Shown: positions 1 to 64,000 of the stretch, piece by piece
Layout: every line of letters starts with the position of its first letter
Numbering within the stretch: position 1 is the stretch's first letter
DNA from: Muribaculaceae bacterium Isolate-104 (HZI)
GTDB lineage: Bacteria; Bacteroidota; Bacteroidia; Bacteroidales; Muribaculaceae
Assembly: GCA_003762715.1 (NCBI GenBank)
Contig: RIBJ01000032.1
Location: 62,001-126,000 of the forward strand
Length of the DNA stretch: 64,000 bases
Reading direction: 5' to 3'
Made by a program: the position numbers and the translations under genes
The notes under the pieces: model-generated
The model's input: the letters and a program-made list of their open reading frames with translations, nothing else
What the model was told of the DNA's origin: nothing
Databases searched by the model: none

Positions 1-1268
1 AAGGGACGGGTGTAGTCGGTGCGTGTCCATTTGATGTTGTAGTCCACACGAGCCCAGTCTGCGAGCCATGCGCCGATTTTTGCGTTGGTTGTGTAGCGGT
101 TCTGCTCGTCATGACCGTGACGGATGAGACCGTTCTGGAGGAGGTAGCTTCCGCTGATGAGCCATGTCATGCGGTCGTTGCCGCCGCTAAGGCTGAGGTT
201 GTGCTGGGTAGAGGGAACATTCTTTTTGTAGTGTTCGGCAAACCAGTCGGTGTTTGCGAAAGCTGAGGTATAATTGTTCCATTTGCCGTTGGTGCCGGCA
301 GTGGTGCCGTAGTATTCAGGCTGGCTGGGGTCGGTAAACTCGCCGTTCATGTATTTGACGATGTTTTCCATAACCTCGTCGGAGAATTGCTTGCTGCCGT
401 TGTCGTTGTACTGTGCGGCGTTCCAGTAGTTGGCAAAGTCAAGAGAGTTTACCATTTTCGGCAGCTGGGTTGCGGTGCTGAAGCGTACATCGCCCGAGTA
501 GTTGATTTTTACAGCTCCTTTCTGACCGCTCTTTGTGGTGACGAGAATAACACCGAAAGAAGCGCGTGAACCGTAGATAGAAGAAGCGGCGGCGTCTTTA
601 AGAACCGACACGCTTTCGATGTCGTTGGGGTTCAAGGAGTTGATAGAACCTTCGATACCGTCGATGAGTACGAGGGGATTTGCCACGGAGCCGTTACCGA
701 TAGTGCCGGTACCGCGGATGTTCATGCTCATGGATGAGTTGAGCTCGCCGCCGGCGGTGGTGACACTGAGGTTAAGACCGGGGATAGCACCCTGGAGAGC
801 CTGCTGCACGTTTGCAACCGGGCGCGACTCGAATGTCTCGGAGCCTACCATTGAGACAGCACCGGTGACATTTACTTTTTTCTGGGTGCCGTAGCCCACG
901 ACAACGACTTCGTCAAGAGCGCTGGAAAGCTCTTCGAGTGTTACATCAAGTGGGGTTCCTTCCCATTTGAGGTCGGTTGTCTTGCAGCCTACATAGCTGA
1001 AACGCAATGTGGCTCCGGGTTTTACATTTTTGATAGTGAATTCACCGTCGATGTTGGTGGTGCCACCGTTGGTGGTTCCTACAACGAGAACAGAAACTCC
1101 TACGAGAGTTTCGCCTGTTTCGTCCTTCACTATGCCGGTAGCGGTATCCGCATCCGGCGCGGGTGACGCAGATGCGCTGAACGCCCATCCGGTCAGTAAG
1201 CACAGTGTGAGAAGGTATACGGGAAATGCCGTAAATCTTTTACTCACGTTACGAAAATAGTGATACAT
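1..1268 (-). CDS. SusC/RagA-family TonB-linked outer-membrane receptor, N-terminal part (partial)
   Basis: The frame is open from an ATG at 1268 down to base 1, so the C-terminal barrel lies outside the window. The translation opens with a signal-peptide-like stretch (start MYHYFRNVSKRF, then a hydrophobic run ending near ASASP). A carboxypeptidase-D-like regulatory domain follows (GIVKDETGETLVGVSV). The TonB-box region contains DEVVVVGYGTQKK, and the plug domain contains VLKDAAASSIYGSRA, which is the classical SusC signature. The family imports glycans or peptides across the outer membrane together with a SusD lipoprotein; the partner would be expected beyond base 1 and is not visible. The substrate cannot be told from the sequence. 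Confidence 0.96.
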   Translation of the reverse strand, partial: MYHYFRNVSKRFTAFPVYLLTLCLLTGWAFSASASPAPDADTATGIVKDETGETLVGVSVLVVGTTNGGTTNIDGEFTIKNVKPGATLRFSYVGCKTTDLKWEGTPLDVTLEELSSALDEVVVVGYGTQKKVNVTGAVSMVGSETFESRPVANVQQALQGAIPGLNLSVTTAGGELNSSMSMNIRGTGTIGNGSVANPLVLIDGIEGSINSLNPNDIESVSVLKDAAASSIYGSRASFGVILVTTKSGQKGAVKINYSGDVRFSTATQLPKMVNSLDFANYWNAAQYNDNGSKQFSDEVMENIVKYMNGEFTDPSQPEYYGTTAGTNGKWNNYTSAFANTDWFAEHYKKNVPSTQHNLSLSGGNDRMTWLISGSYLLQNGLIRHGHDEQNRYTTNAKIGAWLADWARVDYNIKWTRTDYTRP

Positions 1269-1374
1269 GATTAAATGATTGGGTTATTATTTAAGGTTGA
1301 TTGGTTGTTTTCCTCACCCTGTACAAGGGAGGAATTTTGTTCAAAATATGTCAGTGTACTTGCCTTATCCGGTT

Positions 1375-1382
1375 CAAAGGTA
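1375..1382 (-). promoter_or_regulatory. -7 box of the susC-like gene
   Basis: On the minus strand this reads TACCTTTG, a full match to TAnnTTTG, about 107 nt upstream of the ATG at 1268. No clean TTTG is present at the -33 position (GTTTATG lies there), so the call rests on the -7 box. The long leader would leave room for post-transcriptional control. Confidence 0.55.
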
Positions 1383-1448
1383 ATTAAAGGTAATGAAACT
1401 ACATAAACTATATTTAACTACCGCCCCCCCATTTTAAACAAAATTAAC

Positions 1449-1456
1449 TATATTTG
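1449..1456 (+). promoter_or_regulatory. possible + strand -7 box in the susC/guaB intergenic region
   Basis: TATATTTG matches the consensus and points toward guaB. Transcription from here would give a leader of about 250 nt. No convincing -33 element is seen. The 445-bp gap (1269-1713) otherwise holds only the promoters listed and no supported gene; a 60-codon frame at 1510-1692 overlaps the guaB promoter and is not credible. Confidence 0.3.
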
Positions 1457-1674
1457 CATCTTATAGCGTTGTGTAATGTTAATGAAAGGCAGTTATTGAC
1501 GAAAACTGCATGTGCTGTTTCTGTAGGGAGAAGCCGGTATGGAGGTTGCGGGGAAGTGGACATTGCATCAATTGCAACACCTTAATTATATATAGGGGCC
1601 GGCGTAATTGCAATAATTTGGCGCGGGGCGCATCAAGAGGGCTTTTTGATTGCGCGTGTTTCAAAAAAAAACAT

Positions 1675-1682
1675 TATCTTTG
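1675..1682 (+). promoter_or_regulatory. guaB -7 box
   Basis: TATCTTTG followed by GCG lies 31 nt upstream of the guaB ATG. The expected -33 TTTG is not at ideal spacing; the nearest TTTG ends at 1648. Confidence 0.55.
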
Positions 1683-1692
1683 CGTGCAATAA

Positions 1693-3192
<1,500 letters not shown>

Positions 3193-3400
3193 GCGGTTGG
3201 TCACAGCCGCTGTTACACTGCTCCCTGCCTTTTCGGTGCGGGTGTCGGCACAGTCCGTACCCCTTGCACTCCGGGCAGGGGGCAGTGTCGCTGTCATGAG
3301 GCTCCGAAGTGGTATAAAAAGCGCAATAGGCGGTGAGAATGACGCTTTTAGCGATTTTTACATGTGAGGGGAGTGCGCGCGTGAGGAAAAATGACTAAAT
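3193..3400. other. intergenic spacer after guaB
   Basis: No gene is supported here. A weak stem (AGCGG/CCGCT, about 3191-3212) follows the guaB stop without a T tract, so it is a poor intrinsic terminator. The right end carries the promoter of the next gene. Confidence 0.4.
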
Positions 3401-3403
3401 TTG
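3396..3403 (+). promoter_or_regulatory. -7 box of the SurA-like gene
   Basis: TAAATTTG overlaps the TTG at 3401 that would be the longest start of the next gene. Transcription would begin near 3410, so the TTG cannot be the start on this transcript; this favours the GTG at 3431. Confidence 0.55.
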
Positions 3404-3430
3404 AGCCAAAATTTTCAAAAAATAAAAAGA

Positions 3431-4825
3431 GTGAAAGCAAAAAACATCATATTCGCCGCACTTATGGCACTGTGTGCCTTCGGAGTGTCAGCGCAAAACA
3501 ATGTTGTAGAGGAAGTTGCATGGGTAGTGGGCGACCAGCCGATATGGAAGTCGGAGATTGAGGCGCAGTATCTCAACCTGATGCGTGACAACGCCAATCT
3601 GCAAGGCGACCCCTATTGCGTTGTGCCTGAAATGCTTGCGGTTGAAAAACTGTATCTTCACCAGGCAGACATGGACACTGTGGAAGTGAGCGACGCAATG
3701 GTGATGGCTGAGGTAGACAGCCGTATCAACTATTTCATAAACCTTTTCCAGACCAAGGAAAAGATGGAGGAATACTACCGCAAGCCGATGTCTGAAATCA
3801 GGTCGGAGATGACCGAATCGGTGCGCAACAGCTACCGTGTGCGTCAGGTGCAGAGCAGCCTCACATCAGACATTACATCGACCCCCAACGATATCAGAAA
3901 ATATTTCCAGAACCTGTCGCCCGACAGTGTGCCGTTCATACCTCTTCAGGTAGAGGCGCAGATTATCACAATAAATCCGGTTGTGCCGCGTCAGGAGATT
4001 GAGGATGTAAAAGCGCGTCTGAGAGACTATTCGGACCGCGTGACAAAAGGCGAGAGCGAGTTTTCCACACTTGCCATTCTGTATTCCGAAGACCCCGGCA
4101 GCAGTATGCGCGGCGGTGAGCTCGGATTCAGCGGCAAGGGTACCCTCGACCCTGAGTTTGCGGCGGTGGCGTTCAATCTCAACGACCCCAAGAAGGTGAG
4201 CAAGATTGTCGAGACCGAATTCGGTTTCCATATTATCCAGCTCATCGAAAAGCGTGGCGACCGAATCAATGTGCGCCACATTCTGCTACGGCCCAAAGTG
4301 TCTGAAAATGACCTCAATGAAGCTCGCGTGCGTCTTGACTCGCTGCGCTCGGATATTGTCAAGGGACTGGTTGACTTTAACGATGTAGTGGGTCTTGTGT
4401 CGCAGGACAAGGCTACAAGAGCCAACCGTGGCATGATGGTGAACAGCGACCGCGAGAGCGACCGCGCCGGCTCTACCCGCTTCACTATGGCAGAGCTGCC
4501 TCAGGAAGTGGCTCAGAAGATTGCCGGAATGCAGCCGGGAGATATATCCGAGGCTTTTGTGATGATGGACCCCAAGCTCAACCGCGAGGTGGTGGCTGTG
4601 GTGCGTCTGCACCGCCGCATCGAGGGTCACAACGCCAACATCGCCGATGACTATCAGGTTATCAAAAGCATGTATGAAAACAGCCGCCGCCAGCAGATTC
4701 TCACCGAATGGCTGGAAAACAAAATAAACGAAACTTATGTGCGCATAGATGAAAACTGGCGCAACTGCGAGTTTACCCACAAGGGCTGGATTAAAGAAAA
4801 ATCATCTGAGGCGGCAGCCGACTGA
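3431..4825 (+). CDS. SurA-like periplasmic peptidyl-prolyl isomerase (PpiC/parvulin)
   Basis: An envelope chaperone likely to assist outer-membrane protein folding. From the GTG at 3431 the protein begins with a good signal peptide (KAKNIIFAALMALCAFGVSAQ); the longer frame from TTG 3401 begins inside the promoter. After a SurA-like N-terminal domain there is a parvulin domain (LAILYSEDPGSSMRGGELGF and then FGFHIIQLIEKRGD). A second, more degenerate rotamase-like segment starts at RINVRHILLRPKV. The stop is 5 bp before the OstA-like gene, so the two are probably co-transcribed, in keeping with a joint role in outer-membrane biogenesis. Confidence 0.9.
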   Translation: MKAKNIIFAALMALCAFGVSAQNNVVEEVAWVVGDQPIWKSEIEAQYLNLMRDNANLQGDPYCVVPEMLAVEKLYLHQADMDTVEVSDAMVMAEVDSRINYFINLFQTKEKMEEYYRKPMSEIRSEMTESVRNSYRVRQVQSSLTSDITSTPNDIRKYFQNLSPDSVPFIPLQVEAQIITINPVVPRQEIEDVKARLRDYSDRVTKGESEFSTLAILYSEDPGSSMRGGELGFSGKGTLDPEFAAVAFNLNDPKKVSKIVETEFGFHIIQLIEKRGDRINVRHILLRPKVSENDLNEARVRLDSLRSDIVKGLVDFNDVVGLVSQDKATRANRGMMVNSDRESDRAGSTRFTMAELPQEVAQKIAGMQPGDISEAFVMMDPKLNREVVAVVRLHRRIEGHNANIADDYQVIKSMYENSRRQQILTEWLENKINETYVRIDENWRNCEFTHKGWIKEKSSEAAAD

Positions 4826-4830
4826 CGGGC

Positions 4831-6687
4831 ATGATGCTTCATCTTGTCAGGATGCTGTGCTTTCTTAGGCGTTATGCCCCGGGGCTTGTCGCTGTCGGGG
4901 TGTTTGCCGTTCTTGCGCTCCCCGCATGGACAGCCACCTCGCGCCCGGTGGATGACAGCCGGCAGAACATCAAGCCGGTGATACCCGGTGCCAGCCGCTA
5001 TCAGGAGGGAAAGGTGTTTCTCGAACATGCGGATGTGTGGAGCTACAAGGAGCAGCCCGGCGTGGCTGCCGAGGAGCAGTATCAGCTCCTTGTGGGGTCG
5101 GTTGTGTTTCGCAAAAACGACATGTTCATGTACTGCGACAGCGCCCATTTCTATGATGTGAGCAATTCGTTTGACGCGTTTGGCAATGTCAGGATGGAGC
5201 AGGGCGACACCCTGTTTGTCTACGCCGATGAGCTGAACTACGACGGCGCTACAGAAATGGCTGTCCTCTATGCCGACGCCGGCAAGAAGGTGAGGCTGAT
5301 AAACCGCGACGTGAAGCTGGAAACCGATGTTTTCAACTATGACATTCCCGGCGAGGTGGGCTATTATAATGTGGGCGGTGTGCTGAGCGACCTTCAGAAC
5401 ACCCTGACCTCGCTTGAAGGCGAGTATCACCCCGACACCAAAGATGCCTTCTTTTACTTTAACGTAGAGCTTAACAGTCTCAACAACAGCGACACGCTGC
5501 GCATGTTTACCGACTCGCTGCAGTACAATACCGAAACCCATGTGGCAACACTCGTAGCCGCTACCCGCATAATAAGCAAGGACGGCGAGATACGCTCTAC
5601 CTCCGGCACATACAATACCGAAAGCGGACTAGCGGATTTGTACAAGCGCTCTCTCGTTGTAACAAACCGGGGCAATACCCTTACCGGCGACACCCTGTTC
5701 TACAACAGAGACCTCGGCATCGGCGAGGCGTTTGGCAACATGGTGCTCACCGACTCTGCCCGCAGCTGCGCCATGTTTGGCGACTACGGCTTTTACAACG
5801 ACCGTGTTGACAGCGCTTTTGTCACCGGGCGCGCTCTTGCGAAAGAGTATTCAAAAAACGATACCCTGTATCTGCACGGCGACACTATCTTTGCGTATAT
5901 TGACCCCGCCGACACCACCCGTGTGATGAATGTGTACCACAAAGTGCGGTTCTACCGGTCTGACCTCCAGGGACTGTGTGACTCGCTGAGCGCAACCGAG
6001 CGCGACTCTATGATGTACATGTACCGCCACCCGGTGTTGTGGAGCGGCGACAGGCAGATATTCGGCAATGTGATTCATGTGCATTTCAATGACTCCACCG
6101 CCGACTGGGCGAAGCTGCCCGAATTCGGATTTATGGCGGAGCATGTCGGGGAAGACTGTTTCCAGCAGATGAGCGGTCTGAAAATGACGGCGTGGTTCAA
6201 CGACTCCACCATACGCCACCTCTTTGTCGAAGGCAATGTCATGCTGATAATGTTTCCCATGGAGAACGACTCCACATACAACAAGTACGCCTATGTGGAG
6301 AGCAGCATAATGGACGCATGGTTTTTGAACAACGACATTGAGCGGATTTTGTTCACTCCCGAAACCACGGCAAAGGTTGTGCCGCTCTATCTTGCCAAGA
6401 AAGGCAGCTATTTTCTCCAGAAGTTCGCGTGGTACGACGGCATACGCCCCACATCGCCCGAAGATGTGTTTGTTGTGCCGCAGCAGATGATAGACCTTAT
6501 CAACTCGGCGCCTCCGGCTACTGTAGTGAAGCGCACAGCGCCTGTCAGGCGCTCGACCCCGGAGGGTGAGCCGCCGGAGAATTCCGACAAATCAGCCGCA
6601 GCAGTAGCCGAAAGCGCGGAAGAGGAGGAGCAGCAAGAGGAATCATCTGAACCCGAGGATGAAACTGCCGCTCGGTCAGAGCAGTAG
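4831..6687 (+). CDS. OstA-like (LptA/LptD N-terminal-type) envelope protein
   Basis: This 618-residue protein has an N-terminal hydrophobic signal (LVAVGVFAVLALPAW) and a long run of OstA-type beta repeats. Typical pieces are LVGSVVFRKNDMFMYCDSAH, GNVRMEQGDTLFVYADELNY and RSTSGTYNTESGLADLYKRS. OstA/LptA domains form the periplasmic bridge that carries lipopolysaccharide. Bacteroidetes have large OstA-like proteins of this kind whose exact role is less certain. The C-terminal 60 residues are a low-complexity acidic tail rich in Glu. It directly follows the SurA-like gene, forming an outer-membrane assembly pair. Alternative start: the next Met codon. Confidence 0.85.
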   Translation: MMLHLVRMLCFLRRYAPGLVAVGVFAVLALPAWTATSRPVDDSRQNIKPVIPGASRYQEGKVFLEHADVWSYKEQPGVAAEEQYQLLVGSVVFRKNDMFMYCDSAHFYDVSNSFDAFGNVRMEQGDTLFVYADELNYDGATEMAVLYADAGKKVRLINRDVKLETDVFNYDIPGEVGYYNVGGVLSDLQNTLTSLEGEYHPDTKDAFFYFNVELNSLNNSDTLRMFTDSLQYNTETHVATLVAATRIISKDGEIRSTSGTYNTESGLADLYKRSLVVTNRGNTLTGDTLFYNRDLGIGEAFGNMVLTDSARSCAMFGDYGFYNDRVDSAFVTGRALAKEYSKNDTLYLHGDTIFAYIDPADTTRVMNVYHKVRFYRSDLQGLCDSLSATERDSMMYMYRHPVLWSGDRQIFGNVIHVHFNDSTADWAKLPEFGFMAEHVGEDCFQQMSGLKMTAWFNDSTIRHLFVEGNVMLIMFPMENDSTYNKYAYVESSIMDAWFLNNDIERILFTPETTAKVVPLYLAKKGSYFLQKFAWYDGIRPTSPEDVFVVPQQMIDLINSAPPATVVKRTAPVRRSTPEGEPPENSDKSAAAVAESAEEEEQQEESSEPEDETAARSEQ

Positions 6688-6741
6688 CGTATCGCCGGCG
6701 AAGTTTTAAAACAAGTTATCTACACTCTGTAGAAAACTCTA

Positions 6742-6773
6742 TTTGGGTAGGGTAGGGGTTTGTCGTAATTTTG
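6742..6773 (+). promoter_or_regulatory. mutL promoter
   Basis: TTTG at 6742-6745 is separated by 20 nt from TAATTTTG at 6766-6773. This is a near-ideal Bacteroidetes promoter, 70 nt upstream of the mutL ATG. Confidence 0.7.
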
Positions 6774-6843
6774 TTGGTCGAAAATAAGAGGGTGTGTTTT
6801 TTTTGTTGCGCGCCCTCCCCACATTGAGAATATTTTTAACCCT

Positions 6844-8751
6844 ATGAGCGACATTATACGTCTACTTCCGGATTCGGTGGCAAACCAGATTGCTGCGGGC
6901 GAGGTTATACAGCGCCCCGCGTCTGTTGTCAAGGAGCTGGTGGAGAACGCAGTAGATGCCGGCGCCAAATCAATAGAAATCATAATAAAGGATGCCGGAC
7001 GCACTCTGATACAGGTGGTGGATGACGGCAGCGGCATGAGTGATACCGATGCCCGCCTTGCATTCGAGCGCCACGCCACATCCAAGATTGCCGCTGCAGC
7101 CGACCTGTTCAGCCTGCACACAATGGGGTTTCGCGGCGAGGCTCTCGCCTCCATAGCGGCTGTGTCGCGGGTAGATTTGCGCACCATGCTCCACGGCGCC
7201 ACTGTTGGCACAAGGCTTATAATAAACGGCAGTCAGGTGGAGAGTCAGGAGCCGGAAACATGTAGCCCCGGCAGCAACCTGATGGTTAAAAATCTGTTTT
7301 TCAATGTGCCGGCACGTCGCAAGTTTCTGAAAAAGGACTCTGTAGAGCTTGCCAATATAATGCGTGAGTTCGAGAGGCTGGCGCTTGTGAACCCCTCGGT
7401 GGAGTTTACTCTTGTGCACAATGACTCTGTGCTGCACAAACTCATGCGCGGCTCTTTCAAGCAGCGAATTGTCGATTTGTTCGGCAAAAGCCTTGACAAA
7501 CAGATTATTCCGGTAGAAACTTCCACCTCTATAGTCTCGGTGAGCGGTTTTGTGTCTCTGCCGCAGTTTGCCCGCCGCCGCAATGCGTTGCAGTACCTTA
7601 TGGTTAACGGTCGCAACATGCGCCACCCGTATTTTCACAAGGCTATAATGCATTGCTATGAAAACCTCATTCCGGCAGATGAGCAGCCCAATTACTTCCT
7701 CGATTTCAAGGTTGACCCTGCGAGCATAGACGTGAATATCCACCCGACCAAAAACGAAATAAAGTTTGAGGACGAGCCGGCCATATGGCAGATACTTGTA
7801 GCGGCAGTAAAAGAATCGCTCGGACGTTTCAATGCAGCTGAAGCAATTGATTTTGACAGGGTTGACGCGCCGGAGATACCGTTTTTTTCGCCTGACACCA
7901 ATGCAGCGCACGGCTTGGACATAGACACTACGTACAACCCCTTTGCCCAGCAGACAGATGAGGCTGAGCCACGTCAGGCGGGACGGTCGTATGGAGCGGG
8001 CTCTCGTCCGGGCAATGCCTTGCGCGCTGTGGGCAGTGACTGGGAGCGGCTGTATGAAGAGTTTAATTCCGAACGCTCTGAAAGCATCTCGGAAGGGGTG
8101 CGGGCAAGTTCGCTCAACGCGGATATAGTTGTTGACAACGAAGAACCTACATCCGGGCAAGAGTCGATATTTGACGCGACCACCGAAGGCGTTACCGCCT
8201 ATAATTGCATTCAGGCAAAGGGTCGTTACATACTTTCGCCGTCAAAATCGGGAGTAATGGTAATAGACCAGCACAGGGCGCACGTCAAGGTTCTTTACGA
8301 ACGTTATATTAATATGGTGTCGTCGGGCAGGCTTGAGAGCCAGCGCCTGCTCTTCCCTGAGATTGTCACTCTTTCGGCGTCGCAAAACGCTGTTCTTGAA
8401 CTGATTGTGCCGGTGGTAACCGGGCTCGGCTTCGATATATCTTATTTGGGCGACTTTACATGGAGCGTCAATGGCGCTCCTTCAATGGAAAATTCGCCGG
8501 TGGATACCCTGCTTAAAATAGTGGAGGAGGAAACAGAAGGAGGCGACACCGCAGAGGTGGCAATGCAGAGACGTGCCGCGCTCGCAATGGCGCGGGCAGG
8601 AGCGGTCAAGTACGGACAGCCGCTTACCCCTGATGAGATGGAGCGCCTTATAAGTGATTTGTTTAAACTCTCCGCTCCTAATTTTACGCCTGACGGACAG
8701 CTGGTTGTGAGTCTCATCTCAACCGAAGAGCTGGCAAAAATGTTTTCATGA
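6844..8751 (+). CDS. mutL: DNA mismatch repair protein MutL
   Basis: This 635-residue GHKL ATPase couples MutS mismatch recognition to strand removal. The N-terminal ATPase shows IAAGEVIQRPASVVKELVEN, the DDGSGM motif and GFRGEALASI; the transducer domain follows (NVPARRKFLK; VNGRNMRHP). A variable, charged linker lies around residues 350-450. The C-terminal dimerization domain begins at YNCIQAKGRYIL. The endonuclease motif region reads DQHRAHVKVLYE (from D475), so the DQH and the last Glu are kept but the central Glu of DQHA(X)2E(X)4E is Val. Confidence 0.97.
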   Translation: MSDIIRLLPDSVANQIAAGEVIQRPASVVKELVENAVDAGAKSIEIIIKDAGRTLIQVVDDGSGMSDTDARLAFERHATSKIAAAADLFSLHTMGFRGEALASIAAVSRVDLRTMLHGATVGTRLIINGSQVESQEPETCSPGSNLMVKNLFFNVPARRKFLKKDSVELANIMREFERLALVNPSVEFTLVHNDSVLHKLMRGSFKQRIVDLFGKSLDKQIIPVETSTSIVSVSGFVSLPQFARRRNALQYLMVNGRNMRHPYFHKAIMHCYENLIPADEQPNYFLDFKVDPASIDVNIHPTKNEIKFEDEPAIWQILVAAVKESLGRFNAAEAIDFDRVDAPEIPFFSPDTNAAHGLDIDTTYNPFAQQTDEAEPRQAGRSYGAGSRPGNALRAVGSDWERLYEEFNSERSESISEGVRASSLNADIVVDNEEPTSGQESIFDATTEGVTAYNCIQAKGRYILSPSKSGVMVIDQHRAHVKVLYERYINMVSSGRLESQRLLFPEIVTLSASQNAVLELIVPVVTGLGFDISYLGDFTWSVNGAPSMENSPVDTLLKIVEEETEGGDTAEVAMQRRAALAMARAGAVKYGQPLTPDEMERLISDLFKLSAPNFTPDGQLVVSLISTEELAKMFS

Positions 8752-8787
8752 CAGGCGGTGATACGATAAAATTTCCGAAAAAATTAT

Positions 8788-8795
8788 TAAATTTG
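8788..8795 (+). promoter_or_regulatory. -7 box directly ahead of the HU/SPOR gene
   Basis: TAAATTTG ends 5 nt before the GTG start at 8801. Transcription would begin at or next to the start codon, implying a leaderless or almost leaderless mRNA unless another promoter is used. Confidence 0.45.
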
Positions 8796-8800
8796 CACTT

Positions 8801-9724
8801 GTGATAGACCTCATTCCACATATTAAATATCTGGTAGTAAGCCATGACTGTGTCATTCTTCCCGGCTGGGGAGCTATAGTGGCGCGCCACATTCCGGCAT
8901 GTGTGTCGGAAGGGGTGCTTTACCCTCCGGTGCGTGAGCTTGGCTTCAATCCGGATGTCAACTACAGCGACGGCATGCTTGCCAGCAGTGTAGCAAGGCG
9001 CGAGGGCATATCGTATGCAGCCGCGCAGGTGGCAGTGGAAAACGCGGTAGAGCATCTGCGTAACCTGTACGACATTGCCGGATTTCTTGCATTGCCGCGC
9101 ATCGGCACTTTCCGGCGCAGTGGCGACGGCGCAATGACATTTGTGCCCGAGTCTGCATCAAGGTCTATTGCCAACATCGCTTTTTCCGGACTGCCTGTCA
9201 TGGAGGTGGCAAGCGCTTCCGGTTCGTCATTGACCGCCGGAGAGAAAGTGGCGCGTATTGGCGGGCTACGCGCCTTTGCACGCGGTGCCGCTGCAGCAGC
9301 TGTGCTGCTGGCGCTCGGAGCAACTTTGTCAACACCGGTTACGGTCGACAGGGCGGCTGCGTCATACGCCTCTGTGCCTGCTCCCTCGGTTTCGGCAGCG
9401 AAGCCGGTAGTGCTTCCGCTTGCCTACCCTGCCGACACAACCATGTTTATCCCGGTACCGGACGCTTCTGTGGCTACCGACACAATGAAACCGGTGGCTG
9501 TGCCTGCGCATGAGTTTTACCTTATAGTGTCATCTCATGTCAACAGAGCTGAGGCAAGCGCTTATGTGGCGGCGCGTCCGAACGAGAGTCTTACCGTGCT
9601 TGAGAGCGACCGCCGCTTTAGAATTGTGGCGGCTACCGGAGCTACGCTCGAAGAGGCTATGAAGCTCAAAGGCAATGCCGATTTCAACCGGCGCCACCCT
9701 GACGCATGGGTGTACCGCAAATAA
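8801..9724 (+). CDS. HU-like DNA-binding/SPOR-domain protein
   Basis: This 307-residue protein has a Bacteroidetes-type architecture. An HU/CCDC81-like domain occupies the first 110 residues (PGWGAIVARHIPA; AVEHLRNLYDIAGFLALPRIG). A single transmembrane segment follows near residue 165 (AAAAAVLLALGATLS). A Pro/Ala/Val-rich linker leads to a C-terminal SPOR domain (EFYLIVSSHVNRAEASAYVA). SPOR domains bind denuded peptidoglycan at the septum, so a link between nucleoid or cell-envelope and division sites is plausible but not proven. The start is GTG; no better upstream start exists before the promoter, and the next Met is far inside the HU-like domain. Confidence 0.75.
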   Translation: MIDLIPHIKYLVVSHDCVILPGWGAIVARHIPACVSEGVLYPPVRELGFNPDVNYSDGMLASSVARREGISYAAAQVAVENAVEHLRNLYDIAGFLALPRIGTFRRSGDGAMTFVPESASRSIANIAFSGLPVMEVASASGSSLTAGEKVARIGGLRAFARGAAAAAVLLALGATLSTPVTVDRAAASYASVPAPSVSAAKPVVLPLAYPADTTMFIPVPDASVATDTMKPVAVPAHEFYLIVSSHVNRAEASAYVAARPNESLTVLESDRRFRIVAATGATLEEAMKLKGNADFNRRHPDAWVYRK

Positions 9725-9749
9725 AAAAACTCCTTATTCCACGCATTAT

Positions 9750-10289
9750 ATGAAAGATTTGCATGAACTGCTCGTGAACCGGCGCAGCATACGCCGTTAC
9801 ACCGACGAGCCGCTTACACCCGACCAGGTGAGGCTCATACTTGAGGCGGGGCTCCTTGCGCCTACATCCAAAAGCGCACGCCCGTGGCAGTTTGTTGCTG
9901 TCGATGACAAAAACATGCTTGAACGCCTTGCGCAGTGCAAGCCTGCCGGTGCTGCTCCTATTGCGGGGTGTGCCCTTGCAGTGGTAGTGGCGGTGGATCA
10001 GACCCAAAGCGACCCCTGGATAGAGGATGCCTCGGTGGCTGCCTCGTACATGCAGCTTCAGGCGCAGGACCTCGGGCTCGGCTCCTGCTGGATTCAGGTG
10101 CGCGGACGCTTTACCGCCGACGGGCTGCCGAGCGAGGAGTATGTTCAGGAACTGCTCGGCATTCCCGAACAGTGTCCCGTTGTGTGCATCCTCACATTCG
10201 GCAACAAAGCCGAGGAGCGCAAGCCGGTGGACACTTCAAAACTTCTTTGGGAAAAGGTTCACATAGGCACCTGGAAAGCTGAGGAATGA
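9750..10289 (+). CDS. nitroreductase family protein (FMN-dependent)
   Basis: A 179-residue flavoenzyme of the nitroreductase fold. Typical pieces are LLVNRRSIRRYTDEPLTPDQ (FMN phosphate-binding Arg-rich motif), LLAPTSKSARPWQFV and LGLGSCWIQ. Such enzymes reduce nitro compounds or quinones with NAD(P)H. The true start is the ATG at 9750, after the stop of the HU/SPOR gene; a longer frame from 9675 would overlap that gene. Its stop overlaps the next start (ATGA at 10286), so the two are translationally coupled. The physiological substrate is unknown. Confidence 0.9.
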   Translation: MKDLHELLVNRRSIRRYTDEPLTPDQVRLILEAGLLAPTSKSARPWQFVAVDDKNMLERLAQCKPAGAAPIAGCALAVVVAVDQTQSDPWIEDASVAASYMQLQAQDLGLGSCWIQVRGRFTADGLPSEEYVQELLGIPEQCPVVCILTFGNKAEERKPVDTSKLLWEKVHIGTWKAEE

Positions 10290-11074
10290 GCGAGGTAGCG
10301 CGCAGCGGCTGTGTTGTATTCGGCTCGGGAAATGTGGCGTGCGCTCTTGCACCCGCGCTGGAAGAAGCGGGGCTGCATGTGCGGCAGGTCTATAGCCGCT
10401 CTATTGCAAATTCCCGCAGTCTTGCCGATGTTCTTGCCGGCGCGCAGGCTGTGGATAGCCTGGACAGTGTGTGCCGTGACGCGGAGCTTTATGTGGTAGC
10501 TCTGAGCGACAATGCAATAGAACCTGTAGCAACAGCCATGACCGGTACCGGAGGGCTTTGGTGCCACACCTCCGGAGGGGTGGGCGCCGAAGTGCTTGAA
10601 CCGGCGGCGACCGGTTACGGAGTGCTTTATCCGCTTCAGACATTCTCTAAAAAACGCGAGGTTGAAATGGCTCAAGTGCCTTTGTTTGTCGAAGGCTGTA
10701 CCCCCTGTGTAGAAGAAAAAATTAAAGAGCTTGCTGAAAAAATCAGCGGACATGTCTACCATGCCGACTCGGCGATGAGGCTGAGACTCCATGCGGCAGC
10801 CGTGTTTGCATGCAATTTCGTGAATTTCATGTGGACAAACGCCGATGACATTCTGAAAGCCGGTGGCTGCGGTCTGTCAGTGCTTGAACCGCTTATCAGG
10901 GAAACTCTGTCGAAAGCGCTGTCAATGTCGCCGCGCGACGCTCAGACCGGTCCGGCGCGCAGAGGCGACACTGTGGTAATGCAACGCCACCGGCAGGTTA
11001 TGACTGCCGAACAGAGCCGTATATACGAATTTCTGACACACAGCATCATCAGAGAATACCGGGCTGACAGATAA
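10286..11074 (+). CDS. Rossmann-fold/DUF2520 protein
   Basis: A 262-residue protein with an N-terminal NAD(P)-binding Rossmann domain (VVFGSGNVACALAPALEEAG) and a C-terminal DUF2520 helical domain (LRLHAAAVFACNFVNFMW). It resembles the pyrroline-5-carboxylate-reductase/6-phosphogluconate-dehydrogenase superfamily, but no substrate is established. It is coupled to the nitroreductase upstream (4-bp ATGA overlap) and to the next gene (1-bp overlap). In many Bacteroidales, as I recall, DUF2520 sits next to the HAD phosphatase and maf genes; here that pair is about 18 kb away at 28294-29429. Confidence 0.85.
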   Translation: MSEVARSGCVVFGSGNVACALAPALEEAGLHVRQVYSRSIANSRSLADVLAGAQAVDSLDSVCRDAELYVVALSDNAIEPVATAMTGTGGLWCHTSGGVGAEVLEPAATGYGVLYPLQTFSKKREVEMAQVPLFVEGCTPCVEEKIKELAEKISGHVYHADSAMRLRLHAAAVFACNFVNFMWTNADDILKAGGCGLSVLEPLIRETLSKALSMSPRDAQTGPARRGDTVVMQRHRQVMTAEQSRIYEFLTHSIIREYRADR

Positions 11075-12075
11075 TGGCTGTACTCCACCTTTTCAATCCT
11101 GAAAATGACCTTGCGCTCGCGGCGGATATGGCTTGTTACACACCGCCGCCGGCAGCAGTGAGGCTTCGCAGTCGCGGTGCATTGTTGCCCTTGTGGTTTG
11201 CCTCGGAAGGCGACCTGATTATGGCGCCTCCGGAGTTGGAGGCGAGCGCGTTGCGCCTAAGAGACGAATACGGGCTGTCAGGCGAGATATTCACGGCAGA
11301 CAAGCTCAGAGAGGTGGACGCTGTGTTCCCCTGGGGGTGGAGTGAGGATGCCCGCCGGCGGTTTCGCAATGCCGGAGTGCCGGAAAGCCTGTTGCCCGAT
11401 GACGGACTTCTTCGTTCTTACCGTAACCTCAGCCACCGCCGTACATCGGTAGAGGTGCTTCGTGCTGTAGGGTGGCATTCGCTGCCTGTTGAGGCGCACA
11501 CGCTACAGGAGGCTTTGGCGGCGATAGCCGGATTCGGCGGGCGCGCGTTTGTGAAATTTCCGTGGTCAAGCAGCGGCAGGGGAGTGTTTGACTCATCGGC
11601 GCTTTCGCCCGCCAAGCTGGCGGATACCGTGAGTGGCTGCATCCGCAGGCAGGGCAGTGTGATGCTGGAGCCGGTGTATGAGAAGGAGCGTGACTTTGCA
11701 ATGCTGTTTCATTGCAGTGCCGGCAAAACCGAGTATCACGGGCTTTCATGTTTTGATACCCGTCCGGGGGGAGCGTATTCCGGAAATGTCATTGCGTCGC
11801 AGGAAAAACTGAGCGCTATTGTCGGGATAGACCTGTCTGATGTCCGGCGTAAGGTGGAGCGGGCTCTTGACGCGGTGATAGCGCCTCACTACACCGGACC
11901 GTTGGGCGTTGACATGATGGTGGCGCGGACCGGCGGCGGCGAACGCTTTGTAATGCCGTGTGTGGAGGTGAACCTGCGTTATACCATGGGATTTGTGGCT
12001 ATGGCTGTCGCGCGGCGATGTCCCTCGCTGAGCGGAGCGCTTACCACTGACGATTTCTTGTATGTAGCCGACTGA
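11074..12075 (+). CDS. ATP-grasp-like protein of unknown function
   Basis: A 333-residue protein whose start ATG shares its A with the previous TAA stop. The middle shows an ATP-grasp-type nucleotide loop ([14 protein letters not shown], near residues 163-176). The C-terminal half has a probable metal-binding motif ([12 protein letters not shown]). ATP-grasp enzymes ligate a carboxylate to an amine or thiol. No specific family was recognised, so the reaction is unknown; the fold assignment is by motif only. It ends a three-gene coupled run (nitroreductase, DUF2520, this). Confidence 0.6.
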
Positions 12076-12080
12076 TTTCT

Positions 12081-12111
12081 TTTGCCGCGTTGCGAAAAAG
12101 TTGTAATTTCG
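12081..12111 (+). promoter_or_regulatory. purC promoter
   Basis: TTTG at 12081-12084, a 19-nt spacer, then TAATTTCG at 12104-12111 (one mismatch to TAnnTTTG). The purC ATG follows 32 nt downstream. Confidence 0.6.
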
Positions 12112-12143
12112 CACTATCAAACAACTTACTCATAAAAAACAAC

Positions 12144-13097
12144 ATGGCAACCACTTTAGTCAAAACCGACTTTAATTTTCCCGGACAAACAAGTGTGTAT
12201 CACGGCAAGGTACGCGACGTGTATGATATCAATGACGACCTCCTGGTCATGGTGGCAACCGACCGTATATCGGCGTTTGATGTAATACTTCCCGAAGGAA
12301 TCCCCTACAAGGGACAGGTGCTGAATCAGATAGCCACATACTTTCTTGAGGCTACCCGGGGCATAGTGCCTAACTGGCGACTCGCCACTCCCGACCCCAT
12401 GGTGACAGTAGGCTACAAGGCGGAAGGCTTTAAAGTGGAAATGATTATACGAGGCTACCTTACCGGCAGCGCGTGGCGCGACTACGCCGCCGGATGCCGT
12501 GAGATATGCGGAGTAAAGCTGCCCGAAGGCATGAAAGAAAACCAGCGTTTCCCAGAGCCGATTATCACACCGACCACCAAGGCAGACGAGGGTCATGACG
12601 AAAACATTTCCAAAGAAGAAATCATAGCCCGCGGCATAGTGTCGGCAGAAGACTACGCCGTTATGGAAGACTACACCCGCCGTCTCTTCAAGCGCGGCAC
12701 CGAAATGGCTGCCGAAAAGGGGCTCATTCTGGTTGATACCAAATATGAATTTGGCAAACGCGACGGCAAGGTAATACTCATTGACGAAATCCACACCCCT
12801 GACTCTTCGCGCTATTTCTATGCAGAGGGCTACGAAGAACGCTTCAAGGCGGGCGAACCCCAGAAACAGCTTAGCAAAGAGTTTGTGCGCCAGTGGCTTA
12901 TCGACCACGACTTCATGGGCAAAGCAGGTCAGAAAGTGCCTGAAATGACACCCGAGTTCTGCGACAGTGTATCGGCACGCTACATCGAGCTGTACGAGCA
13001 TGTTACCGGACAGCCCTTTGTCAAGGAGAATGAAAACGACCTCGCGCGCCGCATTGAGGTCAACGTGCTTGACTGTCTTAAAAACCTTAGCTGTTGA
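12144..13097 (+). CDS. purC: phosphoribosylaminoimidazole-succinocarboxamide synthase
   Basis: SAICAR synthetase of de novo purine synthesis: joins aspartate to CAIR using ATP. The 317-residue length fits the longer, eukaryote-like/Bacteroidetes form. Signatures are [45 protein letters not shown] and [12 protein letters not shown]. The start is the ATG at 12144; an upstream extension of the frame to 12090 overlaps the promoter. It sits 6 bp from the next gene, so the two share a transcript. Confidence 0.97.
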
Positions 13098-13103
13098 CCG
13101 CAG

Positions 13104-13847
13104 ATGGCGGACTGTGAGGAAATCACACCCTATGGTGACGCCTCCGGAGCCAAAGGCGGGCAGGTAAAAGCGATGTTTGACAACATTGCCCCCGCTTATG
13201 ACTTCATGAACCGGGCAATGACGCTTGGCGTAGACAAACTGTGGCGGCGCAGCGCTGTGAAAACCCTGCGGCGGCATGGCGCGGGCTCTGTCCTTGACGT
13301 GGCTACCGGCACCGGCGACCTTGCCATACAGATTGCCGGAGCGCTTGCTGACGCTACCGTAACCGGTATAGACCTGTCAGAGAAGATGATAGAAATCGGG
13401 CGTCGCAAAATTGCAGACAGCGGACTCGGTGACAGAATATCTCTGATGCAGGGCGATTGCCTTGCGCTGCCTATGGCTGACGGCAGCTTCGACGCTGTGA
13501 CAGTGGCTTATGGCGTGCGCAACTTCGAAAACCTTGCCGGCGGCTATGCCGAAATGGCGCGGGTGCTTCGCCCCGGAGGTCTGCTCATGGTGCTTGAACT
13601 CTCAACCCCCCAGTCGGCGCTGGTGCGTCCGCTGTATAATATATATACAAGGTGTGTTATTCCTGCCGTGGGAAAACTCATATCTCACGACAGCGGCGCA
13701 TACTCCTATCTCCCCAAAAGCATAGAGGCTGTGCCGCAGGGCGAGCGTATGCTCGACCTTATGCGCGCCGCAGGGCTTGCCGACGCGCGTTGCCGCCGGT
13801 TTACTTTCGGAGTGTGCTCGCTCTACACCGCTGTAAAACCACGATAG
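13104..13847 (+). CDS. menG: demethylmenaquinone methyltransferase (UbiE/MenG)
   Basis: A 247-residue class I SAM methyltransferase that makes menaquinone from demethylmenaquinone, the anaerobic respiratory quinone of this group. Signatures: MFDNIAPAYDFMNRAMTLGVD at the N-terminus, motif I VLDVATGTGDLA, and the UbiE-specific VTVAYGVRNFENLAGGYAEM. The C-terminal end (FTFGVCSLYTAVK) is also typical. It lies 6 bp behind purC and is likely on the same transcript. Confidence 0.93.
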   Translation: MADCEEITPYGDASGAKGGQVKAMFDNIAPAYDFMNRAMTLGVDKLWRRSAVKTLRRHGAGSVLDVATGTGDLAIQIAGALADATVTGIDLSEKMIEIGRRKIADSGLGDRISLMQGDCLALPMADGSFDAVTVAYGVRNFENLAGGYAEMARVLRPGGLLMVLELSTPQSALVRPLYNIYTRCVIPAVGKLISHDSGAYSYLPKSIEAVPQGERMLDLMRAAGLADARCRRFTFGVCSLYTAVKPR

Positions 13848-13869
13848 ATACCAATCATAACATAATTTT

Positions 13870-15909
13870 ATGAAATCATTTAAATTAGCTCTCGCTATGG
13901 CTGTAACCCTCTCGGCTTCAGGAGCGGCTTCGGCACAAGAGCACCTGAAAAGTCTTGACCCGAAGAATTTCGACAAGACAGTGCCCGCCGGCACAGATTT
14001 TTATCAGCATGTAACAAAAGGCTGGCAGGAGGCGCACCCTCTCACAGCCGAGTTTGCCCGATATGGACAGTTCAACGTACTCAACGACTCTTCCGAGCAG
14101 CGTGTAAAGGATATAGTGCTGAATCTCGGAGCATCTAACCCCGCTCCCGGTTCGGTGGCATTCAAAGTGTCTACCGTATACAATCTGGCAATGGACTCTG
14201 CCCGCCGCAATGCCGAAGGCGCGGCTCCCATACTTGCCGACCTTGCGAAAATAGAGAAAACACCCGCCGAAGGTATGGAAGACCTCTTCCTGTGGATGCA
14301 CGGCAACTACGCCAGCCCCTTCTTCAGCGCAGGCATTCAGGAGGACCTCGCTAACTCGTCACGCTACGCAATGTACATTGGCGGAGGCGGCATGTCGCTC
14401 GGCGACCGTGACTACTACCTGAAAAATGACGCGCGCAACAAAGAGGTGCGCGAGGCGTTCAAGAAACTCGTTGACCGTCAGATGCGCAATGCCGGCTATT
14501 CCAAGAAAGACGCCGCGCGCATTGTGAAAAACGTGATGAAAATCGAGACTGCGCTCGCCGACAGCGCATGGACCCGCGAAGAGAGCCGCAACATCCCCGC
14601 GATGTACAACCCCCGCACATTCGCTCAGCTCAAGGAAATGTTCCCCGCAATAAACTGGGATCGCTTCTTTGTCGAGACCATGGGCATCGAATCTCCCGAA
14701 AATGTCATTGTAACCGAAATAAAGTCGGTCAAGAGAGCCAACGACCTGATGGCATCGCTCACTCAGCGTGAAATCAAAGACTACTATCTCTGGAAATATG
14801 TGAGCCAGGCGGCAGGCACGCTCAGCGATGACTTTGCCGACGCGTCGTTCGAGTTCAACAAAGTTATGAGCGGCGTGCAGGAGCAGCGTCCCCGCTGGAA
14901 GCGCGCTCTCGGAGCAACCGAAGGTGTTCTCGGCGAGGCAATCGGACAGCTCTATGTCGAGAAGTACTTTCCCCAGTCGTCTAAAGACTACATGATAGAA
15001 CTCGTTGAAAATCTCCGCACCGCACTGGGCAAGCACATCATCAACCTCGCGTGGATGAGCGATGACACAAAGCTCAACGCTATCAAGAAGCTCAACGCCT
15101 TCACCGTCAAAATCGGCTATCCTGACAAATGGAAAGACTACTCCTCCATGGAGATAGACCCCGCCCTCTCATACTACGAGAACATGCACAACGCAAGCAT
15201 GTGGCACCAGAAAGAGCACCTCGCAAAATGGGGCAAGCCCGTGGACCGCACCGAATGGGGCATGACTCCCCAGACAGTGAACGCCTACTACAATCCTTTG
15301 GCAAACGAAATAGTTTTCCCCGCGGCTATTCTTCAGGCTCCTTTCTTCGACCCCGAGGCAAGCGATGCTGAAAATTACGGAGGCATAGGCGTTGTAATCG
15401 GACACGAAATGACCCACGGCTTTGACGACCAGGGCAGAAACTTCGACGCCGAAGGCAATATGACCGACTGGTGGACTCCTGAGGATGCTGCAAAATTCAC
15501 TGAACTCGCAAAAGGACTCGTGGCGCAGTTCGATGCTGTGGAAGTTCTCCCCGGACTGAATGCCAACGGTCAGTACACTCTCGGCGAGAATATTGCCGAC
15601 CAGGGTGGTCTGCGTGTGGCAATGACCGCGTTCCTTGACTCCCAGAAAAAGAAAGGAGTGGATGTGAAAACCGCTAAAATCGACGGCTTCGACCCCATCC
15701 AGGTGTTCTATCTCAACTACGCTAACCTCTGGGCTCAGAACATCCGCGAAGCCGAAATGCGTTCGCTCACACAGGGCGACGTCCACTCACTCGGCTCAAA
15801 CCGTGTTAATGTCACTCTGCGCAACATCGAGCCATTTTTCAATGCCTTCTCAATAAAAGAAGGTGACAAAATGTGGCGCCCGGTTGAAGAGAGAGTTGTC
15901 ATCTGGTAA
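13870..15909 (+). CDS. M13-family zinc metallopeptidase (PepO/neprilysin-like)
   Basis: A 679-residue secreted or periplasmic endopeptidase. It begins with a signal peptide ending ASGAASAQ. The zinc site is HEMTH at residues 512-516, within VVIGHEMTHGFDDQGR. The third ligand is Glu573 in LGENIADQGG. NAYYNPLANEIVFPAAILQ is the family's substrate-site segment and PFFNAFSIKEGDKMW the C-terminal signature. A strong terminator follows. It probably degrades oligopeptides; the natural substrate is not known. Confidence 0.95.
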   Translation: MKSFKLALAMAVTLSASGAASAQEHLKSLDPKNFDKTVPAGTDFYQHVTKGWQEAHPLTAEFARYGQFNVLNDSSEQRVKDIVLNLGASNPAPGSVAFKVSTVYNLAMDSARRNAEGAAPILADLAKIEKTPAEGMEDLFLWMHGNYASPFFSAGIQEDLANSSRYAMYIGGGGMSLGDRDYYLKNDARNKEVREAFKKLVDRQMRNAGYSKKDAARIVKNVMKIETALADSAWTREESRNIPAMYNPRTFAQLKEMFPAINWDRFFVETMGIESPENVIVTEIKSVKRANDLMASLTQREIKDYYLWKYVSQAAGTLSDDFADASFEFNKVMSGVQEQRPRWKRALGATEGVLGEAIGQLYVEKYFPQSSKDYMIELVENLRTALGKHIINLAWMSDDTKLNAIKKLNAFTVKIGYPDKWKDYSSMEIDPALSYYENMHNASMWHQKEHLAKWGKPVDRTEWGMTPQTVNAYYNPLANEIVFPAAILQAPFFDPEASDAENYGGIGVVIGHEMTHGFDDQGRNFDAEGNMTDWWTPEDAAKFTELAKGLVAQFDAVEVLPGLNANGQYTLGENIADQGGLRVAMTAFLDSQKKKGVDVKTAKIDGFDPIQVFYLNYANLWAQNIREAEMRSLTQGDVHSLGSNRVNVTLRNIEPFFNAFSIKEGDKMWRPVEERVVIW

Positions 15910-15924
15910 CCCCAAAAAACACTG

Positions 15925-15970
15925 AATTTTTCGGAAAACCGCACTTTTTTGCGGTTTTTCCGAAAAAAAA
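15925..15970 (+). terminator. intrinsic terminator after the M13 peptidase
   Basis: A near-perfect inverted repeat (TTTTCGGAAAACCGCA / TGCGGTTTTTCCGAAAA) with a short T-rich loop follows the stop by 15 nt. T and A tracts on the two sides make it usable in either direction. Confidence 0.8.
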
Positions 15971-15990
15971 CAGTGGATTTGCCTAAAAAT

Positions 15991-16022
15991 TTTGTGAGAG
16001 TAAAAAAAAGTGCCTATATTTG
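15991..16022 (+). promoter_or_regulatory. promoter of the tRNA-Glu/rpsT cluster
   Basis: TTTG at 15991-15994, 20-nt spacer, TATATTTG at 16015-16022. Transcription would begin about 10 nt before the first tRNA. Confidence 0.7.
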
Positions 16023-16038
16023 CACTCGCTTTTGCAAC

Positions 16039-16110
16039 GGCCCATTCGTCTATCGGTTAGGACGCAAGATTTTCATTCTTGAAAGAGGAGTTCGATTCTC
16101 CTATGGGCTA
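16039..16110 (+). tRNA. tRNA-Glu (anticodon TTC)
   Basis: The 72-nt cloverleaf starts GGCCCAT and closes with ATGGGCT plus discriminator A; the G1-U72 wobble is the only non-Watson-Crick acceptor pair. The anticodon stem is CAAGA/TCTTG with loop TTTTCAT, giving anticodon TTC. The T arm holds GAGTTCGATTCTC. CCA is not encoded. An identical copy lies at 16436. Confidence 0.96.
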
Positions 16111-16144
16111 CTAAAAATAACTAACTCACTTTTTAAGACATAAA

Positions 16145-16402
16145 ATGGCAAACCATAAGTCATCCATCAAGAGAATCCGTCAGACAGAGTCGCGTCGCCT
16201 TCGCAACCGCTACTATGCCAAGACTGCTCGCAATGCCGTGCGCAATCTTCGCAAGATGACCGACGCTAAAGAGGCTGCCGAAGCTTTTGTAAAGATTACA
16301 AAGATGCTCGACAAACTCGCTGCTAAAAAGACTATCTCTAAAAACAAGGCATCTAACCTCAAGAGCAAGCTCGCTCGCCACATCAACAAGCTGAGCGCTT
16401 GA
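16145..16402 (+). CDS. rpsT: 30S ribosomal protein S20
   Basis: An 85-residue very basic protein starting [19 protein letters not shown], the standard S20 N-terminus. The helical core contains [15 protein letters not shown] and the end is [16 protein letters not shown]20 binds 16S rRNA early in 30S assembly. It lies between two identical tRNA-Glu genes and probably shares their transcript. Confidence 0.97.
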
Positions 16403-16435
16403 TAACGAGGTAAGTTTAAGCCATAACTCATAGCG

Positions 16436-16507
16436 GGCCCATTCGTCTATCGGTTAGGACGCAAGATTTTCATTCTTGAAAGAGGAGTTCGATTCTCCTA
16501 TGGGCTA
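16436..16507 (+). tRNA. tRNA-Glu (anticodon TTC), second copy
   Basis: Identical over its 72 nt to the copy at 16039, with the same GGCCCAT/ATGGGCT acceptor stem and TTC anticodon. Sequence outside the tRNA differs except for a few bases, so the duplication is old or kept uniform by gene conversion. Confidence 0.96.
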
Positions 16508-16534
16508 CATTATTTCCCCCTTTTATTAGATTAT

Positions 16535-16576
16535 TGAAGGATGCGCCGTGAGGCTGCGTCTTTCAATTTTTTTTTA
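16535..16576 (+). terminator. intrinsic terminator after the second tRNA-Glu
   Basis: The stem GAAGGATGCGCC / GGCTGCGTCTTTC (with G-T pairs and one bulge) has loop GTGA and is followed by AATTTTTTTTT. It overlaps the longest possible start (GTG 16548) of the next frame, which argues for that gene's ATG at 16593. Confidence 0.75.
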
Positions 16577-16592
16577 TCACCATGCTATTGTT

Positions 16593-17369
16593 ATGATAGA
16601 CGCTGAAATAATATCGCTCCTTGACTCTGAGGCGGCCCGGATAAACAGCGAGGCATTCATAGCCGATGACCCCGTGCAGTTTCCACGGCGCTTCGAATCG
16701 CTCCCGGACATAGAAATCGCCTCGCTGTTGTGCTCCTCCATAGCATGGGGCAACCGGCGCATGATTTGCCGCGACTGCGACAGAATGCTTGCTCTGATGG
16801 ACAACGACCCCCACGCCTATGTCATGGACCGGGGCTATGAGGACCTTCCAGACGAAATCAACATACACCGCACATTTTTCGGGCGAAACTTCAAGCACTT
16901 TCTGCGAGGGCTAAGAGTCGTGTACAGCTTATTCGGCTCGCTCCAGGGCTTTGCGTCCGCTGCCGGCATTGCAACCTCGCCCCACCCCTCGTGGAGCCTT
17001 GTGGAGGCTCTCAATGCTGTGCTTGCTGATGCCAACGGCGGCGTCGGCGACTCCCGCTGCCTTCCTCTTAACCTTGCCACAACGGCACTCAAGCGGGTCA
17101 ATATGGCGCTTCGCTGGCTTGTCAGAAACGACGGCATTGTAGACCTCGGAGTGTGGAATGTCATCACCCCTGCGCAGCTCTTTATACCCCTTGACGTGCA
17201 TGTAGGCAATGTGGCGCGCTCGCTCGGACTTGTGAGCCGCAAGGCAAACGACCGCCGCACTGTCGAAGAGCTTAACGCCATCCTTGTCACCCTGCGTCCG
17301 CATGACCCTGTTTTCTACGATTACGCCCTGTTTGGCATAGGCATGGAGGCAAAGAACCTAAACAAATGA
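16593..17369 (+). CDS. TIGR02757/DUF2400 family protein
   Basis: A 258-residue conserved protein of unknown function, widespread in Bacteroidetes. Recognisable pieces are EIASLLCSSIAWGNRRMICR, LPLNLATTALKRVNMALRWL, DLGVWNVITPAQLFIPLDVH and the end HDPVFYDYALFGIGMEA. The fold is thought to be related to helix-hairpin-helix DNA glycosylases. The ATG at 16593 is used because the upstream GTG lies in the terminator hairpin. Confidence 0.88.
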   Translation: MIDAEIISLLDSEAARINSEAFIADDPVQFPRRFESLPDIEIASLLCSSIAWGNRRMICRDCDRMLALMDNDPHAYVMDRGYEDLPDEINIHRTFFGRNFKHFLRGLRVVYSLFGSLQGFASAAGIATSPHPSWSLVEALNAVLADANGGVGDSRCLPLNLATTALKRVNMALRWLVRNDGIVDLGVWNVITPAQLFIPLDVHVGNVARSLGLVSRKANDRRTVEELNAILVTLRPHDPVFYDYALFGIGMEAKNLNK

Positions 17370-17426
17370 CCACAAAAATAATTTAAAAAATAGCTGTTTG
17401 AGCTGACAATTCGAGTCCCGGTAGTG

Positions 17427-17456
17427 TTGCTTAGTTGATAATCTTTTGTAATTTTG
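17427..17456 (+). promoter_or_regulatory. promoter of the DUF1573 gene pair
   Basis: TTG at 17427-17429, then TAATTTTG at 17449-17456. The -7 box overlaps the TTG at 17454 that would extend the downstream frame, so translation must start later. Confidence 0.6.
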
Positions 17457-17483
17457 AAACCTGCAACTAAAACTGTCACTGAA

Positions 17484-17879
17484 ATGAGTTATATGAAAAC
17501 GGTATCAGGACTTCTTTTCACACTGCTGCTGATGCTGGCTCCGCTTGCGGCTGCCGCGTCAGAACCCACCGTGGAGTTTGACACACTTTCCCACGATTTC
17601 GGCAACATAAAGGCTACCGGCGGTCCGGTCAGCTGCGAGTACAAGTTTACCAACACGGGCACAACCCCCCTCGTCATAGTTTCCGTGACCAACGGAGGCT
17701 GCGGCTGCACCACACCATCCTTTCCCAAGGCTCCGGTGGCTCCCGGCAAGACCGGCAAGATAAAAATCACCTTCAACCCCGTGGGGCGCAAAGGAGAGTT
17801 CAACCGCGAGGTTAAAGTGCGCACCAACGGCAATCCCAAACGCATAGCGTTGAAATTCAGCGGAGTTGTACTGCCATGA
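17484..17879 (+). CDS. DUF1573 domain secreted protein
   Basis: From ATG 17484 (or 17493) this is a 131-residue protein with a signal peptide (LLFTLLLMLAPLAAAA) and one DUF1573 domain. The domain shows FDTLSHDFGNIKATGG and the conserved cysteine loop GGCGCTTPSFPKAPVAPG. The fold is immunoglobulin-like and related to ASPM-SPD-2-Hydin domains; its function is unknown. Its TGA overlaps the next ATG, and the pair shares the promoter at 17449. Confidence 0.88.
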   Translation: MSYMKTVSGLLFTLLLMLAPLAAAASEPTVEFDTLSHDFGNIKATGGPVSCEYKFTNTGTTPLVIVSVTNGGCGCTTPSFPKAPVAPGKTGKIKITFNPVGRKGEFNREVKVRTNGNPKRIALKFSGVVLP

Positions 17880-18946
17880 AACGCCTGATGTCATTCTCGG
17901 TAGTGCTGATGTTGTCGTTGTGGGCAGCGGCAAAAGGATTTGTGTGGATTGACACAGTGCACGACTTCGGCGCATTCAGCGAGGACATGGGGCTGGTGTG
18001 GTGTACTTTCAAGGCGGTAAATACCTCAGACGAGCCTCTGGCGGTTGTGAGCGCGCGAGCCAACTGCGGCTGCACCCGTCCCGGATACCCCCGCAGCGCC
18101 GTGCAGCCCGGCGACACACTTGCCGTGCGGGTTGCCTACGACGCAAAAGGGCGTCCGGGCAGATTTGACAAAAAGGTGTACGTCAGCACCGGCGACGGTG
18201 TCTCGACAACGCTTACTGTCAAAGGCACAGTAATAGGAGCGCCGACATCTCTGTCGGCAAGATACCCCGTCGAAGCGGGGCAGGCGCGTCTGTCCACTAC
18301 CGTGATACCCTTCGGCGAAGTTTTCAAGGGGCGTGTAGCCAGCGGACTCATCAAGGGCTACAACGCCACCTCCGACACAATAGTGCCCTCGGTAGAATCT
18401 CTGCCGGGCTATATTGACGTGAACATCCGCCCCTCTCAGGTGCCGCCCGGCGAACAGTTTGTCATCTCCGCCACAGCCACTACGGACCGCTGCCGCGAAT
18501 GGGGCTTTGTGACAGGCGGTTTCGCCTTCGTTCCCGACAAGGGAGCGCCGCCTGCCGCCGACATCTCGACTGTGGTTATTGTGCGTGAGGATTTCTCGCG
18601 GCTCACGCCCGGCGAACGCAATAAGGCTCCACACGCAACCCCCTCTGTAAAGACACTCGATTTCGGCTCGTTCAAGCGCGACTCCGACCCCCTCAAGGCT
18701 ACTTTTGAAATACGCAACACCGGCACTGACCCTCTCATTGTCAGGCAGGTGTCGTCGCCGGACCGCAGCCTTGCCATTTCACTTTCCTCTGACAAAATCA
18801 AAAAAGGCAAAAGCGCTTCGGTGCAAGTGACATTTTCTCCGCGCGAGCTTGACGGCGCGGAACTCCTCAACGCACGCATCACAATAATAACCAATGACCC
18901 CGACAACCCCGTGCAGATGATACGCATTGTCGGCGAACCATTATAA
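17876..18946 (+). CDS. secreted protein with two DUF1573/Hydin-like domains
   Basis: A 356-residue paralogue of the upstream protein. A signal peptide (MKRLMSFSVVLMLSLWAAAKG) precedes an N-terminal DUF1573 domain (IDTVHDFGAFSEDMGLVWC; ANCGCTRPGYPRS). A middle region has no clear match, and a second Ig-like repeat runs from about residue 255 (KTLDFGSFKRDSDPL to ITNDPDNPVQMIRIVG). It is translationally coupled by a 4-bp ATGA overlap. Role unknown, probably envelope-located. Confidence 0.85.
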   Translation: MKRLMSFSVVLMLSLWAAAKGFVWIDTVHDFGAFSEDMGLVWCTFKAVNTSDEPLAVVSARANCGCTRPGYPRSAVQPGDTLAVRVAYDAKGRPGRFDKKVYVSTGDGVSTTLTVKGTVIGAPTSLSARYPVEAGQARLSTTVIPFGEVFKGRVASGLIKGYNATSDTIVPSVESLPGYIDVNIRPSQVPPGEQFVISATATTDRCREWGFVTGGFAFVPDKGAPPAADISTVVIVREDFSRLTPGERNKAPHATPSVKTLDFGSFKRDSDPLKATFEIRNTGTDPLIVRQVSSPDRSLAISLSSDKIKKGKSASVQVTFSPRELDGAELLNARITIITNDPDNPVQMIRIVGEPL

Positions 18947-18957
18947 CATTACCGCTC

Positions 18958-20055
18958 ATGGATATGCATCACCCTGAAAACGACGACTGCTATACCGGTC
19001 TGACAGTAAACAGCGGAGTGGCGCAGCCTCCCTCCGTAAACCCCTACCTCGTGCGCCGCAGACGCAAGCCGCTCCCGTCTGTCGCAGAGATGGTCGAAGG
19101 CATTGTAAAGGGCGATGTCACCACGCTTAGCCGCGCCGTTACTCTTGTAGAGAGCCTTAACCCGGAGCATCAGGCTATAGCCCAGGAGGTCATTGAGAAA
19201 TGCCTGCCCTACAGCGGCAACTCGCGCCGAATAGGCATCACAGGGGTACCCGGAGCAGGCAAAAGTACCTCTATCGATGTTTTCGGGCTGCATGTGCTGC
19301 GCGACGGCGGTAAACTTGCTGTGCTTGCCATTGACCCCTCCAGCGAACGCACCAAGGGCAGCATTCTCGGCGACAAGACACGAATGGAAAAACTTTCGGT
19401 TCACCCCGGAGCTTTCATTCGCCCCAGCCCGTCGGCGGGTTCGCTCGGCGGTGTGGCGCGCAAAACCCGCGAGACAATAGTGCTGTGCGAGGCTGCCGGC
19501 TACAACAACATTTTTGTCGAGACGGTAGGGGTGGGGCAGAGCGAGACTGCCGTACACTCCATGGTCGATTTCTTTCTGCTCATACAGCTTGCCGGCACCG
19601 GCGACGAGCTTCAGGGCATAAAGCGCGGCATAATGGAAATGGCAGACGGCATTGTAATCAACAAGGCGGACGGCGACAACATTGAGCGCGCAAACCTTGC
19701 CATGGCGCAGTTTAAAAGCGCCCTGAGACTCTTTCCCACACCCGCCTCAGGCTGGTCGCCCGAAGTGCTTACATACTCCGGCTACTATGAGATAGGCATT
19801 GCCGAGGTGTGGAAAATGATAGACAGCTATTTCGATTTTGTAAAGGCAAACGGCTACTTTGACGTAAAGCGTGCCGAGCAGTCGCGTTTCTGGATGTACG
19901 AAACCATCAACGAGCAGCTCCACAGACATTTCTACAACAACCCCCGCATAAAGCAGTTGCTCGCCGAGGGTGAGGCTCTGGTGCTTGATCACCGCCGCAC
20001 CTCTTTCGCCGCCGCTAAGACGGTGCTTGACAGCTATTTCGAGAATAAGTTATAA
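18958..20055 (+). CDS. meaB: MeaB/ArgK-type GTPase, methylmalonyl-CoA mutase chaperone
   Basis: A 365-residue G3E-family GTPase. Walker A is GITGVPGAGKSTS near residue 95, followed by LAVLAIDPSSERTKGSILGD, FIRPSPSAGSLGGVARKT and the G4 motif NKADGDN. MeaB protects and gates adenosylcobalamin loading of methylmalonyl-CoA mutase, an enzyme of the propionate pathway in Bacteroidales. The mutase genes are not in the window. It starts 12 bp after the DUF1573 pair and may share its transcript. Confidence 0.93.
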   Translation: MDMHHPENDDCYTGLTVNSGVAQPPSVNPYLVRRRRKPLPSVAEMVEGIVKGDVTTLSRAVTLVESLNPEHQAIAQEVIEKCLPYSGNSRRIGITGVPGAGKSTSIDVFGLHVLRDGGKLAVLAIDPSSERTKGSILGDKTRMEKLSVHPGAFIRPSPSAGSLGGVARKTRETIVLCEAAGYNNIFVETVGVGQSETAVHSMVDFFLLIQLAGTGDELQGIKRGIMEMADGIVINKADGDNIERANLAMAQFKSALRLFPTPASGWSPEVLTYSGYYEIGIAEVWKMIDSYFDFVKANGYFDVKRAEQSRFWMYETINEQLHRHFYNNPRIKQLLAEGEALVLDHRRTSFAAAKTVLDSYFENKL

Positions 20056-20154
20056 TCTCTCCGGAACAATCCCACCCTCCGCTGTGTTCAGTTTCAACAG
20101 AGAGGTCCGGTTTAGCCGGTTTCTCCAACTAAACCAAACACGCTGACATTTGTT

Positions 20155-21102
20155 ATGAGAGCTACCGGATATAGAATTCCATCTCAGTACCGCACCGTAA
20201 GGAAGTCGCTGACATTCAAGCCTATGTCGCCCGCCGACATTCCCGTCATAGCGCCATTCATGCCGCGCGCCGCCACACGTACCTGCGATTTTACAGTCGG
20301 TGGAATGGTGCTTTGGGCAGACTGGTTTCGCTACCGCATGTGTATCTGCGACAACACTCTGTTCGTAAGAGGAATAAGCGAGGACGACATGCATTCGACC
20401 GCATTCTCCCTGCCCGTGGGCGATATGCCGCTCGCCGATTCGGTGGCGCTGTTGCTCGACTATTGCAAGCGTCGTGGAATACCGCTGCTGTTTTCTGCTG
20501 TGCCGCAGGAATATGTGGAGCCTCTGCTGTCTCTCGGCGCTTCCTCGGTCATCGAGTTGCCTGACTGGGCAGACTATCTTTACTCCATTGACTCGCTGGC
20601 TACCTTCGCAGGCAAAAAGCTCAATAAAAAACGCAACCACATCAACCGCTTCATTGCTGACAATCCCGGCTATACTCTTGAGCCGGTGACTCCTGACAAT
20701 ATCGGCGAGCTGTCACGCTTTTTCGAGTCAATGACCATGCCAGACAACAAGCCGCTCATGGCTGAGTACGACCGCTGCATGGTGCGAGAGGTGCTTGCCC
20801 GTCCGCAGCTGTACCCTTTCGAGGGGGCGGCGCTGAGGCTGCCCGGTGCCGACATTGTGGCGTTTGCGTTTGGCGAGGTGGCAGGCGACACTCTTGTGGT
20901 TCACATTGAAAAGATTGACCATTCAGTGGCGGGTGCCGGCGAGGTGCTGTGCCGCGATTTCGCGGCTCTGATGAAGAGCCGCCACCCGCAGCTCCTTTAT
21001 GAAAACCGCGAGGACGACGCCGGTGACCCAGGACTGCGTCAGGCGAAGCAAGCGCTTTGTCCGTGCGCGCTCCTGCGCAAGTACAATGTCCGCTTCGACT
21101 GA
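20155..21102 (+). CDS. DUF2156 (LPG synthetase C-terminal-like) protein
   Basis: A 315-residue protein of the DUF2156 family, a duplicated GNAT-like fold related to the aminoacyl-lipid-forming domain of MprF. Signatures are FKPMSPADIPVIAPFM, LNKKRNHINRFIADNPGY and, near the end, HPQLLYENREDDAGDPGLRQ. No membrane part is present, so it is the stand-alone cytoplasmic form common in this group. The exact reaction is unknown. An internal Met at 20224 could be an alternative start. Confidence 0.85.
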   Translation: MRATGYRIPSQYRTVRKSLTFKPMSPADIPVIAPFMPRAATRTCDFTVGGMVLWADWFRYRMCICDNTLFVRGISEDDMHSTAFSLPVGDMPLADSVALLLDYCKRRGIPLLFSAVPQEYVEPLLSLGASSVIELPDWADYLYSIDSLATFAGKKLNKKRNHINRFIADNPGYTLEPVTPDNIGELSRFFESMTMPDNKPLMAEYDRCMVREVLARPQLYPFEGAALRLPGADIVAFAFGEVAGDTLVVHIEKIDHSVAGAGEVLCRDFAALMKSRHPQLLYENREDDAGDPGLRQAKQALCPCALLRKYNVRFD

Positions 21103-21130
21103 GCCTCCCGCCTTTTGCTGTTCCCCATTT

Positions 21131-21169
21131 AAAAAAGCAGGGCACCGTGTCTCACGACAAGGTACCCTT
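21131..21169 (-). terminator. strong intrinsic terminator reading leftward
   Basis: On the minus strand GGGTACC and GGTGCCC pair (one G-U), and an inner TGTC/GACA stem closes on loop GTGA. The stem is followed by TGCTTTTTT. The + strand side lacks a T tract, so the signal serves minus-strand transcription although no minus-strand protein gene ends here. Confidence 0.65.
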
Positions 21170-21244
21170 GAAAATACATGTTGTAAAGTGTATACAGGGA
21201 TGTGATTACGTTAGTATTAATTTGTCAACACATCTGTTGCTAAA
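21131..21244 (-). ncRNA. candidate small RNA, about 115 nt
   Basis: A minus-strand -7 box (TATCTTTG, 21251-21258) and a strong hairpin terminator with a T6 tract (21131-21169) bound about 115 nt with no credible reading frame. This arrangement is what an independent sRNA gene looks like. It lies just downstream of the DUF2156 stop. No known RNA family was recognised; a bidirectional or chance terminator remains possible. Confidence 0.35.
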
Positions 21245-21250
21245 TTGGCA

Positions 21251-21284
21251 CAAAGATACTCTAATTTATTAACTTTATATCAAA
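21251..21284 (-). promoter_or_regulatory. minus-strand promoter ahead of the candidate sRNA
   Basis: Minus-strand TTTG (complement of CAAA at 21281-21284), 22-nt spacer, TATCTTTG (complement of 21251-21258). The spacing is 2-3 nt longer than usual. The rest of 21103-21405 has no gene. Confidence 0.4.
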
Positions 21285-21352
21285 CTGAAGTACAATAATT
21301 GTTAATAAATTAAGCTTTGTGTACAGTTGTTGACACATTTTTGCTATTTGTC

Positions 21353-21385
21353 GTAAAAAACGCCCGGCTGACAGCAGCCGGGCGC
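21353..21385 (-). terminator. terminator of the propeller lipoprotein gene
   Basis: GCGCCCGGCTG CTGT CAGCCGGGCG followed by TTTTTT on the minus strand, about 20 nt past the stop at 21406. Confidence 0.85.
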
Positions 21386-21405
21386 CTGAAAGTATAAGCC
21401 GAGTG

Positions 21406-22617
21406 TTATTTCCAGCTGCCGAAAATAACTATATTGTTGTCATCCTCGCTGAGGGTTGACTGAAAATCCTGAAGTTTTGTCAGCTCGTCGCCGCTCACAC
21501 CCCTTTCTGCTATGGATTTTTCTATCAGTTCTGCCAGAGTGCCGGGGCTTGTGTTTAATATAAAGTACTCGGGACTCTTGCTGTATATCCAGCCGGTTCC
21601 GGCATCGACATCGCCTATGCAGTCAAGAATAAGTCTGCAATAGCCGCCGCGCAGGTTTTCCGGTTCGACAACAAACGGGGTCTTTGGTTCAATCACATAG
21701 GAGTTTTCGCTGACCTGCCTGGGGCTGCCGAAGCCTGACGACACATACAGACTTCCCATTTTGTTGTAATAGCGCATCTCGCCTTTCTCGGTGGGAATGG
21801 TGAATTTCGGCAGCAATGAGGAGCCGTCGCACTCATACAGCGAGTCGGGCTCTCCGCTTATGCGAAAAAGCGCGTAGCTGAAATTTTCAGCGTTGCCGCC
21901 TATGTTGCTGTACAATTCGTTGCTGAAGTCGGTAGGCACTTCGAGCCAAGGTTTTGATATGTCTGACAGCGTGTTGCCTTCAAAATCCTGAGTCCATACC
22001 TGCATTTTGGCTTTTGTACCCTCGAAGCACATGGCTACGGCTGTTACAATGCGCTTTTCGGTGTCTACTTTTATGCACCCCTTCTGCATTTTCTGCGCAA
22101 GGGGAATGTTGCCGGCAAAGCTGCCGTCATAGTTGTACGATATGATATTGTCTGCAGAGTATGACACAAGGTATATCCGCTCTGCCGACGAGTCGGCGTA
22201 AATGTCGTAAGGGGCTATGTAGTATTCGCCCGGTCCGTTGCCGCGTGCGCCTATTTTACCGATGTATTTGCCGTCGAGGTCAAACTGTTTTATCTCTCCG
22301 TCACAGAATATTATGATTCTGTTGCCGGTAATCCAGGTCATGCCTTCTCCGGTCATTGAGGCGTCTGAGGTTTCCAGCCGCACAATCTTTATGTTGTCGG
22401 CTAAATCCGACAGTCTGAGGTCGCGCACATTTTCCGACTTTTCGGGATGTGCTACAATAAGGCTGCCTCCGTCGGGAGTATGCACGCGTTCAGCCACTAC
22501 AGGCATATCGCCAAATGTAGCCGAGTCGGAGCCGTTTCCGGCATTTCTGCCGCCGCACGATGCTACCGCCGCCGCAAGAACCAGTCCGCAGACCGGTAAG
22601 GTCAAAGTAAGTTTCAT
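21406..22617 (-). CDS. 6-bladed beta-propeller lipoprotein
   Basis: From the ATG at 22617 the 403-residue protein has a lipoprotein signal (MKLTLTLPVCGLVLAAAVAS followed by Cys), so it is anchored to a membrane. The rest shows repeats of a 6-bladed propeller (BF3164/DUF4934-like): FDLDGKYIGKIGARGNGPGEY and YNYDGSFAGNIPL. Such lipoproteins are abundant in Bacteroidales; their ligands are mostly unknown. A frame extension to 22767 passes through the promoter and is not used. It has its own promoter and terminator, so it is monocistronic. Confidence 0.85.
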   Translation of the reverse strand: MKLTLTLPVCGLVLAAAVASCGGRNAGNGSDSATFGDMPVVAERVHTPDGGSLIVAHPEKSENVRDLRLSDLADNIKIVRLETSDASMTGEGMTWITGNRIIIFCDGEIKQFDLDGKYIGKIGARGNGPGEYYIAPYDIYADSSAERIYLVSYSADNIISYNYDGSFAGNIPLAQKMQKGCIKVDTEKRIVTAVAMCFEGTKAKMQVWTQDFEGNTLSDISKPWLEVPTDFSNELYSNIGGNAENFSYALFRISGEPDSLYECDGSSLLPKFTIPTEKGEMRYYNKMGSLYVSSGFGSPRQVSENSYVIEPKTPFVVEPENLRGGYCRLILDCIGDVDAGTGWIYSKSPEYFILNTSPGTLAELIEKSIAERGVSGDELTKLQDFQSTLSEDDNNIVIFGSWK

Positions 22618-22656
22618 TGCTGTTGTGAGTATAGGTTGGGTTGTATGTAATCGCCT

Positions 22657-22664
22657 CAAAGTTA
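22657..22664 (-). promoter_or_regulatory. -7 box of the propeller lipoprotein gene
   Basis: TAACTTTG on the minus strand, 40 nt upstream of the ATG at 22617. No clear -33 box. Confidence 0.55.
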
Positions 22665-22747
22665 GTGAAAAATAGCTATCGGTTTTGATTATTGCGATTT
22701 TTTTTACAAAAGTGCATTTTCGCATGAAAAGCGCTATGCGGCGGGCG

Positions 22748-22755
22748 TAATTTTG
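22748..22755 (+). promoter_or_regulatory. -7 box of the 713-residue unknown gene
   Basis: TAATTTTG 24 nt upstream of the ATG at 22779, divergent from the promoter at 22657. Confidence 0.55.
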
Positions 22756-22778
22756 CAGAAAATTCAAAAATATCAGCT

Positions 22779-24920
22779 ATGGACACACGATTTACAACTC
22801 CTCTGAACACCAACATCATTGCCGGGAGATATGTGGCGCCCCCCGCTCCGGAGGTGCCTGCTCTGCTGCGCACTGCCGGCATGATTCTCACAGCCTCCGG
22901 CTCTTCTGTGACTCTGCGCGCATGTGGCGCTCCGGAGTCGCTCTTTTGTGCCGACCTGAAGTCTGTGCCGCTGTGCGCCGAAAAGAGCGGCGACACCATA
23001 TATGTCATGACTGCCGAGGGCTGTCACCGCATAATAGCGGGCGAGTCGGGGTTCATCCACCTGCCGCCTCACAGGCAGCTGCCGCCGGTGAGTTTCAGCG
23101 CCGACAGAAAAGGGGTGGTGCGGCTTCTCACCATATCGGTGAAGTCATCGTCAGGAGTGTCGCTTTCCGACGGCATCTCGCCCGTGTCGACACTCCACAA
23201 AAAGCTCACTGCGGGACTCGACTATGTGTACCGCGAGCTTCAGGCATCTGTTTCCGACGCTTCGCTGTTCATGCAGCCGGTGCTTGTGCGTTGCCGCTTT
23301 GTCGATTCGTCAGGAGCTACTCTGATGCTCACCCCTCCGCAGCTGCTCGGCACCGACCCGCTGTGGCAGTGCCATGCCGTTCACACAGCTTCGGTAACAA
23401 AGCGTTCCGACACCGATTTCACCATAAATCCGTTTACCCTGACGGCTGTGGCGTGGCAGCCGGCGGTGTCTCTGCCGCCGTCAACCCACCCTTCAATGCA
23501 GGGTGTGGAGGCGGTGCGTATAGAAATATCGTCGCCGGTCGACTTCTATGACCCCGCTCAGCCGGTGGCGATACGCATTGCCCGTCCGCGCGACAACAGC
23601 CCGGAGTGTCACGCCTATCTGTCCGGCGCCGATTACGGTTCTGACAGAAAACTCAGGGCTAAAGTGGAATCCATGACCGGTACGGACGCGGTTTTCGAGG
23701 TGGCGCGCACTGTGGCGTTGCGCCCTGTTGTGCAGCGTGTGCTCATAAAGCAGCCCCGTAGAAATGCGGCATCCTCCGGCGGGGTGGCTCAGGCTCAGCC
23801 GCTCAATTTTTCTGCTGGCTGCTCGGTGCGCAGCGGCGACACAGTGGCTTGGGGTAACATAACGCAGCTGCCGTTTACTCCGCCGCACCCCGCGCAGATT
23901 CTGGCTTCGGGCGAGGAGCGGTTTGACTGTACTGTCGGGTTTTACACCCATTCCGGATTGCTTTGTTCCGCGTCCGGTACGGTGTCCGGGGCTTCGCGTT
24001 CGTTTGTGCATGAGTTTTCGTGTCCCGACCCGGAGGTGTGTGCGGTAAAGGTTACGTTTGCCGACACCGGAGCTTCCATATCCGCGTCAATGACCCCTTG
24101 CGGCGGTGCTGCCGTGGCGTGGCATGACTCCGGTGAGGTTACGGATTTACCCGATGCCGTGGCTGCTTCTGTGAGGGTGTCCCGCTGTGGCAGCATAGTG
24201 TCGGCGCTTGCCGCCGACCCGCTTGTGCCGGTGAGCAGGGTGGATGCGTGTGACGGCGACATAACCGGTCTCGTTCCCGCATGTCGCTCGCAGAGTTCGT
24301 GGGACTTTTCGCGAACCCATCTGATTGCCTTGTCGCTGTCGGGCATACACGCTGTGTGTTTCAATTCGCGCGCCGGCTATGTGTCGTCAACTCTCATAGA
24401 CAGGCGTAGCGCTCCGGCGGGAGGCATCTTCGCCCCGGACGCGGTGTATGTGCCGGTTCTCGGAGGTGTGGTGAGGGTGACCGGCGCGAGAAGTTGCGGC
24501 TACATTCCGCTGCCGTTCGAGGCGAGGCGGCTTGCTTACCGCGAGCCTCAGCAGCTGGTGTTGTGCAGGGGAGAGTCTGACGAGGCGCTGTGGATTGCGC
24601 CTGACGGAGAGCTTGCCCTGGTGGGCGCGCAAGGGCGCATTGCTTTCAACAGCGAGGTGACGTTGCCGAAATCCACTGCTCCGCGCTATCTCACTGTGCC
24701 GCTGCTCGCAGACTCCTTTTCAGGAAAGCTCACTCTGCTTGGCGACTGCGGCGACAGTTCCGTGCCTGCGCTCTGTCACAGATGTGCCGACATAGTTGGC
24801 TCTGTCACTGAGCCGTTGCGCATCAGGGTTGCCTCGCGCCCGAGGAAAATGCGCGCCATTGTGTCGCTTGTAGGCTCTGCCTCGCCCGACTTTGCCATAA
24901 ACCGTCCGTTTATATCTTAG
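22779..24920 (+). CDS. large unknown protein next to an orphan terminase
   Basis: A 713-residue protein without a signal peptide or membrane segment. It is rich in Ala, Ser, Val, Pro and Cys and looks mostly beta-stranded. Two segments resemble propeller or tail-fibre-like repeats (IYVMTAEGCHRIIAGESGFI; IHAVCFNSRAGYVSS). I do not recognise a family. Position directly before a terminase large subunit suggests a phage-structural origin, but no other virion gene is nearby. Its TAG stop lies inside the left arm of the inverted repeat at 24919. Confidence 0.6.
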   Translation: MDTRFTTPLNTNIIAGRYVAPPAPEVPALLRTAGMILTASGSSVTLRACGAPESLFCADLKSVPLCAEKSGDTIYVMTAEGCHRIIAGESGFIHLPPHRQLPPVSFSADRKGVVRLLTISVKSSSGVSLSDGISPVSTLHKKLTAGLDYVYRELQASVSDASLFMQPVLVRCRFVDSSGATLMLTPPQLLGTDPLWQCHAVHTASVTKRSDTDFTINPFTLTAVAWQPAVSLPPSTHPSMQGVEAVRIEISSPVDFYDPAQPVAIRIARPRDNSPECHAYLSGADYGSDRKLRAKVESMTGTDAVFEVARTVALRPVVQRVLIKQPRRNAASSGGVAQAQPLNFSAGCSVRSGDTVAWGNITQLPFTPPHPAQILASGEERFDCTVGFYTHSGLLCSASGTVSGASRSFVHEFSCPDPEVCAVKVTFADTGASISASMTPCGGAAVAWHDSGEVTDLPDAVAASVRVSRCGSIVSALAADPLVPVSRVDACDGDITGLVPACRSQSSWDFSRTHLIALSLSGIHAVCFNSRAGYVSSTLIDRRSAPAGGIFAPDAVYVPVLGGVVRVTGARSCGYIPLPFEARRLAYREPQQLVLCRGESDEALWIAPDGELALVGAQGRIAFNSEVTLPKSTAPRYLTVPLLADSFSGKLTLLGDCGDSSVPALCHRCADIVGSVTEPLRIRVASRPRKMRAIVSLVGSASPDFAINRPFIS

Positions 24921-25082
24921 AGTATGTTTACTTTTAACTTTATGAAATCTTTAGATGCCTTTCAGGTCTTTTTGAAGATTTCGTTCAGTCATTATGGAAC
25001 CTCATAACTCCTTCTTTCAATCTCCAAACATACTCTGAAATCCGCTCAAAATCTTAACATAAGCCAAAAGTAAACATACTCT
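24919..25082. repeat. 164-bp element bounded by 17-bp perfect inverted repeats
   Basis: Arms AGAGTATGTTTACTTTT (24919-24935) and its exact complement (25066-25082) enclose an AT-rich stretch without a gene. A third, shorter copy of the arm (AAACATACTCT) is at 25026-25036. The layout fits a MITE or a mobile repeat; the left arm supplies the last two bases of the preceding gene's TAG stop. No target-site duplication is obvious. Confidence 0.55.
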
Positions 25083-25090
25083 TAATACTT

Positions 25091-26932
25091 ATGAATATCA
25101 AGGAAATACTTGCTGAAAACACACTACGAAACTCTGCTTTGCCCGCTGCCGCTGACCCGCAGTCCGGCTCCGGATGCTGCGGCACCCGCGTAGAGGTGGC
25201 GTACAGGGGCAGAAAGCTCTTTTTGCCGGCTTCGATGCTTGCCGACCCCTGCTACTCGCCGGCGCTGTCACCCCTCGATTTAGAGGCTTTGCGCTGCCGG
25301 CACGACTTCGAGTACTGGGCGTGGCGGTGCGTGCGCATTCACCACAAGCTCACCGGCGCTCTTGTGCCCTTTGCCCTCAACGCTCCGCAGCGCCGAGTGC
25401 TTGAGGCTCTTGAGCGGCAGAGGCTCGCTTCGCTGCCCATAAGGCTCATTTTGCTCAAGGCGCGCCAGTGGGGCGGCTCTACTCTGATTCAGAACTATAT
25501 GGCTTGGATTCAGTGTGTGCACAAAGAGGGGTGGAACTCCCTGATATGCGCCCATGTCAAAAACACCTCGGCTGCAATAAGAGCCATGTACTCCACTATG
25601 CTTGCCAACTATCCCGCCGAGCTGTGGCAGGCGGATGTGAAGCCGGCGTTCAAGGCTTGCCCCGGTTCGGTGGACACACGCGAGATTGCCGGCAGGGGCT
25701 GCACGGTAACAGTCAGCTCGTCGCAGAGCCAGGAGGGATCGCGCGGACTGAACTGCGCCATGGCTCACCTGAGCGAGGTGGCGTTCTGGGCTGACAGCAA
25801 GACACGCAACTCGACCGACTATATCCGAGCCGTGTGTTCCGGCATTGCCCTGCTGCCGTACACTCTGGTGGCTATGGAAAGCACTGCCAACGGCACCGGC
25901 AATTTCTTTCACCGCGAGTGGCTGAGGGCAGAGCAGGGGGCGAGCGACAAGACAGCGGTGTTTGTGCCGTGGTACGAAATTGAGATTTACCGCACTCCCG
26001 TGGCCGACCCGGCGGCGCTATGGGCGGAGTTGGACGACTACGAGAAGGAGCTGTGGCGGCGCGGGCTTACTCTTGAAATGATAAACTGGTACCACTGCAA
26101 GAGGCGCGAAATGGAGTCGCACGACGCTATGAAGTCTGAGTTTCCCACCGACGCGGCTGAGGCGTTTGCCCATTCCGGCAGCGGAGTGTTTGCCTCAGCG
26201 GCGGTGATGAGGCTGAGGGCAGGGTGTTCGGAACCGCCGCTCACCGGCGAGGTGTGCGGTTTGTCACAGACCGGAGCCGGAGCGGTGAAGGAGGTCAGGT
26301 TTATGCCCGACAGCACCGGACAGCTCAAGGTGTGGAGCCTGCCGCGTCAGGGAAGATGCTATGTGGCGGCGGTGGATATAGGCGGCAGATGCGATGCCGC
26401 CGACTGGAGCGTGATTGCCGTTCTCGACCGTACCCCGGGAGCCGTGCCCGAGGTGGTGGCGCAGTGGCGTGGTCATATCGACCACGACCTGCTGGCTTGG
26501 AAGGCGGCTGCTGTGGCTATGTTCTACAACGAGGCTCTGCTGGTGGTGGAGAGCAACACAATAGAGTGTTCGGCGACGGCAGGCGAGGGAAGCTATATTT
26601 TCGAACAGCTCGACGAGGTGTACCCGCGTCTGTATTGCCGCGACCGAACCGAACCGGCGGTGCGCTACGGCTTTCACACCAACCGGGGCACCAAGGCGAA
26701 AATAATAACCGAGCTGATTTCGGCGGTGCGCGAAAACCGCTATGTGGAGCGGTGCGCGCAGGCTTGCGACGAGCTGGAGACATACAGGCGGCTGCCCAAC
26801 GGCAGTTATGCCGCTGCCGAAGGGTGTCATGACGACATGCTCATAACCCGCGCCATAGCTCTCTATGTCACGAACGACTCTCCGGCTGTATCGGGCAATC
26901 CGGCGGAGCTGCTGCACCGCCCGCGGTGGTGA
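25091..26932 (+). CDS. phage-type terminase large subunit (orphan)
   Basis: A 613-residue protein with the two parts of a DNA-packaging motor. The N-terminal ATPase has a Walker-A-like KARQWGGST at residues 123-131 and a coupling region around SSQSQEGSRGLNCAMAHLSE. The C-terminal RNase-H-like nuclease has AAVDIGGRCDAADWSVIAVL and the later acidic motif GCHDDMLITRAIAL. The motor packages viral DNA into proheads. No portal, capsid or tail genes flank it and base composition matches the surrounding core DNA, so it is a domesticated or relic gene rather than part of an intact prophage. Confidence 0.82.
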   Translation: MNIKEILAENTLRNSALPAAADPQSGSGCCGTRVEVAYRGRKLFLPASMLADPCYSPALSPLDLEALRCRHDFEYWAWRCVRIHHKLTGALVPFALNAPQRRVLEALERQRLASLPIRLILLKARQWGGSTLIQNYMAWIQCVHKEGWNSLICAHVKNTSAAIRAMYSTMLANYPAELWQADVKPAFKACPGSVDTREIAGRGCTVTVSSSQSQEGSRGLNCAMAHLSEVAFWADSKTRNSTDYIRAVCSGIALLPYTLVAMESTANGTGNFFHREWLRAEQGASDKTAVFVPWYEIEIYRTPVADPAALWAELDDYEKELWRRGLTLEMINWYHCKRREMESHDAMKSEFPTDAAEAFAHSGSGVFASAAVMRLRAGCSEPPLTGEVCGLSQTGAGAVKEVRFMPDSTGQLKVWSLPRQGRCYVAAVDIGGRCDAADWSVIAVLDRTPGAVPEVVAQWRGHIDHDLLAWKAAAVAMFYNEALLVVESNTIECSATAGEGSYIFEQLDEVYPRLYCRDRTEPAVRYGFHTNRGTKAKIITELISAVRENRYVERCAQACDELETYRRLPNGSYAAAEGCHDDMLITRAIALYVTNDSPAVSGNPAELLHRPRW

Positions 26933-26971
26933 GCGGTACAATAAACAACCCTATGAATACGTTATCAAGTC

Positions 26972-28303
26972 ATGATACACACACAGTGCATAATAAAAAA
27001 CCGGCTATCTCTTGCCGTGGCTGCCATACTGGCTTTTATGTCGCCGATTCTGCTCGGAGCATGTGCTGACGACAGCGTGAGCGCTTCGGCGGCGCATCAG
27101 CCCGAATTTTCATCCGACACTCTGTTTCTCGGCGATATATGGGCTGGCGAGCTGTCGCCCACAGCTGCCATAAGGGTTTATAACCGAAATCCGAAAGGCA
27201 TAATAATATCGTCGGTGGCTGTGACAGGTGCCGACGCACACGCCGTAAGCATAAGCGTGGACGGCAGTTCGTCCTCGTTCTCGAATGTCGAGATTCTCCG
27301 CAACGATTCCATATACATCCTTGCTGCGGCGCGTCCTGAGCATGGCGGCGAGATTGATGCCGCCATTGAACTGACAACCAACGGCGTTACGGTGTCTGTG
27401 CCGATTAAGGCGTCTGTCAAGGAGCCTGTTACAATATCCGGCGGTGTTGTCGGCTCGTCTGAGACTCTCGGCGGCGACATCCGTGTTTTCGGCGAGCTGA
27501 CAGTAGAGGCGGGGGCTACTCTCACCCTTGAGCCGGGTACTACTCTGTGGATGCACGACGGTGCGGGTATAACCGTGAACGGCGCGCTTGTAGCCGAGGC
27601 TTGCGCCGAGGCTCCGGTAGTAGTCAGAGGCGACCGCACTGGTTTTGTGGCGTCGACCATACCCTACGACATTATGCCGGGGCAGTGGAGGGGCATCACA
27701 GTGGGCGAGGGGGCGTCGCTGTCGGCGTCATTCGTGGAGATTCTTAATCCCGCCGAAGGGGTGGAGCTGCTTGAAGGAGCATCCGCAAGCATGGTCAACT
27801 GCCGTGTGTCAAACTCAAAGAGCTCGCTGATTGCTGCCGCACAGAGCGCGGAGCTAACAGCGGCGGGATGCGAGTTTGCCGAGGCAGACGGAGCGCTCGT
27901 AAGCCTTGACGGCGCGAGCGCCACTCTTGTACGCTGCACTTTGGCAAACAACTATCTGTTTTCTCTGCCGTCGGCTCCGGCGCTGGAGGGAGCGCCCGCG
28001 AGCTTCGAGGCTTTCGGTTGCATTGTCTACAAGCCGGGCTCGGAAACCTCTGCCGGATTTGAGGGCACTTTTACCCGTTGCCTGTTTGGGTCACAAGGCA
28101 GTGATGATGAAAATTTCATAGACTGTGTGTGGGGCGCTGTGCCGGGATTCATGCTCGACCTTGACAACTATCTGTTCGACTATCGGCTCGGCGATGACTC
28201 GCCTGCAAGGGAAGTGGTCAAAGAGAGCCACAGCCTTGCGCCTGCCGTGGACAGGTACGGAGTGCCGGCACCGTTTCCCGCTCCCGCAGGAGCCTACAAC
28301 TGA
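26972..28303 (+). CDS. right-handed beta-helix lipoprotein
   Basis: A 443-residue protein with a lipobox (PILLGAC). After an N-terminal Ig-like portion it has repeating beta-helix rungs: VFGELTVEAGATLTLEPGTT, MHDGAGITVNGALVAEAC and WRGITVGEGASLSASFVEI. The C-terminal part (FMLDLDNYLFDYRLGDDSP) is typical of Bacteroidetes parallel-beta-helix surface proteins. Such folds often belong to polysaccharide-binding or -cleaving proteins, but no catalytic residues were recognised. Its stop overlaps the convergent maf gene by 10 bp. Confidence 0.82.
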   Translation: MIHTQCIIKNRLSLAVAAILAFMSPILLGACADDSVSASAAHQPEFSSDTLFLGDIWAGELSPTAAIRVYNRNPKGIIISSVAVTGADAHAVSISVDGSSSSFSNVEILRNDSIYILAAARPEHGGEIDAAIELTTNGVTVSVPIKASVKEPVTISGGVVGSSETLGGDIRVFGELTVEAGATLTLEPGTTLWMHDGAGITVNGALVAEACAEAPVVVRGDRTGFVASTIPYDIMPGQWRGITVGEGASLSASFVEILNPAEGVELLEGASASMVNCRVSNSKSSLIAAAQSAELTAAGCEFAEADGALVSLDGASATLVRCTLANNYLFSLPSAPALEGAPASFEAFGCIVYKPGSETSAGFEGTFTRCLFGSQGSDDENFIDCVWGAVPGFMLDLDNYLFDYRLGDDSPAREVVKESHSLAPAVDRYGVPAPFPAPAGAYN

Positions 28304-28911
28304 CTGTCGCAGATTTCCTTAAGGAGGGTGTACAGACGGTGGAGCGGCAGCCCCATGACATTGTAGTAGCTGCCGTTTATGGAAGTGACTCCTATACAGC
28401 CTATCCACTCCTGGATGCCGTAGGAACCCGCCTTGTCAAACGGACGGCACGACGATATATACCACTCTGTCTCTTGAGCGGTGAGCGGCGCGAATGTCAC
28501 TTCGGTAACGGCTCGGAAACTTCTCATGCCTTGCGCTGTACTTACAGCCACTCCGGTCACTACCTTGTGGGTGTTGCCGCTGAGAATGCCGAGCATCTCG
28601 CGGGCATGGGCGGCGTTTTCCGGCTTGCCGAGAACGCGGTCGCCGGCTATGACAAGCGTGTCGGCTGTTATGACGAGCGCATCGCTGCCGAAACGGCAAG
28701 CCTCGCTTTTCTTCACGGCGAGGTACTCTGCAATCTCTTCGGCAGGCAGTGACGGCGGGTAGTCCTCATTGTCTACCGGTGCAGGTATCACCTCGAAGTC
28801 TACGCCAAGCATGGAAAGCAGCTCGCGGCGGCGCGGTGACCCGCTCGCAAGAATGACACGGTAGCGTCCGAGTCCCGACAGCGGAAATACTTCACACTTC
28901 TCCATCACCAT
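28294..28911 (-). CDS. maf: Maf-family nucleotide pyrophosphatase
   Basis: A 205-residue house-cleaning NTPase that hydrolyses dTTP, UTP or modified pyrimidine nucleotides. It starts with the Maf signature VILASGSPRRRELLSMLGVD, continues with DALVITADTLV and ends with the GSYGIQEWIGCIGVTSINGS motif. The start at 28911 (or 28905) overlaps the stop of the upstream HAD gene, giving translational coupling. Bacteroidales commonly keep this pair together. Confidence 0.93.
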   Translation of the reverse strand: MVMEKCEVFPLSGLGRYRVILASGSPRRRELLSMLGVDFEVIPAPVDNEDYPPSLPAEEIAEYLAVKKSEACRFGSDALVITADTLVIAGDRVLGKPENAAHAREMLGILSGNTHKVVTGVAVSTAQGMRSFRAVTEVTFAPLTAQETEWYISSCRPFDKAGSYGIQEWIGCIGVTSINGSYYNVMGLPLHRLYTLLKEICDSQL

Positions 28912-29429
28912 CCGAACGCCTCCTCGCTGTCAAGCCACAGCCCCTTGGCTTTGAGAATCTGTTCAACAAGGTCTCTGCCCACACCGTAGCCTCCGGCGGC
29001 GGGCGAGATGTATCCGGCGGCTGCCTTTATCTCCGGAGCGGCGTCGACAGGCGCTACCGGCAGCCCTACATGGCGCATGGCAGGCAGGTCGGGAATATCG
29101 TCGCCGGCATAGGCAACCTCTTCCGGTGCCAGACCGTTGTCGCTCAGCCATTTTTCCAGAACAGGCAGTTTGTTGCCCGCCTTGAGAAAAATGTCGCGGA
29201 TGCCCAGGGCTGAAAACCGTGCTTTGACAGCCTGGCAATCCGCGCCCGTGATGATTGCAAGGCACACCCCCCGCCGGGCTGCGAGCTGCAGGGCATAGCC
29301 GTCCTTGATATTTGCCATGCGCATAGGCATTCCGCAGGCATCCATGGGTATGGTGGACGGCGACAGCACCCCGTCCACATCAAACACAATCCCTTTTATC
29401 TTGGTAAGGTCGTAATTGATAGAGCTCAT
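28905..29429 (-). CDS. KdsC-like HAD phosphatase
   Basis: A 174-residue HAD phosphatase of the KdsC type (3-deoxy-D-manno-octulosonate-8-phosphate phosphatase, for lipopolysaccharide Kdo synthesis). The nucleophile motif is GIVFDVDGVLS. MRMANIKDGYALQLAARRGV and AIITGADCQAV are typical, and motif IV is YAGDDIPDLPAM. No cap domain is present. It is coupled to maf; no KdsA or KdsB gene is in the window, so the Kdo role is by homology. Confidence 0.85.
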   Translation of the reverse strand: MSSINYDLTKIKGIVFDVDGVLSPSTIPMDACGMPMRMANIKDGYALQLAARRGVCLAIITGADCQAVKARFSALGIRDIFLKAGNKLPVLEKWLSDNGLAPEEVAYAGDDIPDLPAMRHVGLPVAPVDAAPEIKAAAGYISPAAGGYGVGRDLVEQILKAKGLWLDSEEAFGW

Positions 29430-29494
29430 AATGGTTTATTTCAGGGCAAAACTATAAAAAATCCCCCGAAAAACCATTCCTTGCCATAGATTCT

Positions 29495-30289
29495 TTATCT
29501 ATCAGTGCGATAGGAATACAGGTATTTCCAGTTGTCGGGAGGTAGGGGAGCGTCTGTCGTTTTGAAGAATCTGCCTGTGCGCAACTGAAATTTTTCAGAC
29601 TCATAGAAATGGCACATGCCAATTCCGCAGTCAAGAACCGAAGCCTCGCTTTTCGGCTTGTAGTAGAAGTGGACTGTGTCGCCCTCCACAAGAGCGCGCC
29701 ATGGCTGGGAGTTGGTGGAAGACGGCGCAAGCCGCAGCATCTGCAACGACAGCCCGAAACGGCTTTCCGGAGATAGGGGAGTCTTGAAATCCCCGTCAAA
29801 GAAAAGCTCGTCAAACGGCTTTCGGTTTTTACTTCCGAGCGAAAAGCGTGTGATCTTCTCCATCATGCTCTGCTTTGCAGGAACTCCGACCGGGCAGATT
29901 ACAGTAAGTTTCTCCCCGTCGGGCCACGTCTGTCCCATGTCGAACGCCGACCCCTTGAACGTCGCGGCAATCCAGCATGTGCCCAGACCAAGCTGCCGGG
30001 CTTTCAGCACAACCTGTTCGAAACAGAATCCGGCAGAGAGAGCCGCAGCCTCGTCCGACCATATCCCGAGCAGAAAAAAATCTGTGGCACCTTTTATCAT
30101 GCCGTATGTGCTTGGCTTGTAGCCGTCCTTCATGTCGAACTCTTTAAGCCTTATGGTGACTTTGCCGCCAAACGGGTCGGTCACACCCTTGATTGCTTTT
30201 GTAAGCTCGGCTCTGTCTGTCTCCGAAATGGGTACGCCATTGAAGCTCCTGACAGACCTGCGCCCCTTTATGGCTTCTATTATGTTCAT
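29495..30289 (-). CDS. nitroreductase family protein (TM-nitroreductase type)
   Basis: From the ATG at 30289 the 264-residue protein begins with NIIEAIKGRRSVRSFNGVPI, the FMN-binding start of this family. Further typical segments are FEQVVLKARQLGLGTCWIAA and LRLAPSSTNSQPWRALV. This is the larger two-lobed nitroreductase form, only distantly similar to the one at 9750. The frame continues upstream to 30409 but crosses the promoter at 30343. It sits 3' of the cupin gene on the same strand but has its own promoter. Confidence 0.87.
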   Translation of the reverse strand: MNIIEAIKGRRSVRSFNGVPISETDRAELTKAIKGVTDPFGGKVTIRLKEFDMKDGYKPSTYGMIKGATDFFLLGIWSDEAAALSAGFCFEQVVLKARQLGLGTCWIAATFKGSAFDMGQTWPDGEKLTVICPVGVPAKQSMMEKITRFSLGSKNRKPFDELFFDGDFKTPLSPESRFGLSLQMLRLAPSSTNSQPWRALVEGDTVHFYYKPKSEASVLDCGIGMCHFYESEKFQLRTGRFFKTTDAPLPPDNWKYLYSYRTDR

Positions 30290-30342
30290 GTAGCTGCTCT
30301 TTTGATAATGCAACGTAGATTGTAATGTATGATTGCTATCCG

Positions 30343-30350
30343 CAAATGTA
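30343..30350 (-). promoter_or_regulatory. -7 box of the nitroreductase gene
   Basis: TACATTTG on the minus strand, 54 nt upstream of the ATG at 30289. Confidence 0.5.
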
Positions 30351-30389
30351 CTATTTTTTGTTGAAAGCTCTTTTTTCAAAAGTGTGCAT

Positions 30390-30803
30390 CTAACCGAGCA
30401 GGCTTTCACGCTCGGTTATCTCGGCATCCGTCATTGTATAATTGCCGAGGCTGTGTTCTTTTGCCTGTATGCAGATATAGGTCATTGCTTCTGTTGATGT
30501 ACACTTGAGGTTGCGGTCGCAGTTGGTCGACACTCGGACGACAGAACCTTCAGCTATATCAAAAACGGTGTCATCGACCTGAAATTTCCCTGCTCCGGAG
30601 AGAATTATGTAGTTTTCCTCGTTAGCCTTGTGGCTGTGGAAGAATGGCACGGCGGCGCCCGAGGGCAGAGTGCCGAATGAGATTTCGCAAGAGGTAGCAT
30701 CTGTGGCTTCCTTCACGAACTGTTTCCCTTCGAAGCCACCCAGAGAGCCGATGGATGCGTGGGCGAATTTATCGCCGGAATTGAGAGTCTTGATTTCGCT
30801 CAT
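30390..30803 (-). CDS. cupin-domain protein
   Basis: A 137-residue single cupin barrel. Motif 1 is around PFFHSHKANEENYIILSG, with His and Glu metal ligands, and motif 2 is around FDIAEGSVVRVSTNCDRNL. Small cupins bind metals and often act as isomerases, dioxygenases or sensors; which applies is unknown. It is divergent from the HxlR regulator gene at 30947 across a 143-bp region holding a perfect 11-bp inverted repeat over both -7 boxes, so this is the probable regulatory target of that HxlR protein. Confidence 0.85.
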   Translation of the reverse strand: MSEIKTLNSGDKFAHASIGSLGGFEGKQFVKEATDATSCEISFGTLPSGAAVPFFHSHKANEENYIILSGAGKFQVDDTVFDIAEGSVVRVSTNCDRNLKCTSTEAMTYICIQAKEHSLGNYTMTDAEITERESLLG

Positions 30804-30827
30804 ATTTCTTGGTTTGAAATTAAACTA

Positions 30828-30875
30828 TTAACTTTGCGACAGTAAGCCGCTTTCTTTTCGATAGCGCAAAGTTAA
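30828..30875. promoter_or_regulatory. face-to-face divergent promoters within an inverted repeat
   Basis: TTAACTTTGCG (30828-30838) and its exact complement CGCAAAGTTAA (30865-30875) are 26 bp apart. Each arm contains a -7 box: + strand TAACTTTG at 30829-30836 toward the HxlR gene, minus strand TAACTTTG at 30867-30874 toward the cupin gene. The two transcripts would overlap by some 20 nt, and one dimeric repressor could cover both. Confidence 0.6.
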
Positions 30876-30901
30876 GTCGCTTTTTTGAGTCGTGCAAGAC
30901 G

Positions 30902-30934
30902 TTACTCAGGCGTAAGGCACTTACATTCTGGTAA
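30902..30934 (+). promoter_or_regulatory. tandem palindromic operator in the HxlR leader
   Basis: The pattern is TTAC-N6-GTAA-N5-TTAC-N6-GTAA (30902-30905, 30912-30915, 30921-30924, 30931-30934): two identical interrupted palindromes with a 19-bp period, 13 bp before the HxlR ATG. It is a likely autoregulatory site. Confidence 0.45.
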
Positions 30935-30946
30935 CTATTTTTGAAT

Positions 30947-31309
30947 ATGAACGCATTGCCACTGAAAGAAAATTTGAAAAAATATACGGGCATCGCATCG
31001 TGTCCTGTCAGAAACGTCATAAGTCGTTTTTCCGGCAAGTGGACCATGCTTGTACTATGCGTGCTCGCAGAGAATGAGGCAACCCGCTTTAATGAAATAG
31101 GGAGGGCTATTCCTGACATATCGCCCAAAGTACTAACGGAAACTCTGAAAAACCTTGAAGCCGATGGGCTGATTTCAAGAAAACTGTATGCCGAGATTCC
31201 TCCTAAAGTGGAGTATTCGCTGACAGATCTTGGCAAGAGTCTTATGCCGTTGCTTGGCAATCTCATTGAATGGGCTCTTGACAATTTCGATGCAATCGCC
31301 AAACATTAG
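30947..31309 (+). CDS. HxlR-family winged-helix regulator
   Basis: A 120-residue regulator from ATG 30947 (a TTG six bases earlier is less likely). HxlR signatures: SCPVRNVISRFSGKWTMLVL, RFNEIGRAIPDISPKVLTET, LKNLEADGLISRKLYAE and PPKVEYSLTDLGKSL. Members bind palindromic DNA as dimers and sense electrophiles or redox state through cysteines; Cys residues occur near residues 19 and 37. It is divergent from the cupin gene and has two operator candidates in its own leader. Confidence 0.92.
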   Translation: MNALPLKENLKKYTGIASCPVRNVISRFSGKWTMLVLCVLAENEATRFNEIGRAIPDISPKVLTETLKNLEADGLISRKLYAEIPPKVEYSLTDLGKSLMPLLGNLIEWALDNFDAIAKH

Positions 31310-31560
31310 AAAACCGCCACTATAATTTCCAGTCTTCCCCCTGATTGAATCTGCGCAGGAAAAATCACCTGACCGCTAATAGTAAACTGCGACTGATACG
31401 TGTCAAGTTCCGGTATATAAAGAGGTGTCTTCTTGTGAAAAATAATCTGCGGGCAACCGATAGGAAAGGTCAGGATGCTGAAAGGCTCATCGCCTTTCAG
31501 TACCCAATAGTAGCGCACGTAATGGCGCAGTTCCTCTCTCGGTTGATAAATCTTCATCAA
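31306..31560 (-). pseudogene. AraC-family regulator, N-terminal fragment
   Basis: Eighty-four residues (MKIYQPREELRHYVRYYWVL to QSGGRLEIIVAVF) match the N-terminal sensor domain of a Bacteroidetes AraC-type regulator. The frame stops where it meets the 3' end of the convergent HxlR gene; the C-terminal helix-turn-helix domain, about 200 residues, is missing. A deletion has probably joined the two. A second copy of the same N-terminus is at 36397-36435. Confidence 0.7.
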
Positions 31561-31563
31561 TGT

Positions 31564-32133
31564 TCAATAATCGAGCAGTCTGCCGCAGTCGTGCCAGTCC
31601 CCTATCATCTCGCCATGCTCACTTGCATTGATCAGTTTTGTCAGCCGAGAAATGAAAAGAGCGCTGTTGGCTTTATTAGCTTGTATGTTATTTATTCTTA
31701 CACGCTGGTAAAACTCTGGGAATGACCGGAAGTTTGACCAAGCCACAGGATTGGCTTCAAATTCTGTTATAATGTCAGTATCGATGATAAATTCAGCATC
31801 GAGGTCGGGACAGGCTGCCTGACCTCTGTCGGTCATCAATCCAAGTTTATCAAGGCGGCGGCATCGCTCTTTGTTCAGTTCGGTCCATCGCCCCCTTGGG
31901 GTTCGTGGTCCGAAACGCTGCAATGTAACGCCATCCACATTCTTCACCGTGGAATCTATCCATCCGAAACAAAGAGCCTCCTCAACTGCATCGAGATACC
32001 ATAATGCGCCGACAGGCGGAGTCTTGCCGCGCTTTACCGCAATCCAACATTCTTTCTCTATCGAATGGTATTTCATCAGCCATTCACGGAAACCGGCACG
32101 AGTCTTTATGTCAAGAATATTCTTCGGTGTCAT
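31564..32133 (-). CDS. YdeI/OmpD-associated family protein
   Basis: A 189-residue YdeI-like protein. Signatures: AGFREWLMKYHSIEKECWIA, EALCFGWIDS, QRFGPRTPRGRWTELNKERC, and the C-terminal WSNFRSFPEFYQRV. The family has a DUF1905/YdhG-like relationship and an unknown function. Start overlaps the preceding Sel1 gene stop (ATGA, 32130-32133). Confidence 0.85.
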   Translation of the reverse strand: MTPKNILDIKTRAGFREWLMKYHSIEKECWIAVKRGKTPPVGALWYLDAVEEALCFGWIDSTVKNVDGVTLQRFGPRTPRGRWTELNKERCRRLDKLGLMTDRGQAACPDLDAEFIIDTDIITEFEANPVAWSNFRSFPEFYQRVRINNIQANKANSALFISRLTKLINASEHGEMIGDWHDCGRLLDY

Positions 32134-32612
32134 AACAGTCCTAATTCAGCATCCCGGTTGCCTTTCTTGGCGGCAAGTCGGAAATATTTGGCGGCTTTTT
32201 TCAAATCAACCGGCACGCCTAACCCTTGGAGATACATGTTGCCGATTTCATAAAGCGCTGTGCCTATGCCGTCGGCGTATCTCTGCCAATAGCGACCGGT
32301 GCGTTCCGCCAAATGCAGGTATTGCTCCATCGCCTTTGAATAATTGACCTTGCAGCCTGTACCGTGCTTATAACAGTCTGCCAACTTCAGCATGGCGTTT
32401 ATCTCCCCCATGTCGGCACCTTTGCGATACCAGCGGAAAGCCAAGACCGGATTCTGCTTCACTCCCAGCCCCTCCATATAGGCATCTCCCATCTTAACAA
32501 AGGCTTCGTCATAATTCATAGCAGCGGCTTTCTTGAAGCAAGCAAAGGCTTTTTTATAGTCGAACAGTTCCTGATAGGCAAGCCCCATCATATACCAAGC
32601 CTCATCCTTCAT
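32130..32612 (-). CDS. Sel1-repeat protein
   Basis: A 160-residue protein of four Sel1-type helical repeats (MGDAYMEGLGVKQNPVLAFR; IGNMYLQGLGVPVDLKKAAK). Sel1 repeats mediate protein-protein contacts. No signal peptide is seen, and with an unusually short N-terminus it may be a remnant of a longer protein. It is coupled to the YdeI gene downstream and lies 42 bp from the DUF6194 gene upstream, with a perfect hairpin in the junction. Confidence 0.75.
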   Translation of the reverse strand: MKDEAWYMMGLAYQELFDYKKAFACFKKAAAMNYDEAFVKMGDAYMEGLGVKQNPVLAFRWYRKGADMGEINAMLKLADCYKHGTGCKVNYSKAMEQYLHLAERTGRYWQRYADGIGTALYEIGNMYLQGLGVPVDLKKAAKYFRLAAKKGNRDAELGLL

Positions 32613-32653
32613 GCAGAAAGGCTCGTTGCTTTCAACAATATCATTATATCGTT

Positions 32654-33166
32654 TTATCGCTGATTTAATGACAGAGGTTCTGTCATTAAATCAGATAACC
32701 GGTTCACTGTCCCGCCCATTTTTTTACCGAATTTCTCGTTCGCGTATTCGAAAGATTCAAGGATATAAGGCTTCAATGATTCAAATGTTATCTCAGACGG
32801 CGTCAAAGCGCAAATCCATCCCATCCACGCGTAAACCGGATGTGGCATAATGACATCCTTTGCGGTAAAGTCATACGGCATATCCACAACACAACCTTTA
32901 TTCGGGCGTTGTGGCAATTCAGCGAACAAAGTGCGGAATGTCTGCTTTCTGACTCCTATATTCACGCGCCACACACCATCGCGGTCAAGGCGGGAAGCCC
33001 GGTCATTGTCGCCATCCTTTTCTTTGATTGTCAATACATACACGCCACGTTTCAACACACCGCCGGGATTGTAGAAAATCCCACGCTCGCCCCAGCTGTT
33101 TACCTCTACAAGTCCTTCAAAGTTGTCAAGGCAATATTTTAGAATGTCGTCAGGTGTAATAGCCAT
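32654..33166 (-). CDS. DUF6194-family protein
   Basis: A 170-residue protein with TPDDILKYCLDNFEGLVEVN, WGERGIFYNPGGVLKRGVYV and MPHPVYAWMGWICALTPSE, which resemble the DUF6194 family. Function unknown. The last dozen codons form one side of a perfect 16-bp inverted repeat (32660-32694), so its C-terminus may have been altered by rearrangement. Confidence 0.7.
   Translation of the reverse strand: MAITPDDILKYCLDNFEGLVEVNSWGERGIFYNPGGVLKRGVYVLTIKEKDGDNDRASRLDRDGVWRVNIGVRKQTFRTLFAELPQRPNKGCVVDMPYDFTAKDVIMPHPVYAWMGWICALTPSEITFESLKPYILESFEYANEKFGKKMGGTVNRLSDLMTEPLSLNQR
32660..32694. repeat. perfect 16-bp inverted repeat with 3-nt loop
   Basis: CTGATTTAATGACAGA, loop GGT, then the exact complement. 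It spans the end of the DUF6194 coding region. No T tract follows on the minus strand, so it is not a standard terminator. Confidence 0.7.
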
Positions 33167-33183
33167 ATTTCAATCAAGATTCG

Positions 33184-33309
33184 TTAATCAACCGATACAA
33201 TTTCGTTTATCATGATAGCCTGTATCTTTTCCAGCTCAATATTTACGTCATTAAGCCGCAGAAATTCTGTATCACCACAAAGTTGCTGTAGTTGCGATTT
33301 TATATTCAT
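33184..33309 (-). CDS. small hypothetical protein (41 residues)
   Basis: An ATG-started frame reads MNIKSQLQQLCGDTEFLRLN and ends IMINEIVSVD. It fills the gap between the GNAT-fusion gene (3 bp upstream) and DUF6194 (17 bp), is predicted helical, and has the spacing of an operon gene. No family recognised; a C-terminal remnant of an older gene is also possible. Confidence 0.45.
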   Translation of the reverse strand: MNIKSQLQQLCGDTEFLRLNDVNIELEKIQAIMINEIVSVD

Positions 33310-33312
33310 GAT

Positions 33313-34296
33313 TCACTTGCGGTTCAAATGTTTGACCATTAAATAATCATGCTCTCGCTCTACGATAGTCTCAAATCCGAATCTGCGGTACATACTTACT
33401 GCATAATTGGTCTTATCGACTGACAGTGAAACCTTTTTATATCCATTCTCGCAAAGCGTGTTCAATAAGGATTCCAATAGTCGGCTGCCTATACCTATTC
33501 CACGATATTCCGGATATAGCGAAATTGCCAATTCCGGAATGGAGGCATCGACTTTGCCGTATGAACACCCAAGTCTTGACCATGCCGCACCGACAATGAC
33601 ACCGCCGATTGTTGCCACACGGCAGAAATCGCCGGTGCGCGATCCGAATCCATTCACATAAGCCCATATCATCGGTTCCTGAAGAACTATTCTCGAAACT
33701 TTCGGTGCGTCCTGCGGTTGGAATATCGCCTCATAGAGAAACTCGGTAAGCAGAGGTATTTCGTCTGACTTAATATCGCGAATTATGGCATCTGCATATT
33801 GTTCCATTTCAATGCAGTTCCACGTTTCACCAAGACATGGGTAGCTCTCGGTGTCCTGCCGTGAAACACGATGAAATCCCGCCACTTCATAGCAATGGAT
33901 GGCGGACGGATTATTTTCAAAGACACCAAGCGACACTTTTGTGGCTCCAAGCGTTTCAAAAGCATATTTTACCGCCATTGAGACAAGAGCTTTCCCTAAA
34001 CCGATACCGCGCTTTGAATCATCGACAATGACAAAGCCCAATCGTTGTTCAGTCGTATCGTCGGCAGGAGCGCGCAATGTGATGTATCCTACAATCTCAT
34101 CGCCATCTGTCATTGTCAAAGCACGCGAGCGTTGACCGTCAATATACCGCTCGTGATATGAATTCATATCTTCAGACGTTACCGGATAATGGTCATGCCT
34201 GTCCGCACACCACTGGCGCATAAGGTATTCGCTTTTCAGCCACGATGTGATTATCACAGCATCAGTCGGCTGATATGGGCGTAATGTCATACTCAT
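33313..34296 (-). CDS. tandem GNAT acetyltransferase fusion
   Basis: A 327-residue protein with two complete GNAT domains. The first (about 1-165) has the acetyl-CoA loop RGIGLGKALVSMA and the second (about 168-325) RGIGIGSRLLESL. Each is followed by the typical helix and N-x-x-A-x-x-x-Y element (NNPSAIHCYEVAGF; NYAVSMYRRFGF). Fusion of two single-domain enzymes probably arose here or in a relative by loss of a stop. Substrates unknown. Confidence 0.85.
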   Translation of the reverse strand: MSMTLRPYQPTDAVIITSWLKSEYLMRQWCADRHDHYPVTSEDMNSYHERYIDGQRSRALTMTDGDEIVGYITLRAPADDTTEQRLGFVIVDDSKRGIGLGKALVSMAVKYAFETLGATKVSLGVFENNPSAIHCYEVAGFHRVSRQDTESYPCLGETWNCIEMEQYADAIIRDIKSDEIPLLTEFLYEAIFQPQDAPKVSRIVLQEPMIWAYVNGFGSRTGDFCRVATIGGVIVGAAWSRLGCSYGKVDASIPELAISLYPEYRGIGIGSRLLESLLNTLCENGYKKVSLSVDKTNYAVSMYRRFGFETIVEREHDYLMVKHLNRK

Positions 34297-34360
34297 TGTG
34301 GGTAGTCACGTTTTATATCTCAGATGGATTCAATAAATTCAGAGGGACACAACACTTGAC

Positions 34361-34765
34361 TTAGTCTTTGGTGAAAGAGTGGATTTCAATCAGATTTCCT
34401 TCGGGATCGGCAATGTAGCAGGTGCGTTGCCCCCAAGGCATAGTTTGAGGAGCAAATACTGATTTTGCGCCAAGGGCTGTCACCCTCGCATACTCTTCAT
34501 CTACATCGCTGAATGTCGGTACATGAAAAGCCAGTTCTACCGTGCCGTTCATTCCTTTCGGATAAGAATATTCCCACCCGGTCATTTGTTCAAAGGCTGT
34601 GCGTGGAAACATTATCAGCCACATATTGCCAAGCTGCATCCTTACATCAGGATCCTTACCGTTCCAATCAGTTTCAAAGCCCATAATGTCGCGGTAAAAT
34701 GCCACCATGCTGGCATTGTCGGTAGTAAACAGCCCGATGGTATTGAAATTAAACTTATTTGCCAT
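34361..34765 (-). CDS. VOC-family (glyoxalase-like) protein
   Basis: A 134-residue vicinal-oxygen-chelate protein made of two beta-alpha-beta-beta-beta modules. It begins FNTIGLFTTDNASMVAFYRD and ends GQRTCYIADPEGNLIEIHSF, where the Glu in NLIEIH is a metal-ligand position. Family members include glyoxalase, dioxygenases and antibiotic-binding proteins. It lies 5 bp behind an HxlR gene, so a regulator-enzyme operon is likely. Confidence 0.88.
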   Translation of the reverse strand: MANKFNFNTIGLFTTDNASMVAFYRDIMGFETDWNGKDPDVRMQLGNMWLIMFPRTAFEQMTGWEYSYPKGMNGTVELAFHVPTFSDVDEEYARVTALGAKSVFAPQTMPWGQRTCYIADPEGNLIEIHSFTKD

Positions 34766-34770
34766 AGTTA

Positions 34771-35121
34771 TCAGTTTGCATTTTGTCGGTTCATCATTAT
34801 CTGTTCAAAATTATCGCGTCCCCAGTTGAGCAGAGCTTCGACATGAGGCAGAAGCGTTTTGCCGAAGTTCGTCACAGAGTATTCCGTGCGGGGAGGAACA
34901 TCCGGAAAGAGTTCGCGACTGATTATGCCGTCAGTGGTCAGTTGACGAAGCACTTGCGACAGCACCTTTTCCGAGACCGACGGGATGTTGCGGTACAGTT
35001 CGTTGAAGCGCACCGGCTCGTTCTCGGAAATCTTTACGAGAACAACCAGTGCCCACTTGTTGCCCAGCCATTCGAGCATCGGAGCCGCCTTGCAATATTC
35101 GTAGTCAAGTTTTTTAGCCAT
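34771..35121 (-). CDS. HxlR-family winged-helix regulator (second)
   Basis: A 116-residue HxlR protein: AAPMLEWLGNKWALVVLVKI, RFNELYRNIPSVSEKVLSQV, LRQLTTDGIISRELFPDVPP, RTEYSVTNFGKTLL. Its conserved N-terminal Cys is in EYCKAAP. It heads the VOC operon and is divergent from the truncated radical SAM frame at 35257; the intergenic DNA includes a repeat of GGGTAAG-type sequences (AGGTAAGGG and TGGGTAAGT, 35166-35193) that may be its operator. Confidence 0.9.
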   Translation of the reverse strand: MAKKLDYEYCKAAPMLEWLGNKWALVVLVKISENEPVRFNELYRNIPSVSEKVLSQVLRQLTTDGIISRELFPDVPPRTEYSVTNFGKTLLPHVEALLNWGRDNFEQIMMNRQNAN

Positions 35122-35218
35122 AACCGAGGTTGCAAAAACGACTGATTACGAGCAATACAAACTTTTAGGTAAGGGTCAAACCCTTGGGTAAGTCATTGCT
35201 TCCACGCTGATAATCATC

Positions 35219-35226
35219 TAATTTTG
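35219..35226 (+). promoter_or_regulatory. -7 box ahead of the truncated radical SAM gene
   Basis: TAATTTTG, 31 nt before the ATG at 35257, so the promoter of the broken gene has survived. Confidence 0.45.
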
Positions 35227-35256
35227 CACCACGAAGTTACAAATAATAATCGAGAT

Positions 35257-35397
35257 ATGATATATCCGCAACTACATTTCACCGGACAGGTATGGCGGTC
35301 GCCATACCTGTCCGGTTCGCAGCTACTTCAGATTACATCCGGCTGCACAAGGCACAAGTGCAAATGTAAAGATGCAAAGCTCATTTTTACTCAGTGA
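35257..35397 (+). pseudogene. radical SAM protein, N-terminal fragment
   Basis: Forty-six codons read MIYPQLHFTGQVWRSPYLSG, then SQLLQITSGCTRHKCKCKDA. This matches the start of a Bacteroidetes radical SAM enzyme up to the CxxxCxxC cluster motif; the cluster itself is altered to CTRHKCKCK and the rest of the enzyme is gone. The fragment contains a perfect 17-bp inverted repeat. The region from its stop to 35462 holds no gene. Confidence 0.6.
35281..35316. repeat. perfect 17-bp inverted repeat with 2-nt centre
   Basis: ACCGGACAGGTATGGCG, GT, then the exact complement. It is GC-richer than its surroundings and lies inside the radical SAM fragment. Confidence 0.75.
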
Positions 35398-35462
35398 AAT
35401 AATGCACAAAACCGCATTGGATATAAAGCTGTAATAATTAGATAGTATCAGATTTATTTCTT

Positions 35463-36242
35463 CTAAACAGAGCCATAAAAGATAAGATACTTTGCAAGAT
35501 TGCTATCAATATATTCTATGTTGTGATGACCTTTGAAAATATGACTTTCACAACATATACGGCGACTATTTAACAATTCAGATAGAATACATACAGATTC
35601 GTTGAATCCCCCCTCATCACAATCACCAGCATCAAGATACCATGACTGTTCTTTATGTAGATTTGTGAACGGCTTGAATCTAAGTGGGTCGTTCAAAATG
35701 AAATCTTCTTCAGTTCCATAGTAAGGCAGATCGGCAAGTTCAAGTTGTTTTTCGATTGCAGGCATGTGTCCACCAATACGCGAAAACAGTTCCGGATACT
35801 TCAGTCCGTAGTGAACCGAGGCATATCCACCGGCAGATGCTCCTCCTACAAACCTCGCTGATCTGTCAGGTAATACCGGATAGTGAGCCTCGACATACGG
35901 GATAATTTCATAAATAAAGTAATCCTCATATCTACCGACATCTATTGCCATTTCATCATTGAAAATTTTAGCTGAACAATCCGAGGTATTGAGTCCTCGT
36001 GTATTATCCATTCTCGGACACACTATAATCATCGGATTAATGACTCCCTCTTTTATAAGTTTATCGGCTATGTCCCTTACATTGAGTTGCTCGATAAAAT
36101 GTTCATCACCATTTCTACCATGAAAGAAATATAGTACAGGCAACAATCCCTTATGTGGGTATGTATCGGGAAGATAAATGGAAAAAGCCATAGGCTTTTT
36201 CAAAGTATGACTATTTAAATTAACGATTCTTACTTCACTCAT
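35463..36242 (-). CDS. esterase/alpha-beta hydrolase
   Basis: A 259-residue esterase-D-like alpha/beta hydrolase. The block LPVLYFFHGRNGDEHF gives the oxyanion loop; the nucleophile elbow is FVGGASAGGYASVHYGLKYP (Ser of GGASAGG). The acid and His are probably in DAGDCDEGGF and FKGHHNIEYI. No signal peptide, so it is cytoplasmic. Its ATG overlaps the end of a broken flavodoxin-like frame (ATGAGTGA), suggesting the two once formed an operon. Confidence 0.85.
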   Translation of the reverse strand: MSEVRIVNLNSHTLKKPMAFSIYLPDTYPHKGLLPVLYFFHGRNGDEHFIEQLNVRDIADKLIKEGVINPMIIVCPRMDNTRGLNTSDCSAKIFNDEMAIDVGRYEDYFIYEIIPYVEAHYPVLPDRSARFVGGASAGGYASVHYGLKYPELFSRIGGHMPAIEKQLELADLPYYGTEEDFILNDPLRFKPFTNLHKEQSWYLDAGDCDEGGFNESVCILSELLNSRRICCESHIFKGHHNIEYIDSNLAKYLIFYGSV

Positions 36243-36435
36243 TGGATAATGTTTTTAGCAACCATGCCATGTTTTCGCCGAGGTTGCGCATATTTGCCAG
36301 ACCTTCGTCATCGTTGATTACATCCTGTAATTTGCCAAGGAAGCGAGAGGCATGGGCACCGTCCACATCGCTTTCCGGCACCATGTAATAGCGCACTTAC
36401 GGACGCATCGACTCTCTCGGTTGATAAATTCTCAT
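36235..36435 (-). pseudogene. AraC N-terminus fused to flavodoxin-like C-terminus, with nonsense codon
   Basis: From ATG 36435 the frame reads MRIYQPRESMRP, a TAA, then VRYYMVPESDVDGAHASRFL and ends NLGENMAWLLKTLSNE. The first 19 codons align with the AraC fragment at 31560 (MKIYQPREELRHYVRYYWV), with TAA replacing a Tyr codon. After the junction the sequence resembles the C-terminus of a flavodoxin/NAD(P)H-dependent oxidoreductase. It is a deletion chimera without a working product. Confidence 0.65.
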
Positions 36436-36463
36436 CAGTTTTTGGGAGAGACCTACTTTGCTC

Positions 36464-37012
36464 TTAATCTTCAAACCAGTAGTCAATATCGGGATTATAC
36501 TTTTGGCCGATAAGTTGTTCTTCGTCAAAGTCCATATCAAGATACCCGTCATCATCCAAAAAATAGATTTTTCCCTTATAGCAAGCGATTATAGTACGAA
36601 GAAAGTCCTCAAAAGAATGATGAATCTTTGTTGGACTATCAGCATCGTGTTCTATCAGGAAAATTCCGTTTTCTTTACCTTCCGATACTTTCAACGCATA
36701 AAAATCTGATGAATAATTTACAAGGATTGGATAATACTTATCTTCTCCATTAGGAATCATCTCCTTTACAGACTGCATAAAACTTTCGTATTCAGCATCT
36801 CTAATGAGAAGATAACCGGGTAAGAAATCCATCAATCGTTGATCTTCAATTTCATAGTATGTACCACTTACTTTAGAGTACAATATATTTAATGATTCCG
36901 GGAGAATTAAAGACGATTCTTTATCCTTAGCAATACTCAAGGAATAACCCGGTCTTAATTCATCAGACAGACTAATAAATTCATCTATTAAATAAGAAAT
37001 TTCTTTTTTCAT
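36464..37012 (-). CDS. SMI1/KNR4 (SUKH)-like protein
   Basis: A 182-residue acidic protein. LRPGYSLSIAKDKESSLILP and LLIRDAEYESFMQSVKEMI, with the closing IHHSFEDFLRTIIACYKGKI, fit the SUKH/SMI1-KNR4 family or its relatives. Bacterial SUKH proteins are best known as immunity proteins against nuclease and other toxins of polymorphic toxin systems. No toxin gene is adjacent, so this would be an orphan immunity gene. Low GC and AT-rich codons differ from core genes. Confidence 0.6.
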   Translation of the reverse strand: MKKEISYLIDEFISLSDELRPGYSLSIAKDKESSLILPESLNILYSKVSGTYYEIEDQRLMDFLPGYLLIRDAEYESFMQSVKEMIPNGEDKYYPILVNYSSDFYALKVSEGKENGIFLIEHDADSPTKIHHSFEDFLRTIIACYKGKIYFLDDDGYLDMDFDEEQLIGQKYNPDIDYWFED

Positions 37013-37024
37013 TAATTCTTTTCG

Positions 37025-37279
37025 TTAAAATGTTGCTAATTCTTCCGCACCATCAGAAGCCTGTCTGATGATTTTGGCCGGATTGCCTGCCACGACAGAA
37101 TCGTCAGCCACATCTTTGGTTACTACGCTTCCGGCTACTATCACGCAGCGATTGCCGATTGTCACTCCGGGACAGATTATAGCGCCACCACCTATCCAGC
37201 AGTCGTCGCCGATGGTGACAGGATAGGCATATTTCTGTTCAGCGGTCAGTTTGCCGCTCTCTATTGATATGTAAGGCAT
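37025..37279 (-). pseudogene. left-handed beta-helix O-acetyltransferase, C-terminal fragment
   Basis: Eighty-four codons cover the C-terminal hexapeptide repeats of a maltose/galactoside O-acetyltransferase: [38 protein letters not shown] and [14 protein letters not shown]. The N-terminal half, with the catalytic His, is absent. The frame begins inside the GNAT gene (41-bp overlap), which marks a fusion point. Confidence 0.7.
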
Positions 37280-37802
37280 TGTAGTCTTCTTTTGTCATGC
37301 GGTAAAAGTGTTCGGTGCGCTTGTCTCCGAGAGGTGAAACGACATCATGATCAGTATGATGGTACTTGAATCCACTTTTCTCGATGACGCGTTTAGACTT
37401 GACATTGCCATCGTAGTGACCACACCACACAGTATCAAGACCCAGCTCATTGAAGCATCGTGAAAGCAAAGCGTTGACTGCTTCGGGAATAAGACCTTGA
37501 CCCCAATAAGGCTTGCCAATCCAGTAGCCTATCTCGGCTTCACGCTGTGTCATGTTGGCCGAGTGAAGACTGTTGGAAAACATGATTCCACAACTGCCAA
37601 CCGGCTCGTTAGTGTCTTTCAACACAACAGCGTAGACTTCGGGAGCGGCAAAAACAGTGCGTATGATTCCAAGGCTATCACTAATACTGGCATGCGGAGA
37701 CCATCCGGCAATCGGTCCGATGTCGGGGTCACTCGCATATCTGTAAAGTGATTCGGCATCGGATTCCAGCCAAGGTCTCAATATCAATCTGTCAGTGTCC
37801 AT
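37239..37802 (-). CDS. GNAT acetyltransferase (RimJ/RimL type)
   Basis: A 187-residue protein: [40 protein letters not shown] and [20 protein letters not shown] are RimJ/RimL-like GNAT motifs. Such enzymes acetylate N-termini or small amines. The last ten or so residues (after [10 protein letters not shown]) come from the junction with the acetyltransferase fragment, so the C-terminus is slightly abnormal. Its ATG overlaps the TAA of a YCII fragment (TAATG). Confidence 0.87.
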
Positions 37803-37909
37803 TATGAAAGGATATTTTTCAAATCATCATTTAGAAACATTGTCGGAGTAAACTCCACAATCTGATAATCGGCAATGCCGTTGATATTAAACGGGTCTTG
37901 CGCGATAAT
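37802..37909 (-). pseudogene. YCII-related protein, C-terminal fragment
   Basis: Reads IAQDPFNINGIADYQIVEFT and ends MFLNDDLKNILS. It matches the C-terminal third of the intact YCII gene at 41608 (IIAQDPFHINSIADYQIVEF). The N-terminal part is missing; the fragment is joined to the 3' end of the DJ-1 gene. Confidence 0.75.
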
Positions 37910-38521
37910 TCATTCAATTGAGAAAAGGCTGCAGAAGCCCTTCTTGTTGAACTGATAGTACATTTCAATTCGTTCCGGTGTATCGTTTTCGAGCAACGTA
38001 AGCAACTCTTTGGCAAATTCAAGGGTTGCAGAACCGTTGGCTGTCACCATGATGCCATCGCTTACGGCTTGCGCGTGGATATACCCGTCGGGATTAGTGT
38101 AGTTCTCTCCACCCCAAATTTTCAGTTGGTCCAAACCATTGCCGGTATGTTTCACCGCATTGAGGAAACCATGCTTTGCCATAAACGATGCTGCATTGCA
38201 TATCGCACCTACAATCTTTCCTCCTTCAACTGCTTTTTTGACAATTGTCACAACCCGTTCAGCAACAGGCGTACTCCACCCGAAACCACCAATCAGCACC
38301 AGCGCAGCATAATCGTCGGGCATCGTATCAAACGAATAATCGGGCATTGTGCGGAACCCGCCGATTGATTTCACCGGCTCCAACGTAGGGGAGACCACCT
38401 TATTGAGATACTTCGGATTTTTCTTCATAGCATATTCATCGGAGGCGATAGCCTGCGAAAGAAACACCGCCTCATGCGCCGCATAGTCCGGCAGGAGTAT
38501 ATATAGAACTTCGTTACTCAT
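37910..38521 (-). CDS. DJ-1/PfpI-family protein
   Basis: A 203-residue class I glutamine-amidotransferase-like protein. It opens EVLYILLPDYAAHEAVFLSQ and has the nucleophile elbow GKIVGAICNAASFMAKHG with the conserved Cys. ALVLIGGFGWS and the late IMVTANGSATLEFAKELL are also typical. Members act as glyoxalase III, chaperones or stress proteins. The stop falls at the junction with the YCII fragment, so the extreme C-terminus may be foreign. Confidence 0.87.
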   Translation of the reverse strand: MSNEVLYILLPDYAAHEAVFLSQAIASDEYAMKKNPKYLNKVVSPTLEPVKSIGGFRTMPDYSFDTMPDDYAALVLIGGFGWSTPVAERVVTIVKKAVEGGKIVGAICNAASFMAKHGFLNAVKHTGNGLDQLKIWGGENYTNPDGYIHAQAVSDGIMVTANGSATLEFAKELLTLLENDTPERIEMYYQFNKKGFCSLFSIE

Positions 38522-38530
38522 AATCGTCTG

Positions 38531-38800
38531 TTACTTTTTCCAGCGTTTGAGATGCGGGAAAAACTGTCGCATCTGCTCTTTCATCTGTTCGACAGTGAGA
38601 TTCTGCCCCGAGTTCCTGTTTATCTCGTCGGTAAACTGAGCGCAGTGGTCAATCATCTGCTCCATTGTCATGTCCTGCGTGAACTTGCCGTCTTTGTAGC
38701 AGTAAATGCAGTAATCCTCATTTGATGTGCCGTCGGCATTCGTGCCGAGTACTTCATTCGTGAGCGGCATTCCGCAGCTCTGACAAAATTTCATATCCAT
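38531..38800 (-). CDS. zinc-ribbon domain protein
   Basis: Eighty-nine residues from ATG 38800 (or 38794): MKFCQSCGMPLTNEVLGTN and EDYCIYCYKDGKF give two CxxC knuckles of a zinc ribbon. A helical tail follows (MTMEQMIDHCAQFTDEIN). It corresponds to the putative zinc-ribbon family common in anaerobes. The frame is open further upstream, but there it encodes a remnant of an HxlR C-terminus. Confidence 0.82.
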   Translation of the reverse strand: MDMKFCQSCGMPLTNEVLGTNADGTSNEDYCIYCYKDGKFTQDMTMEQMIDHCAQFTDEINRNSGQNLTVEQMKEQMRQFFPHLKRWKK

Positions 38801-38829
38801 ATAGTTAGTAATGTTTTGTTGGTTTTCCA

Positions 38830-39039
38830 TTATCTGTTCAAATTTCTCACGCCCCAATTGAGCTTAGAGCGCATGTCGGCGCAGCCGGTGCAAAATACGA
38901 CATCACCCGCTTTTATAGATGCTATTGACGGCATCCTTGAGTGGATGCTGCCAAACACTACTTTTATAGGTCCTGTATCATTTGATTTTCTTAGTTCGTC
39001 CAACCAGTCCTGAGGCCAGTAAACAGTATAATATGCCAT
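38830..39039 (-). pseudogene. chimera of an unknown protein N-terminus and an HxlR C-terminus
   Basis: The first 50 codons (MAYYTVYWPQDWLDELRKSN; SRMPSIASIKAGDVVF) look like the start of a small conserved protein I cannot name. The last part (KLNWGVRNLNR) is the end of an HxlR gene (compare NWGRDNFEQIM at the end of the intact copy) read one base out of frame, since in frame the same DNA gives GREKFEQIM. Both donors are incomplete, so this is rearrangement debris. Confidence 0.55.
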
Positions 39040-39048
39040 AATATGATG

Positions 39049-40833
39049 TTACTTGTTTCTGTTCAAGAAAGCGGCAGCCAGCTCGGGGCTGTTCAGCGTC
39101 ATTGCCGACGAGTCTTCGAGGTTTTCGGCGTCTTCATCGTCTGATATCGAGATGAATAGTGTGATTTCATCGGTGCGCTCTCCAAAGATTCCGGAATCTT
39201 TGACCTGCTTCATCGCCGAAATCATTGCGCTGAAGAAAAAGGCTTCACCCGGCAAAGTGTTGTGGTTTTCCCACAGCGATTTGCTGAGCTTTACCAGTTC
39301 GCTGCCATGCCCGTCGGAATATCCCCATTCGTCGGGATGCCATTTGGTTTCGTCGTCAGGCTCTTCGTCCTCACTTTCAAGGTACTCCATGGTGTTCACT
39401 GCAAGAAACAGCGAGCAGCAATACCTGTCGGTGACCAGGGCGGCAGTATATATGCGCTCATCGTCTATGCGTCCAATAATTTCGCGTAGGTCAGCGGCAA
39501 CCGCATCACTGATTTTTGCAGCCACGTCTTGCCAGAACGGAGCCACGGGGGTGTCCGGTTCTTCTTTTTTCCGCTCGTGGGCTTCAAAGTCGGGCGAGTT
39601 GATGTAGCCGATATACTCTTTGGCTTCTTCCGAGCCGAGTTTTACAGCATCCTCAAAATACTGGTATCCCAACTCAATATCCGCCTCGGTGCCACGCCCG
39701 AAGGCGTACGCCACGCCGAGTGCGGTGAGCAGCCTGACAGTTATTGAGTCCCATAGGTGGTCGACTCCTTCGCCGGCTTCATGGAGATAGTCGAACGCCA
39801 CATCGTCGTCCTGCACTGTTCCAAGCCCCTCCTGATAGCAGATGCCGAGATAGGCGGCACACTGCGCTTTGGTAACCTCAGAGCACTTCGGATTCCAGTA
39901 GGCCTTTTCAAACCAGTCCACGGCCTGGGCGTAGTCCTGCTCCACATCACCGAAGCCTTCAAACAGATAATATCCTACCTCAAATTGTCCTGCGGGATGT
40001 CCGCATTTGGCAGCCATTTCATAGAGTTGATATGCAAGGTCGATATTCTCATCCACTTCTTCACCGGCTTCGTAGATATGCCCTGCATTGTATGCGGCTT
40101 GTGGGTCGCCCCTGCGGGCAGCCTCCACATATCGCAACAGCCCGCCGTATGAGTCGCCCTTCTCGGTGCGAAGATAATAACCGTAGTTGTTGCAGATTAC
40201 GGGTGAAATATCCGCCAGCATCAAGTAATATTTCTCATAAACATCCCGCGCAATTTCGCAGAGGCCGGATTTGCGTATGTCGCAGTAATTGCCCCACCCG
40301 GCACAAAGCCCGCCGTCGAAACTGCGCTCGTACCACGCCTTTGCTATCGGCCAGGCCCATGCGTTATAGTCGCTTTCGTCTTTGAATTGCTTGGCATAGT
40401 CTGGTTCGACACGCAGATAGTCGCCCCAGAAATACACATTGCCGACCATGTAGCAGCAGAAAGCATCGCCACGCTCAGCCTGACCGAGAATCTCCTCAAA
40501 CGCTTCCTTAAACGAGGCAAACGGCATTGCCCGTTCCACCGAGGGTGTGAGATTGGCGCTTCGGGCAGCACAAAGAACGCCCGTGGCACTGCCCATCATC
40601 GCGCTCTTCTGCATCAGCTTCGATGCGTTTTCATCATCAGCTTTGAAACCTGCCTGCGGCCACACATACGACTCACCCATGAAGCAGCGGGCTATGAATG
40701 CCAGCGCATCTGCATCGCCCTTTTGCGCCTCCAGTATAAGTATTGAGTATCCCCGGCGTATTTCATCGCGGTCAAAACTTGACCAAATCAGTTTGACTGC
40801 CGTTTTCACCTGCCTGCTATATTTACCTTTCAT
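39049..40833 (-). CDS. Sel1-repeat protein with DUF4303-like C-terminus
   Basis: A 594-residue protein. Residues about 1-410 are Sel1-like helical repeats (AAYNAGHIYEAGEEVDENID; YLGICYQEGLGTVQDDDVAF). Residues about 430-594 resemble DUF4303 (KISDAVAADLREIIGRIDDE; RYCCSLFLAVNTMEYL). DUF4303 proteins are found among predicted immunity proteins of polymorphic toxins, so the protein may couple a recognition scaffold to an immunity domain; this is inference. It overlaps the preceding gene by 11 bp. Confidence 0.75.
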   Translation of the reverse strand: MKGKYSRQVKTAVKLIWSSFDRDEIRRGYSILILEAQKGDADALAFIARCFMGESYVWPQAGFKADDENASKLMQKSAMMGSATGVLCAARSANLTPSVERAMPFASFKEAFEEILGQAERGDAFCCYMVGNVYFWGDYLRVEPDYAKQFKDESDYNAWAWPIAKAWYERSFDGGLCAGWGNYCDIRKSGLCEIARDVYEKYYLMLADISPVICNNYGYYLRTEKGDSYGGLLRYVEAARRGDPQAAYNAGHIYEAGEEVDENIDLAYQLYEMAAKCGHPAGQFEVGYYLFEGFGDVEQDYAQAVDWFEKAYWNPKCSEVTKAQCAAYLGICYQEGLGTVQDDDVAFDYLHEAGEGVDHLWDSITVRLLTALGVAYAFGRGTEADIELGYQYFEDAVKLGSEEAKEYIGYINSPDFEAHERKKEEPDTPVAPFWQDVAAKISDAVAADLREIIGRIDDERIYTAALVTDRYCCSLFLAVNTMEYLESEDEEPDDETKWHPDEWGYSDGHGSELVKLSKSLWENHNTLPGEAFFFSAMISAMKQVKDSGIFGERTDEITLFISISDDEDAENLEDSSAMTLNSPELAAAFLNRNK

Positions 40834-41611
40834 CTTTCTCTTCGTCTAAAAATCTGAATACCAGTCTTTCAAAATAATCGTTTACGCCAAACTCCTCCCA
40901 ACAGCTCAGAGGATCGGGCAGTTTCTCGCCTTCAATCAGACTCCACAGCCAGCTCCGCAGGAGTCCTTCATCAGAAACAACGCCTCTGAAGCCGGTCGGA
41001 GCCGGATTCGTCCATCTTACATATTCAACTTTATATCCGGCGGTCGGAGCCGCATCATTGTCACGCCTGCGGATGCTGACATATCCGCCATCGCCTTTAA
41101 TGAAATCATAAAGCATCCACAGCGATTTGCCCTCTATGATGTTTTCCAATGCACAAAACACATCAGCCATATCAAAGTATCGGAAATCTTCGCCGTCCAC
41201 ACAAAGTTTCGTCTCTGGGGTCTCTTGTTCCGGATAGATTTTCTGACAGTGCCAGCCTGTCATGTCGGGAAGCGAGGCGGTGCGGAAAAAGTTGCACATA
41301 ATATCTGCCGCCACATCACAATCTATGTCTGACCGCCACATGCGCAGCATATATCCGTTGACTCTGAAACACACCGCAATGCTGCCGTCCTTATAATAAT
41401 CAATAGAGTATGCTTCGGCATAGCGGACCAGTACCACCGGCACGCATTTTTCAAGGAATATAGCCACATTGTCTTCAATGTCCTCCACAGCCTCGACAAT
41501 TTTTGCCTCGGTTACGTTTGATGTGCGTTTGGTTCCATTCTCAGTTCCCAGCACATATTGCGGCTTGCGGGCTTTGGAGCCGGGAAATATAGCGCGTGGT
41601 TCGTTGCTCAT
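40823..41611 (-). CDS. hypothetical protein (262 residues)
   Basis: No family recognised. Basic N-terminus (FPGSKARKPQYVLGTENGTK), then an acidic alpha/beta protein with several Trp residues (GYMLRMWRSDIDCDVAADIM; DEGLLRSWLWSLIEGEKLP). No signal peptide or membrane segment. It is coupled on both sides: ATGA overlap with the YCII gene upstream and 11-bp overlap with the Sel1/DUF4303 gene downstream. With its neighbour it may belong to an immunity-type pair. Confidence 0.65.
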   Translation of the reverse strand: MSNEPRAIFPGSKARKPQYVLGTENGTKRTSNVTEAKIVEAVEDIEDNVAIFLEKCVPVVLVRYAEAYSIDYYKDGSIAVCFRVNGYMLRMWRSDIDCDVAADIMCNFFRTASLPDMTGWHCQKIYPEQETPETKLCVDGEDFRYFDMADVFCALENIIEGKSLWMLYDFIKGDGGYVSIRRRDNDAAPTAGYKVEYVRWTNPAPTGFRGVVSDEGLLRSWLWSLIEGEKLPDPLSCWEEFGVNDYFERLVFRFLDEEKDER

Positions 41612-41898
41612 TTTAACAGGTCGGAAAGGGTAGGGTTGCAGAACATTGTAGGGGTAAACTCCACAATCTGATAGTCGGCTATGCTGTTGATGTGGAAAGG
41701 GTCTTGCGCGATAATAGAATCTACCGCCGCACGGCTTTCAGCCTTTATCATTATCACGCCGCCGGTGCGGGGAGTCTGCGGACCTGAGGCAATGAAATCG
41801 CCGGCGGCATAGTGCTCGGCAAGATAGTCACGATGCGCCTGAAGATGACGGTCAACCTCTTCAAGCGGTTTTTTGTATGTAAGAATTGCGATAAACAT
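41608..41898 (-). CDS. YCII-related protein
   Basis: A 96-residue YCII-like ferredoxin-fold protein: LEEVDRHLQAHRDYLAEHYA, SGPQTPRTGGVIMIKAESRA, AQDPFHINSIADYQIVEFTP. The conserved His of the first helix and the Asp in AQDPF match the proposed active site. Function is poorly defined. It heads the three-gene coupled run to 39049. Confidence 0.87.
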   Translation of the reverse strand: MFIAILTYKKPLEEVDRHLQAHRDYLAEHYAAGDFIASGPQTPRTGGVIMIKAESRAAVDSIIAQDPFHINSIADYQIVEFTPTMFCNPTLSDLLK

Positions 41899-41988
41899 GG
41901 CTGCTCGTTTTTTTTATTCTTAGTTGAGATTGTTAATAGAATCAATCACAAAGGTATATAAATTACACAAGACAAAAAAGCAGCAGAG

Positions 41989-42159
41989 ATGGATGAGGTG
42001 ACGGAATGTTATAACGTAAGCGGAAACCATGACTATATGCTTAAGGTTACGGTTCCTGACATGCAGGCTTCCCGCGCCTTTATCACCGAGCGCCTCGGCA
42101 ATCTCAACATACTTGAAAAGGTGACGAGTGTGTTTGTGATGTCGACAGTGAAGAACTGA
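41989..42159 (+). pseudogene. Lrp/AsnC regulator, C-terminal fragment
   Basis: Fifty-six codons from ATG 41989 give ECYNVSGNHDYMLKVTVPDM and end LEKVTSVFVMSTVKN, the ligand-binding half of an Lrp/AsnC protein. The DNA-binding half is missing; a stop lies in frame at 41959-41961. The fragment marks the right edge of the degraded region. Confidence 0.72.
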
Positions 42160-42169
42160 AGGTACTTGT

Positions 42170-42188
42170 CCCCCCCCCAAAAAAAAAA
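42170..42188. repeat. C9A10 homopolymer tract
   Basis: Nine C followed by ten A, about 45 bp upstream of the polysaccharide operon's -33 box. Such tracts slip during replication. It is not in a coding region that I can support. Confidence 0.6.
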
Positions 42189-42232
42189 GCACCCTTGACT
42201 CAAACTTTTGAGGCGTTCCGGCCGTTGGCGCT

Positions 42233-42262
42233 TTTGGATATTTGAAAAAATTACTAATTTTG
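42233..42262 (+). promoter_or_regulatory. promoter of the polysaccharide operon
   Basis: TTTG at 42233-42236, 18-nt spacer, TAATTTTG at 42255-42262. The leader to the first ATG (42356) is about 88 nt. Confidence 0.65.
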
Positions 42263-42355
42263 TAGCACATTGGATTGTATTGCCGAAAAACATGTTTGTA
42301 TCCAAGCGCATTGCCAGTATAAAAATTGAAGGGAATAACGTTTAGACCATAATAT

Positions 42356-42946
42356 ATGTCTGATATATATATATATATTGACAAAACCTCAATAATAGAC
42401 CCCGGCGCGGTAATAGGTGGCGGGTGCCGTATATGGCACTTCTGCCATATAATGAGCGAGGCCGTTATCGGGGAGCAATGCAGTCTGGGCCAGAACGTAA
42501 TGGTGGGGCCGGGTGTGAGACTCGGACGCAACGTCAAGGTACAGAACAATGTTTCGATATTTTCCGGAGTAACGGTCCAGGACAATGTGTTTCTGGGTCC
42601 GGGATGTGTTTTTACCAACGTCCGCAATCCGCGCAGCGAGATATGCCGCCACGGAAGTTTTGAAAAGACGCTTGTGAAAGAGGGCGCCACTATAGGAGCG
42701 AACGCCACTATACGCTGCGGCGTTACAATCGGGCGCTACGGCTTTGTAGGAGCCGGCAGCGTGGTGACCTCGGATGTGCCTGACTATTGCATGGTGGCGG
42801 GAGTCCCTGCGCGCCCGGTGGGGTGGATGAGCCGGCACGGATGCAGGCTGGAATTTGACTGTAACGGCCTCGCTCAATGTCCGGAATCAGGGGCAAGATA
42901 TAAAAACATCAATGGATTAGTGAGTGAAGTACAAGATGACTTTTAA
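42356..42946 (+). CDS. WbpD/WlbB-like UDP-amino-sugar N-acetyltransferase
   Basis: A 196-residue left-handed beta-helix acetyltransferase. Hexapeptide repeats run through the protein ([60 protein letters not shown]). The end has the typical [20 protein letters not shown]. Close resemblance is to WbpD/WlbB, which acetylate the 3-amino group of UDP-GlcNAc(3NH2)A using acetyl-CoA. The other three enzymes of that route are in the same operon, which supports the assignment. Confidence 0.82.
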
Positions 42947-44231
42947 TATATACGGCCGTCTGAACTCGCGCCAGACCTCGGTGGCGGTGATAGGCATGGG
43001 TTATGTGGGCAGGCCGCTTGCCCTGGCGCTGTCGCGCCACTTCAATGTCGTAGGGTATGACGTCAATCCACACGCAACGGATTGCATTTCAGAGCCTATA
43101 TCGCCACTCAAGCCGGAGAGCGGCGATGCCGGACGGCTCGAGCTGACTGATTGCGAAGGAGATATTGCCAACGCGTCGTTCTACATAATAACTGTGGGCA
43201 CTCCGGTGGACAGCAGCAATAATCCCGACCTGAGTCAACTTCTGGCAGCGACAAGAACTGTCGGAGGGATGCTTAAGCCGGGCGACTATGTGGTTTATGA
43301 ATCAACGGTATTTCCGGGGTGTACAGAGAATGTGTGCGTGCCTCTGCTCGAGGAGATTTCGGGGCTTAAGTGCGGCAGTGAATTCAAGGCCGGATATTCA
43401 CCGGAGCGTATAAATCCCACAGATGCCCTTCACGAGGTTGCGAATATATCAAAAATCATTGCGGGCTGCGATGAGGAAGCCACAGCGGAAATAGAGCGTG
43501 TTTACAGCCATGCGGTAAGCGCTCCGCTCCACAAAGCGCGCAGCATACGTTCGGCCGAGGCGGCAAAGCTTCTGGAAAACATACAGAGGTGCATGAACAT
43601 AGCCCTGATGAATGAAATGTCGGTGACCTTTGGCGGGATGGGGATAGATTTTGGCGAAGTTGTTGAGCTTGCCGCAACCAAATGGAACTTCACCCCCTAT
43701 TCGCCGGGGCTTGTAGGCGGTCATTGCATACCGGTGGACCCTTATTACCTGATGTCGGAGGCCCGACGTGCCGGAATAGACATGCCGTTAACCCGCATGG
43801 GATGCTCTGTGAACGAGATGATGCCCGGCTACGTGGCCGATTCGGTGGCGGCGCACATACCGGCCGATGCCCGGAAGAAGGGACGTCCGCGCGCGTTGGT
43901 GCTTGGAATTGCGTATAAACGTAACTCAGACGACGTACGAAACAGCGGCGTGGCAGAGATGATAGCCCTGCTGGAGGCTCACGGCATAGACTGTGATGTA
44001 GTGGACCGGATGGTGGACGGCGAGGCTGTGAAGCGCATGTATGGTCTGGAGCTGAAGGAGGGTCCGGAAGGTGTGTATGACGCTGTGATAGTAGCCGTGA
44101 ACCATGACTGCTATACGGGTCTGGACGAAACGTGGTTTGAACGGTTTTCATCGGGTCCTGAAACCCTGCTTGCGGATCTGCACGGAGTGTACCGCGGAAA
44201 AGTGACTAATCTGAAATACTGGGCTTTCTGA
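42936..44231 (+). CDS. UDP-GlcNAc 6-dehydrogenase (WbpA-like nucleotide-sugar dehydrogenase)
   Basis: From ATG 42936 the 431-residue enzyme has the NAD motif GMGYVG at residues 20-25. The catalytic Cys264 is in [12 protein letters not shown], and the C-terminal domain has [16 protein letters not shown]. The family oxidises C6 of a UDP-HexNAc to the uronate in two NAD+ steps; with WbpB, E and D genes beside it the expected substrate is UDP-GlcNAc. A GTG at 42924 would add four residues. It overlaps the acetyltransferase gene by 11 bp and the next gene by 1 bp. Confidence 0.88.
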
Positions 44232-46501
44232 TGGCGGGGGCTACGGCGGCATACTTCCAGGCTCTGCGCGGGGGGCGTTCGGCCGAGGCCGTGAAGGTGG
44301 GCGTGTCAAAGGGGGTGTCGATGTGCCTGTCGGTATTCATAGCCATGGCTTTGAGCCGTATGATGGAGCCGGAGGCTTACGGCACATATCTTCAGGTATT
44401 ATATGTTTACGGCACCCTGCTGGTGCTTTTCTCGCTGGGCCTGCCGTCGTGCTATTCATATTTTCTGGCGAGAACGGCTCCCGGCGAAGGACGGGCCGTA
44501 GTGTTGAAGCTTACGGTGATGAGCATCGCCATGGGGTGTGTGTTTTCTCTCACGCTGTTTGTTTTTTCAGACGGTTTGGCCGGGCTGCTGGGCAATGCGG
44601 CTCTAGGACCGTGTCTGCGTCTGTTTTCGGTGGTGCCGGTGGCCATGATGCCGGTGGCCGGCGTGGAGGGAGTGCTGATGGCCTGCAGGCGCTCGGGTCA
44701 GCTGGCTCTTTACGTGTGTATGAGCCGATTGCTGACGCTGCTGTGTGTGGTGTGCGCAGCCCGGATGTGCGGAGGCAGTCCGCAGGCGGTTACCGGAGCC
44801 TTTGCTGCGGCATCGGTGGTGTCGGCGGCGTGGGGTCTCTGGCTTTCCTACCGGCCGTTCATCGGTGTAGCTCAGTCGGGGAGCGGCCCGGGATACGGCG
44901 ATTTCCTGAGGTTTGCGCTGCCGGTGTTCTATGCGGGGATATATGGCTTTGTGATATCTTCGGCGAGCCGGTTTTTTGTAAGCCGCTATTTCGGAGCAGG
45001 CGAATTTGCGGTGTTTACCAATGGATTTCGTGAGATGCCGCTGGCGTTGGTAGTGATGTCGGCCGTTGGGGCTGTGCTTTTGCCGGAGCTTTCGAGACTG
45101 TCTATGACTGACAGGGAGGAATGCATAGGCTTATGGCGCCGGTCGGTTTATAAGTCGGCAATGGTGGTGTGGCCTGTGGCTGTGTTCTGTATGGTTTTTG
45201 CACCTGAGATTATGACGACGCTTTTCGGCGAGAGCTACCGTTGCGGAGCTGTATTGTTTCGGTTGTCTTCGCTGATATGTTTTGTGTTGGTGGTACCGTT
45301 TTTCCCTCTTATGACAGCACTGGGGCTCTCGCGCGGCTTTGCAAGGGCGCACCTGGTGACGGCAGTCGCGCTTGTGGGTCTTGACTGGCTGGCGGTGATG
45401 TATTTTCCATCGCTTACGGTTATTGCGGCAGTGTCGGTCTTCACAAGAATTATGTGTGTGGTGTCTCTCCTGCTGATGGTATCGGGTGCCACTGGTCTAA
45501 GTGTGGCGCAGCTGCTGCCACTGCGTCTGGTGTGGCGTCTGCTGCCGGTGTCGGGGGTGTTGTGCTGTATGGCCAAGGCGGTGACGGCGTTGTGCGGAAT
45601 AGAGAGCGCCCCACTTACGCTTGCCGTGGCGCTTGCCGTGGCTGTTCCCGCGTATCTGTTGCTCAGCCGAGTCTTCACAGATGAAAATCATGAAGAACAT
45701 GAAATAGGCGAAAGTGTGCCGGAGGCTCCAGAAACTATGCCGGAAAGTAGCCTTCCTGCCGTATCGGTGATAGTGGCATGCTATAACTCCGAGAAAACTA
45801 TTGGAGCAATGATAGAATCGGTATTGTCGCAAAGCTATACCGACTGGGAGCTCATAATAACCGATGACGGCTCTACGGACGGCACACCGGAGGTGATAAG
45901 ACAATATGCGGCCCGCGACAGCAGGATTATAGCCATGCGGACCGATATCCGCTACGGTGGCCCTTCTGAGGCGCGAAACATGGGCCTTGACAGGGCTTTG
46001 GGACAGTATATAGCATTTTTAGACAGCGATGACCTATGGTTGCCCGACAAACTAAGGGTGCAGATGGATTTTATAGAGGCCAACGGCTATGATTTCGTAT
46101 ATTCGTATTATGAGAAGATTTCCGGGGGAAATTCCAGAAGCGGGCGTATAGTGGCGACCAAGAAGATGGTAGGTTACAACGATATACTGAAGTCGAACCA
46201 TATTCCATTCCTGACAGCGATAATAAAGCGGAGTGTTGTCGGCAACACCCGATTCAAGGATATCACACAGGAAGATTTTTGTTTCTGGCTCGACATTCTC
46301 AAGAAAGGAGTGACAGCACATAACCAGTGTGTAGTGACGGCGTTATACAGAGTATCTAAAGGCTCCCGGTCGTCCAACAAGTTTAAGATGGCACACTGTT
46401 ACTGGCATGTAATCAGACACCATCAGCGCACGGGACTTGCACTCAGTTGCCGGTGTATGGTGACCTATGCCGTAGAGGGTTTAAGAAAGTATATGATATA
46501 G
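44231..46501 (+). CDS. polysaccharide flippase fused to GT2 glycosyltransferase
   Basis: One uninterrupted 756-codon frame. Residues 1 to about 480 form a Wzx/PST-type flippase with 12-14 hydrophobic helices (VSMCLSVFIAMALSRMMEPE is helix 1). A charged linker (TDENHEEHEIGESVPEAPE) follows. Residues about 508-756 are a GT2 domain: VSVIVACYNSEKTIGAMIES, the DDGSTDGTPEV loop and LDSDD with the DxD at D598/D600. Flippases move lipid-linked repeats across the inner membrane, while GT2 enzymes add sugars on the cytoplasmic face. A fusion could hand the finished repeat directly to the flippase. I know of no standard family with this order. Confidence 0.88.
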   Translation: MAGATAAYFQALRGGRSAEAVKVGVSKGVSMCLSVFIAMALSRMMEPEAYGTYLQVLYVYGTLLVLFSLGLPSCYSYFLARTAPGEGRAVVLKLTVMSIAMGCVFSLTLFVFSDGLAGLLGNAALGPCLRLFSVVPVAMMPVAGVEGVLMACRRSGQLALYVCMSRLLTLLCVVCAARMCGGSPQAVTGAFAAASVVSAAWGLWLSYRPFIGVAQSGSGPGYGDFLRFALPVFYAGIYGFVISSASRFFVSRYFGAGEFAVFTNGFREMPLALVVMSAVGAVLLPELSRLSMTDREECIGLWRRSVYKSAMVVWPVAVFCMVFAPEIMTTLFGESYRCGAVLFRLSSLICFVLVVPFFPLMTALGLSRGFARAHLVTAVALVGLDWLAVMYFPSLTVIAAVSVFTRIMCVVSLLLMVSGATGLSVAQLLPLRLVWRLLPVSGVLCCMAKAVTALCGIESAPLTLAVALAVAVPAYLLLSRVFTDENHEEHEIGESVPEAPETMPESSLPAVSVIVACYNSEKTIGAMIESVLSQSYTDWELIITDDGSTDGTPEVIRQYAARDSRIIAMRTDIRYGGPSEARNMGLDRALGQYIAFLDSDDLWLPDKLRVQMDFIEANGYDFVYSYYEKISGGNSRSGRIVATKKMVGYNDILKSNHIPFLTAIIKRSVVGNTRFKDITQEDFCFWLDILKKGVTAHNQCVVTALYRVSKGSRSSNKFKMAHCYWHVIRHHQRTGLALSCRCMVTYAVEGLRKYMI

Positions 46502-46536
46502 ACCGGGTTAAGAATTTTGTCGGAGGATAACATGTC

Positions 46537-47727
46537 ATGAAATACATGCTGAAATATTACGTGATATCTCTTCTCAGGCTGTTGATGACGGCAGGGTGTG
46601 TTTTTCCGGTGAGCCGTCGCCGGGTATTGCTATCGTCCGACGAAGGTTCGTGCTACAGCTGTAATCCCAGGTCGATTTTCGAGGCTATGTACCGGTTGTA
46701 TGGCGACAAGTTTGAATATGTATGGGTGCTTAATGAGGCATCGAAACTCCCCGGCGCATTCAGAGGCAAGGTAAGAACCGTAAGATTTCTGTCGTTGAGG
46801 CATGTGTATTATCTGCTTACATCGGGTTTTATCATAAGCAATCTGGGAGTGGAACCGTTTCTGCCCCGGCGCAGAGGCCAGACTGTAATCAGCGCCGAGC
46901 ACGGCGGAGGATCGTATAAGCGCATGTATATGAGGCGGCGAATGTTTTCGGCTGATGAATGGCGCTATATCATGCGTATGCGTAAGCTCAGAGGCATGCT
47001 CACAGACATAGTGCTGGCCAGCTGTGAGAAGCAGTTGCATGAACATGCCGAAGACTATGGAATAGCGCCCGAGCGTTTTATCCGGTCGGGATTTCCCCGC
47101 AACGACCGGTTCTTCGCCACAGACGAAACAGACCTACAGGCACGTAAGGGCGAGTTTCGCGCTCGATATGGTATTGCCCCAGGCAATCTGATGGTGCTTT
47201 ATGCTCCTACTTTCAGGGGCACGCACCGTCACCGCCAACATTCCTGCAATGATGTGTGTGTGAAGTCAGTGGCGGTATCGCTGCGGCGCAGGTTCGGGAA
47301 GGAGGTAACGTTTCTCTACAGACGGCACCGCCATTCATTACCCGGAACCGACAGCGGGTTTCCGGTGGTGGATGTGACAGACTATCCTGACATGCAGGAT
47401 TTGCTTGAGTTTGCCGATGTGCTGATAACGGACTACTCTTCTTCGATATGGGATTTCGGCATAACGTTGAAACCAGCTTTTTTATATGTGCCGGATCTGG
47501 AACGATTCGAATCAGAGCGCGGATTCTATACCCCTATAGAGCAGTGGCCATATCCCTATTCCACAACAGTGGAGGAATTGTGCACGCTGATAGAGGGCTA
47601 TTGCAGGGAGAAGAGTATAGAAAGGCTTGGCTCGCACCAGAAGGAGATTGGGACGTTTGAGAACGGTGGTTCAGCCCAATATGTGGCGGCTGTGATTAAT
47701 GATATTTTCATGAAATTGTGTGAATGA
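46537..47727 (+). CDS. CDP-glycerol glycerophosphotransferase family protein
   Basis: A 396-residue protein of the TagB/TagF-type fold. The C-terminal GT-B half has the family signature FADVLITDYSSSIWDFGITL and PDLERFESERGFYTPIEQWP; SAEHGGGSYKRMYMRRRMF lies in the N-terminal half. Family members transfer glycerol phosphate or another polyol phosphate to a sugar or polymer, so a phosphodiester-linked substituent is likely. No CDP-glycerol synthesis gene is in the window. A weak hydrophobic stretch near the N-terminus may associate it with the membrane. Confidence 0.85.
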   Translation: MKYMLKYYVISLLRLLMTAGCVFPVSRRRVLLSSDEGSCYSCNPRSIFEAMYRLYGDKFEYVWVLNEASKLPGAFRGKVRTVRFLSLRHVYYLLTSGFIISNLGVEPFLPRRRGQTVISAEHGGGSYKRMYMRRRMFSADEWRYIMRMRKLRGMLTDIVLASCEKQLHEHAEDYGIAPERFIRSGFPRNDRFFATDETDLQARKGEFRARYGIAPGNLMVLYAPTFRGTHRHRQHSCNDVCVKSVAVSLRRRFGKEVTFLYRRHRHSLPGTDSGFPVVDVTDYPDMQDLLEFADVLITDYSSSIWDFGITLKPAFLYVPDLERFESERGFYTPIEQWPYPYSTTVEELCTLIEGYCREKSIERLGSHQKEIGTFENGGSAQYVAAVINDIFMKLCE

Positions 47728-48896
47728 AAGCAAAGGGTCTGTACTTTTACGGTTATACAGAAACGAGTATGCTGTTCAGGGATACCGGTGTTGAACAGAA
47801 AGTGGAGGGGCAGATAAAGGCACTCTGTAGAGCGGGTTTGTCATGCCGTCAGATAAAGTTTGAGGGGAGGGTGAGACCGTCAGTCATCAGGAAGGTGGCG
47901 ATGCGTCTTCCTTTTCGGGGGCCAATGTGTGACTGGCTGTCGGAATACAGGCCTGAGTTTGACGGCTATGACTTCTATTATATAAGACGTCCGAATTTTT
48001 TATCGCTACTCCATCTGCTGGCAATACGCAAGATTCGCAGGCGCAACCCCGATGCAGTGGTTCTTTATGAATTATGGACCTATCCGATAAAAAAGGAACT
48101 AACCAAACGGTGGCAGGATTATCCGCTGTGGTGGAAAGAGTCGTTTTATATGCCGCTGATGAAACGTTATATTGACAGATTCGTGGTGGTGGGAGATTTC
48201 ACCAAGATTTCAGGTGTACCTGCCATACCGATGAGAAACGGCATTGATATGAGCCTTATCGCGCCATGCGAAGGTCGAATTCCCGACGATGGGACAATCC
48301 ATATAGCGGCGGTAGCAAAACTGAGTGTATGGCATGGATACGACCGTTTTATAAGGGGGCTGCATGAATACTACAGAACCGGAGGTAAGCGGAAAATAGT
48401 GATGCACATAGTAGGAGACGGATATTGCCGGCAGGCTCTTGAAGAAATGAGGCTACGGCTCGGGCTTGAGGAGAATGTGGTAATGCACGGATATAAGACC
48501 GGCAGCGAACTCGATGCCGTGTTCGAAAGGTGTAGTCTGGGGCTGATATCTCTTGCCACGCAGGATAAGGACATATTTGTGCATTCCACGCTCAAAAGCC
48601 GCGAATATTTGGCAAAAGGGTTGCCGACCATCGCTACCGGCATTACGGATGTTTTTGTCGGGACGACCTATAAGTATAACCTGGAACTTCCCATGGACGA
48701 GAAGATTACGGATATCAGGCGGGTGGTGGATTTTCATGATGAAATCTATGGGTCACGGCCAAGAACGCAGGTGATTGCCGAGATAAGAGCTTTCGCGGAG
48801 CGGAATATAGCTGTTGAAATCACTATGGAACCGATAATAAACTATATTACAGAAACAGTTCGTAGCCGCAGGAAGGGGAAAAACGATGAAGTATGA
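47724..48896 (+). CDS. GT4-family glycosyltransferase
   Basis: A 390-residue retaining GT-B transferase. The N-terminal domain shows FLSLLHLLAIRKIRRRNPDA and VVVGDFTKISGVPAIPMRNG; the C-terminal nucleotide-sugar domain has HIVGDGYCRQALEEMRLRLG, VVMHGYKTGSELDAVFERCS and STLKSREYLAKGLPTIATG, where the Glu of KSREY is the usual EX7E position. Donor and acceptor cannot be read from the sequence. ATGA overlaps join it to genes on both sides. Confidence 0.87.
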   Translation: MKAKGLYFYGYTETSMLFRDTGVEQKVEGQIKALCRAGLSCRQIKFEGRVRPSVIRKVAMRLPFRGPMCDWLSEYRPEFDGYDFYYIRRPNFLSLLHLLAIRKIRRRNPDAVVLYELWTYPIKKELTKRWQDYPLWWKESFYMPLMKRYIDRFVVVGDFTKISGVPAIPMRNGIDMSLIAPCEGRIPDDGTIHIAAVAKLSVWHGYDRFIRGLHEYYRTGGKRKIVMHIVGDGYCRQALEEMRLRLGLEENVVMHGYKTGSELDAVFERCSLGLISLATQDKDIFVHSTLKSREYLAKGLPTIATGITDVFVGTTYKYNLELPMDEKITDIRRVVDFHDEIYGSRPRTQVIAEIRAFAERNIAVEITMEPIINYITETVRSRRKGKNDEV

Positions 48897-49903
48897 TTGA
48901 GTTGGGAACGGCCAAGGTTGCCAATAAGCTGATTGATAAGATGGGACAGAACAAAAATAAATTTGCAATTATAGGGGTGGGCGGTTACATAGCTCCGCGC
49001 CACCTCGGGGCAGTTAAGAACACGGGCGGCAGCGTAGTGGCGGCTTGTGATGTATCGGACAGTGTGGGAATTATTGACTCGTACTTTCCGGATGCCGACT
49101 TCACCACCGATCCGAAGGCTTTTCTCTCGGGTCTTAAGGAATGTGGTGCCGATTATCTTACGGTATGCACCCCCAATTTTCGGCATTGCAGTCATTCCGA
49201 AACCGCTATGAAGGCAGGGCTTGACGTGATATGCGAGAAGCCGGTGGTAATGACATGCGAGGAGCATTACAGGCTTACGTGCGCTGAGGCCGAGACGGGA
49301 AAAAGGGTGTTTCCCGTGCTGCAGATGAGGCTTCATCAGGAGGCAGCAAGAATCAGGGAAAAGATACAGAACGACGGCAGCGGAAAGAGCCATGAGGTGG
49401 AGCTGGTGTATATAGCGCCACGAGGCAAATGGTATGCGGCATCGTGGAAGGGCGACGTGAGCAAAAGCGGCGGCGTACTGACCAACATAGGAATTCATTT
49501 TATAGACCTGCTGCACTGGCTGTTCGGCCATCGCCGTGATTTTATACTCCACTATTCGGCGCCCGACTGTGTATCCGGCGTTTTAGAACTTGACAGGGCG
49601 CGGGTGAGCTTTTTTCTGAGTGTGAATCCGAGTCATCTGCCGGAGAATCACACAGGTGCGTGGCGGCATTTTACAATAGACGGCGATTCGTTTGATTTTT
49701 CGGCCGGTTTTGCAAATCTTCATGACCTTACTTATAATGAAATTCTTGCGGGCAGGGGATTCTCGCTGGCAGACACGTTTGACGCCATAGAAACGGTGGA
49801 GGAAGCGCGCCACCTTGCCATAACTCATACGGCAAGCGATTATCACCCTCTGCTGAGAAGGGTGGTGGAAGCAGGATGCGTAAACATAAAACCGATGTTA
49901 TGA
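48893..49903 (+). CDS. WbpB/WlbA-like UDP-GlcNAcA 3-dehydrogenase
   Basis: A Gfo/Idh/MocA oxidoreductase of 336 codons from ATG 48893; the family-like part starts at FAIIGVGGYIAPRHLGAV, so ATG 48941 is an alternative start. Other signatures: DSVGIIDSYFPDADF, CTPNFRHCSHSETAMKAGLD, VICEKPVV and NIGIHFIDLLHWLFG. WbpB oxidises C3 of UDP-GlcNAcA and works together with the aminotransferase WbpE; the two genes are adjacent and coupled here (ATGA). Confidence 0.87.
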   Translation: MIELGTAKVANKLIDKMGQNKNKFAIIGVGGYIAPRHLGAVKNTGGSVVAACDVSDSVGIIDSYFPDADFTTDPKAFLSGLKECGADYLTVCTPNFRHCSHSETAMKAGLDVICEKPVVMTCEEHYRLTCAEAETGKRVFPVLQMRLHQEAARIREKIQNDGSGKSHEVELVYIAPRGKWYAASWKGDVSKSGGVLTNIGIHFIDLLHWLFGHRRDFILHYSAPDCVSGVLELDRARVSFFLSVNPSHLPENHTGAWRHFTIDGDSFDFSAGFANLHDLTYNEILAGRGFSLADTFDAIETVEEARHLAITHTASDYHPLLRRVVEAGCVNIKPML

Positions 49904-51045
49904 TAAGAATGGTGGAGCTTTACGGCCAGTACCTGACGGTGAAGGACGAGGTGGATGCCGCTGTGGAAGAGGTGATGAAGAGTTCGGCCTTTATACGTGG
50001 CCCTCAGGTGAGGCTGCTGGAAGAGGAGCTTGCGGAATATGTGGGAGTGGACCACTGCATAACCTGCGGCAACGGCACAGATGCCCTGCTTCTGACATTT
50101 GCCGCCATGGGCATAGGTCGGGGCGACGAGGTGATAGTGCCTTCGTTTACATTCGGGGCTGTGGCGGAGAGTGTGGCGCTCACGGGTGCTACTCCGGTGT
50201 TTGCCGATGTGAATCCGCTTACGTTCAATATAGATGCGCAAAGCGTGGAGCGGCTGATGAGCCCGCGCACACGGGCTATTGTGCCGGCCCACATGTTCGG
50301 GCAGCCGTGTGATATGCCCCGGTTGCGCAGTATCGCCCAGGCAGGCGGCGTGGCTATTGTGGAGGATAACACACAGTCTTTTGGCGCGGAGTGCCGTATG
50401 GGAGAATCGGCCAAAGCGAAGACCGGCAGCATAGGGCTGGCCGGATGTACATCTTTTTTTCCTACAAAGGTGCTGGGGTGTTACGGCGACGGCGGGGCGG
50501 TGTTTACCGACAACGCAGAGCTTGCGTCAAAGATACGGCAGCTTGCCAACCATGGCCAGAAGCCGAAATACCATTACAGGAGTCTGGGAATGAATTCGCG
50601 CCTTGACACGCTTCAGGCGGCTGTGCTTCGCGTGAAGCTGAGACATCTCGACGAATGGATAGCGGCGCGGGTAAGAGCCGCCAAGCGCTACGACGAGGCT
50701 TTGGCGGGAGTAGCCGGGATTGTGCTGCCGATGGTCTCTGAAGGAGTAACGCATGTGTATCACCAATACACGCTGAAAATGATACCTGAATTGCGCGACG
50801 GTCTGAGGGAGTTTTTGGGCAGTCAGGGAATAGAGACAATGGTGTACTATCCTGCGCTGCTCAACGAACAGTATGCCTATAGAGAGATAAGCCGGAGCGA
50901 CATTTGTATGGACGGAGCCCGGCAGTTGCCCGGCAGTGTGGTGTCGCTCCCAATATGCAGCCACCTTGAAATGAGGTCCCAGACAAAAGTTGTTGCGGCC
51001 ATAAAAGAGTTTATGTCAAAGGGCGCCGGTTCTCGGGGGATGTGA
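49900..51045 (+). CDS. WbpE/WlbC-like sugar aminotransferase (DegT/DnrJ/EryC1)
   Basis: From ATG 49900 the PLP enzyme has 381 residues. YVGVDHCITCGNGTDALLLT gives the phosphate-binding region, VAIVEDNTQSFGAECRM the cofactor aspartate region and FFPTKVLGCYGDGGAV the Schiff-base Lys190. It aminates C3 of the 3-keto intermediate made by WbpB, using glutamate. The ATG overlaps the WbpB stop; a start at 49876 would need a 28-bp overlap. It closes the operon: after its stop there are only 72 bp to the recombinase. Confidence 0.9.
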   Translation: MIRMVELYGQYLTVKDEVDAAVEEVMKSSAFIRGPQVRLLEEELAEYVGVDHCITCGNGTDALLLTFAAMGIGRGDEVIVPSFTFGAVAESVALTGATPVFADVNPLTFNIDAQSVERLMSPRTRAIVPAHMFGQPCDMPRLRSIAQAGGVAIVEDNTQSFGAECRMGESAKAKTGSIGLAGCTSFFPTKVLGCYGDGGAVFTDNAELASKIRQLANHGQKPKYHYRSLGMNSRLDTLQAAVLRVKLRHLDEWIAARVRAAKRYDEALAGVAGIVLPMVSEGVTHVYHQYTLKMIPELRDGLREFLGSQGIETMVYYPALLNEQYAYREISRSDICMDGARQLPGSVVSLPICSHLEMRSQTKVVAAIKEFMSKGAGSRGM

Positions 51046-51117
51046 AGGTATCATGTGTCATAATGCGCTGTAATTTAGGTGGACAGGACTTCGCAGGTGA
51101 GCCTAGCACGGACGAGA

Positions 51118-52506
51118 ATGTCGGAGATTTCCGCTTTTGTATTGGAAATTCCGTTTCATGTCCGCACCAAGGATTTGAAGAAGGCCTCTGCGACCCTCTT
51201 TATCTGCATCCATACCCGCAAGGTTGACGTGCTTGTTTCTACCATGCTTCAGCTTCACGCCAAGCCGACACAGATTGAAGGCATCGTAAAGGCGCATCTT
51301 GCAAAGGTGAACTTTGACCGTGAGGCTCTCGACATGGATGTGCGCTTTATCTCCGAGCCGGAGAAAGTGAACGCTGAACGTCGGGCGATGGAGGAAGCCG
51401 CCGAGGCTGAACGTAAGGCTATCGCCAAACGTAAGGCGGCGAAAGAAAAAGCCCGCAAGAAAGCCGAGGAAAATAAACGCATCGAGGACGATAAGAACCG
51501 CCTTATCTGGCCGTTCCTCGTTCAGTTTGTCGATGACATCAAGAGCGGGGCGCGAAAGATTGGCAGTGACGACTATGCCCCCGGCACCTGCAAGGCATGG
51601 AAAAGTTTTATCGGTGTTTATGAAGGTTTTGACCCATTGCACAAATTCGGGTGGGCGGATATTGACCGTGCGTTTGTGTCGCGCTACATCAACTATTTGC
51701 AGAAGCACGGTTACATGGCAAAGGTTGTCAACAAGCATCTGACAAATTTGAAGGCTCTTATCAACGCGGCATTCATTGACGGCGTACACGACAACCAACG
51801 TGCGGCAGCTCTCATTGTAAAGAAGAAGATTGAAGACCGCGACAAGGCTGTTGAGATCTATCTCACCGAGGAGGAATTGCAGGCTCTCTATGAAATGCCG
51901 CTGACAGGAAAGAAAGAGCATATCCGCGATGTTTTTCTCATTGGCTGCTATACCTGTCAACGTGTAAGTGATTACAACAACCTCAATGCCGACAACTTTG
52001 AGACTACCCGAAAGGGAACGCGCATAATCCGTCTTGTCCAGCAAAAGACTAAGACCTAGGTGACTATACCCATTCTCAACGAGAACCTTATCACCATCTG
52101 CGAGAAATATGGCTACAACATTCCGAAAGCCAACGAGCAGGTGCTGAACCGATATATTAAGGATATTCTCAAAGACCTGTCGGAGCAGTTGCCATCACTG
52201 AAAGAGAAGGTGCCGACCAAGCTCACAATGAAACAGAAGGAGGCGTTGAGGAAAGAGAAGAAGGAACCGGAGACCGACCTCAACGGCAATGTGATTGTGC
52301 CACGCTATGAATGTGTGACGAGCCACACTGCCCGACGCACCGGCATCACCAACATATATCTGAGCCACAAGTACACCATCCTACAGATGATGCACGTCAG
52401 CGGCCACAAGACACAAAAGACCTTCATGGACTACATCAAGCTATCCTCCGAGGAGATTGCCGACGAAATCGCCGCCATGTCCAAGAAGGACAACGAGCTG
52501 TGGTAG
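51118..52506 (+). pseudogene. tyrosine recombinase interrupted by an in-frame TAG
   Basis: The frame is continuous from ATG 51118 to 52506 except for one TAG at codon 314 (52057-52059). Before the stop: MSEISAFVLEIPFHVRTKDL, a Lys/Glu-rich coiled coil (RKAIAKRKAAKEKARKKAEE), the SAM-like core-binding domain and the first catalytic Arg (GCYTCQRVSDYNNL). After it: VTIPILNENLITICEKYGYN, the HxxR box SHTARRTG, and VSGHKTQKTFMDYI with His and nucleophile Tyr. TAG probably replaced AAG (KTKT-stop-VTIPIL). The product would lack HxxR and Tyr and be inactive. Confidence 0.82.
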
Positions 52507-52564
52507 AAATACCGCTGAAATGTTAAAAATCAGCCTGAAAATGAACTTTGGAGGCTGCAAGGCA

Positions 52565-52594
52565 TTGTAATTCCAAAATAAAGTGCTAACTTTG
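52565..52594 (+). promoter_or_regulatory. promoter of the Abi gene
   Basis: TTG at 52565-52567, 19-nt spacer, TAACTTTG at 52587-52594, 9 bp before the ATG. Confidence 0.55.
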
Positions 52595-52602
52595 CACTCA
52601 AT

Positions 52603-53610
52603 ATGACCTCCCACGCTTCCCGTAAGATTAGCGCACCCGGGGAGGTCTTCGAGTTTTATATGGACTACACAAAACGCCCACTTACCTTGCATCAGCAGGT
52701 TGAAAAACTGCGTAGCCGTGGGTTGCTCATTGACGACGAGCAACTTACGGAACGTTATTTGTCAAATATCAGCTATTATCGTCTCAGAGCATACACGTAT
52801 CCATTTCAGGACAATACAAATCCGAAAGCAGACCATAAATTCAAGAAAGACGATATCCATTTCTCCGATATTGTCGATTTATATTGTTTTGATAGAAGAC
52901 TCAGATCTTTAATGTTTAATGCGATTGAGAAAATTGAAGTCGCAGTAAGGGCTAAAATTGTACAGGCTTATTCCGAAGCTACAGGGAATAGCCATTGGTT
53001 CAACGACCGTAATCTATATAAGCATAAGGATATCCTTGACAGAAATGGGCAGCCAACAACGGCTTATGATCTTCTGATGAAGGATGTCGAAGGTGAAATT
53101 AAGCGGAGTAATTAAGATTTCATCAAGCATTACAATAACAAGTATGACAACCCTCCTATGCCTCCTGCATGGATGACGCTTGAAGTCTTGTCTCTTGGCA
53201 CATTAAGCAAACTGTATCAACTTCTAAAGAAATCTCCGCAGAAGAAGTCTATAGCCAAGCAATTTGGTCTGAATGACGATAGAGTATTCGCCAACTGGCT
53301 TCATGCAATTGCCGTATGGCGAAACTGTTGCGCACATCATAGCCGTGTGTGGAATAGAAGATGTATTATCAATCTTCAGATGCCCAAGAATACTGACTTT
53401 CCATTTCTTGACAAGCAAACCTTAAATACATTACATCCCAATAAGGTTTTCACAGCCCTATGCTGTATTAAATATATAAGCAATATCATAAGTCCTGGCA
53501 GTGATTTGAAAAGGAATATTCTCTCTATAATTGGTGACGGAGGAAATCTTTTGAATTTGAGCGAAATGGGATTCCCAAAGAATTGGAAATTTCTTGATGT
53601 ATGGAAATAA
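52603..53610 (+). pseudogene. Abi_2 (AbiD/AbiF-like) abortive-infection protein interrupted by an in-frame TAA
   Basis: The frame from ATG 52603 runs to 53610 with one TAA at codon 171 (53113-53115); reading past it gives DFIKHYNNKYDNPPMPPAWM, which fits the family. The N-terminal half has LTLHQQVEKLRSRGLLIDDE, YRLRAYTYPF and YCFDRRLRSLMFNAIEKIEV. The C-terminal half carries the HEPN motif RNCCAH (R240 to H245). Abi_2 proteins are HEPN RNases that block phage growth. GAA to TAA is the simplest cause. It is next to the broken recombinase, so the old element has decayed. Confidence 0.8.
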
Positions 53611-53928
53611 TCCAAAGGAAAAAGAATCTCATAATCTCATTATAATCCCCCAAAAGTGGATTAAAAGACATAGATTTGGGGGTTTATAAGCATATTTGGG
53701 GCTGCTAACGGCTATTCAGAAGGGAAGAAAATAAATATGGAATTTAAGCGAAATAATCAGCTGTATAAAAACATTTATAATCCTATATATAAGCGTTTTA
53801 TTGCTGCGAGTCAGATTCTCATTGATTTCCTAAAATACCCATTTGGAGATTATTTTTGTTACTTGTTTTGATACTTTTATCGGATTTATTTACTACCTTT
53901 GCAATCGGATATAATGTACTGAAAAGCA
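53611..53928. other. AT-rich junction between the decayed element and the mobilizable unit
   Basis: About 318 bp, much richer in A and T than either side. It holds the integrase promoter at its right end. A 44-codon frame at 53737-53871 has no support. An attachment site may lie here, but no repeated core could be identified. Confidence 0.35.
53894..53901 (+). promoter_or_regulatory. -7 box of the tandem integrase operon
   Basis: TACCTTTG, 27 nt before the ATG at 53929. A TTTG at 53867-53870 is 23 nt upstream, longer than ideal. Confidence 0.5.
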
Positions 53929-55071
53929 ATGGGTAGAAAAAGAACATCAAAAGTAGATAAAAGTCCGTACAAGTTACGCCGTCGCAAACTTGCGGACGGG
54001 CGCGAGTCGCTTTTCATAGACCATGCCATTAACGGGAAACATGAGTATGAGTTCCTTAAACTGTATCTTCTGCCCGAAGCAACCGAAAAGGCAAAGCGCG
54101 AGAATGCCAGAACACTGCGCAGGGCTGAGGAAATCATCATCGAAAAATGCAACGCCCATATACAAGGTATATCGGAGGCAATAGAGACACAAGACAAATC
54201 CGGAATCCTTCTATGTGATTATATCGACATCCTGATTTCCTATTATAAGGAGCGCGGTATGAATACCTACAAGGCTCTTGTCACGGCACGAAGAAATTTT
54301 GAAGTTTTCAGGCCGGGCACCAGACTGTGTGATGTGGATAAGAAATTCTGCATTGATTTTAAAGACTGGGTTTTATCTTATCGCAGTCCTAAAACCGGCA
54401 GGGTGCTGGCAAGGAAAACCGCTTTTGGATATTTCTGGCATCTTGCGGATATTCTCAACAACGCCATGCGTATGGGGTATATCAAGAGCAATCCGTGGAC
54501 GCTTCTTAATACTGCCGACAAGATCACTGAACCGCAGTCCACTTGTAGTTTCCTCACTCTTGATGAGGTCGGCATACTGGAAGCCACACCATATAAACAT
54601 GACCATATCAGACGGGCATTCCTGTTCTGCTGTTTCAGCGGGCTTCGTATTTCCGATATGCTGAATCTCCGGTGGCAAAATATTTCTAAAAGCGGAGAAA
54701 CGGTAGTGTTGTCGTTTATAATGAAGAAGACAAGAAAGTATGTATCGGTTCCCCTCTCATCAAAAGCGGTGGAATATCTGCCGGAAAGGGGTGTCGCGCC
54801 ATCCGACAGAGCTGTCTTTGATACTCTGCCGAGCAAGACCAGAATTGGGAAACATCTTAAAAAATGGACTAAACAAGCCGGTATAGGCAAGGAGATACAT
54901 TTCCACATGTCGCGCCATACGTTCGGAACAATGCTGATGACTGCCGGGGTTGACCTCTATACGGCAAGCAAGATGATGGGACATTCCGATGTGCGCGCGA
55001 CCCAGGTTTACGCAAAAATTATCGACAGTAAAAAAGTCGAGGCGATGAATCTCCTTGACAAGGTTTTATAA
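53929..55071 (+). CDS. tyrosine recombinase/integrase (first of a tandem pair)
   Basis: A 380-residue integrase with an arm-binding N-terminus (SPYKLRRRKLADGRESLFID), a SAM-like domain (about 95-200) and a full catalytic domain: Arg240 in FSGLRISD, H326-x-x-R329 in HMSRH, His352 in MGHSDVRATQVY and nucleophile Tyr361. It resembles integrases of Bacteroides mobilizable and conjugative elements. Its stop abuts the ATG of a paralogue (TAAATG), so the two are co-translated. Confidence 0.93.
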   Translation: MGRKRTSKVDKSPYKLRRRKLADGRESLFIDHAINGKHEYEFLKLYLLPEATEKAKRENARTLRRAEEIIIEKCNAHIQGISEAIETQDKSGILLCDYIDILISYYKERGMNTYKALVTARRNFEVFRPGTRLCDVDKKFCIDFKDWVLSYRSPKTGRVLARKTAFGYFWHLADILNNAMRMGYIKSNPWTLLNTADKITEPQSTCSFLTLDEVGILEATPYKHDHIRRAFLFCCFSGLRISDMLNLRWQNISKSGETVVLSFIMKKTRKYVSVPLSSKAVEYLPERGVAPSDRAVFDTLPSKTRIGKHLKKWTKQAGIGKEIHFHMSRHTFGTMLMTAGVDLYTASKMMGHSDVRATQVYAKIIDSKKVEAMNLLDKVL

Positions 55072-56301
55072 ATGACAAAACTAAATAATATGACCTCTCC
55101 CAAAAAGAAAACAAAACTCAAAGAACCTGTCAGAGTGCGCACCAAGAAACTCGCTGACGGTTCAGAATCCTTCTATCTTGACATATATGTCAATGGGAAA
55201 CGCAGTTATGAGTTTCTTAAACTCTATCTGCTTCCTGAAGTCAGCGCGAAAGTCAAGGAGCAGAACAGGGCGACCCGTGCCGCAGTGGAAGCCATAAAAT
55301 CCCAGCGTATAATAGACATAACCAACGGAAAGGCCGGAATAAGGCGCAATGCCGGGTGGCAGAAACTTCTGCTGACGGACTGGCTCGACAAATTCAAGGC
55401 CGCGCAGGAACGCAAGGGCATACGCAATATAGCACTTTTGGGCAGTGTTATTAAAGTCGTGACACTGTACGGCAAAAAGACCCGCATGGGTGATATAGAC
55501 AAGAAATGGGCACTCGGCTTCATCGACTGGCTGCAGAACTCATACAACAGGCAGAACAAGGTGAGCGAGGGAATTAGGAACAGTGCATACGCGCCAAAGG
55601 AAGGCCGTATATCGCAAGGCACGGCGGTGAGCTATATCTCCCAGCTTTCGATTGCGCTCAATGCCGCTGTCCGTGCGGAAGTACTCGGCGAAAATCCGTT
55701 CATGCTGCTTTCTGCGGCAGAACGTGTGAAAAAGCCCGAATCACAACGACAGTTCCTGACGATTGAAGAATTAAAGAAAATCACAGCCACCGATTGCTAT
55801 AATCCGGTTGTGAAACAGGCATACCTGTTTTCATGCTATTGCGGACTTAGAATGAGCGACATTTACGCCTTGAAATGGAAAGATGTGCAGATGAATGACG
55901 GCGGATACCTGCTGTCGGTTGTAATGAAGAAGACATCGACACCTGTTTATATCCCGCTTTCCAACAATGCGCTCGCATGGCTTCCTGAAAGAAATGAAGA
56001 TGAAAACTCCCCCATTTTCTCAGGGCTGCCGTCTCTGATGACAATCAACAAGATTCTCAAGGTTTGGGCAAAATCCGCCGGAATAGACAAACATCTGACT
56101 TTTCACACATCCCGCCATACATTCGGAACACTCATGATGACCGTAGGAGCAGACCTTTATACGACCTGTAAGCTGATGGGGCATTCCGATGTCCGCACAA
56201 CGCAGATTTACGCAAAAATTGTTGACAGTAAGAAGATTGAGGCTGTCAACCTCGTTGACAAGATGTTTGAGAAGAGAAATGAAAAAGAAGAAAACGACTA
56301 G
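55072..56301 (+). CDS. tyrosine recombinase/integrase (second of a tandem pair)
   Basis: A 409-residue paralogue of the preceding integrase, with the same arm domain (VRTKKLADGSESFYLDIYVN), Arg in CYCGLRMSDIYAL, HTSRHTFG and MGHSDVRTTQIYAKI. The C-terminal ends of the two are nearly the same (IDSKKVEAMNLLDK and VDSKKIEAVNLVDK). All catalytic residues are kept in both, so they may act as a heteromeric recombinase or on the two ends of the element. It ends with TAG. Confidence 0.93.
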   Translation: MTKLNNMTSPKKKTKLKEPVRVRTKKLADGSESFYLDIYVNGKRSYEFLKLYLLPEVSAKVKEQNRATRAAVEAIKSQRIIDITNGKAGIRRNAGWQKLLLTDWLDKFKAAQERKGIRNIALLGSVIKVVTLYGKKTRMGDIDKKWALGFIDWLQNSYNRQNKVSEGIRNSAYAPKEGRISQGTAVSYISQLSIALNAAVRAEVLGENPFMLLSAAERVKKPESQRQFLTIEELKKITATDCYNPVVKQAYLFSCYCGLRMSDIYALKWKDVQMNDGGYLLSVVMKKTSTPVYIPLSNNALAWLPERNEDENSPIFSGLPSLMTINKILKVWAKSAGIDKHLTFHTSRHTFGTLMMTVGADLYTTCKLMGHSDVRTTQIYAKIVDSKKIEAVNLVDKMFEKRNEKEEND

Positions 56302-56342
56302 AAATGTCATTGCCTGACAGCAAGTTACATTTGCACAAGGCT

Positions 56343-56393
56343 AACATTTTGAGAATCGTGCCAAATACAGTCTAAAACATTTTGAGAATCGTG
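56343..56393 (+). repeat. two 18-bp direct repeats over the AAA ATPase promoter
   Basis: AACATTTTGAGAATCGTG occurs at 56343-56360 and 56376-56393, period 33 bp. The second copy supplies the TTTG of the -33 box. Likely a regulator-binding pair. Confidence 0.65.
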
Positions 56394-56411
56394 TGAGATT
56401 GATTATCTTTG
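56381..56411 (+). promoter_or_regulatory. promoter of the AAA ATPase operon
   Basis: TTTG at 56381-56384, 19-nt spacer, TATCTTTG at 56404-56411. It excludes the TTG at 56409 as a start and supports ATG 56436. Confidence 0.7.
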
Positions 56412-56435
56412 CACCTGTTAAACAATGGCTATTAC

Positions 56436-57767
56436 ATGATATTCAAGCGAAAGATATACCGGGAACTGCAACAATGGAAAGAATCGGACAACGGTTCCAC
56501 AGCCTTGTTGATAAAAGGCGCGCGACGGGTCGGAAAGTCAACGATTGCCGAGGAATTTGCACGCGCCGAGTATGACAGTTACATACTGATTGATTTTGTC
56601 GAGTGCAGCGACGAGGTACGGGATTTGTTCAATGACGTGTCAAACCTCGATTTCATATTCATGCGCCTGCAGATGATATATCATGTTGAGCTGATTGAAC
56701 GGAAGTCTGTCATCATCTTCGATGAGGTGCAGAACTGCCCCAAGGCACGACAGGCCATAAAATATCTCGTTAAAGACCGTCGTTATGACTATATTGAGAC
56801 CGGCTCGCTGATTTCTATAAGGAAAAATGTTGATGGGATACTGATACCCAGCGAGGAACTTACGGTCAATATGTACCCGATGGATTACGAGGAGTTCAGG
56901 TGGGCTTTAGGTGACAGAGTGTCCGTACCTATGCTTGAGGAATGTTTCAGAGACCGAAAATCTCTTGGGGATGTAGCCAACCGCTCACTCATGCGCGATT
57001 TCCGGCTGTATATGCTTGTGGGAGGTATGCCGCAGGCCGTCGCCACTTATATAGAGACGAACAATATGGAGAAGGTCGATCGCACGAAACGGGGAATAAT
57101 CACTCTCTATGAAAACGACTTCAACCGCATAGACCCATCCGGCAACGCATCGCTGCTGTTCCATAACATTCCGTCGGAATTGACACGCAATTCAAACCGT
57201 TATATGGCGTGGAGTTCAACAGGCGGGGCAAGAAGTCACGAGCTTGCGGACGTGCTGTCGGAAATGAAGGAGTCAATGACGGTCAATATGTCATACCATG
57301 CCAACGATCCGGGTGCCGGGATGTCGTTGCACCATGACACAAGCCGTTTCAAGATGTTTGTCGGTGACACCGGACTTTTCGTAACACTTGCATTTTGGGA
57401 TAAAAAATTCACACAGAATGTAATATATGAAAAACTGCTGAGCAACAAACTCAGTGCCGACCTCGGCTATGTTTACGAGAATGTGGTGGCGCAGATACTT
57501 AAGGCCGCAGGCCACGAACTGCACTACTATACATTTCCGACAGAGAGCGGAAAACACAATTACGAGGTTGATTTCTTGATTTCAGACGGAGACAAGGTTA
57601 GCCCAATCGAGGTGAAATCGTCCGGTTACAAGGCTCATGCCTCATTGGATGCTTTCTGCTCTAAATTTTCGTCAAGAATTAAAAATGAATATCTTGTATA
57701 TACGAAAGATATGCGCAAGGATGGCACTGTATTGTGTCTCCCGGTATATATGACAATGTTTTTATGA
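56436..57767 (+). CDS. AAA ATPase with DUF4143 domain
   Basis: A 443-residue protein from ATG 56436. Walker A is GARRVGKST (residues 28-36), Walker B SVIIFDEVQNCP, then sensor-like IETGSLISIRKN. The DUF4143 half follows (ADLGYVYENVVAQILKAAGH), ending in a PD-(D/E)xK-like segment (YEVDFLISDGDKVSPIEVKS). The D-x-I-E-V-K arrangement is the usual nuclease-like core of this family. These ATPases are common in bacteria and poorly understood. It is the first gene of a three-gene ATGA-coupled operon inside the mobilizable unit. Confidence 0.88.
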   Translation: MIFKRKIYRELQQWKESDNGSTALLIKGARRVGKSTIAEEFARAEYDSYILIDFVECSDEVRDLFNDVSNLDFIFMRLQMIYHVELIERKSVIIFDEVQNCPKARQAIKYLVKDRRYDYIETGSLISIRKNVDGILIPSEELTVNMYPMDYEEFRWALGDRVSVPMLEECFRDRKSLGDVANRSLMRDFRLYMLVGGMPQAVATYIETNNMEKVDRTKRGIITLYENDFNRIDPSGNASLLFHNIPSELTRNSNRYMAWSSTGGARSHELADVLSEMKESMTVNMSYHANDPGAGMSLHHDTSRFKMFVGDTGLFVTLAFWDKKFTQNVIYEKLLSNKLSADLGYVYENVVAQILKAAGHELHYYTFPTESGKHNYEVDFLISDGDKVSPIEVKSSGYKAHASLDAFCSKFSSRIKNEYLVYTKDMRKDGTVLCLPVYMTMFL

Positions 57768-58387
57768 AGAAATCTATAAATATCGCAAACCGGCTCGATG
57801 AAGTCAATGGGATTGTTGCCGCTTGCAATGGTAGTACGTTGCCTTTTGAACAGGCGTATGAGCTTGCACGGTTCTACTACGACTTTCAGGACACCAATGC
57901 GCTTATAGCCGATGCGGAGGTTATGGCAGGTGAGGATTTGTCAGGATTACGTGAGATAGCTATTTCCCTCAAAGCAGAGACCACGACACTCCTTAATAAT
58001 ATAGGGCGGCTTGACGGCATTGATTTCCGGGGGATTGCCAACGCTCACTCCCGACATTACCATGCCATATTTCAAAAGGCTTCTGATGAACTTAACCCTT
58101 ACTGGAAACGGTACTGCGAGCTGAACCACCGCCTTGACTATCTACCTCTCGGCTCAAAAGAGTATGCCGAGGCTGAGAAGGAGTGCGATGCTGCAAAGGC
58201 GGAACATGACAGGCGTCAGACCGATGTCAGGAGAATATATGCTGAATACGAGCATGAGAACCGGCGCGCCGGGGATGTCTTTTCCCTCAAAGCCTCACAC
58301 CTGTATGCGCTTGCCACGAAACTGAACGGCATAGCCGGAAGTATTATAAACGACCTTGACCGCATGGAGAAAGGGGAAGGTCGATGA
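57764..58387 (+). CDS. unknown coiled-coil protein (207 residues)
   Basis: Starts at ATG 57764, overlapping the ATPase stop. All-helical and charged, with long heptad-like segments (PLGSKEYAEAEKECDAAKAE; SLKASHLYALATKLNGIAGS). No signal peptide, membrane segment or known motif. Coupled to both neighbours by 4-bp overlaps, so it probably acts with the ATPase. Family not recognised. Confidence 0.7.
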   Translation: MKKSINIANRLDEVNGIVAACNGSTLPFEQAYELARFYYDFQDTNALIADAEVMAGEDLSGLREIAISLKAETTTLLNNIGRLDGIDFRGIANAHSRHYHAIFQKASDELNPYWKRYCELNHRLDYLPLGSKEYAEAEKECDAAKAEHDRRQTDVRRIYAEYEHENRRAGDVFSLKASHLYALATKLNGIAGSIINDLDRMEKGEGR

Positions 58388-58794
58388 ACGGAGGTTTGTT
58401 GCTTGAAACCGCCAAGTGGCGTGATGTGGTTGAACTGGGCTTGTGCATGGCGATACACGATGTCTGCAACGACAGCCAGTTTGAGAACTGTACCCCTCTC
58501 GATTTTGCCAATTTCCTTAACGTAAGGGAAGAGGCAAAATCCATTGCCGTGCTGCCGAAGGAGAAACTGCGGGTCTGCTACATGGTCTTTGCCGTGGCGA
58601 GTAACATCAGCCCGAGGAAAGAGGCTGAGACATGGGCGCGGTTGTTCCTGCAACGCTGCGGCATCGCCAGGTCATACTACGACAAGCACCGTTCCGACAT
58701 CTGCGCCGGCCATGCCACCGAGGACAACCGGAATTACCGCAAATCCATTGATGAAGCCATAGAGGAATGGCGTTCAAGGCGCAGAATCCCGTAA
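58384..58794 (+). CDS. unknown protein (136 residues)
   Basis: Starts at ATG 58384, overlapping the stop of the coiled-coil gene. Helical, with several Cys residues and a basic tail (DEAIEEWRSRRRIP); KLRVCYMVFAVASNISPRKE is in its middle. Similar small proteins accompany Bacteroides mobile elements, but I cannot name the family. Last gene of the ATPase operon. Confidence 0.68.
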   Translation: MNGGLLLETAKWRDVVELGLCMAIHDVCNDSQFENCTPLDFANFLNVREEAKSIAVLPKEKLRVCYMVFAVASNISPRKEAETWARLFLQRCGIARSYYDKHRSDICAGHATEDNRNYRKSIDEAIEEWRSRRRIP

Positions 58795-58839
58795 TAATCC
58801 GGCTTATCCCCATTTACAACAGACATATTCGTTTTAACG

Positions 58840-58875
58840 ACGCACTATACGACTGAAATTCAGCGTATGGTGCGT
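58840..58875. repeat. 36-bp imperfect inverted repeat
   Basis: Left arm ACGCACTATACGACTGAA, right arm TTCAGCGTATGGTGCGT, one mismatch and one unpaired base, around a central CTGAAATTCAG. A TTTTT run lies 16-20 nt beyond on the + strand. It may end the ATPase operon or be a recombination or regulator site. Confidence 0.5.
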
Positions 58876-58909
58876 TTGTCATTTTTAACCTTTCCCCGTG
58901 AGACCCACA

Positions 58910-58939
58910 TTGTGCCACACGGGGACGGCTGTAATTTTG
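58910..58939 (+). promoter_or_regulatory. promoter of the excisionase-like gene
   Basis: TTG at 58910-58912, 19-nt spacer, TAATTTTG at 58932-58939. A short stem (CCCCGTG/CACGGGG, 58895-58925) spans the -33 region. Confidence 0.55.
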
Positions 58940-59018
58940 CATCGAAATCAAAAGGCTGACAAGTCTATCAATCAGCACATTCTAAAAACAAAGAATATCA
59001 ACTAAAAAACTTTTGTCG

Positions 59019-59258
59019 ATGCAGACTAAACGAAAACTTCTCAACTCTCAGGAAGCCGCAGACTATCTCGGCTTCTCCCTGTCGTACTTCCGCAAGATGA
59101 TGATGCGGCGCGTAATCCCCATGTACAAGCCGAGCGGAAAGATATGCTTCTTCGACCCCGATGACCTCGACGCATACCTCAAGAGCGTCCGCATATCCTC
59201 GCAGGACGAAATAGACGCCGAAGCCGCCCGCTATCTCGCGAACAAGAAGCCTCTTTAA
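59019..59258 (+). CDS. excisionase-family helix-turn-helix protein
   Basis: Seventy-nine residues from ATG 59019. LLNSQEAADYLGFSLSYFRK is the winged-helix MerR/Xis-like helix-turn-helix and YKPSGKICFFDPDDLDAYLK the wing and closing helix. In mobilizable elements such proteins bend DNA for excision and regulate transfer genes. It has its own promoter. Confidence 0.87.
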   Translation: MQTKRKLLNSQEAADYLGFSLSYFRKMMMRRVIPMYKPSGKICFFDPDDLDAYLKSVRISSQDEIDAEAARYLANKKPL

Positions 59259-59285
59259 CCCTCACAAATCAAATCATTAAAGACT

Positions 59286-59777
59286 ATGCCGACAGACATA
59301 ACAACCACGCCGGGAGGAAAGACCGGCAAATCATCGGATACCAAATCCAAAGAGTCAAAATCCGGGAATCAAAGGAAAACCCAAGTCATCATGGAGTTTC
59401 TTGGCGGATGTACCCCCTACGAGGCCGACGCACTCCGCTCCATGCTCTCGATTGCCGCAGGGAAAAGCACGTTGGAGACCATGCCGCAGTATGACCGCTC
59501 CGCACTCAACCGCTATCTCAACTTCGGATGCGACAAGGAAACCGGGGATGTGGACGGCATCCGCGCACATCGGCAGAAGCGGGCACTCATACTGATGAAA
59601 TCGGTGTCGCAATATGTAGGCAAGGAAGAGATAATAGACATCACCACAGCACTGCTTACAGTATCTTCCGACAGGCAGGACATACAGACGGTGTTGAACA
59701 ACCTCCCGAAATTGCAGACTACGGGTACCAATCATAATGCCGGAAACACGCCGTCTAATGCGCCGATGCAGAAATAG
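59286..59777 (+). CDS. mobile-element hypothetical protein (163 residues)
   Basis: A Lys/Ser/Thr-rich disordered N-terminus (TPGGKTGKSSDTKSKESKSG) leads into a helical domain (VIMEFLGGCTPYEADALRSM; RQKRALILMKSVSQYVGKEE). No family named; position 27 bp behind the excisionase-like gene suggests a role in excision or transfer. It ends with TAG. Confidence 0.7.
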   Translation: MPTDITTTPGGKTGKSSDTKSKESKSGNQRKTQVIMEFLGGCTPYEADALRSMLSIAAGKSTLETMPQYDRSALNRYLNFGCDKETGDVDGIRAHRQKRALILMKSVSQYVGKEEIIDITTALLTVSSDRQDIQTVLNNLPKLQTTGTNHNAGNTPSNAPMQK

Positions 59778-59985
59778 AGAATCATTGCCATCCCCTTTTC
59801 CCTCCGTTTTCATTGTTCCATATTCTTCAATTAGAAAATTATCGGAAGAAACACATGAAGAATATTCAAAAATGCAATCCACCATTATCAGAATATCATC
59901 GGAGTATGGGTTGAAAGACAGAAGGACAAGGAGACCGAAGTATAAAACCATCGTACATAAATCTCACTTTGTAAAAATCCAAATT

Positions 59986-60000
59986 TTGGCATTTTGCCAA
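59986..60000 (+). promoter_or_regulatory. small palindrome upstream of the winged-helix gene
   Basis: TTGGCA-TTT-TGCCAA, 28 bp before the ATG at 60028. It is a plausible operator, perhaps for the downstream DNA-binding protein itself. Confidence 0.35.
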
Positions 60001-60027
60001 TACACTATCTATAAGAAAACAAGGAAC

Positions 60028-60435
60028 ATGGAACAACAAAACATATATCCCTTTTCATCGGTAAACATCTGGCTGACAGCGGAAGCCGTGGAATGGCTGT
60101 CGGGAACAACGACCGACAACAACGGCAACGCAATCAGCAACATGGCGATATTCAGCGGACTGCTGAAAGAGATGCGTACCTCTCCCGGATATGACGGCAC
60201 TTTCCGCAGACCGCTCAACCTGAAACCAGGTCAGGCGCAGTTCTCGGAAATTGGTCTCGCTGACAACTGGAACCTCGGACGGAAGAAAATACACAATCTC
60301 CTGTCGAGAATGGAAGCCACCGGGCTTGTCAGCATATACAATTCTCGAATAGGCTCGGCACTCTCGTTCTCCTGCATAACGGGCTGGAAGAACCTCTGCG
60401 GTGAAGTTGAAGTCAACGGATACTTTGTTGAATGA
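60028..60435 (+). CDS. probable winged-helix DNA-binding protein of the mobile unit
   Basis: From ATG 60028, 135 residues. IYPFSSVNIWLTAEAVEWLS opens the protein and LGRKKIHNLLSRMEATGLVS looks like a winged-helix recognition element. A longer frame from 59737 overlaps the previous gene and gives an unlikely basic N-terminus. Family not recognised; may control mobilization genes. The stretch 59778-60027 has no other gene. Confidence 0.6.
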   Translation: MEQQNIYPFSSVNIWLTAEAVEWLSGTTTDNNGNAISNMAIFSGLLKEMRTSPGYDGTFRRPLNLKPGQAQFSEIGLADNWNLGRKKIHNLLSRMEATGLVSIYNSRIGSALSFSCITGWKNLCGEVEVNGYFVE

Positions 60436-60512
60436 GAACCGTATCAGATGTACCTCAAATCTTTGAGTTTTCAGGTGTGGAGACCGTAGTTTTTAGAAGT
60501 GTTGCGAGATAT

Positions 60513-60553
60513 GTTTTGGTGTTACACCCGGCTCCGCTCGGTTGCACCAAAAC
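60513..60553. other. candidate oriT of the mobilizable unit
   Basis: GTTTTGGTG (60513-60521) and CACCAAAAC (60545-60553) form a perfect 9-bp inverted repeat about 90 bp before the mobilization genes; inside it GGTGT-T-ACACC forms a second stem. A GC-rich stretch follows to about 60610. Position and structure match oriT regions of Bacteroides mobilizable elements; a nick site cannot be assigned. Confidence 0.6.
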
Positions 60554-60643
60554 GCCTCGCCCCTCCCTGCGGTCAGGGTCATGGCCGCTCGCAGGCTCGC
60601 ACCCGACAATCAGTTATACCAATCACGGGAAATCCGCTTATAT

Positions 60644-61099
60644 ATGAATAAGACAGACAATAGCCCCGGCGACAACGCCGGAAAGACGAAACGAAAGAAG
60701 CTGCCGCCGGAGGCTGTGCGGTCATGCACCGTCACCACAAAGGTGACAGCCGCAGAGCGTCGGAAGATACACGACATTGCCGCCGGATGCAACCTTACAC
60801 CGAGCAACTACATGAGACAGCGCGCCTTGGGCTACGAGCCTCCATCGGCACTGACCAAAGAGGAATCGGCACTGCTTCACAACCTCGACGGTTGCCGTGT
60901 CGATATACTCAACTTTGCCAACGCCCTTGCCGGAATGAAGCATGATGCGAGAATCATGCTTTTTCAAAAGGTCTCCTTCATGCTCGACTGGTACAGGCAG
61001 GTGGTACCGATAACCAACGCCGTAACCGAGTTCCTTAACTCCGTGATAAATGGTGGCCGTCTGAGTCCGCGCACAAGGAAAACCATCACAAAAATTTGA
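60644..61099 (+). CDS. MobC/BmgA-like plasmid mobilization accessory protein
   Basis: A 151-residue basic protein from ATG 60644. SCTVTTKVTAAERRKIHDIA, the ribbon-helix-helix-like NLTPSNYMRQRALGY and VDILNFANALAGMKHDARIM are typical of Bacteroides mobilization proteins that bind oriT and recruit the relaxase. It lies 4 bp before the relaxase gene. Confidence 0.85.
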   Translation: MNKTDNSPGDNAGKTKRKKLPPEAVRSCTVTTKVTAAERRKIHDIAAGCNLTPSNYMRQRALGYEPPSALTKEESALLHNLDGCRVDILNFANALAGMKHDARIMLFQKVSFMLDWYRQVVPITNAVTEFLNSVINGGRLSPRTRKTITKI

Positions 61100-61103
61100 G
61101 AAC

Positions 61104-62300
61104 ATGATAGCGAAAGCAAAATCAATATCGCACGGCATAAATGCCCTTAACTACATAACAGGAGTGTCGGCGAACAAGAAACATCCCGAAAAAATATATC
61201 ATATCTGCGACAACTTTCTCCCTCCCGGCATAGACCCGTTGGGGATATGGAACTCCGTCAGACTTGATTCCTTGTCCCGACCACGCATGAAAAACAACCT
61301 TATCCGAATAGAGATAAGCCCCGCGCCTGAGCATACGCGCAACCTCACCCCCGAGGACTGGAAACAGCTCTGGCAGGATTTTGTTGTCGAGTTTGACCAT
61401 CAGGAGATGAGGGACAAAACGGGCCGCTTGCTCTCTCCAAGAACCAATCTCGCCGGAAGCAAGTCAACAGTATGGCTGCATCTAGAATCCGACAGCGGCA
61501 TACCTCACCTCCATGCGGTTGTGAGCCGTCTTGACGAAAATGGGAACATCAACAATGACCGCAATATCCATCTGCGGGCACAACGGGCGGCGGAACGTGT
61601 CGCACGCAAGCGGGGCTGGCAGACAGCGGCGAACATACACGACATAAACCGTCAGTCCGTGAGCCGCGACTGCCTCGATGTCCTCGGCAGAATGGGGAAA
61701 TGGTCGCTTGACGATTATTTCACCCGGCTTGAGGCGAAAGGATATGATGTCAAGGTAAGGAAAGATGAGAAGGGCATAATCCGTGGATATATCCTGAAAA
61801 AAGGCAACGCCAAGTTCAAGGCATCCGAGCTTGGCAAAGGCCGCAACCTTATGGCATCCAAACTTGAAGAAACATGGAACAAATTGCACCCGGCACAGGA
61901 ACAGCAGACAAAAGCCGACAGCATGGAATCCGATATTCGCCCGGACTATGCCGCTTACAGACCAGACACACGGCGTGTCGATATTGTCCATGATGACGAG
62001 ACCCACACCCGTTTTATCTCGGAACAAGTCATGCGCGTGTTCGACGATGAGTTTGATTTCCGGGAGGTGGAGAACTGGGCCGTCCTTATCAACGAGGCTT
62101 GTTACCACTTCGCCGTTGCGATGAGCTTCATGTCGTTTCTCAACACTCCCGTCTATGTTTCCGGCAGCGGAGGGGCATCGAACAACGACCTCCCGAAGAA
62201 GCGTGACGACATCGAGGAAGAAATAGCCCGCGCCCGTCGTTGTGCCGCAGCAGCCCGCTCCAAGATAGGAATTGTAAGAAAACGAGGATTCAGAAGATAA
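61104..62300 (+). CDS. relaxase/mobilization nuclease
   Basis: A 398-residue relaxase. The nicking Tyr is probably in ALNYITGVSANK near the N-terminus. The metal-binding His pair is SGIPHLHAVVSRLD (H135, H137). The C-terminal helical part includes LGKGRNLMASKLEETWNKLH. It would nick oriT and lead the strand into a conjugation channel supplied by another element, since no T4SS or coupling protein is here. Confidence 0.93.
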   Translation: MIAKAKSISHGINALNYITGVSANKKHPEKIYHICDNFLPPGIDPLGIWNSVRLDSLSRPRMKNNLIRIEISPAPEHTRNLTPEDWKQLWQDFVVEFDHQEMRDKTGRLLSPRTNLAGSKSTVWLHLESDSGIPHLHAVVSRLDENGNINNDRNIHLRAQRAAERVARKRGWQTAANIHDINRQSVSRDCLDVLGRMGKWSLDDYFTRLEAKGYDVKVRKDEKGIIRGYILKKGNAKFKASELGKGRNLMASKLEETWNKLHPAQEQQTKADSMESDIRPDYAAYRPDTRRVDIVHDDETHTRFISEQVMRVFDDEFDFREVENWAVLINEACYHFAVAMSFMSFLNTPVYVSGSGGASNNDLPKKRDDIEEEIARARRCAAAARSKIGIVRKRGFRR

Positions 62301-62310
62301 CCGATTCTAT

Positions 62311-62811
62311 ATGGCACTTAAAAAGATTGATGTATCCGGCATCGACAGCGCGATAGCCGAAACGAGAGACGACGAGTTGCGGCAAAAAGAGATCGGGGCG
62401 CAGAGCGACCTCGCCTTGCAGATTCGGCTCTTCATGAAAGAGGCTCCCTACATCATCAATGAAATCCGGGAGGCAGCTTCTCCTATGGACGCACAAAAGT
62501 TCTCATCGGCAGTCAGTGAGAATCTCCAGAAGTCCGCGACCGAGATGGCTGCAACATTCAACGCCAAAGTCAAGCCGATGACCGATAAGATGGAGACCGC
62601 AAGAAACTGCGTCATCATTCCGGCACTCGCCGCCTACATAATACTCTTTTCCCTGATATGGCTGTTCGTATTTCTCGCATTGGTAATTTTCGCAAATTCC
62701 CATGCCATACATTCCGAAGAGATAAATTCGCTTGTCTCCCTGATAATCTTCTTTTGGGTGGTCTCAGTGGCACTCGTCACCTATCTCACCCGAAAATTCA
62801 AATGGCACTGA
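62311..62811 (+). CDS. membrane protein encoded after the relaxase
   Basis: A 166-residue protein: about 100 helical, charged residues (SENLQKSATEMAATFNAKVK) and two C-terminal transmembrane segments (VIIPALAAYIILFSLIWLFV; LVSLIIFFWVVSVALVTYL). Genes of this build follow relaxases in Bacteroides mobilizable units and may link the relaxosome to the membrane; this is inference. Ten bp from the relaxase. Confidence 0.75.
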   Translation: MALKKIDVSGIDSAIAETRDDELRQKEIGAQSDLALQIRLFMKEAPYIINEIREAASPMDAQKFSSAVSENLQKSATEMAATFNAKVKPMTDKMETARNCVIIPALAAYIILFSLIWLFVFLALVIFANSHAIHSEEINSLVSLIIFFWVVSVALVTYLTRKFKWH

Positions 62812-62817
62812 AACCTT

Positions 62818-62852
62818 AGAATCCCTGTGCGTCAGCATGGGGATTCTCTTTC
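62818..62852. terminator. hairpin between convergent genes
   Basis: AGAATCCC and GGGATTCT form a perfect 8-bp stem followed by CTTTC on the + strand. It lies between the + strand mobilization genes and the - strand gene ending at 62877. Confidence 0.45.
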
Positions 62853-62876
62853 GATAATATGTTTGGTTACATTCCA

Positions 62877-63248
62877 TCATATCAAAGTATAACTATTAGT
62901 GGTGAGAATATCTATGATATGCTCGGTTGTCTTTATGGCAAAATGCCGGACTTTGAGGGCATCGCCATATAGCACCTTCATACCGGATTGCATTAGCCGG
63001 TTATAATATTCGGAGTTTTCAACCTCGTATAACGGTACTATACCTGCACCATCCAGTATATCGTTTATTCTGAAATGTTCCAAAGTCACGCGATACGCGA
63101 ACACTTCTTTGAACTCAATCCTTACTATCCCCTTGTTATCGAACCGTTCCAACTCAACAATAAGATCCGTCGCATTATAGTCCATTGAATTGACCGAACA
63201 CTCGCAGTCAATCATCCGGATAGGATTCCATATTTCGTGAGTAGCCAT
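62877..63248 (-). CDS. hypothetical protein (123 residues)
   Basis: A soluble alpha/beta protein with IWNPIRMIDCECSVNSMDYN and RIEFKEVFAYRVTLEHFRIN. It weakly resembles small accessory or immunity proteins but no family is recognised. AT-rich. Four bp downstream of the membrane-protein gene on the same strand, so part of one operon. Confidence 0.62.
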   Translation of the reverse strand: MATHEIWNPIRMIDCECSVNSMDYNATDLIVELERFDNKGIVRIEFKEVFAYRVTLEHFRINDILDGAGIVPLYEVENSEYYNRLMQSGMKVLYGDALKVRHFAIKTTEHIIDILTTNSYTLI

Positions 63249-63252
63249 ATTA

Positions 63253-63828
63253 TTATGTACCTTTGTAAATCAGGTTTTTATAATTACTCTTTATCAAGTA
63301 TGTCGCTAACCCGCCTTTGAGATATAATCTCGTGGCATCATGCACTGACAGTTGATTTTTGCCTCGCAATGCGGCGCAATACACTATAATGTTAGCGACC
63401 GGAATCATTATCAACACTGAGTATCTGACATTGATTCTATATTGGAGTAATTCATATTGTGTGTATCTAAATCGGATAAAATACAGATTAAGGAGATATA
63501 CATTGAAATATCCCAAACTTAGGTAAATCAACAAACGTGTTCTTTTATGCCATACAATAGATATGAGCCGATTATAGATATTAGGAGAGTACATAATCTG
63601 CCACAATGCTATATGCGAGAAAATCACAAAGATAACAGCGCAAGCACTTAAAATCCTAATTACCAGTAACAATGTCGCACTATGATCAAATAGCACGACT
63701 ATTGCAGAAATGAGAAGAACCCATAAATCAACTGCAAGAATAATAGAGAATGCAATAAATAGCCATAAAAACAGCCGATTGATTGCATTACCACATTTAT
63801 GCCATAATCGCTTATCGTTCTGTTTCAT
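63253..63828 (-). CDS. multi-pass membrane protein (191 residues)
   Basis: Five probable transmembrane segments: FLWLFIAFSIILAVDLWVLL, ISAIVVLF, LSACAVIFVIFSHIALWQI, LLIYLSLGYFNVYLLNLYFI and VLIMIPVANIIVYCAAL. No catalytic motif recognised. Overlaps the upstream gene by 17 bp. With its soluble neighbours it may be a cargo module. Confidence 0.65.
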   Translation of the reverse strand: MKQNDKRLWHKCGNAINRLFLWLFIAFSIILAVDLWVLLISAIVVLFDHSATLLLVIRILSACAVIFVIFSHIALWQIMYSPNIYNRLISIVWHKRTRLLIYLSLGYFNVYLLNLYFIRFRYTQYELLQYRINVRYSVLIMIPVANIIVYCAALRGKNQLSVHDATRLYLKGGLATYLIKSNYKNLIYKGT

Positions 63829-63997
63829 AAACCGTGATTTTATATTCGATGGCTATGGGAGGGTTCATTTGATCAAAATAAGATTTTACTAAATCTTTTG
63901 CGCCCTTTCCCTTTACATATCCTCCAACTATAAGGCTAATAGGATTGACAAAACTCCTTCCTATATAAATTAGTTCAGAAGGAAAGTCAACGGACAT
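63812..63997 (-). CDS. hypothetical protein, possibly cut by the window end
   Basis: Sixty-one codons from ATG 63997: MSVDFPSELIYIGRSFVNPI, GGYVKGKGAKDLVKSYFDQM, then a strand-rich end (IAIEYKITVYETER). The start is three bases from the window edge, so a longer N-terminus is possible. First visible gene of the - strand operon running to 62877. Confidence 0.5.
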   Translation of the reverse strand: MSVDFPSELIYIGRSFVNPISLIVGGYVKGKGAKDLVKSYFDQMNPPIAIEYKITVYETER

Positions 63998-64000
63998 AGA

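Follow-up and report, generated by a model that had tools for sequence, protein, structure and literature searches.

A flippase and a GT2 glycosyltransferase in a single open frame within a Muribaculaceae glycan cluster

GT2 glycosyltransferases joined to a multi-helix membrane domain that is suspected of flipping are known from GtrA-type fusions, such as the archaeal Dol-P-Man synthases. The GtrA domain is small and is not a MOP flippase, unlike the membrane partner in the fusion described below. Among gene clusters, a comparable setting is found in Porphyromonas gingivalis where, according to the portions available of the papers describing it, porS (Wzx) adjoins wbpE (porR) and wbpS, and the wbp genes make a linking sugar derived from GlcNAc(3NAc)A (PMC7468200, PMC4031482, PMC3684754). 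The same portions of two of these papers have WbpA, WbpB, WbpE and WbpD jointly making UDP-GlcNAc(3NAc)A (PMC7468200, PMC4031482). How finished lipid-linked units are handed over from transferase to flippase is an unsettled question, for which a natural fusion of the two is a ready construct. Such a fusion is encoded in the window, by which we mean the whole stretch of 64,000 nucleotides analysed here from Muribaculaceae bacterium Isolate-104 (HZI). Both parts belong to known families, and their fusion is specific to this lineage.

The fused gene and its predicted structure

The gene (44231-46501, + strand) is a single, stop-free open frame of 756 codons. The initial annotation had described it as a flippase, an acidic linker and a complete GT2 domain in one frame, and this is confirmed by the frame itself, the Pfam matches and the motifs. 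The flippase half (44231-45664, + strand) comprises residues 1-478, with the domain given as 1-484, and is followed by the junction and acidic linker (45665-45736, + strand; residues 479-502) and the GT2 half (45737-46501, + strand), which extends 254 residues from M503 to the end with its domain at 508-756. By Pfam, the first half is a MOP flippase of the Wzx/MurJ type, as both Polysacc_synt_3 (PF13440; residues 41-336, E 1.9e-18, 67.2 bits with a cut-off of 23) and Polysacc_synt (PF01943; residues 25-290, 1.6e-12, 47.9 bits with a cut-off of 28.2) exceed their cut-offs. The second half is identified as a GT2 glycosyltransferase by Glycos_transf_2 (PF00535; residues 512-639, 1e-37, above cut-off) together with a GT-A fold. 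Its DDGSTDG motif starts at residue 545, and LDSDD (597) and QEDF (680), which we take to be the DXD-type motif and the acidic catalytic site, are both retained.

Stops are present in both other forward frames across the junction region, and because the two halves are coherent domains the fusion frame is not a chance open frame. In addition, the fusion keeps 46 of the 46 flippase columns that are invariant in all other rows kept (the cut-off row L027 being excluded) and 64 of the 65 such GT2 columns. By the same test, separate homologues lose 0-5 columns (flippase) and 0-3 columns (GT2), and no decay is seen in either half.

In a confident AlphaFold2 model the flippase half resembles MurJ and WzxE and the GT2 half resembles GT-A transferases. 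The 14 predicted helices of the flippase half place it within the 12-14 helix bundle of the MurJ/WzxE fold. The MurJ and WzxE structures compared are 11-14% identical to it, and a sequence search of solved structures with this half gave no match at E 1. The initial annotation had named a periplasmic GT2 domain as one of the results that would overturn its reading. With 14 predicted helices and a predicted cytoplasmic C-terminus, a periplasmic GT2 is unsupported, and helix count and charge bias instead predict a cytoplasmic one. The linker is acidic (over residues 483-508, D or E at 9 of 26 positions and K or R at none) and AlphaFold2 pLDDT falls below 50 at residues 488-503. At about 25 residues, it is predicted to be flexible and to tether the GT2 at the cytoplasmic side.

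The surrounding glycan cluster

The fused gene lies third in a tightly packed cluster that reads wbpD-like, wbpA-like, flippase-GT2, CDP-glycerol-type phosphotransferase, GT4, wbpB-like and wbpE-like. The first gene (42356-42946, + strand) encodes a hexapeptide acetyltransferase (PF00132, 9.2e-26) that is 75-80% identical to the products of syntenic genes in three genus relatives and 57-62% identical to those in six further family relatives, and which we presume to be WbpD from its context and from background knowledge. The WbpA-like UDP-sugar 6-dehydrogenase (42924-44231, + strand) scores 327 bits with TIGR03026 (cut-off 189.8), and 313 bits with the TviB equivalog, which is under the cut-off of 592. 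Downstream of the fusion are the CDP-glycerol glycerophosphotransferase-like gene (46537-47727, + strand; PF04464, 1.5e-56) and the GT4-type glycosyltransferase gene (47724-48896, + strand; PF13692, 3.4e-08). These are followed by a WbpB-like Gfo/Idh/MocA oxidoreductase (48941-49903, + strand; PF01408, 5.7e-15), whose ORF opens at 48893 and whose start was shifted to 48941 from comparison with relatives, and a WbpE-like DegT/DnrJ/EryC1 aminotransferase (49876-51045, + strand; PF01041, 1.1e-106). The wbp naming reflects family matches and context, with scores below several NCBIfam equivalog cut-offs.

This glycan-gene context fits a flippase for a polyprenyl-linked glycan, with putative translocation activity, and the substrate is probably a lipid-linked oligosaccharide containing a GlcNAc(3NAc)A-type sugar. 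The genome (2.84 Mb in 80 contigs, 99.97% complete, 0.27% contamination) carries one PF02397 initiating transferase, on a different contig, and three weak TIGR04183 matches. All 20 genomes tested have the type IX secretion protein SprA, so its presence does not mark out genomes with this cluster. A pathway like that of the A-LPS anchor, with a PorS-like role for the flippase in gut commensals, is possible and is offered as a lead.

Several frames beyond the cluster resemble mobile or interrupted genes. At 51079-52506, two consecutive frames resemble an integrase in two pieces, the first with an integrase SAM-like domain and the second, of 148 codons and without a Pfam match, similar by eye to a recombinase C-terminus. 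The frames at 52603-53115 and 53158-53610 match positions 1-108 and 124-184 of the Abi_2 profile, and this gene also looks split. The region 53929-62300, next to the glycan cluster, encodes two tyrosine recombinases, an AAA_14/DUF4143 protein, a NikA-like protein and a relaxase. The mobile-element genes beside the cluster are a possible agent of local rearrangement.

Relatives of the two halves and the origin of the fusion

The initial annotation held that the flippase and GT2 functions usually come from separate genes, and this is the case in the close relatives read. In a search of 397 family genomes, 13 matched the flippase at 1e-4. Ten of these matches, including that of the window's genome, are strong (E <=1.5e-74), and the other three (G055, G091 and G119) have frames of 488-498 by the match list. 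In all nine strong matches besides the window (L098-L103, L026-L028, L097; G016 over two contigs), the flippase is clustered with a full wbpA/B/D/E-like set. Its C-terminus is readable in eight of the nine (that of G016 on its second contig, L097) and is fused to a GT2 in none of the eight, while the contig of G359 ends before this point. The matches listed for the order include three more strong ones (G741, G696 and G467); all three are separate genes, and no match to wbp genes was found near them. A weaker order match (G697, 3.4e-37) has a frame of 513 by the match list. In ten relatives with a complete end, the flippase extends 20-36 residues past its last helix, and where this C-terminal tail stands the fusion has unrelated sequence. 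Three genus relatives have another GT4 gene at the position past the flippase, and in two of them another GT2 gene comes next.

For the GT2 half, 64 of the 397 family genomes matched at 1e-25, the window's included. The best 12 places outside the window's genome, from 11 genomes, were read, and all are separate genes. Eleven of the homologues are 46-57% identical to the fused GT2, and the ten whose lengths were compared have 250-253 codons, against 254 residues from M503. In locus L050 (genome G168), the GT2 gene heads the same run of three genes found in the window, namely GT2, CDP-glycerol-type phosphotransferase and GT4, with 57, 61 and 65% identity, respectively. As a relative of the cassette, L050 is only 57-65% identical and far poorer in GC (0.36-0.41). 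Among NCBIfam models, the best match of the GT2 half is TuaG (NF047683), aligned over nearly its full length at 212 bits, short of the cut-off of 400; the separate homologue in L050 reaches 216 bits.

The search for homologues with the same domain order that the initial annotation had proposed found no second species with a flippase-GT2 fusion in 34 genus, 397 family and 393 order genomes, which are overlapping samples. The genus and order results refer to the matches listed, and the searches are sensitive to fusions in which the flippase or the GT2 resembles that of the window. An established fusion family, recurring across species, is thus unsupported by these samples. Across the phylum (365 genomes), none of the 150 PF13440 matches listed has a frame longer than 624 codons, in a scan that scored at most six candidates per genome and whose threshold leaves out the window's own fused flippase (1.1e-19), a member of a different subfamily. 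The viral contigs searched gave no match, a search of genome contigs matched only one genus relative and one distantly related GT2, and neither a Wzx-GT2 fusion nor a paper on the GtrA-type fusions was found in the open-licence literature searched.

Several long GT2 frames were considered as candidates and set aside. The 925-codon frame of L029 overlaps a separate flippase frame, those of L030, L031 and L033 have other partners as judged by reading the sequence, and L034-L036 are separate GT2s. L062 in the family and the 616-codon L096 in the order are without a flippase match, the latter by BLAST, and the 845-codon frame of G314 in the family has a stop within the match. At L032 (892-3375, + strand) in a genus relative, another flippase and then a GT2 share one reading frame but are separated by three stops, the figure of 842 codons having been counted across these stops; this arrangement indicates that ordinary gene order lies near such a fusion. 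Two fusions of other kinds were also observed. L094 (1669-3546, + strand) is a GT4-GT2 fusion of 625 codons whose GT2 is 38% identical to that of the window. In L095 (1974-3908, - strand), from Bacteroidales, a GT2 that is 36% identical is attached C-terminally to a PF00953 (WecA/MraY-type) membrane phosphotransferase, a chain that combines an initiating-type enzyme with a GT2.

We consider it likely that the gene arose as a recombination or cassette-swap fusion in a Paramuribaculum-like member of the Muribaculaceae, and that it tethers ordinary transferase and flippase steps. The swap is proposed because L050 has the same run of genes and because the genus relatives hold other glycosyltransferase genes after the flippase. 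Under this proposal, the run of GT2, CDP-glycerol-type phosphotransferase and GT4 would have taken the place of the other transferase gene or genes that genus relatives carry past the flippase. By comparison with these relatives, the left junction would fall just past the last membrane helix, with the flippase tail and stop lost and the GT2 brought in frame. GC falls from 0.585 to 0.478 across the junction, and since this shift is only modest the swap rests on synteny. When compared with the tails and intergenic DNA of three genus relatives, and with the DNA preceding the GT2 of L050, the linker shows no similarity above shuffles. At GC 0.47, about 9-12% of random in-frame junctions of 20-25 codons would be free of stops by chance, and the accidental in-frame joining of two adjacent genes is not rare.

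The product would be a 14-helix MurJ/Wzx-type flippase for lipid-linked oligosaccharide with a cytoplasmic, tethered GT2, which most likely performs two ordinary steps, the addition of one sugar at the cytoplasmic face and the flipping of the lipid-linked glycan. The two activities would be held at 1:1 and close together, with no need for new chemistry or obligatory coupling. A cassette swap at the 3′ end of the flippase gene makes the fusion explicable without selected coupling, and it illustrates how glycan-gene swapping beside a conserved flippase can generate bifunctional proteins. The fusion is known from one assembly of one strain of the species; as a biological device it is a single case, and a candidate only.

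Alternative readings and comparison with known systems

The strongest alternative, which we regard as possible although clearly less probable than the cassette-swap origin, is that one frame yields two proteins, with a start at M503 also producing a separate 254-residue GT2 and the fused chain being partly or wholly incidental. M503 is an ATG at the position where separate GT2 homologues begin, and a GGAGG (45721-45725, + strand) lies 11 nt 5′ of this codon (45737). The genes of the cluster contain 88 internal ATGs in frame, of which 4, M503 included, have a GGAGG within 20 nt upstream, and the next gene after the fusion is also preceded by one. However, the use of Shine-Dalgarno sequences is weak in Bacteroidota, and the A+T content upstream of M503 (0.44, below five of the six other start codons compared) argues against a strong start. 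Moreover, a start at M503 is compatible with the fusion being made too.

A selected coupling device appears improbable. The initial annotation, whose structural description holds and whose interpretation is thus supported in part, had suggested such coupling as a form of quality control, on the condition that the GT2 adds the last sugar. Here the tethered GT2 would add the last, or a late, sugar to an undecaprenyl-linked oligosaccharide at the cytoplasmic opening of the flippase to which it is joined and pass the finished unit on, such that completion is coupled to flipping and only complete units are flipped. The GT2 is predicted to lie at the face where units are assembled and to be tethered to the flippase, which is consistent with this arrangement. 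One paper on Salmonella, in the portions available, describes poor translocation of incomplete O units by Wzx and proposes, as a hypothesis, that O-unit synthesis is controlled by a membrane complex (PMC4863624). Likewise, MprF, in the parts available of the sources describing it, is a workable synthase and flippase in one chain. Against this, no second fusion case was found in the genome samples searched, and G087 and G168 keep the flippase and GT2 as distant separate genes, 1.3 Mb apart in the former and on different contigs in the latter. In L094 and L095, similar GT2s are joined to partners of quite another kind, which points to a C-terminal add-on prone to accident. No such physical coupling of completion and flipping was found for Wzx-type systems in the literature searched.

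Finally, it is very unlikely that a missed stop or indel merged two genes: there is a single assembly, in which one wrong base could delete a stop or shift the frame, but the junction lies deep within a 181,553-base contig of an assembly that is 99.97% complete with 0.27% contamination, and a single-base error would not replace the usual flippase tail with unrelated sequence.

The protein can be compared with several known systems. The MOP-superfamily flippases (Wzx/WzxE and MurJ) have a short tail where the fusion has a C-terminal GT2. TuaG-like GT2s share the GT-A fold and motifs with the fused domain, which differs in being attached to a flippase and scores below the TuaG cut-off. MprF, as presented in the available parts of its sources, is alike in principle, being a single chain in which one domain synthesizes and another flips the same lipid. 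Nevertheless, the families are unrelated, MprF acts on phospholipids whereas the fusion is expected to act on a polyprenyl-linked glycan, and the matches of the fusion protein at E 0.001 (5 in Pfam, 20 in NCBIfam) include no MprF domain. Lastly, the portions available of the papers on P. gingivalis give no description of its PorS/Wzx as a fusion, and the likeness of PorS to the flippase of the window is one of context, with a flippase standing beside wbp genes in both.
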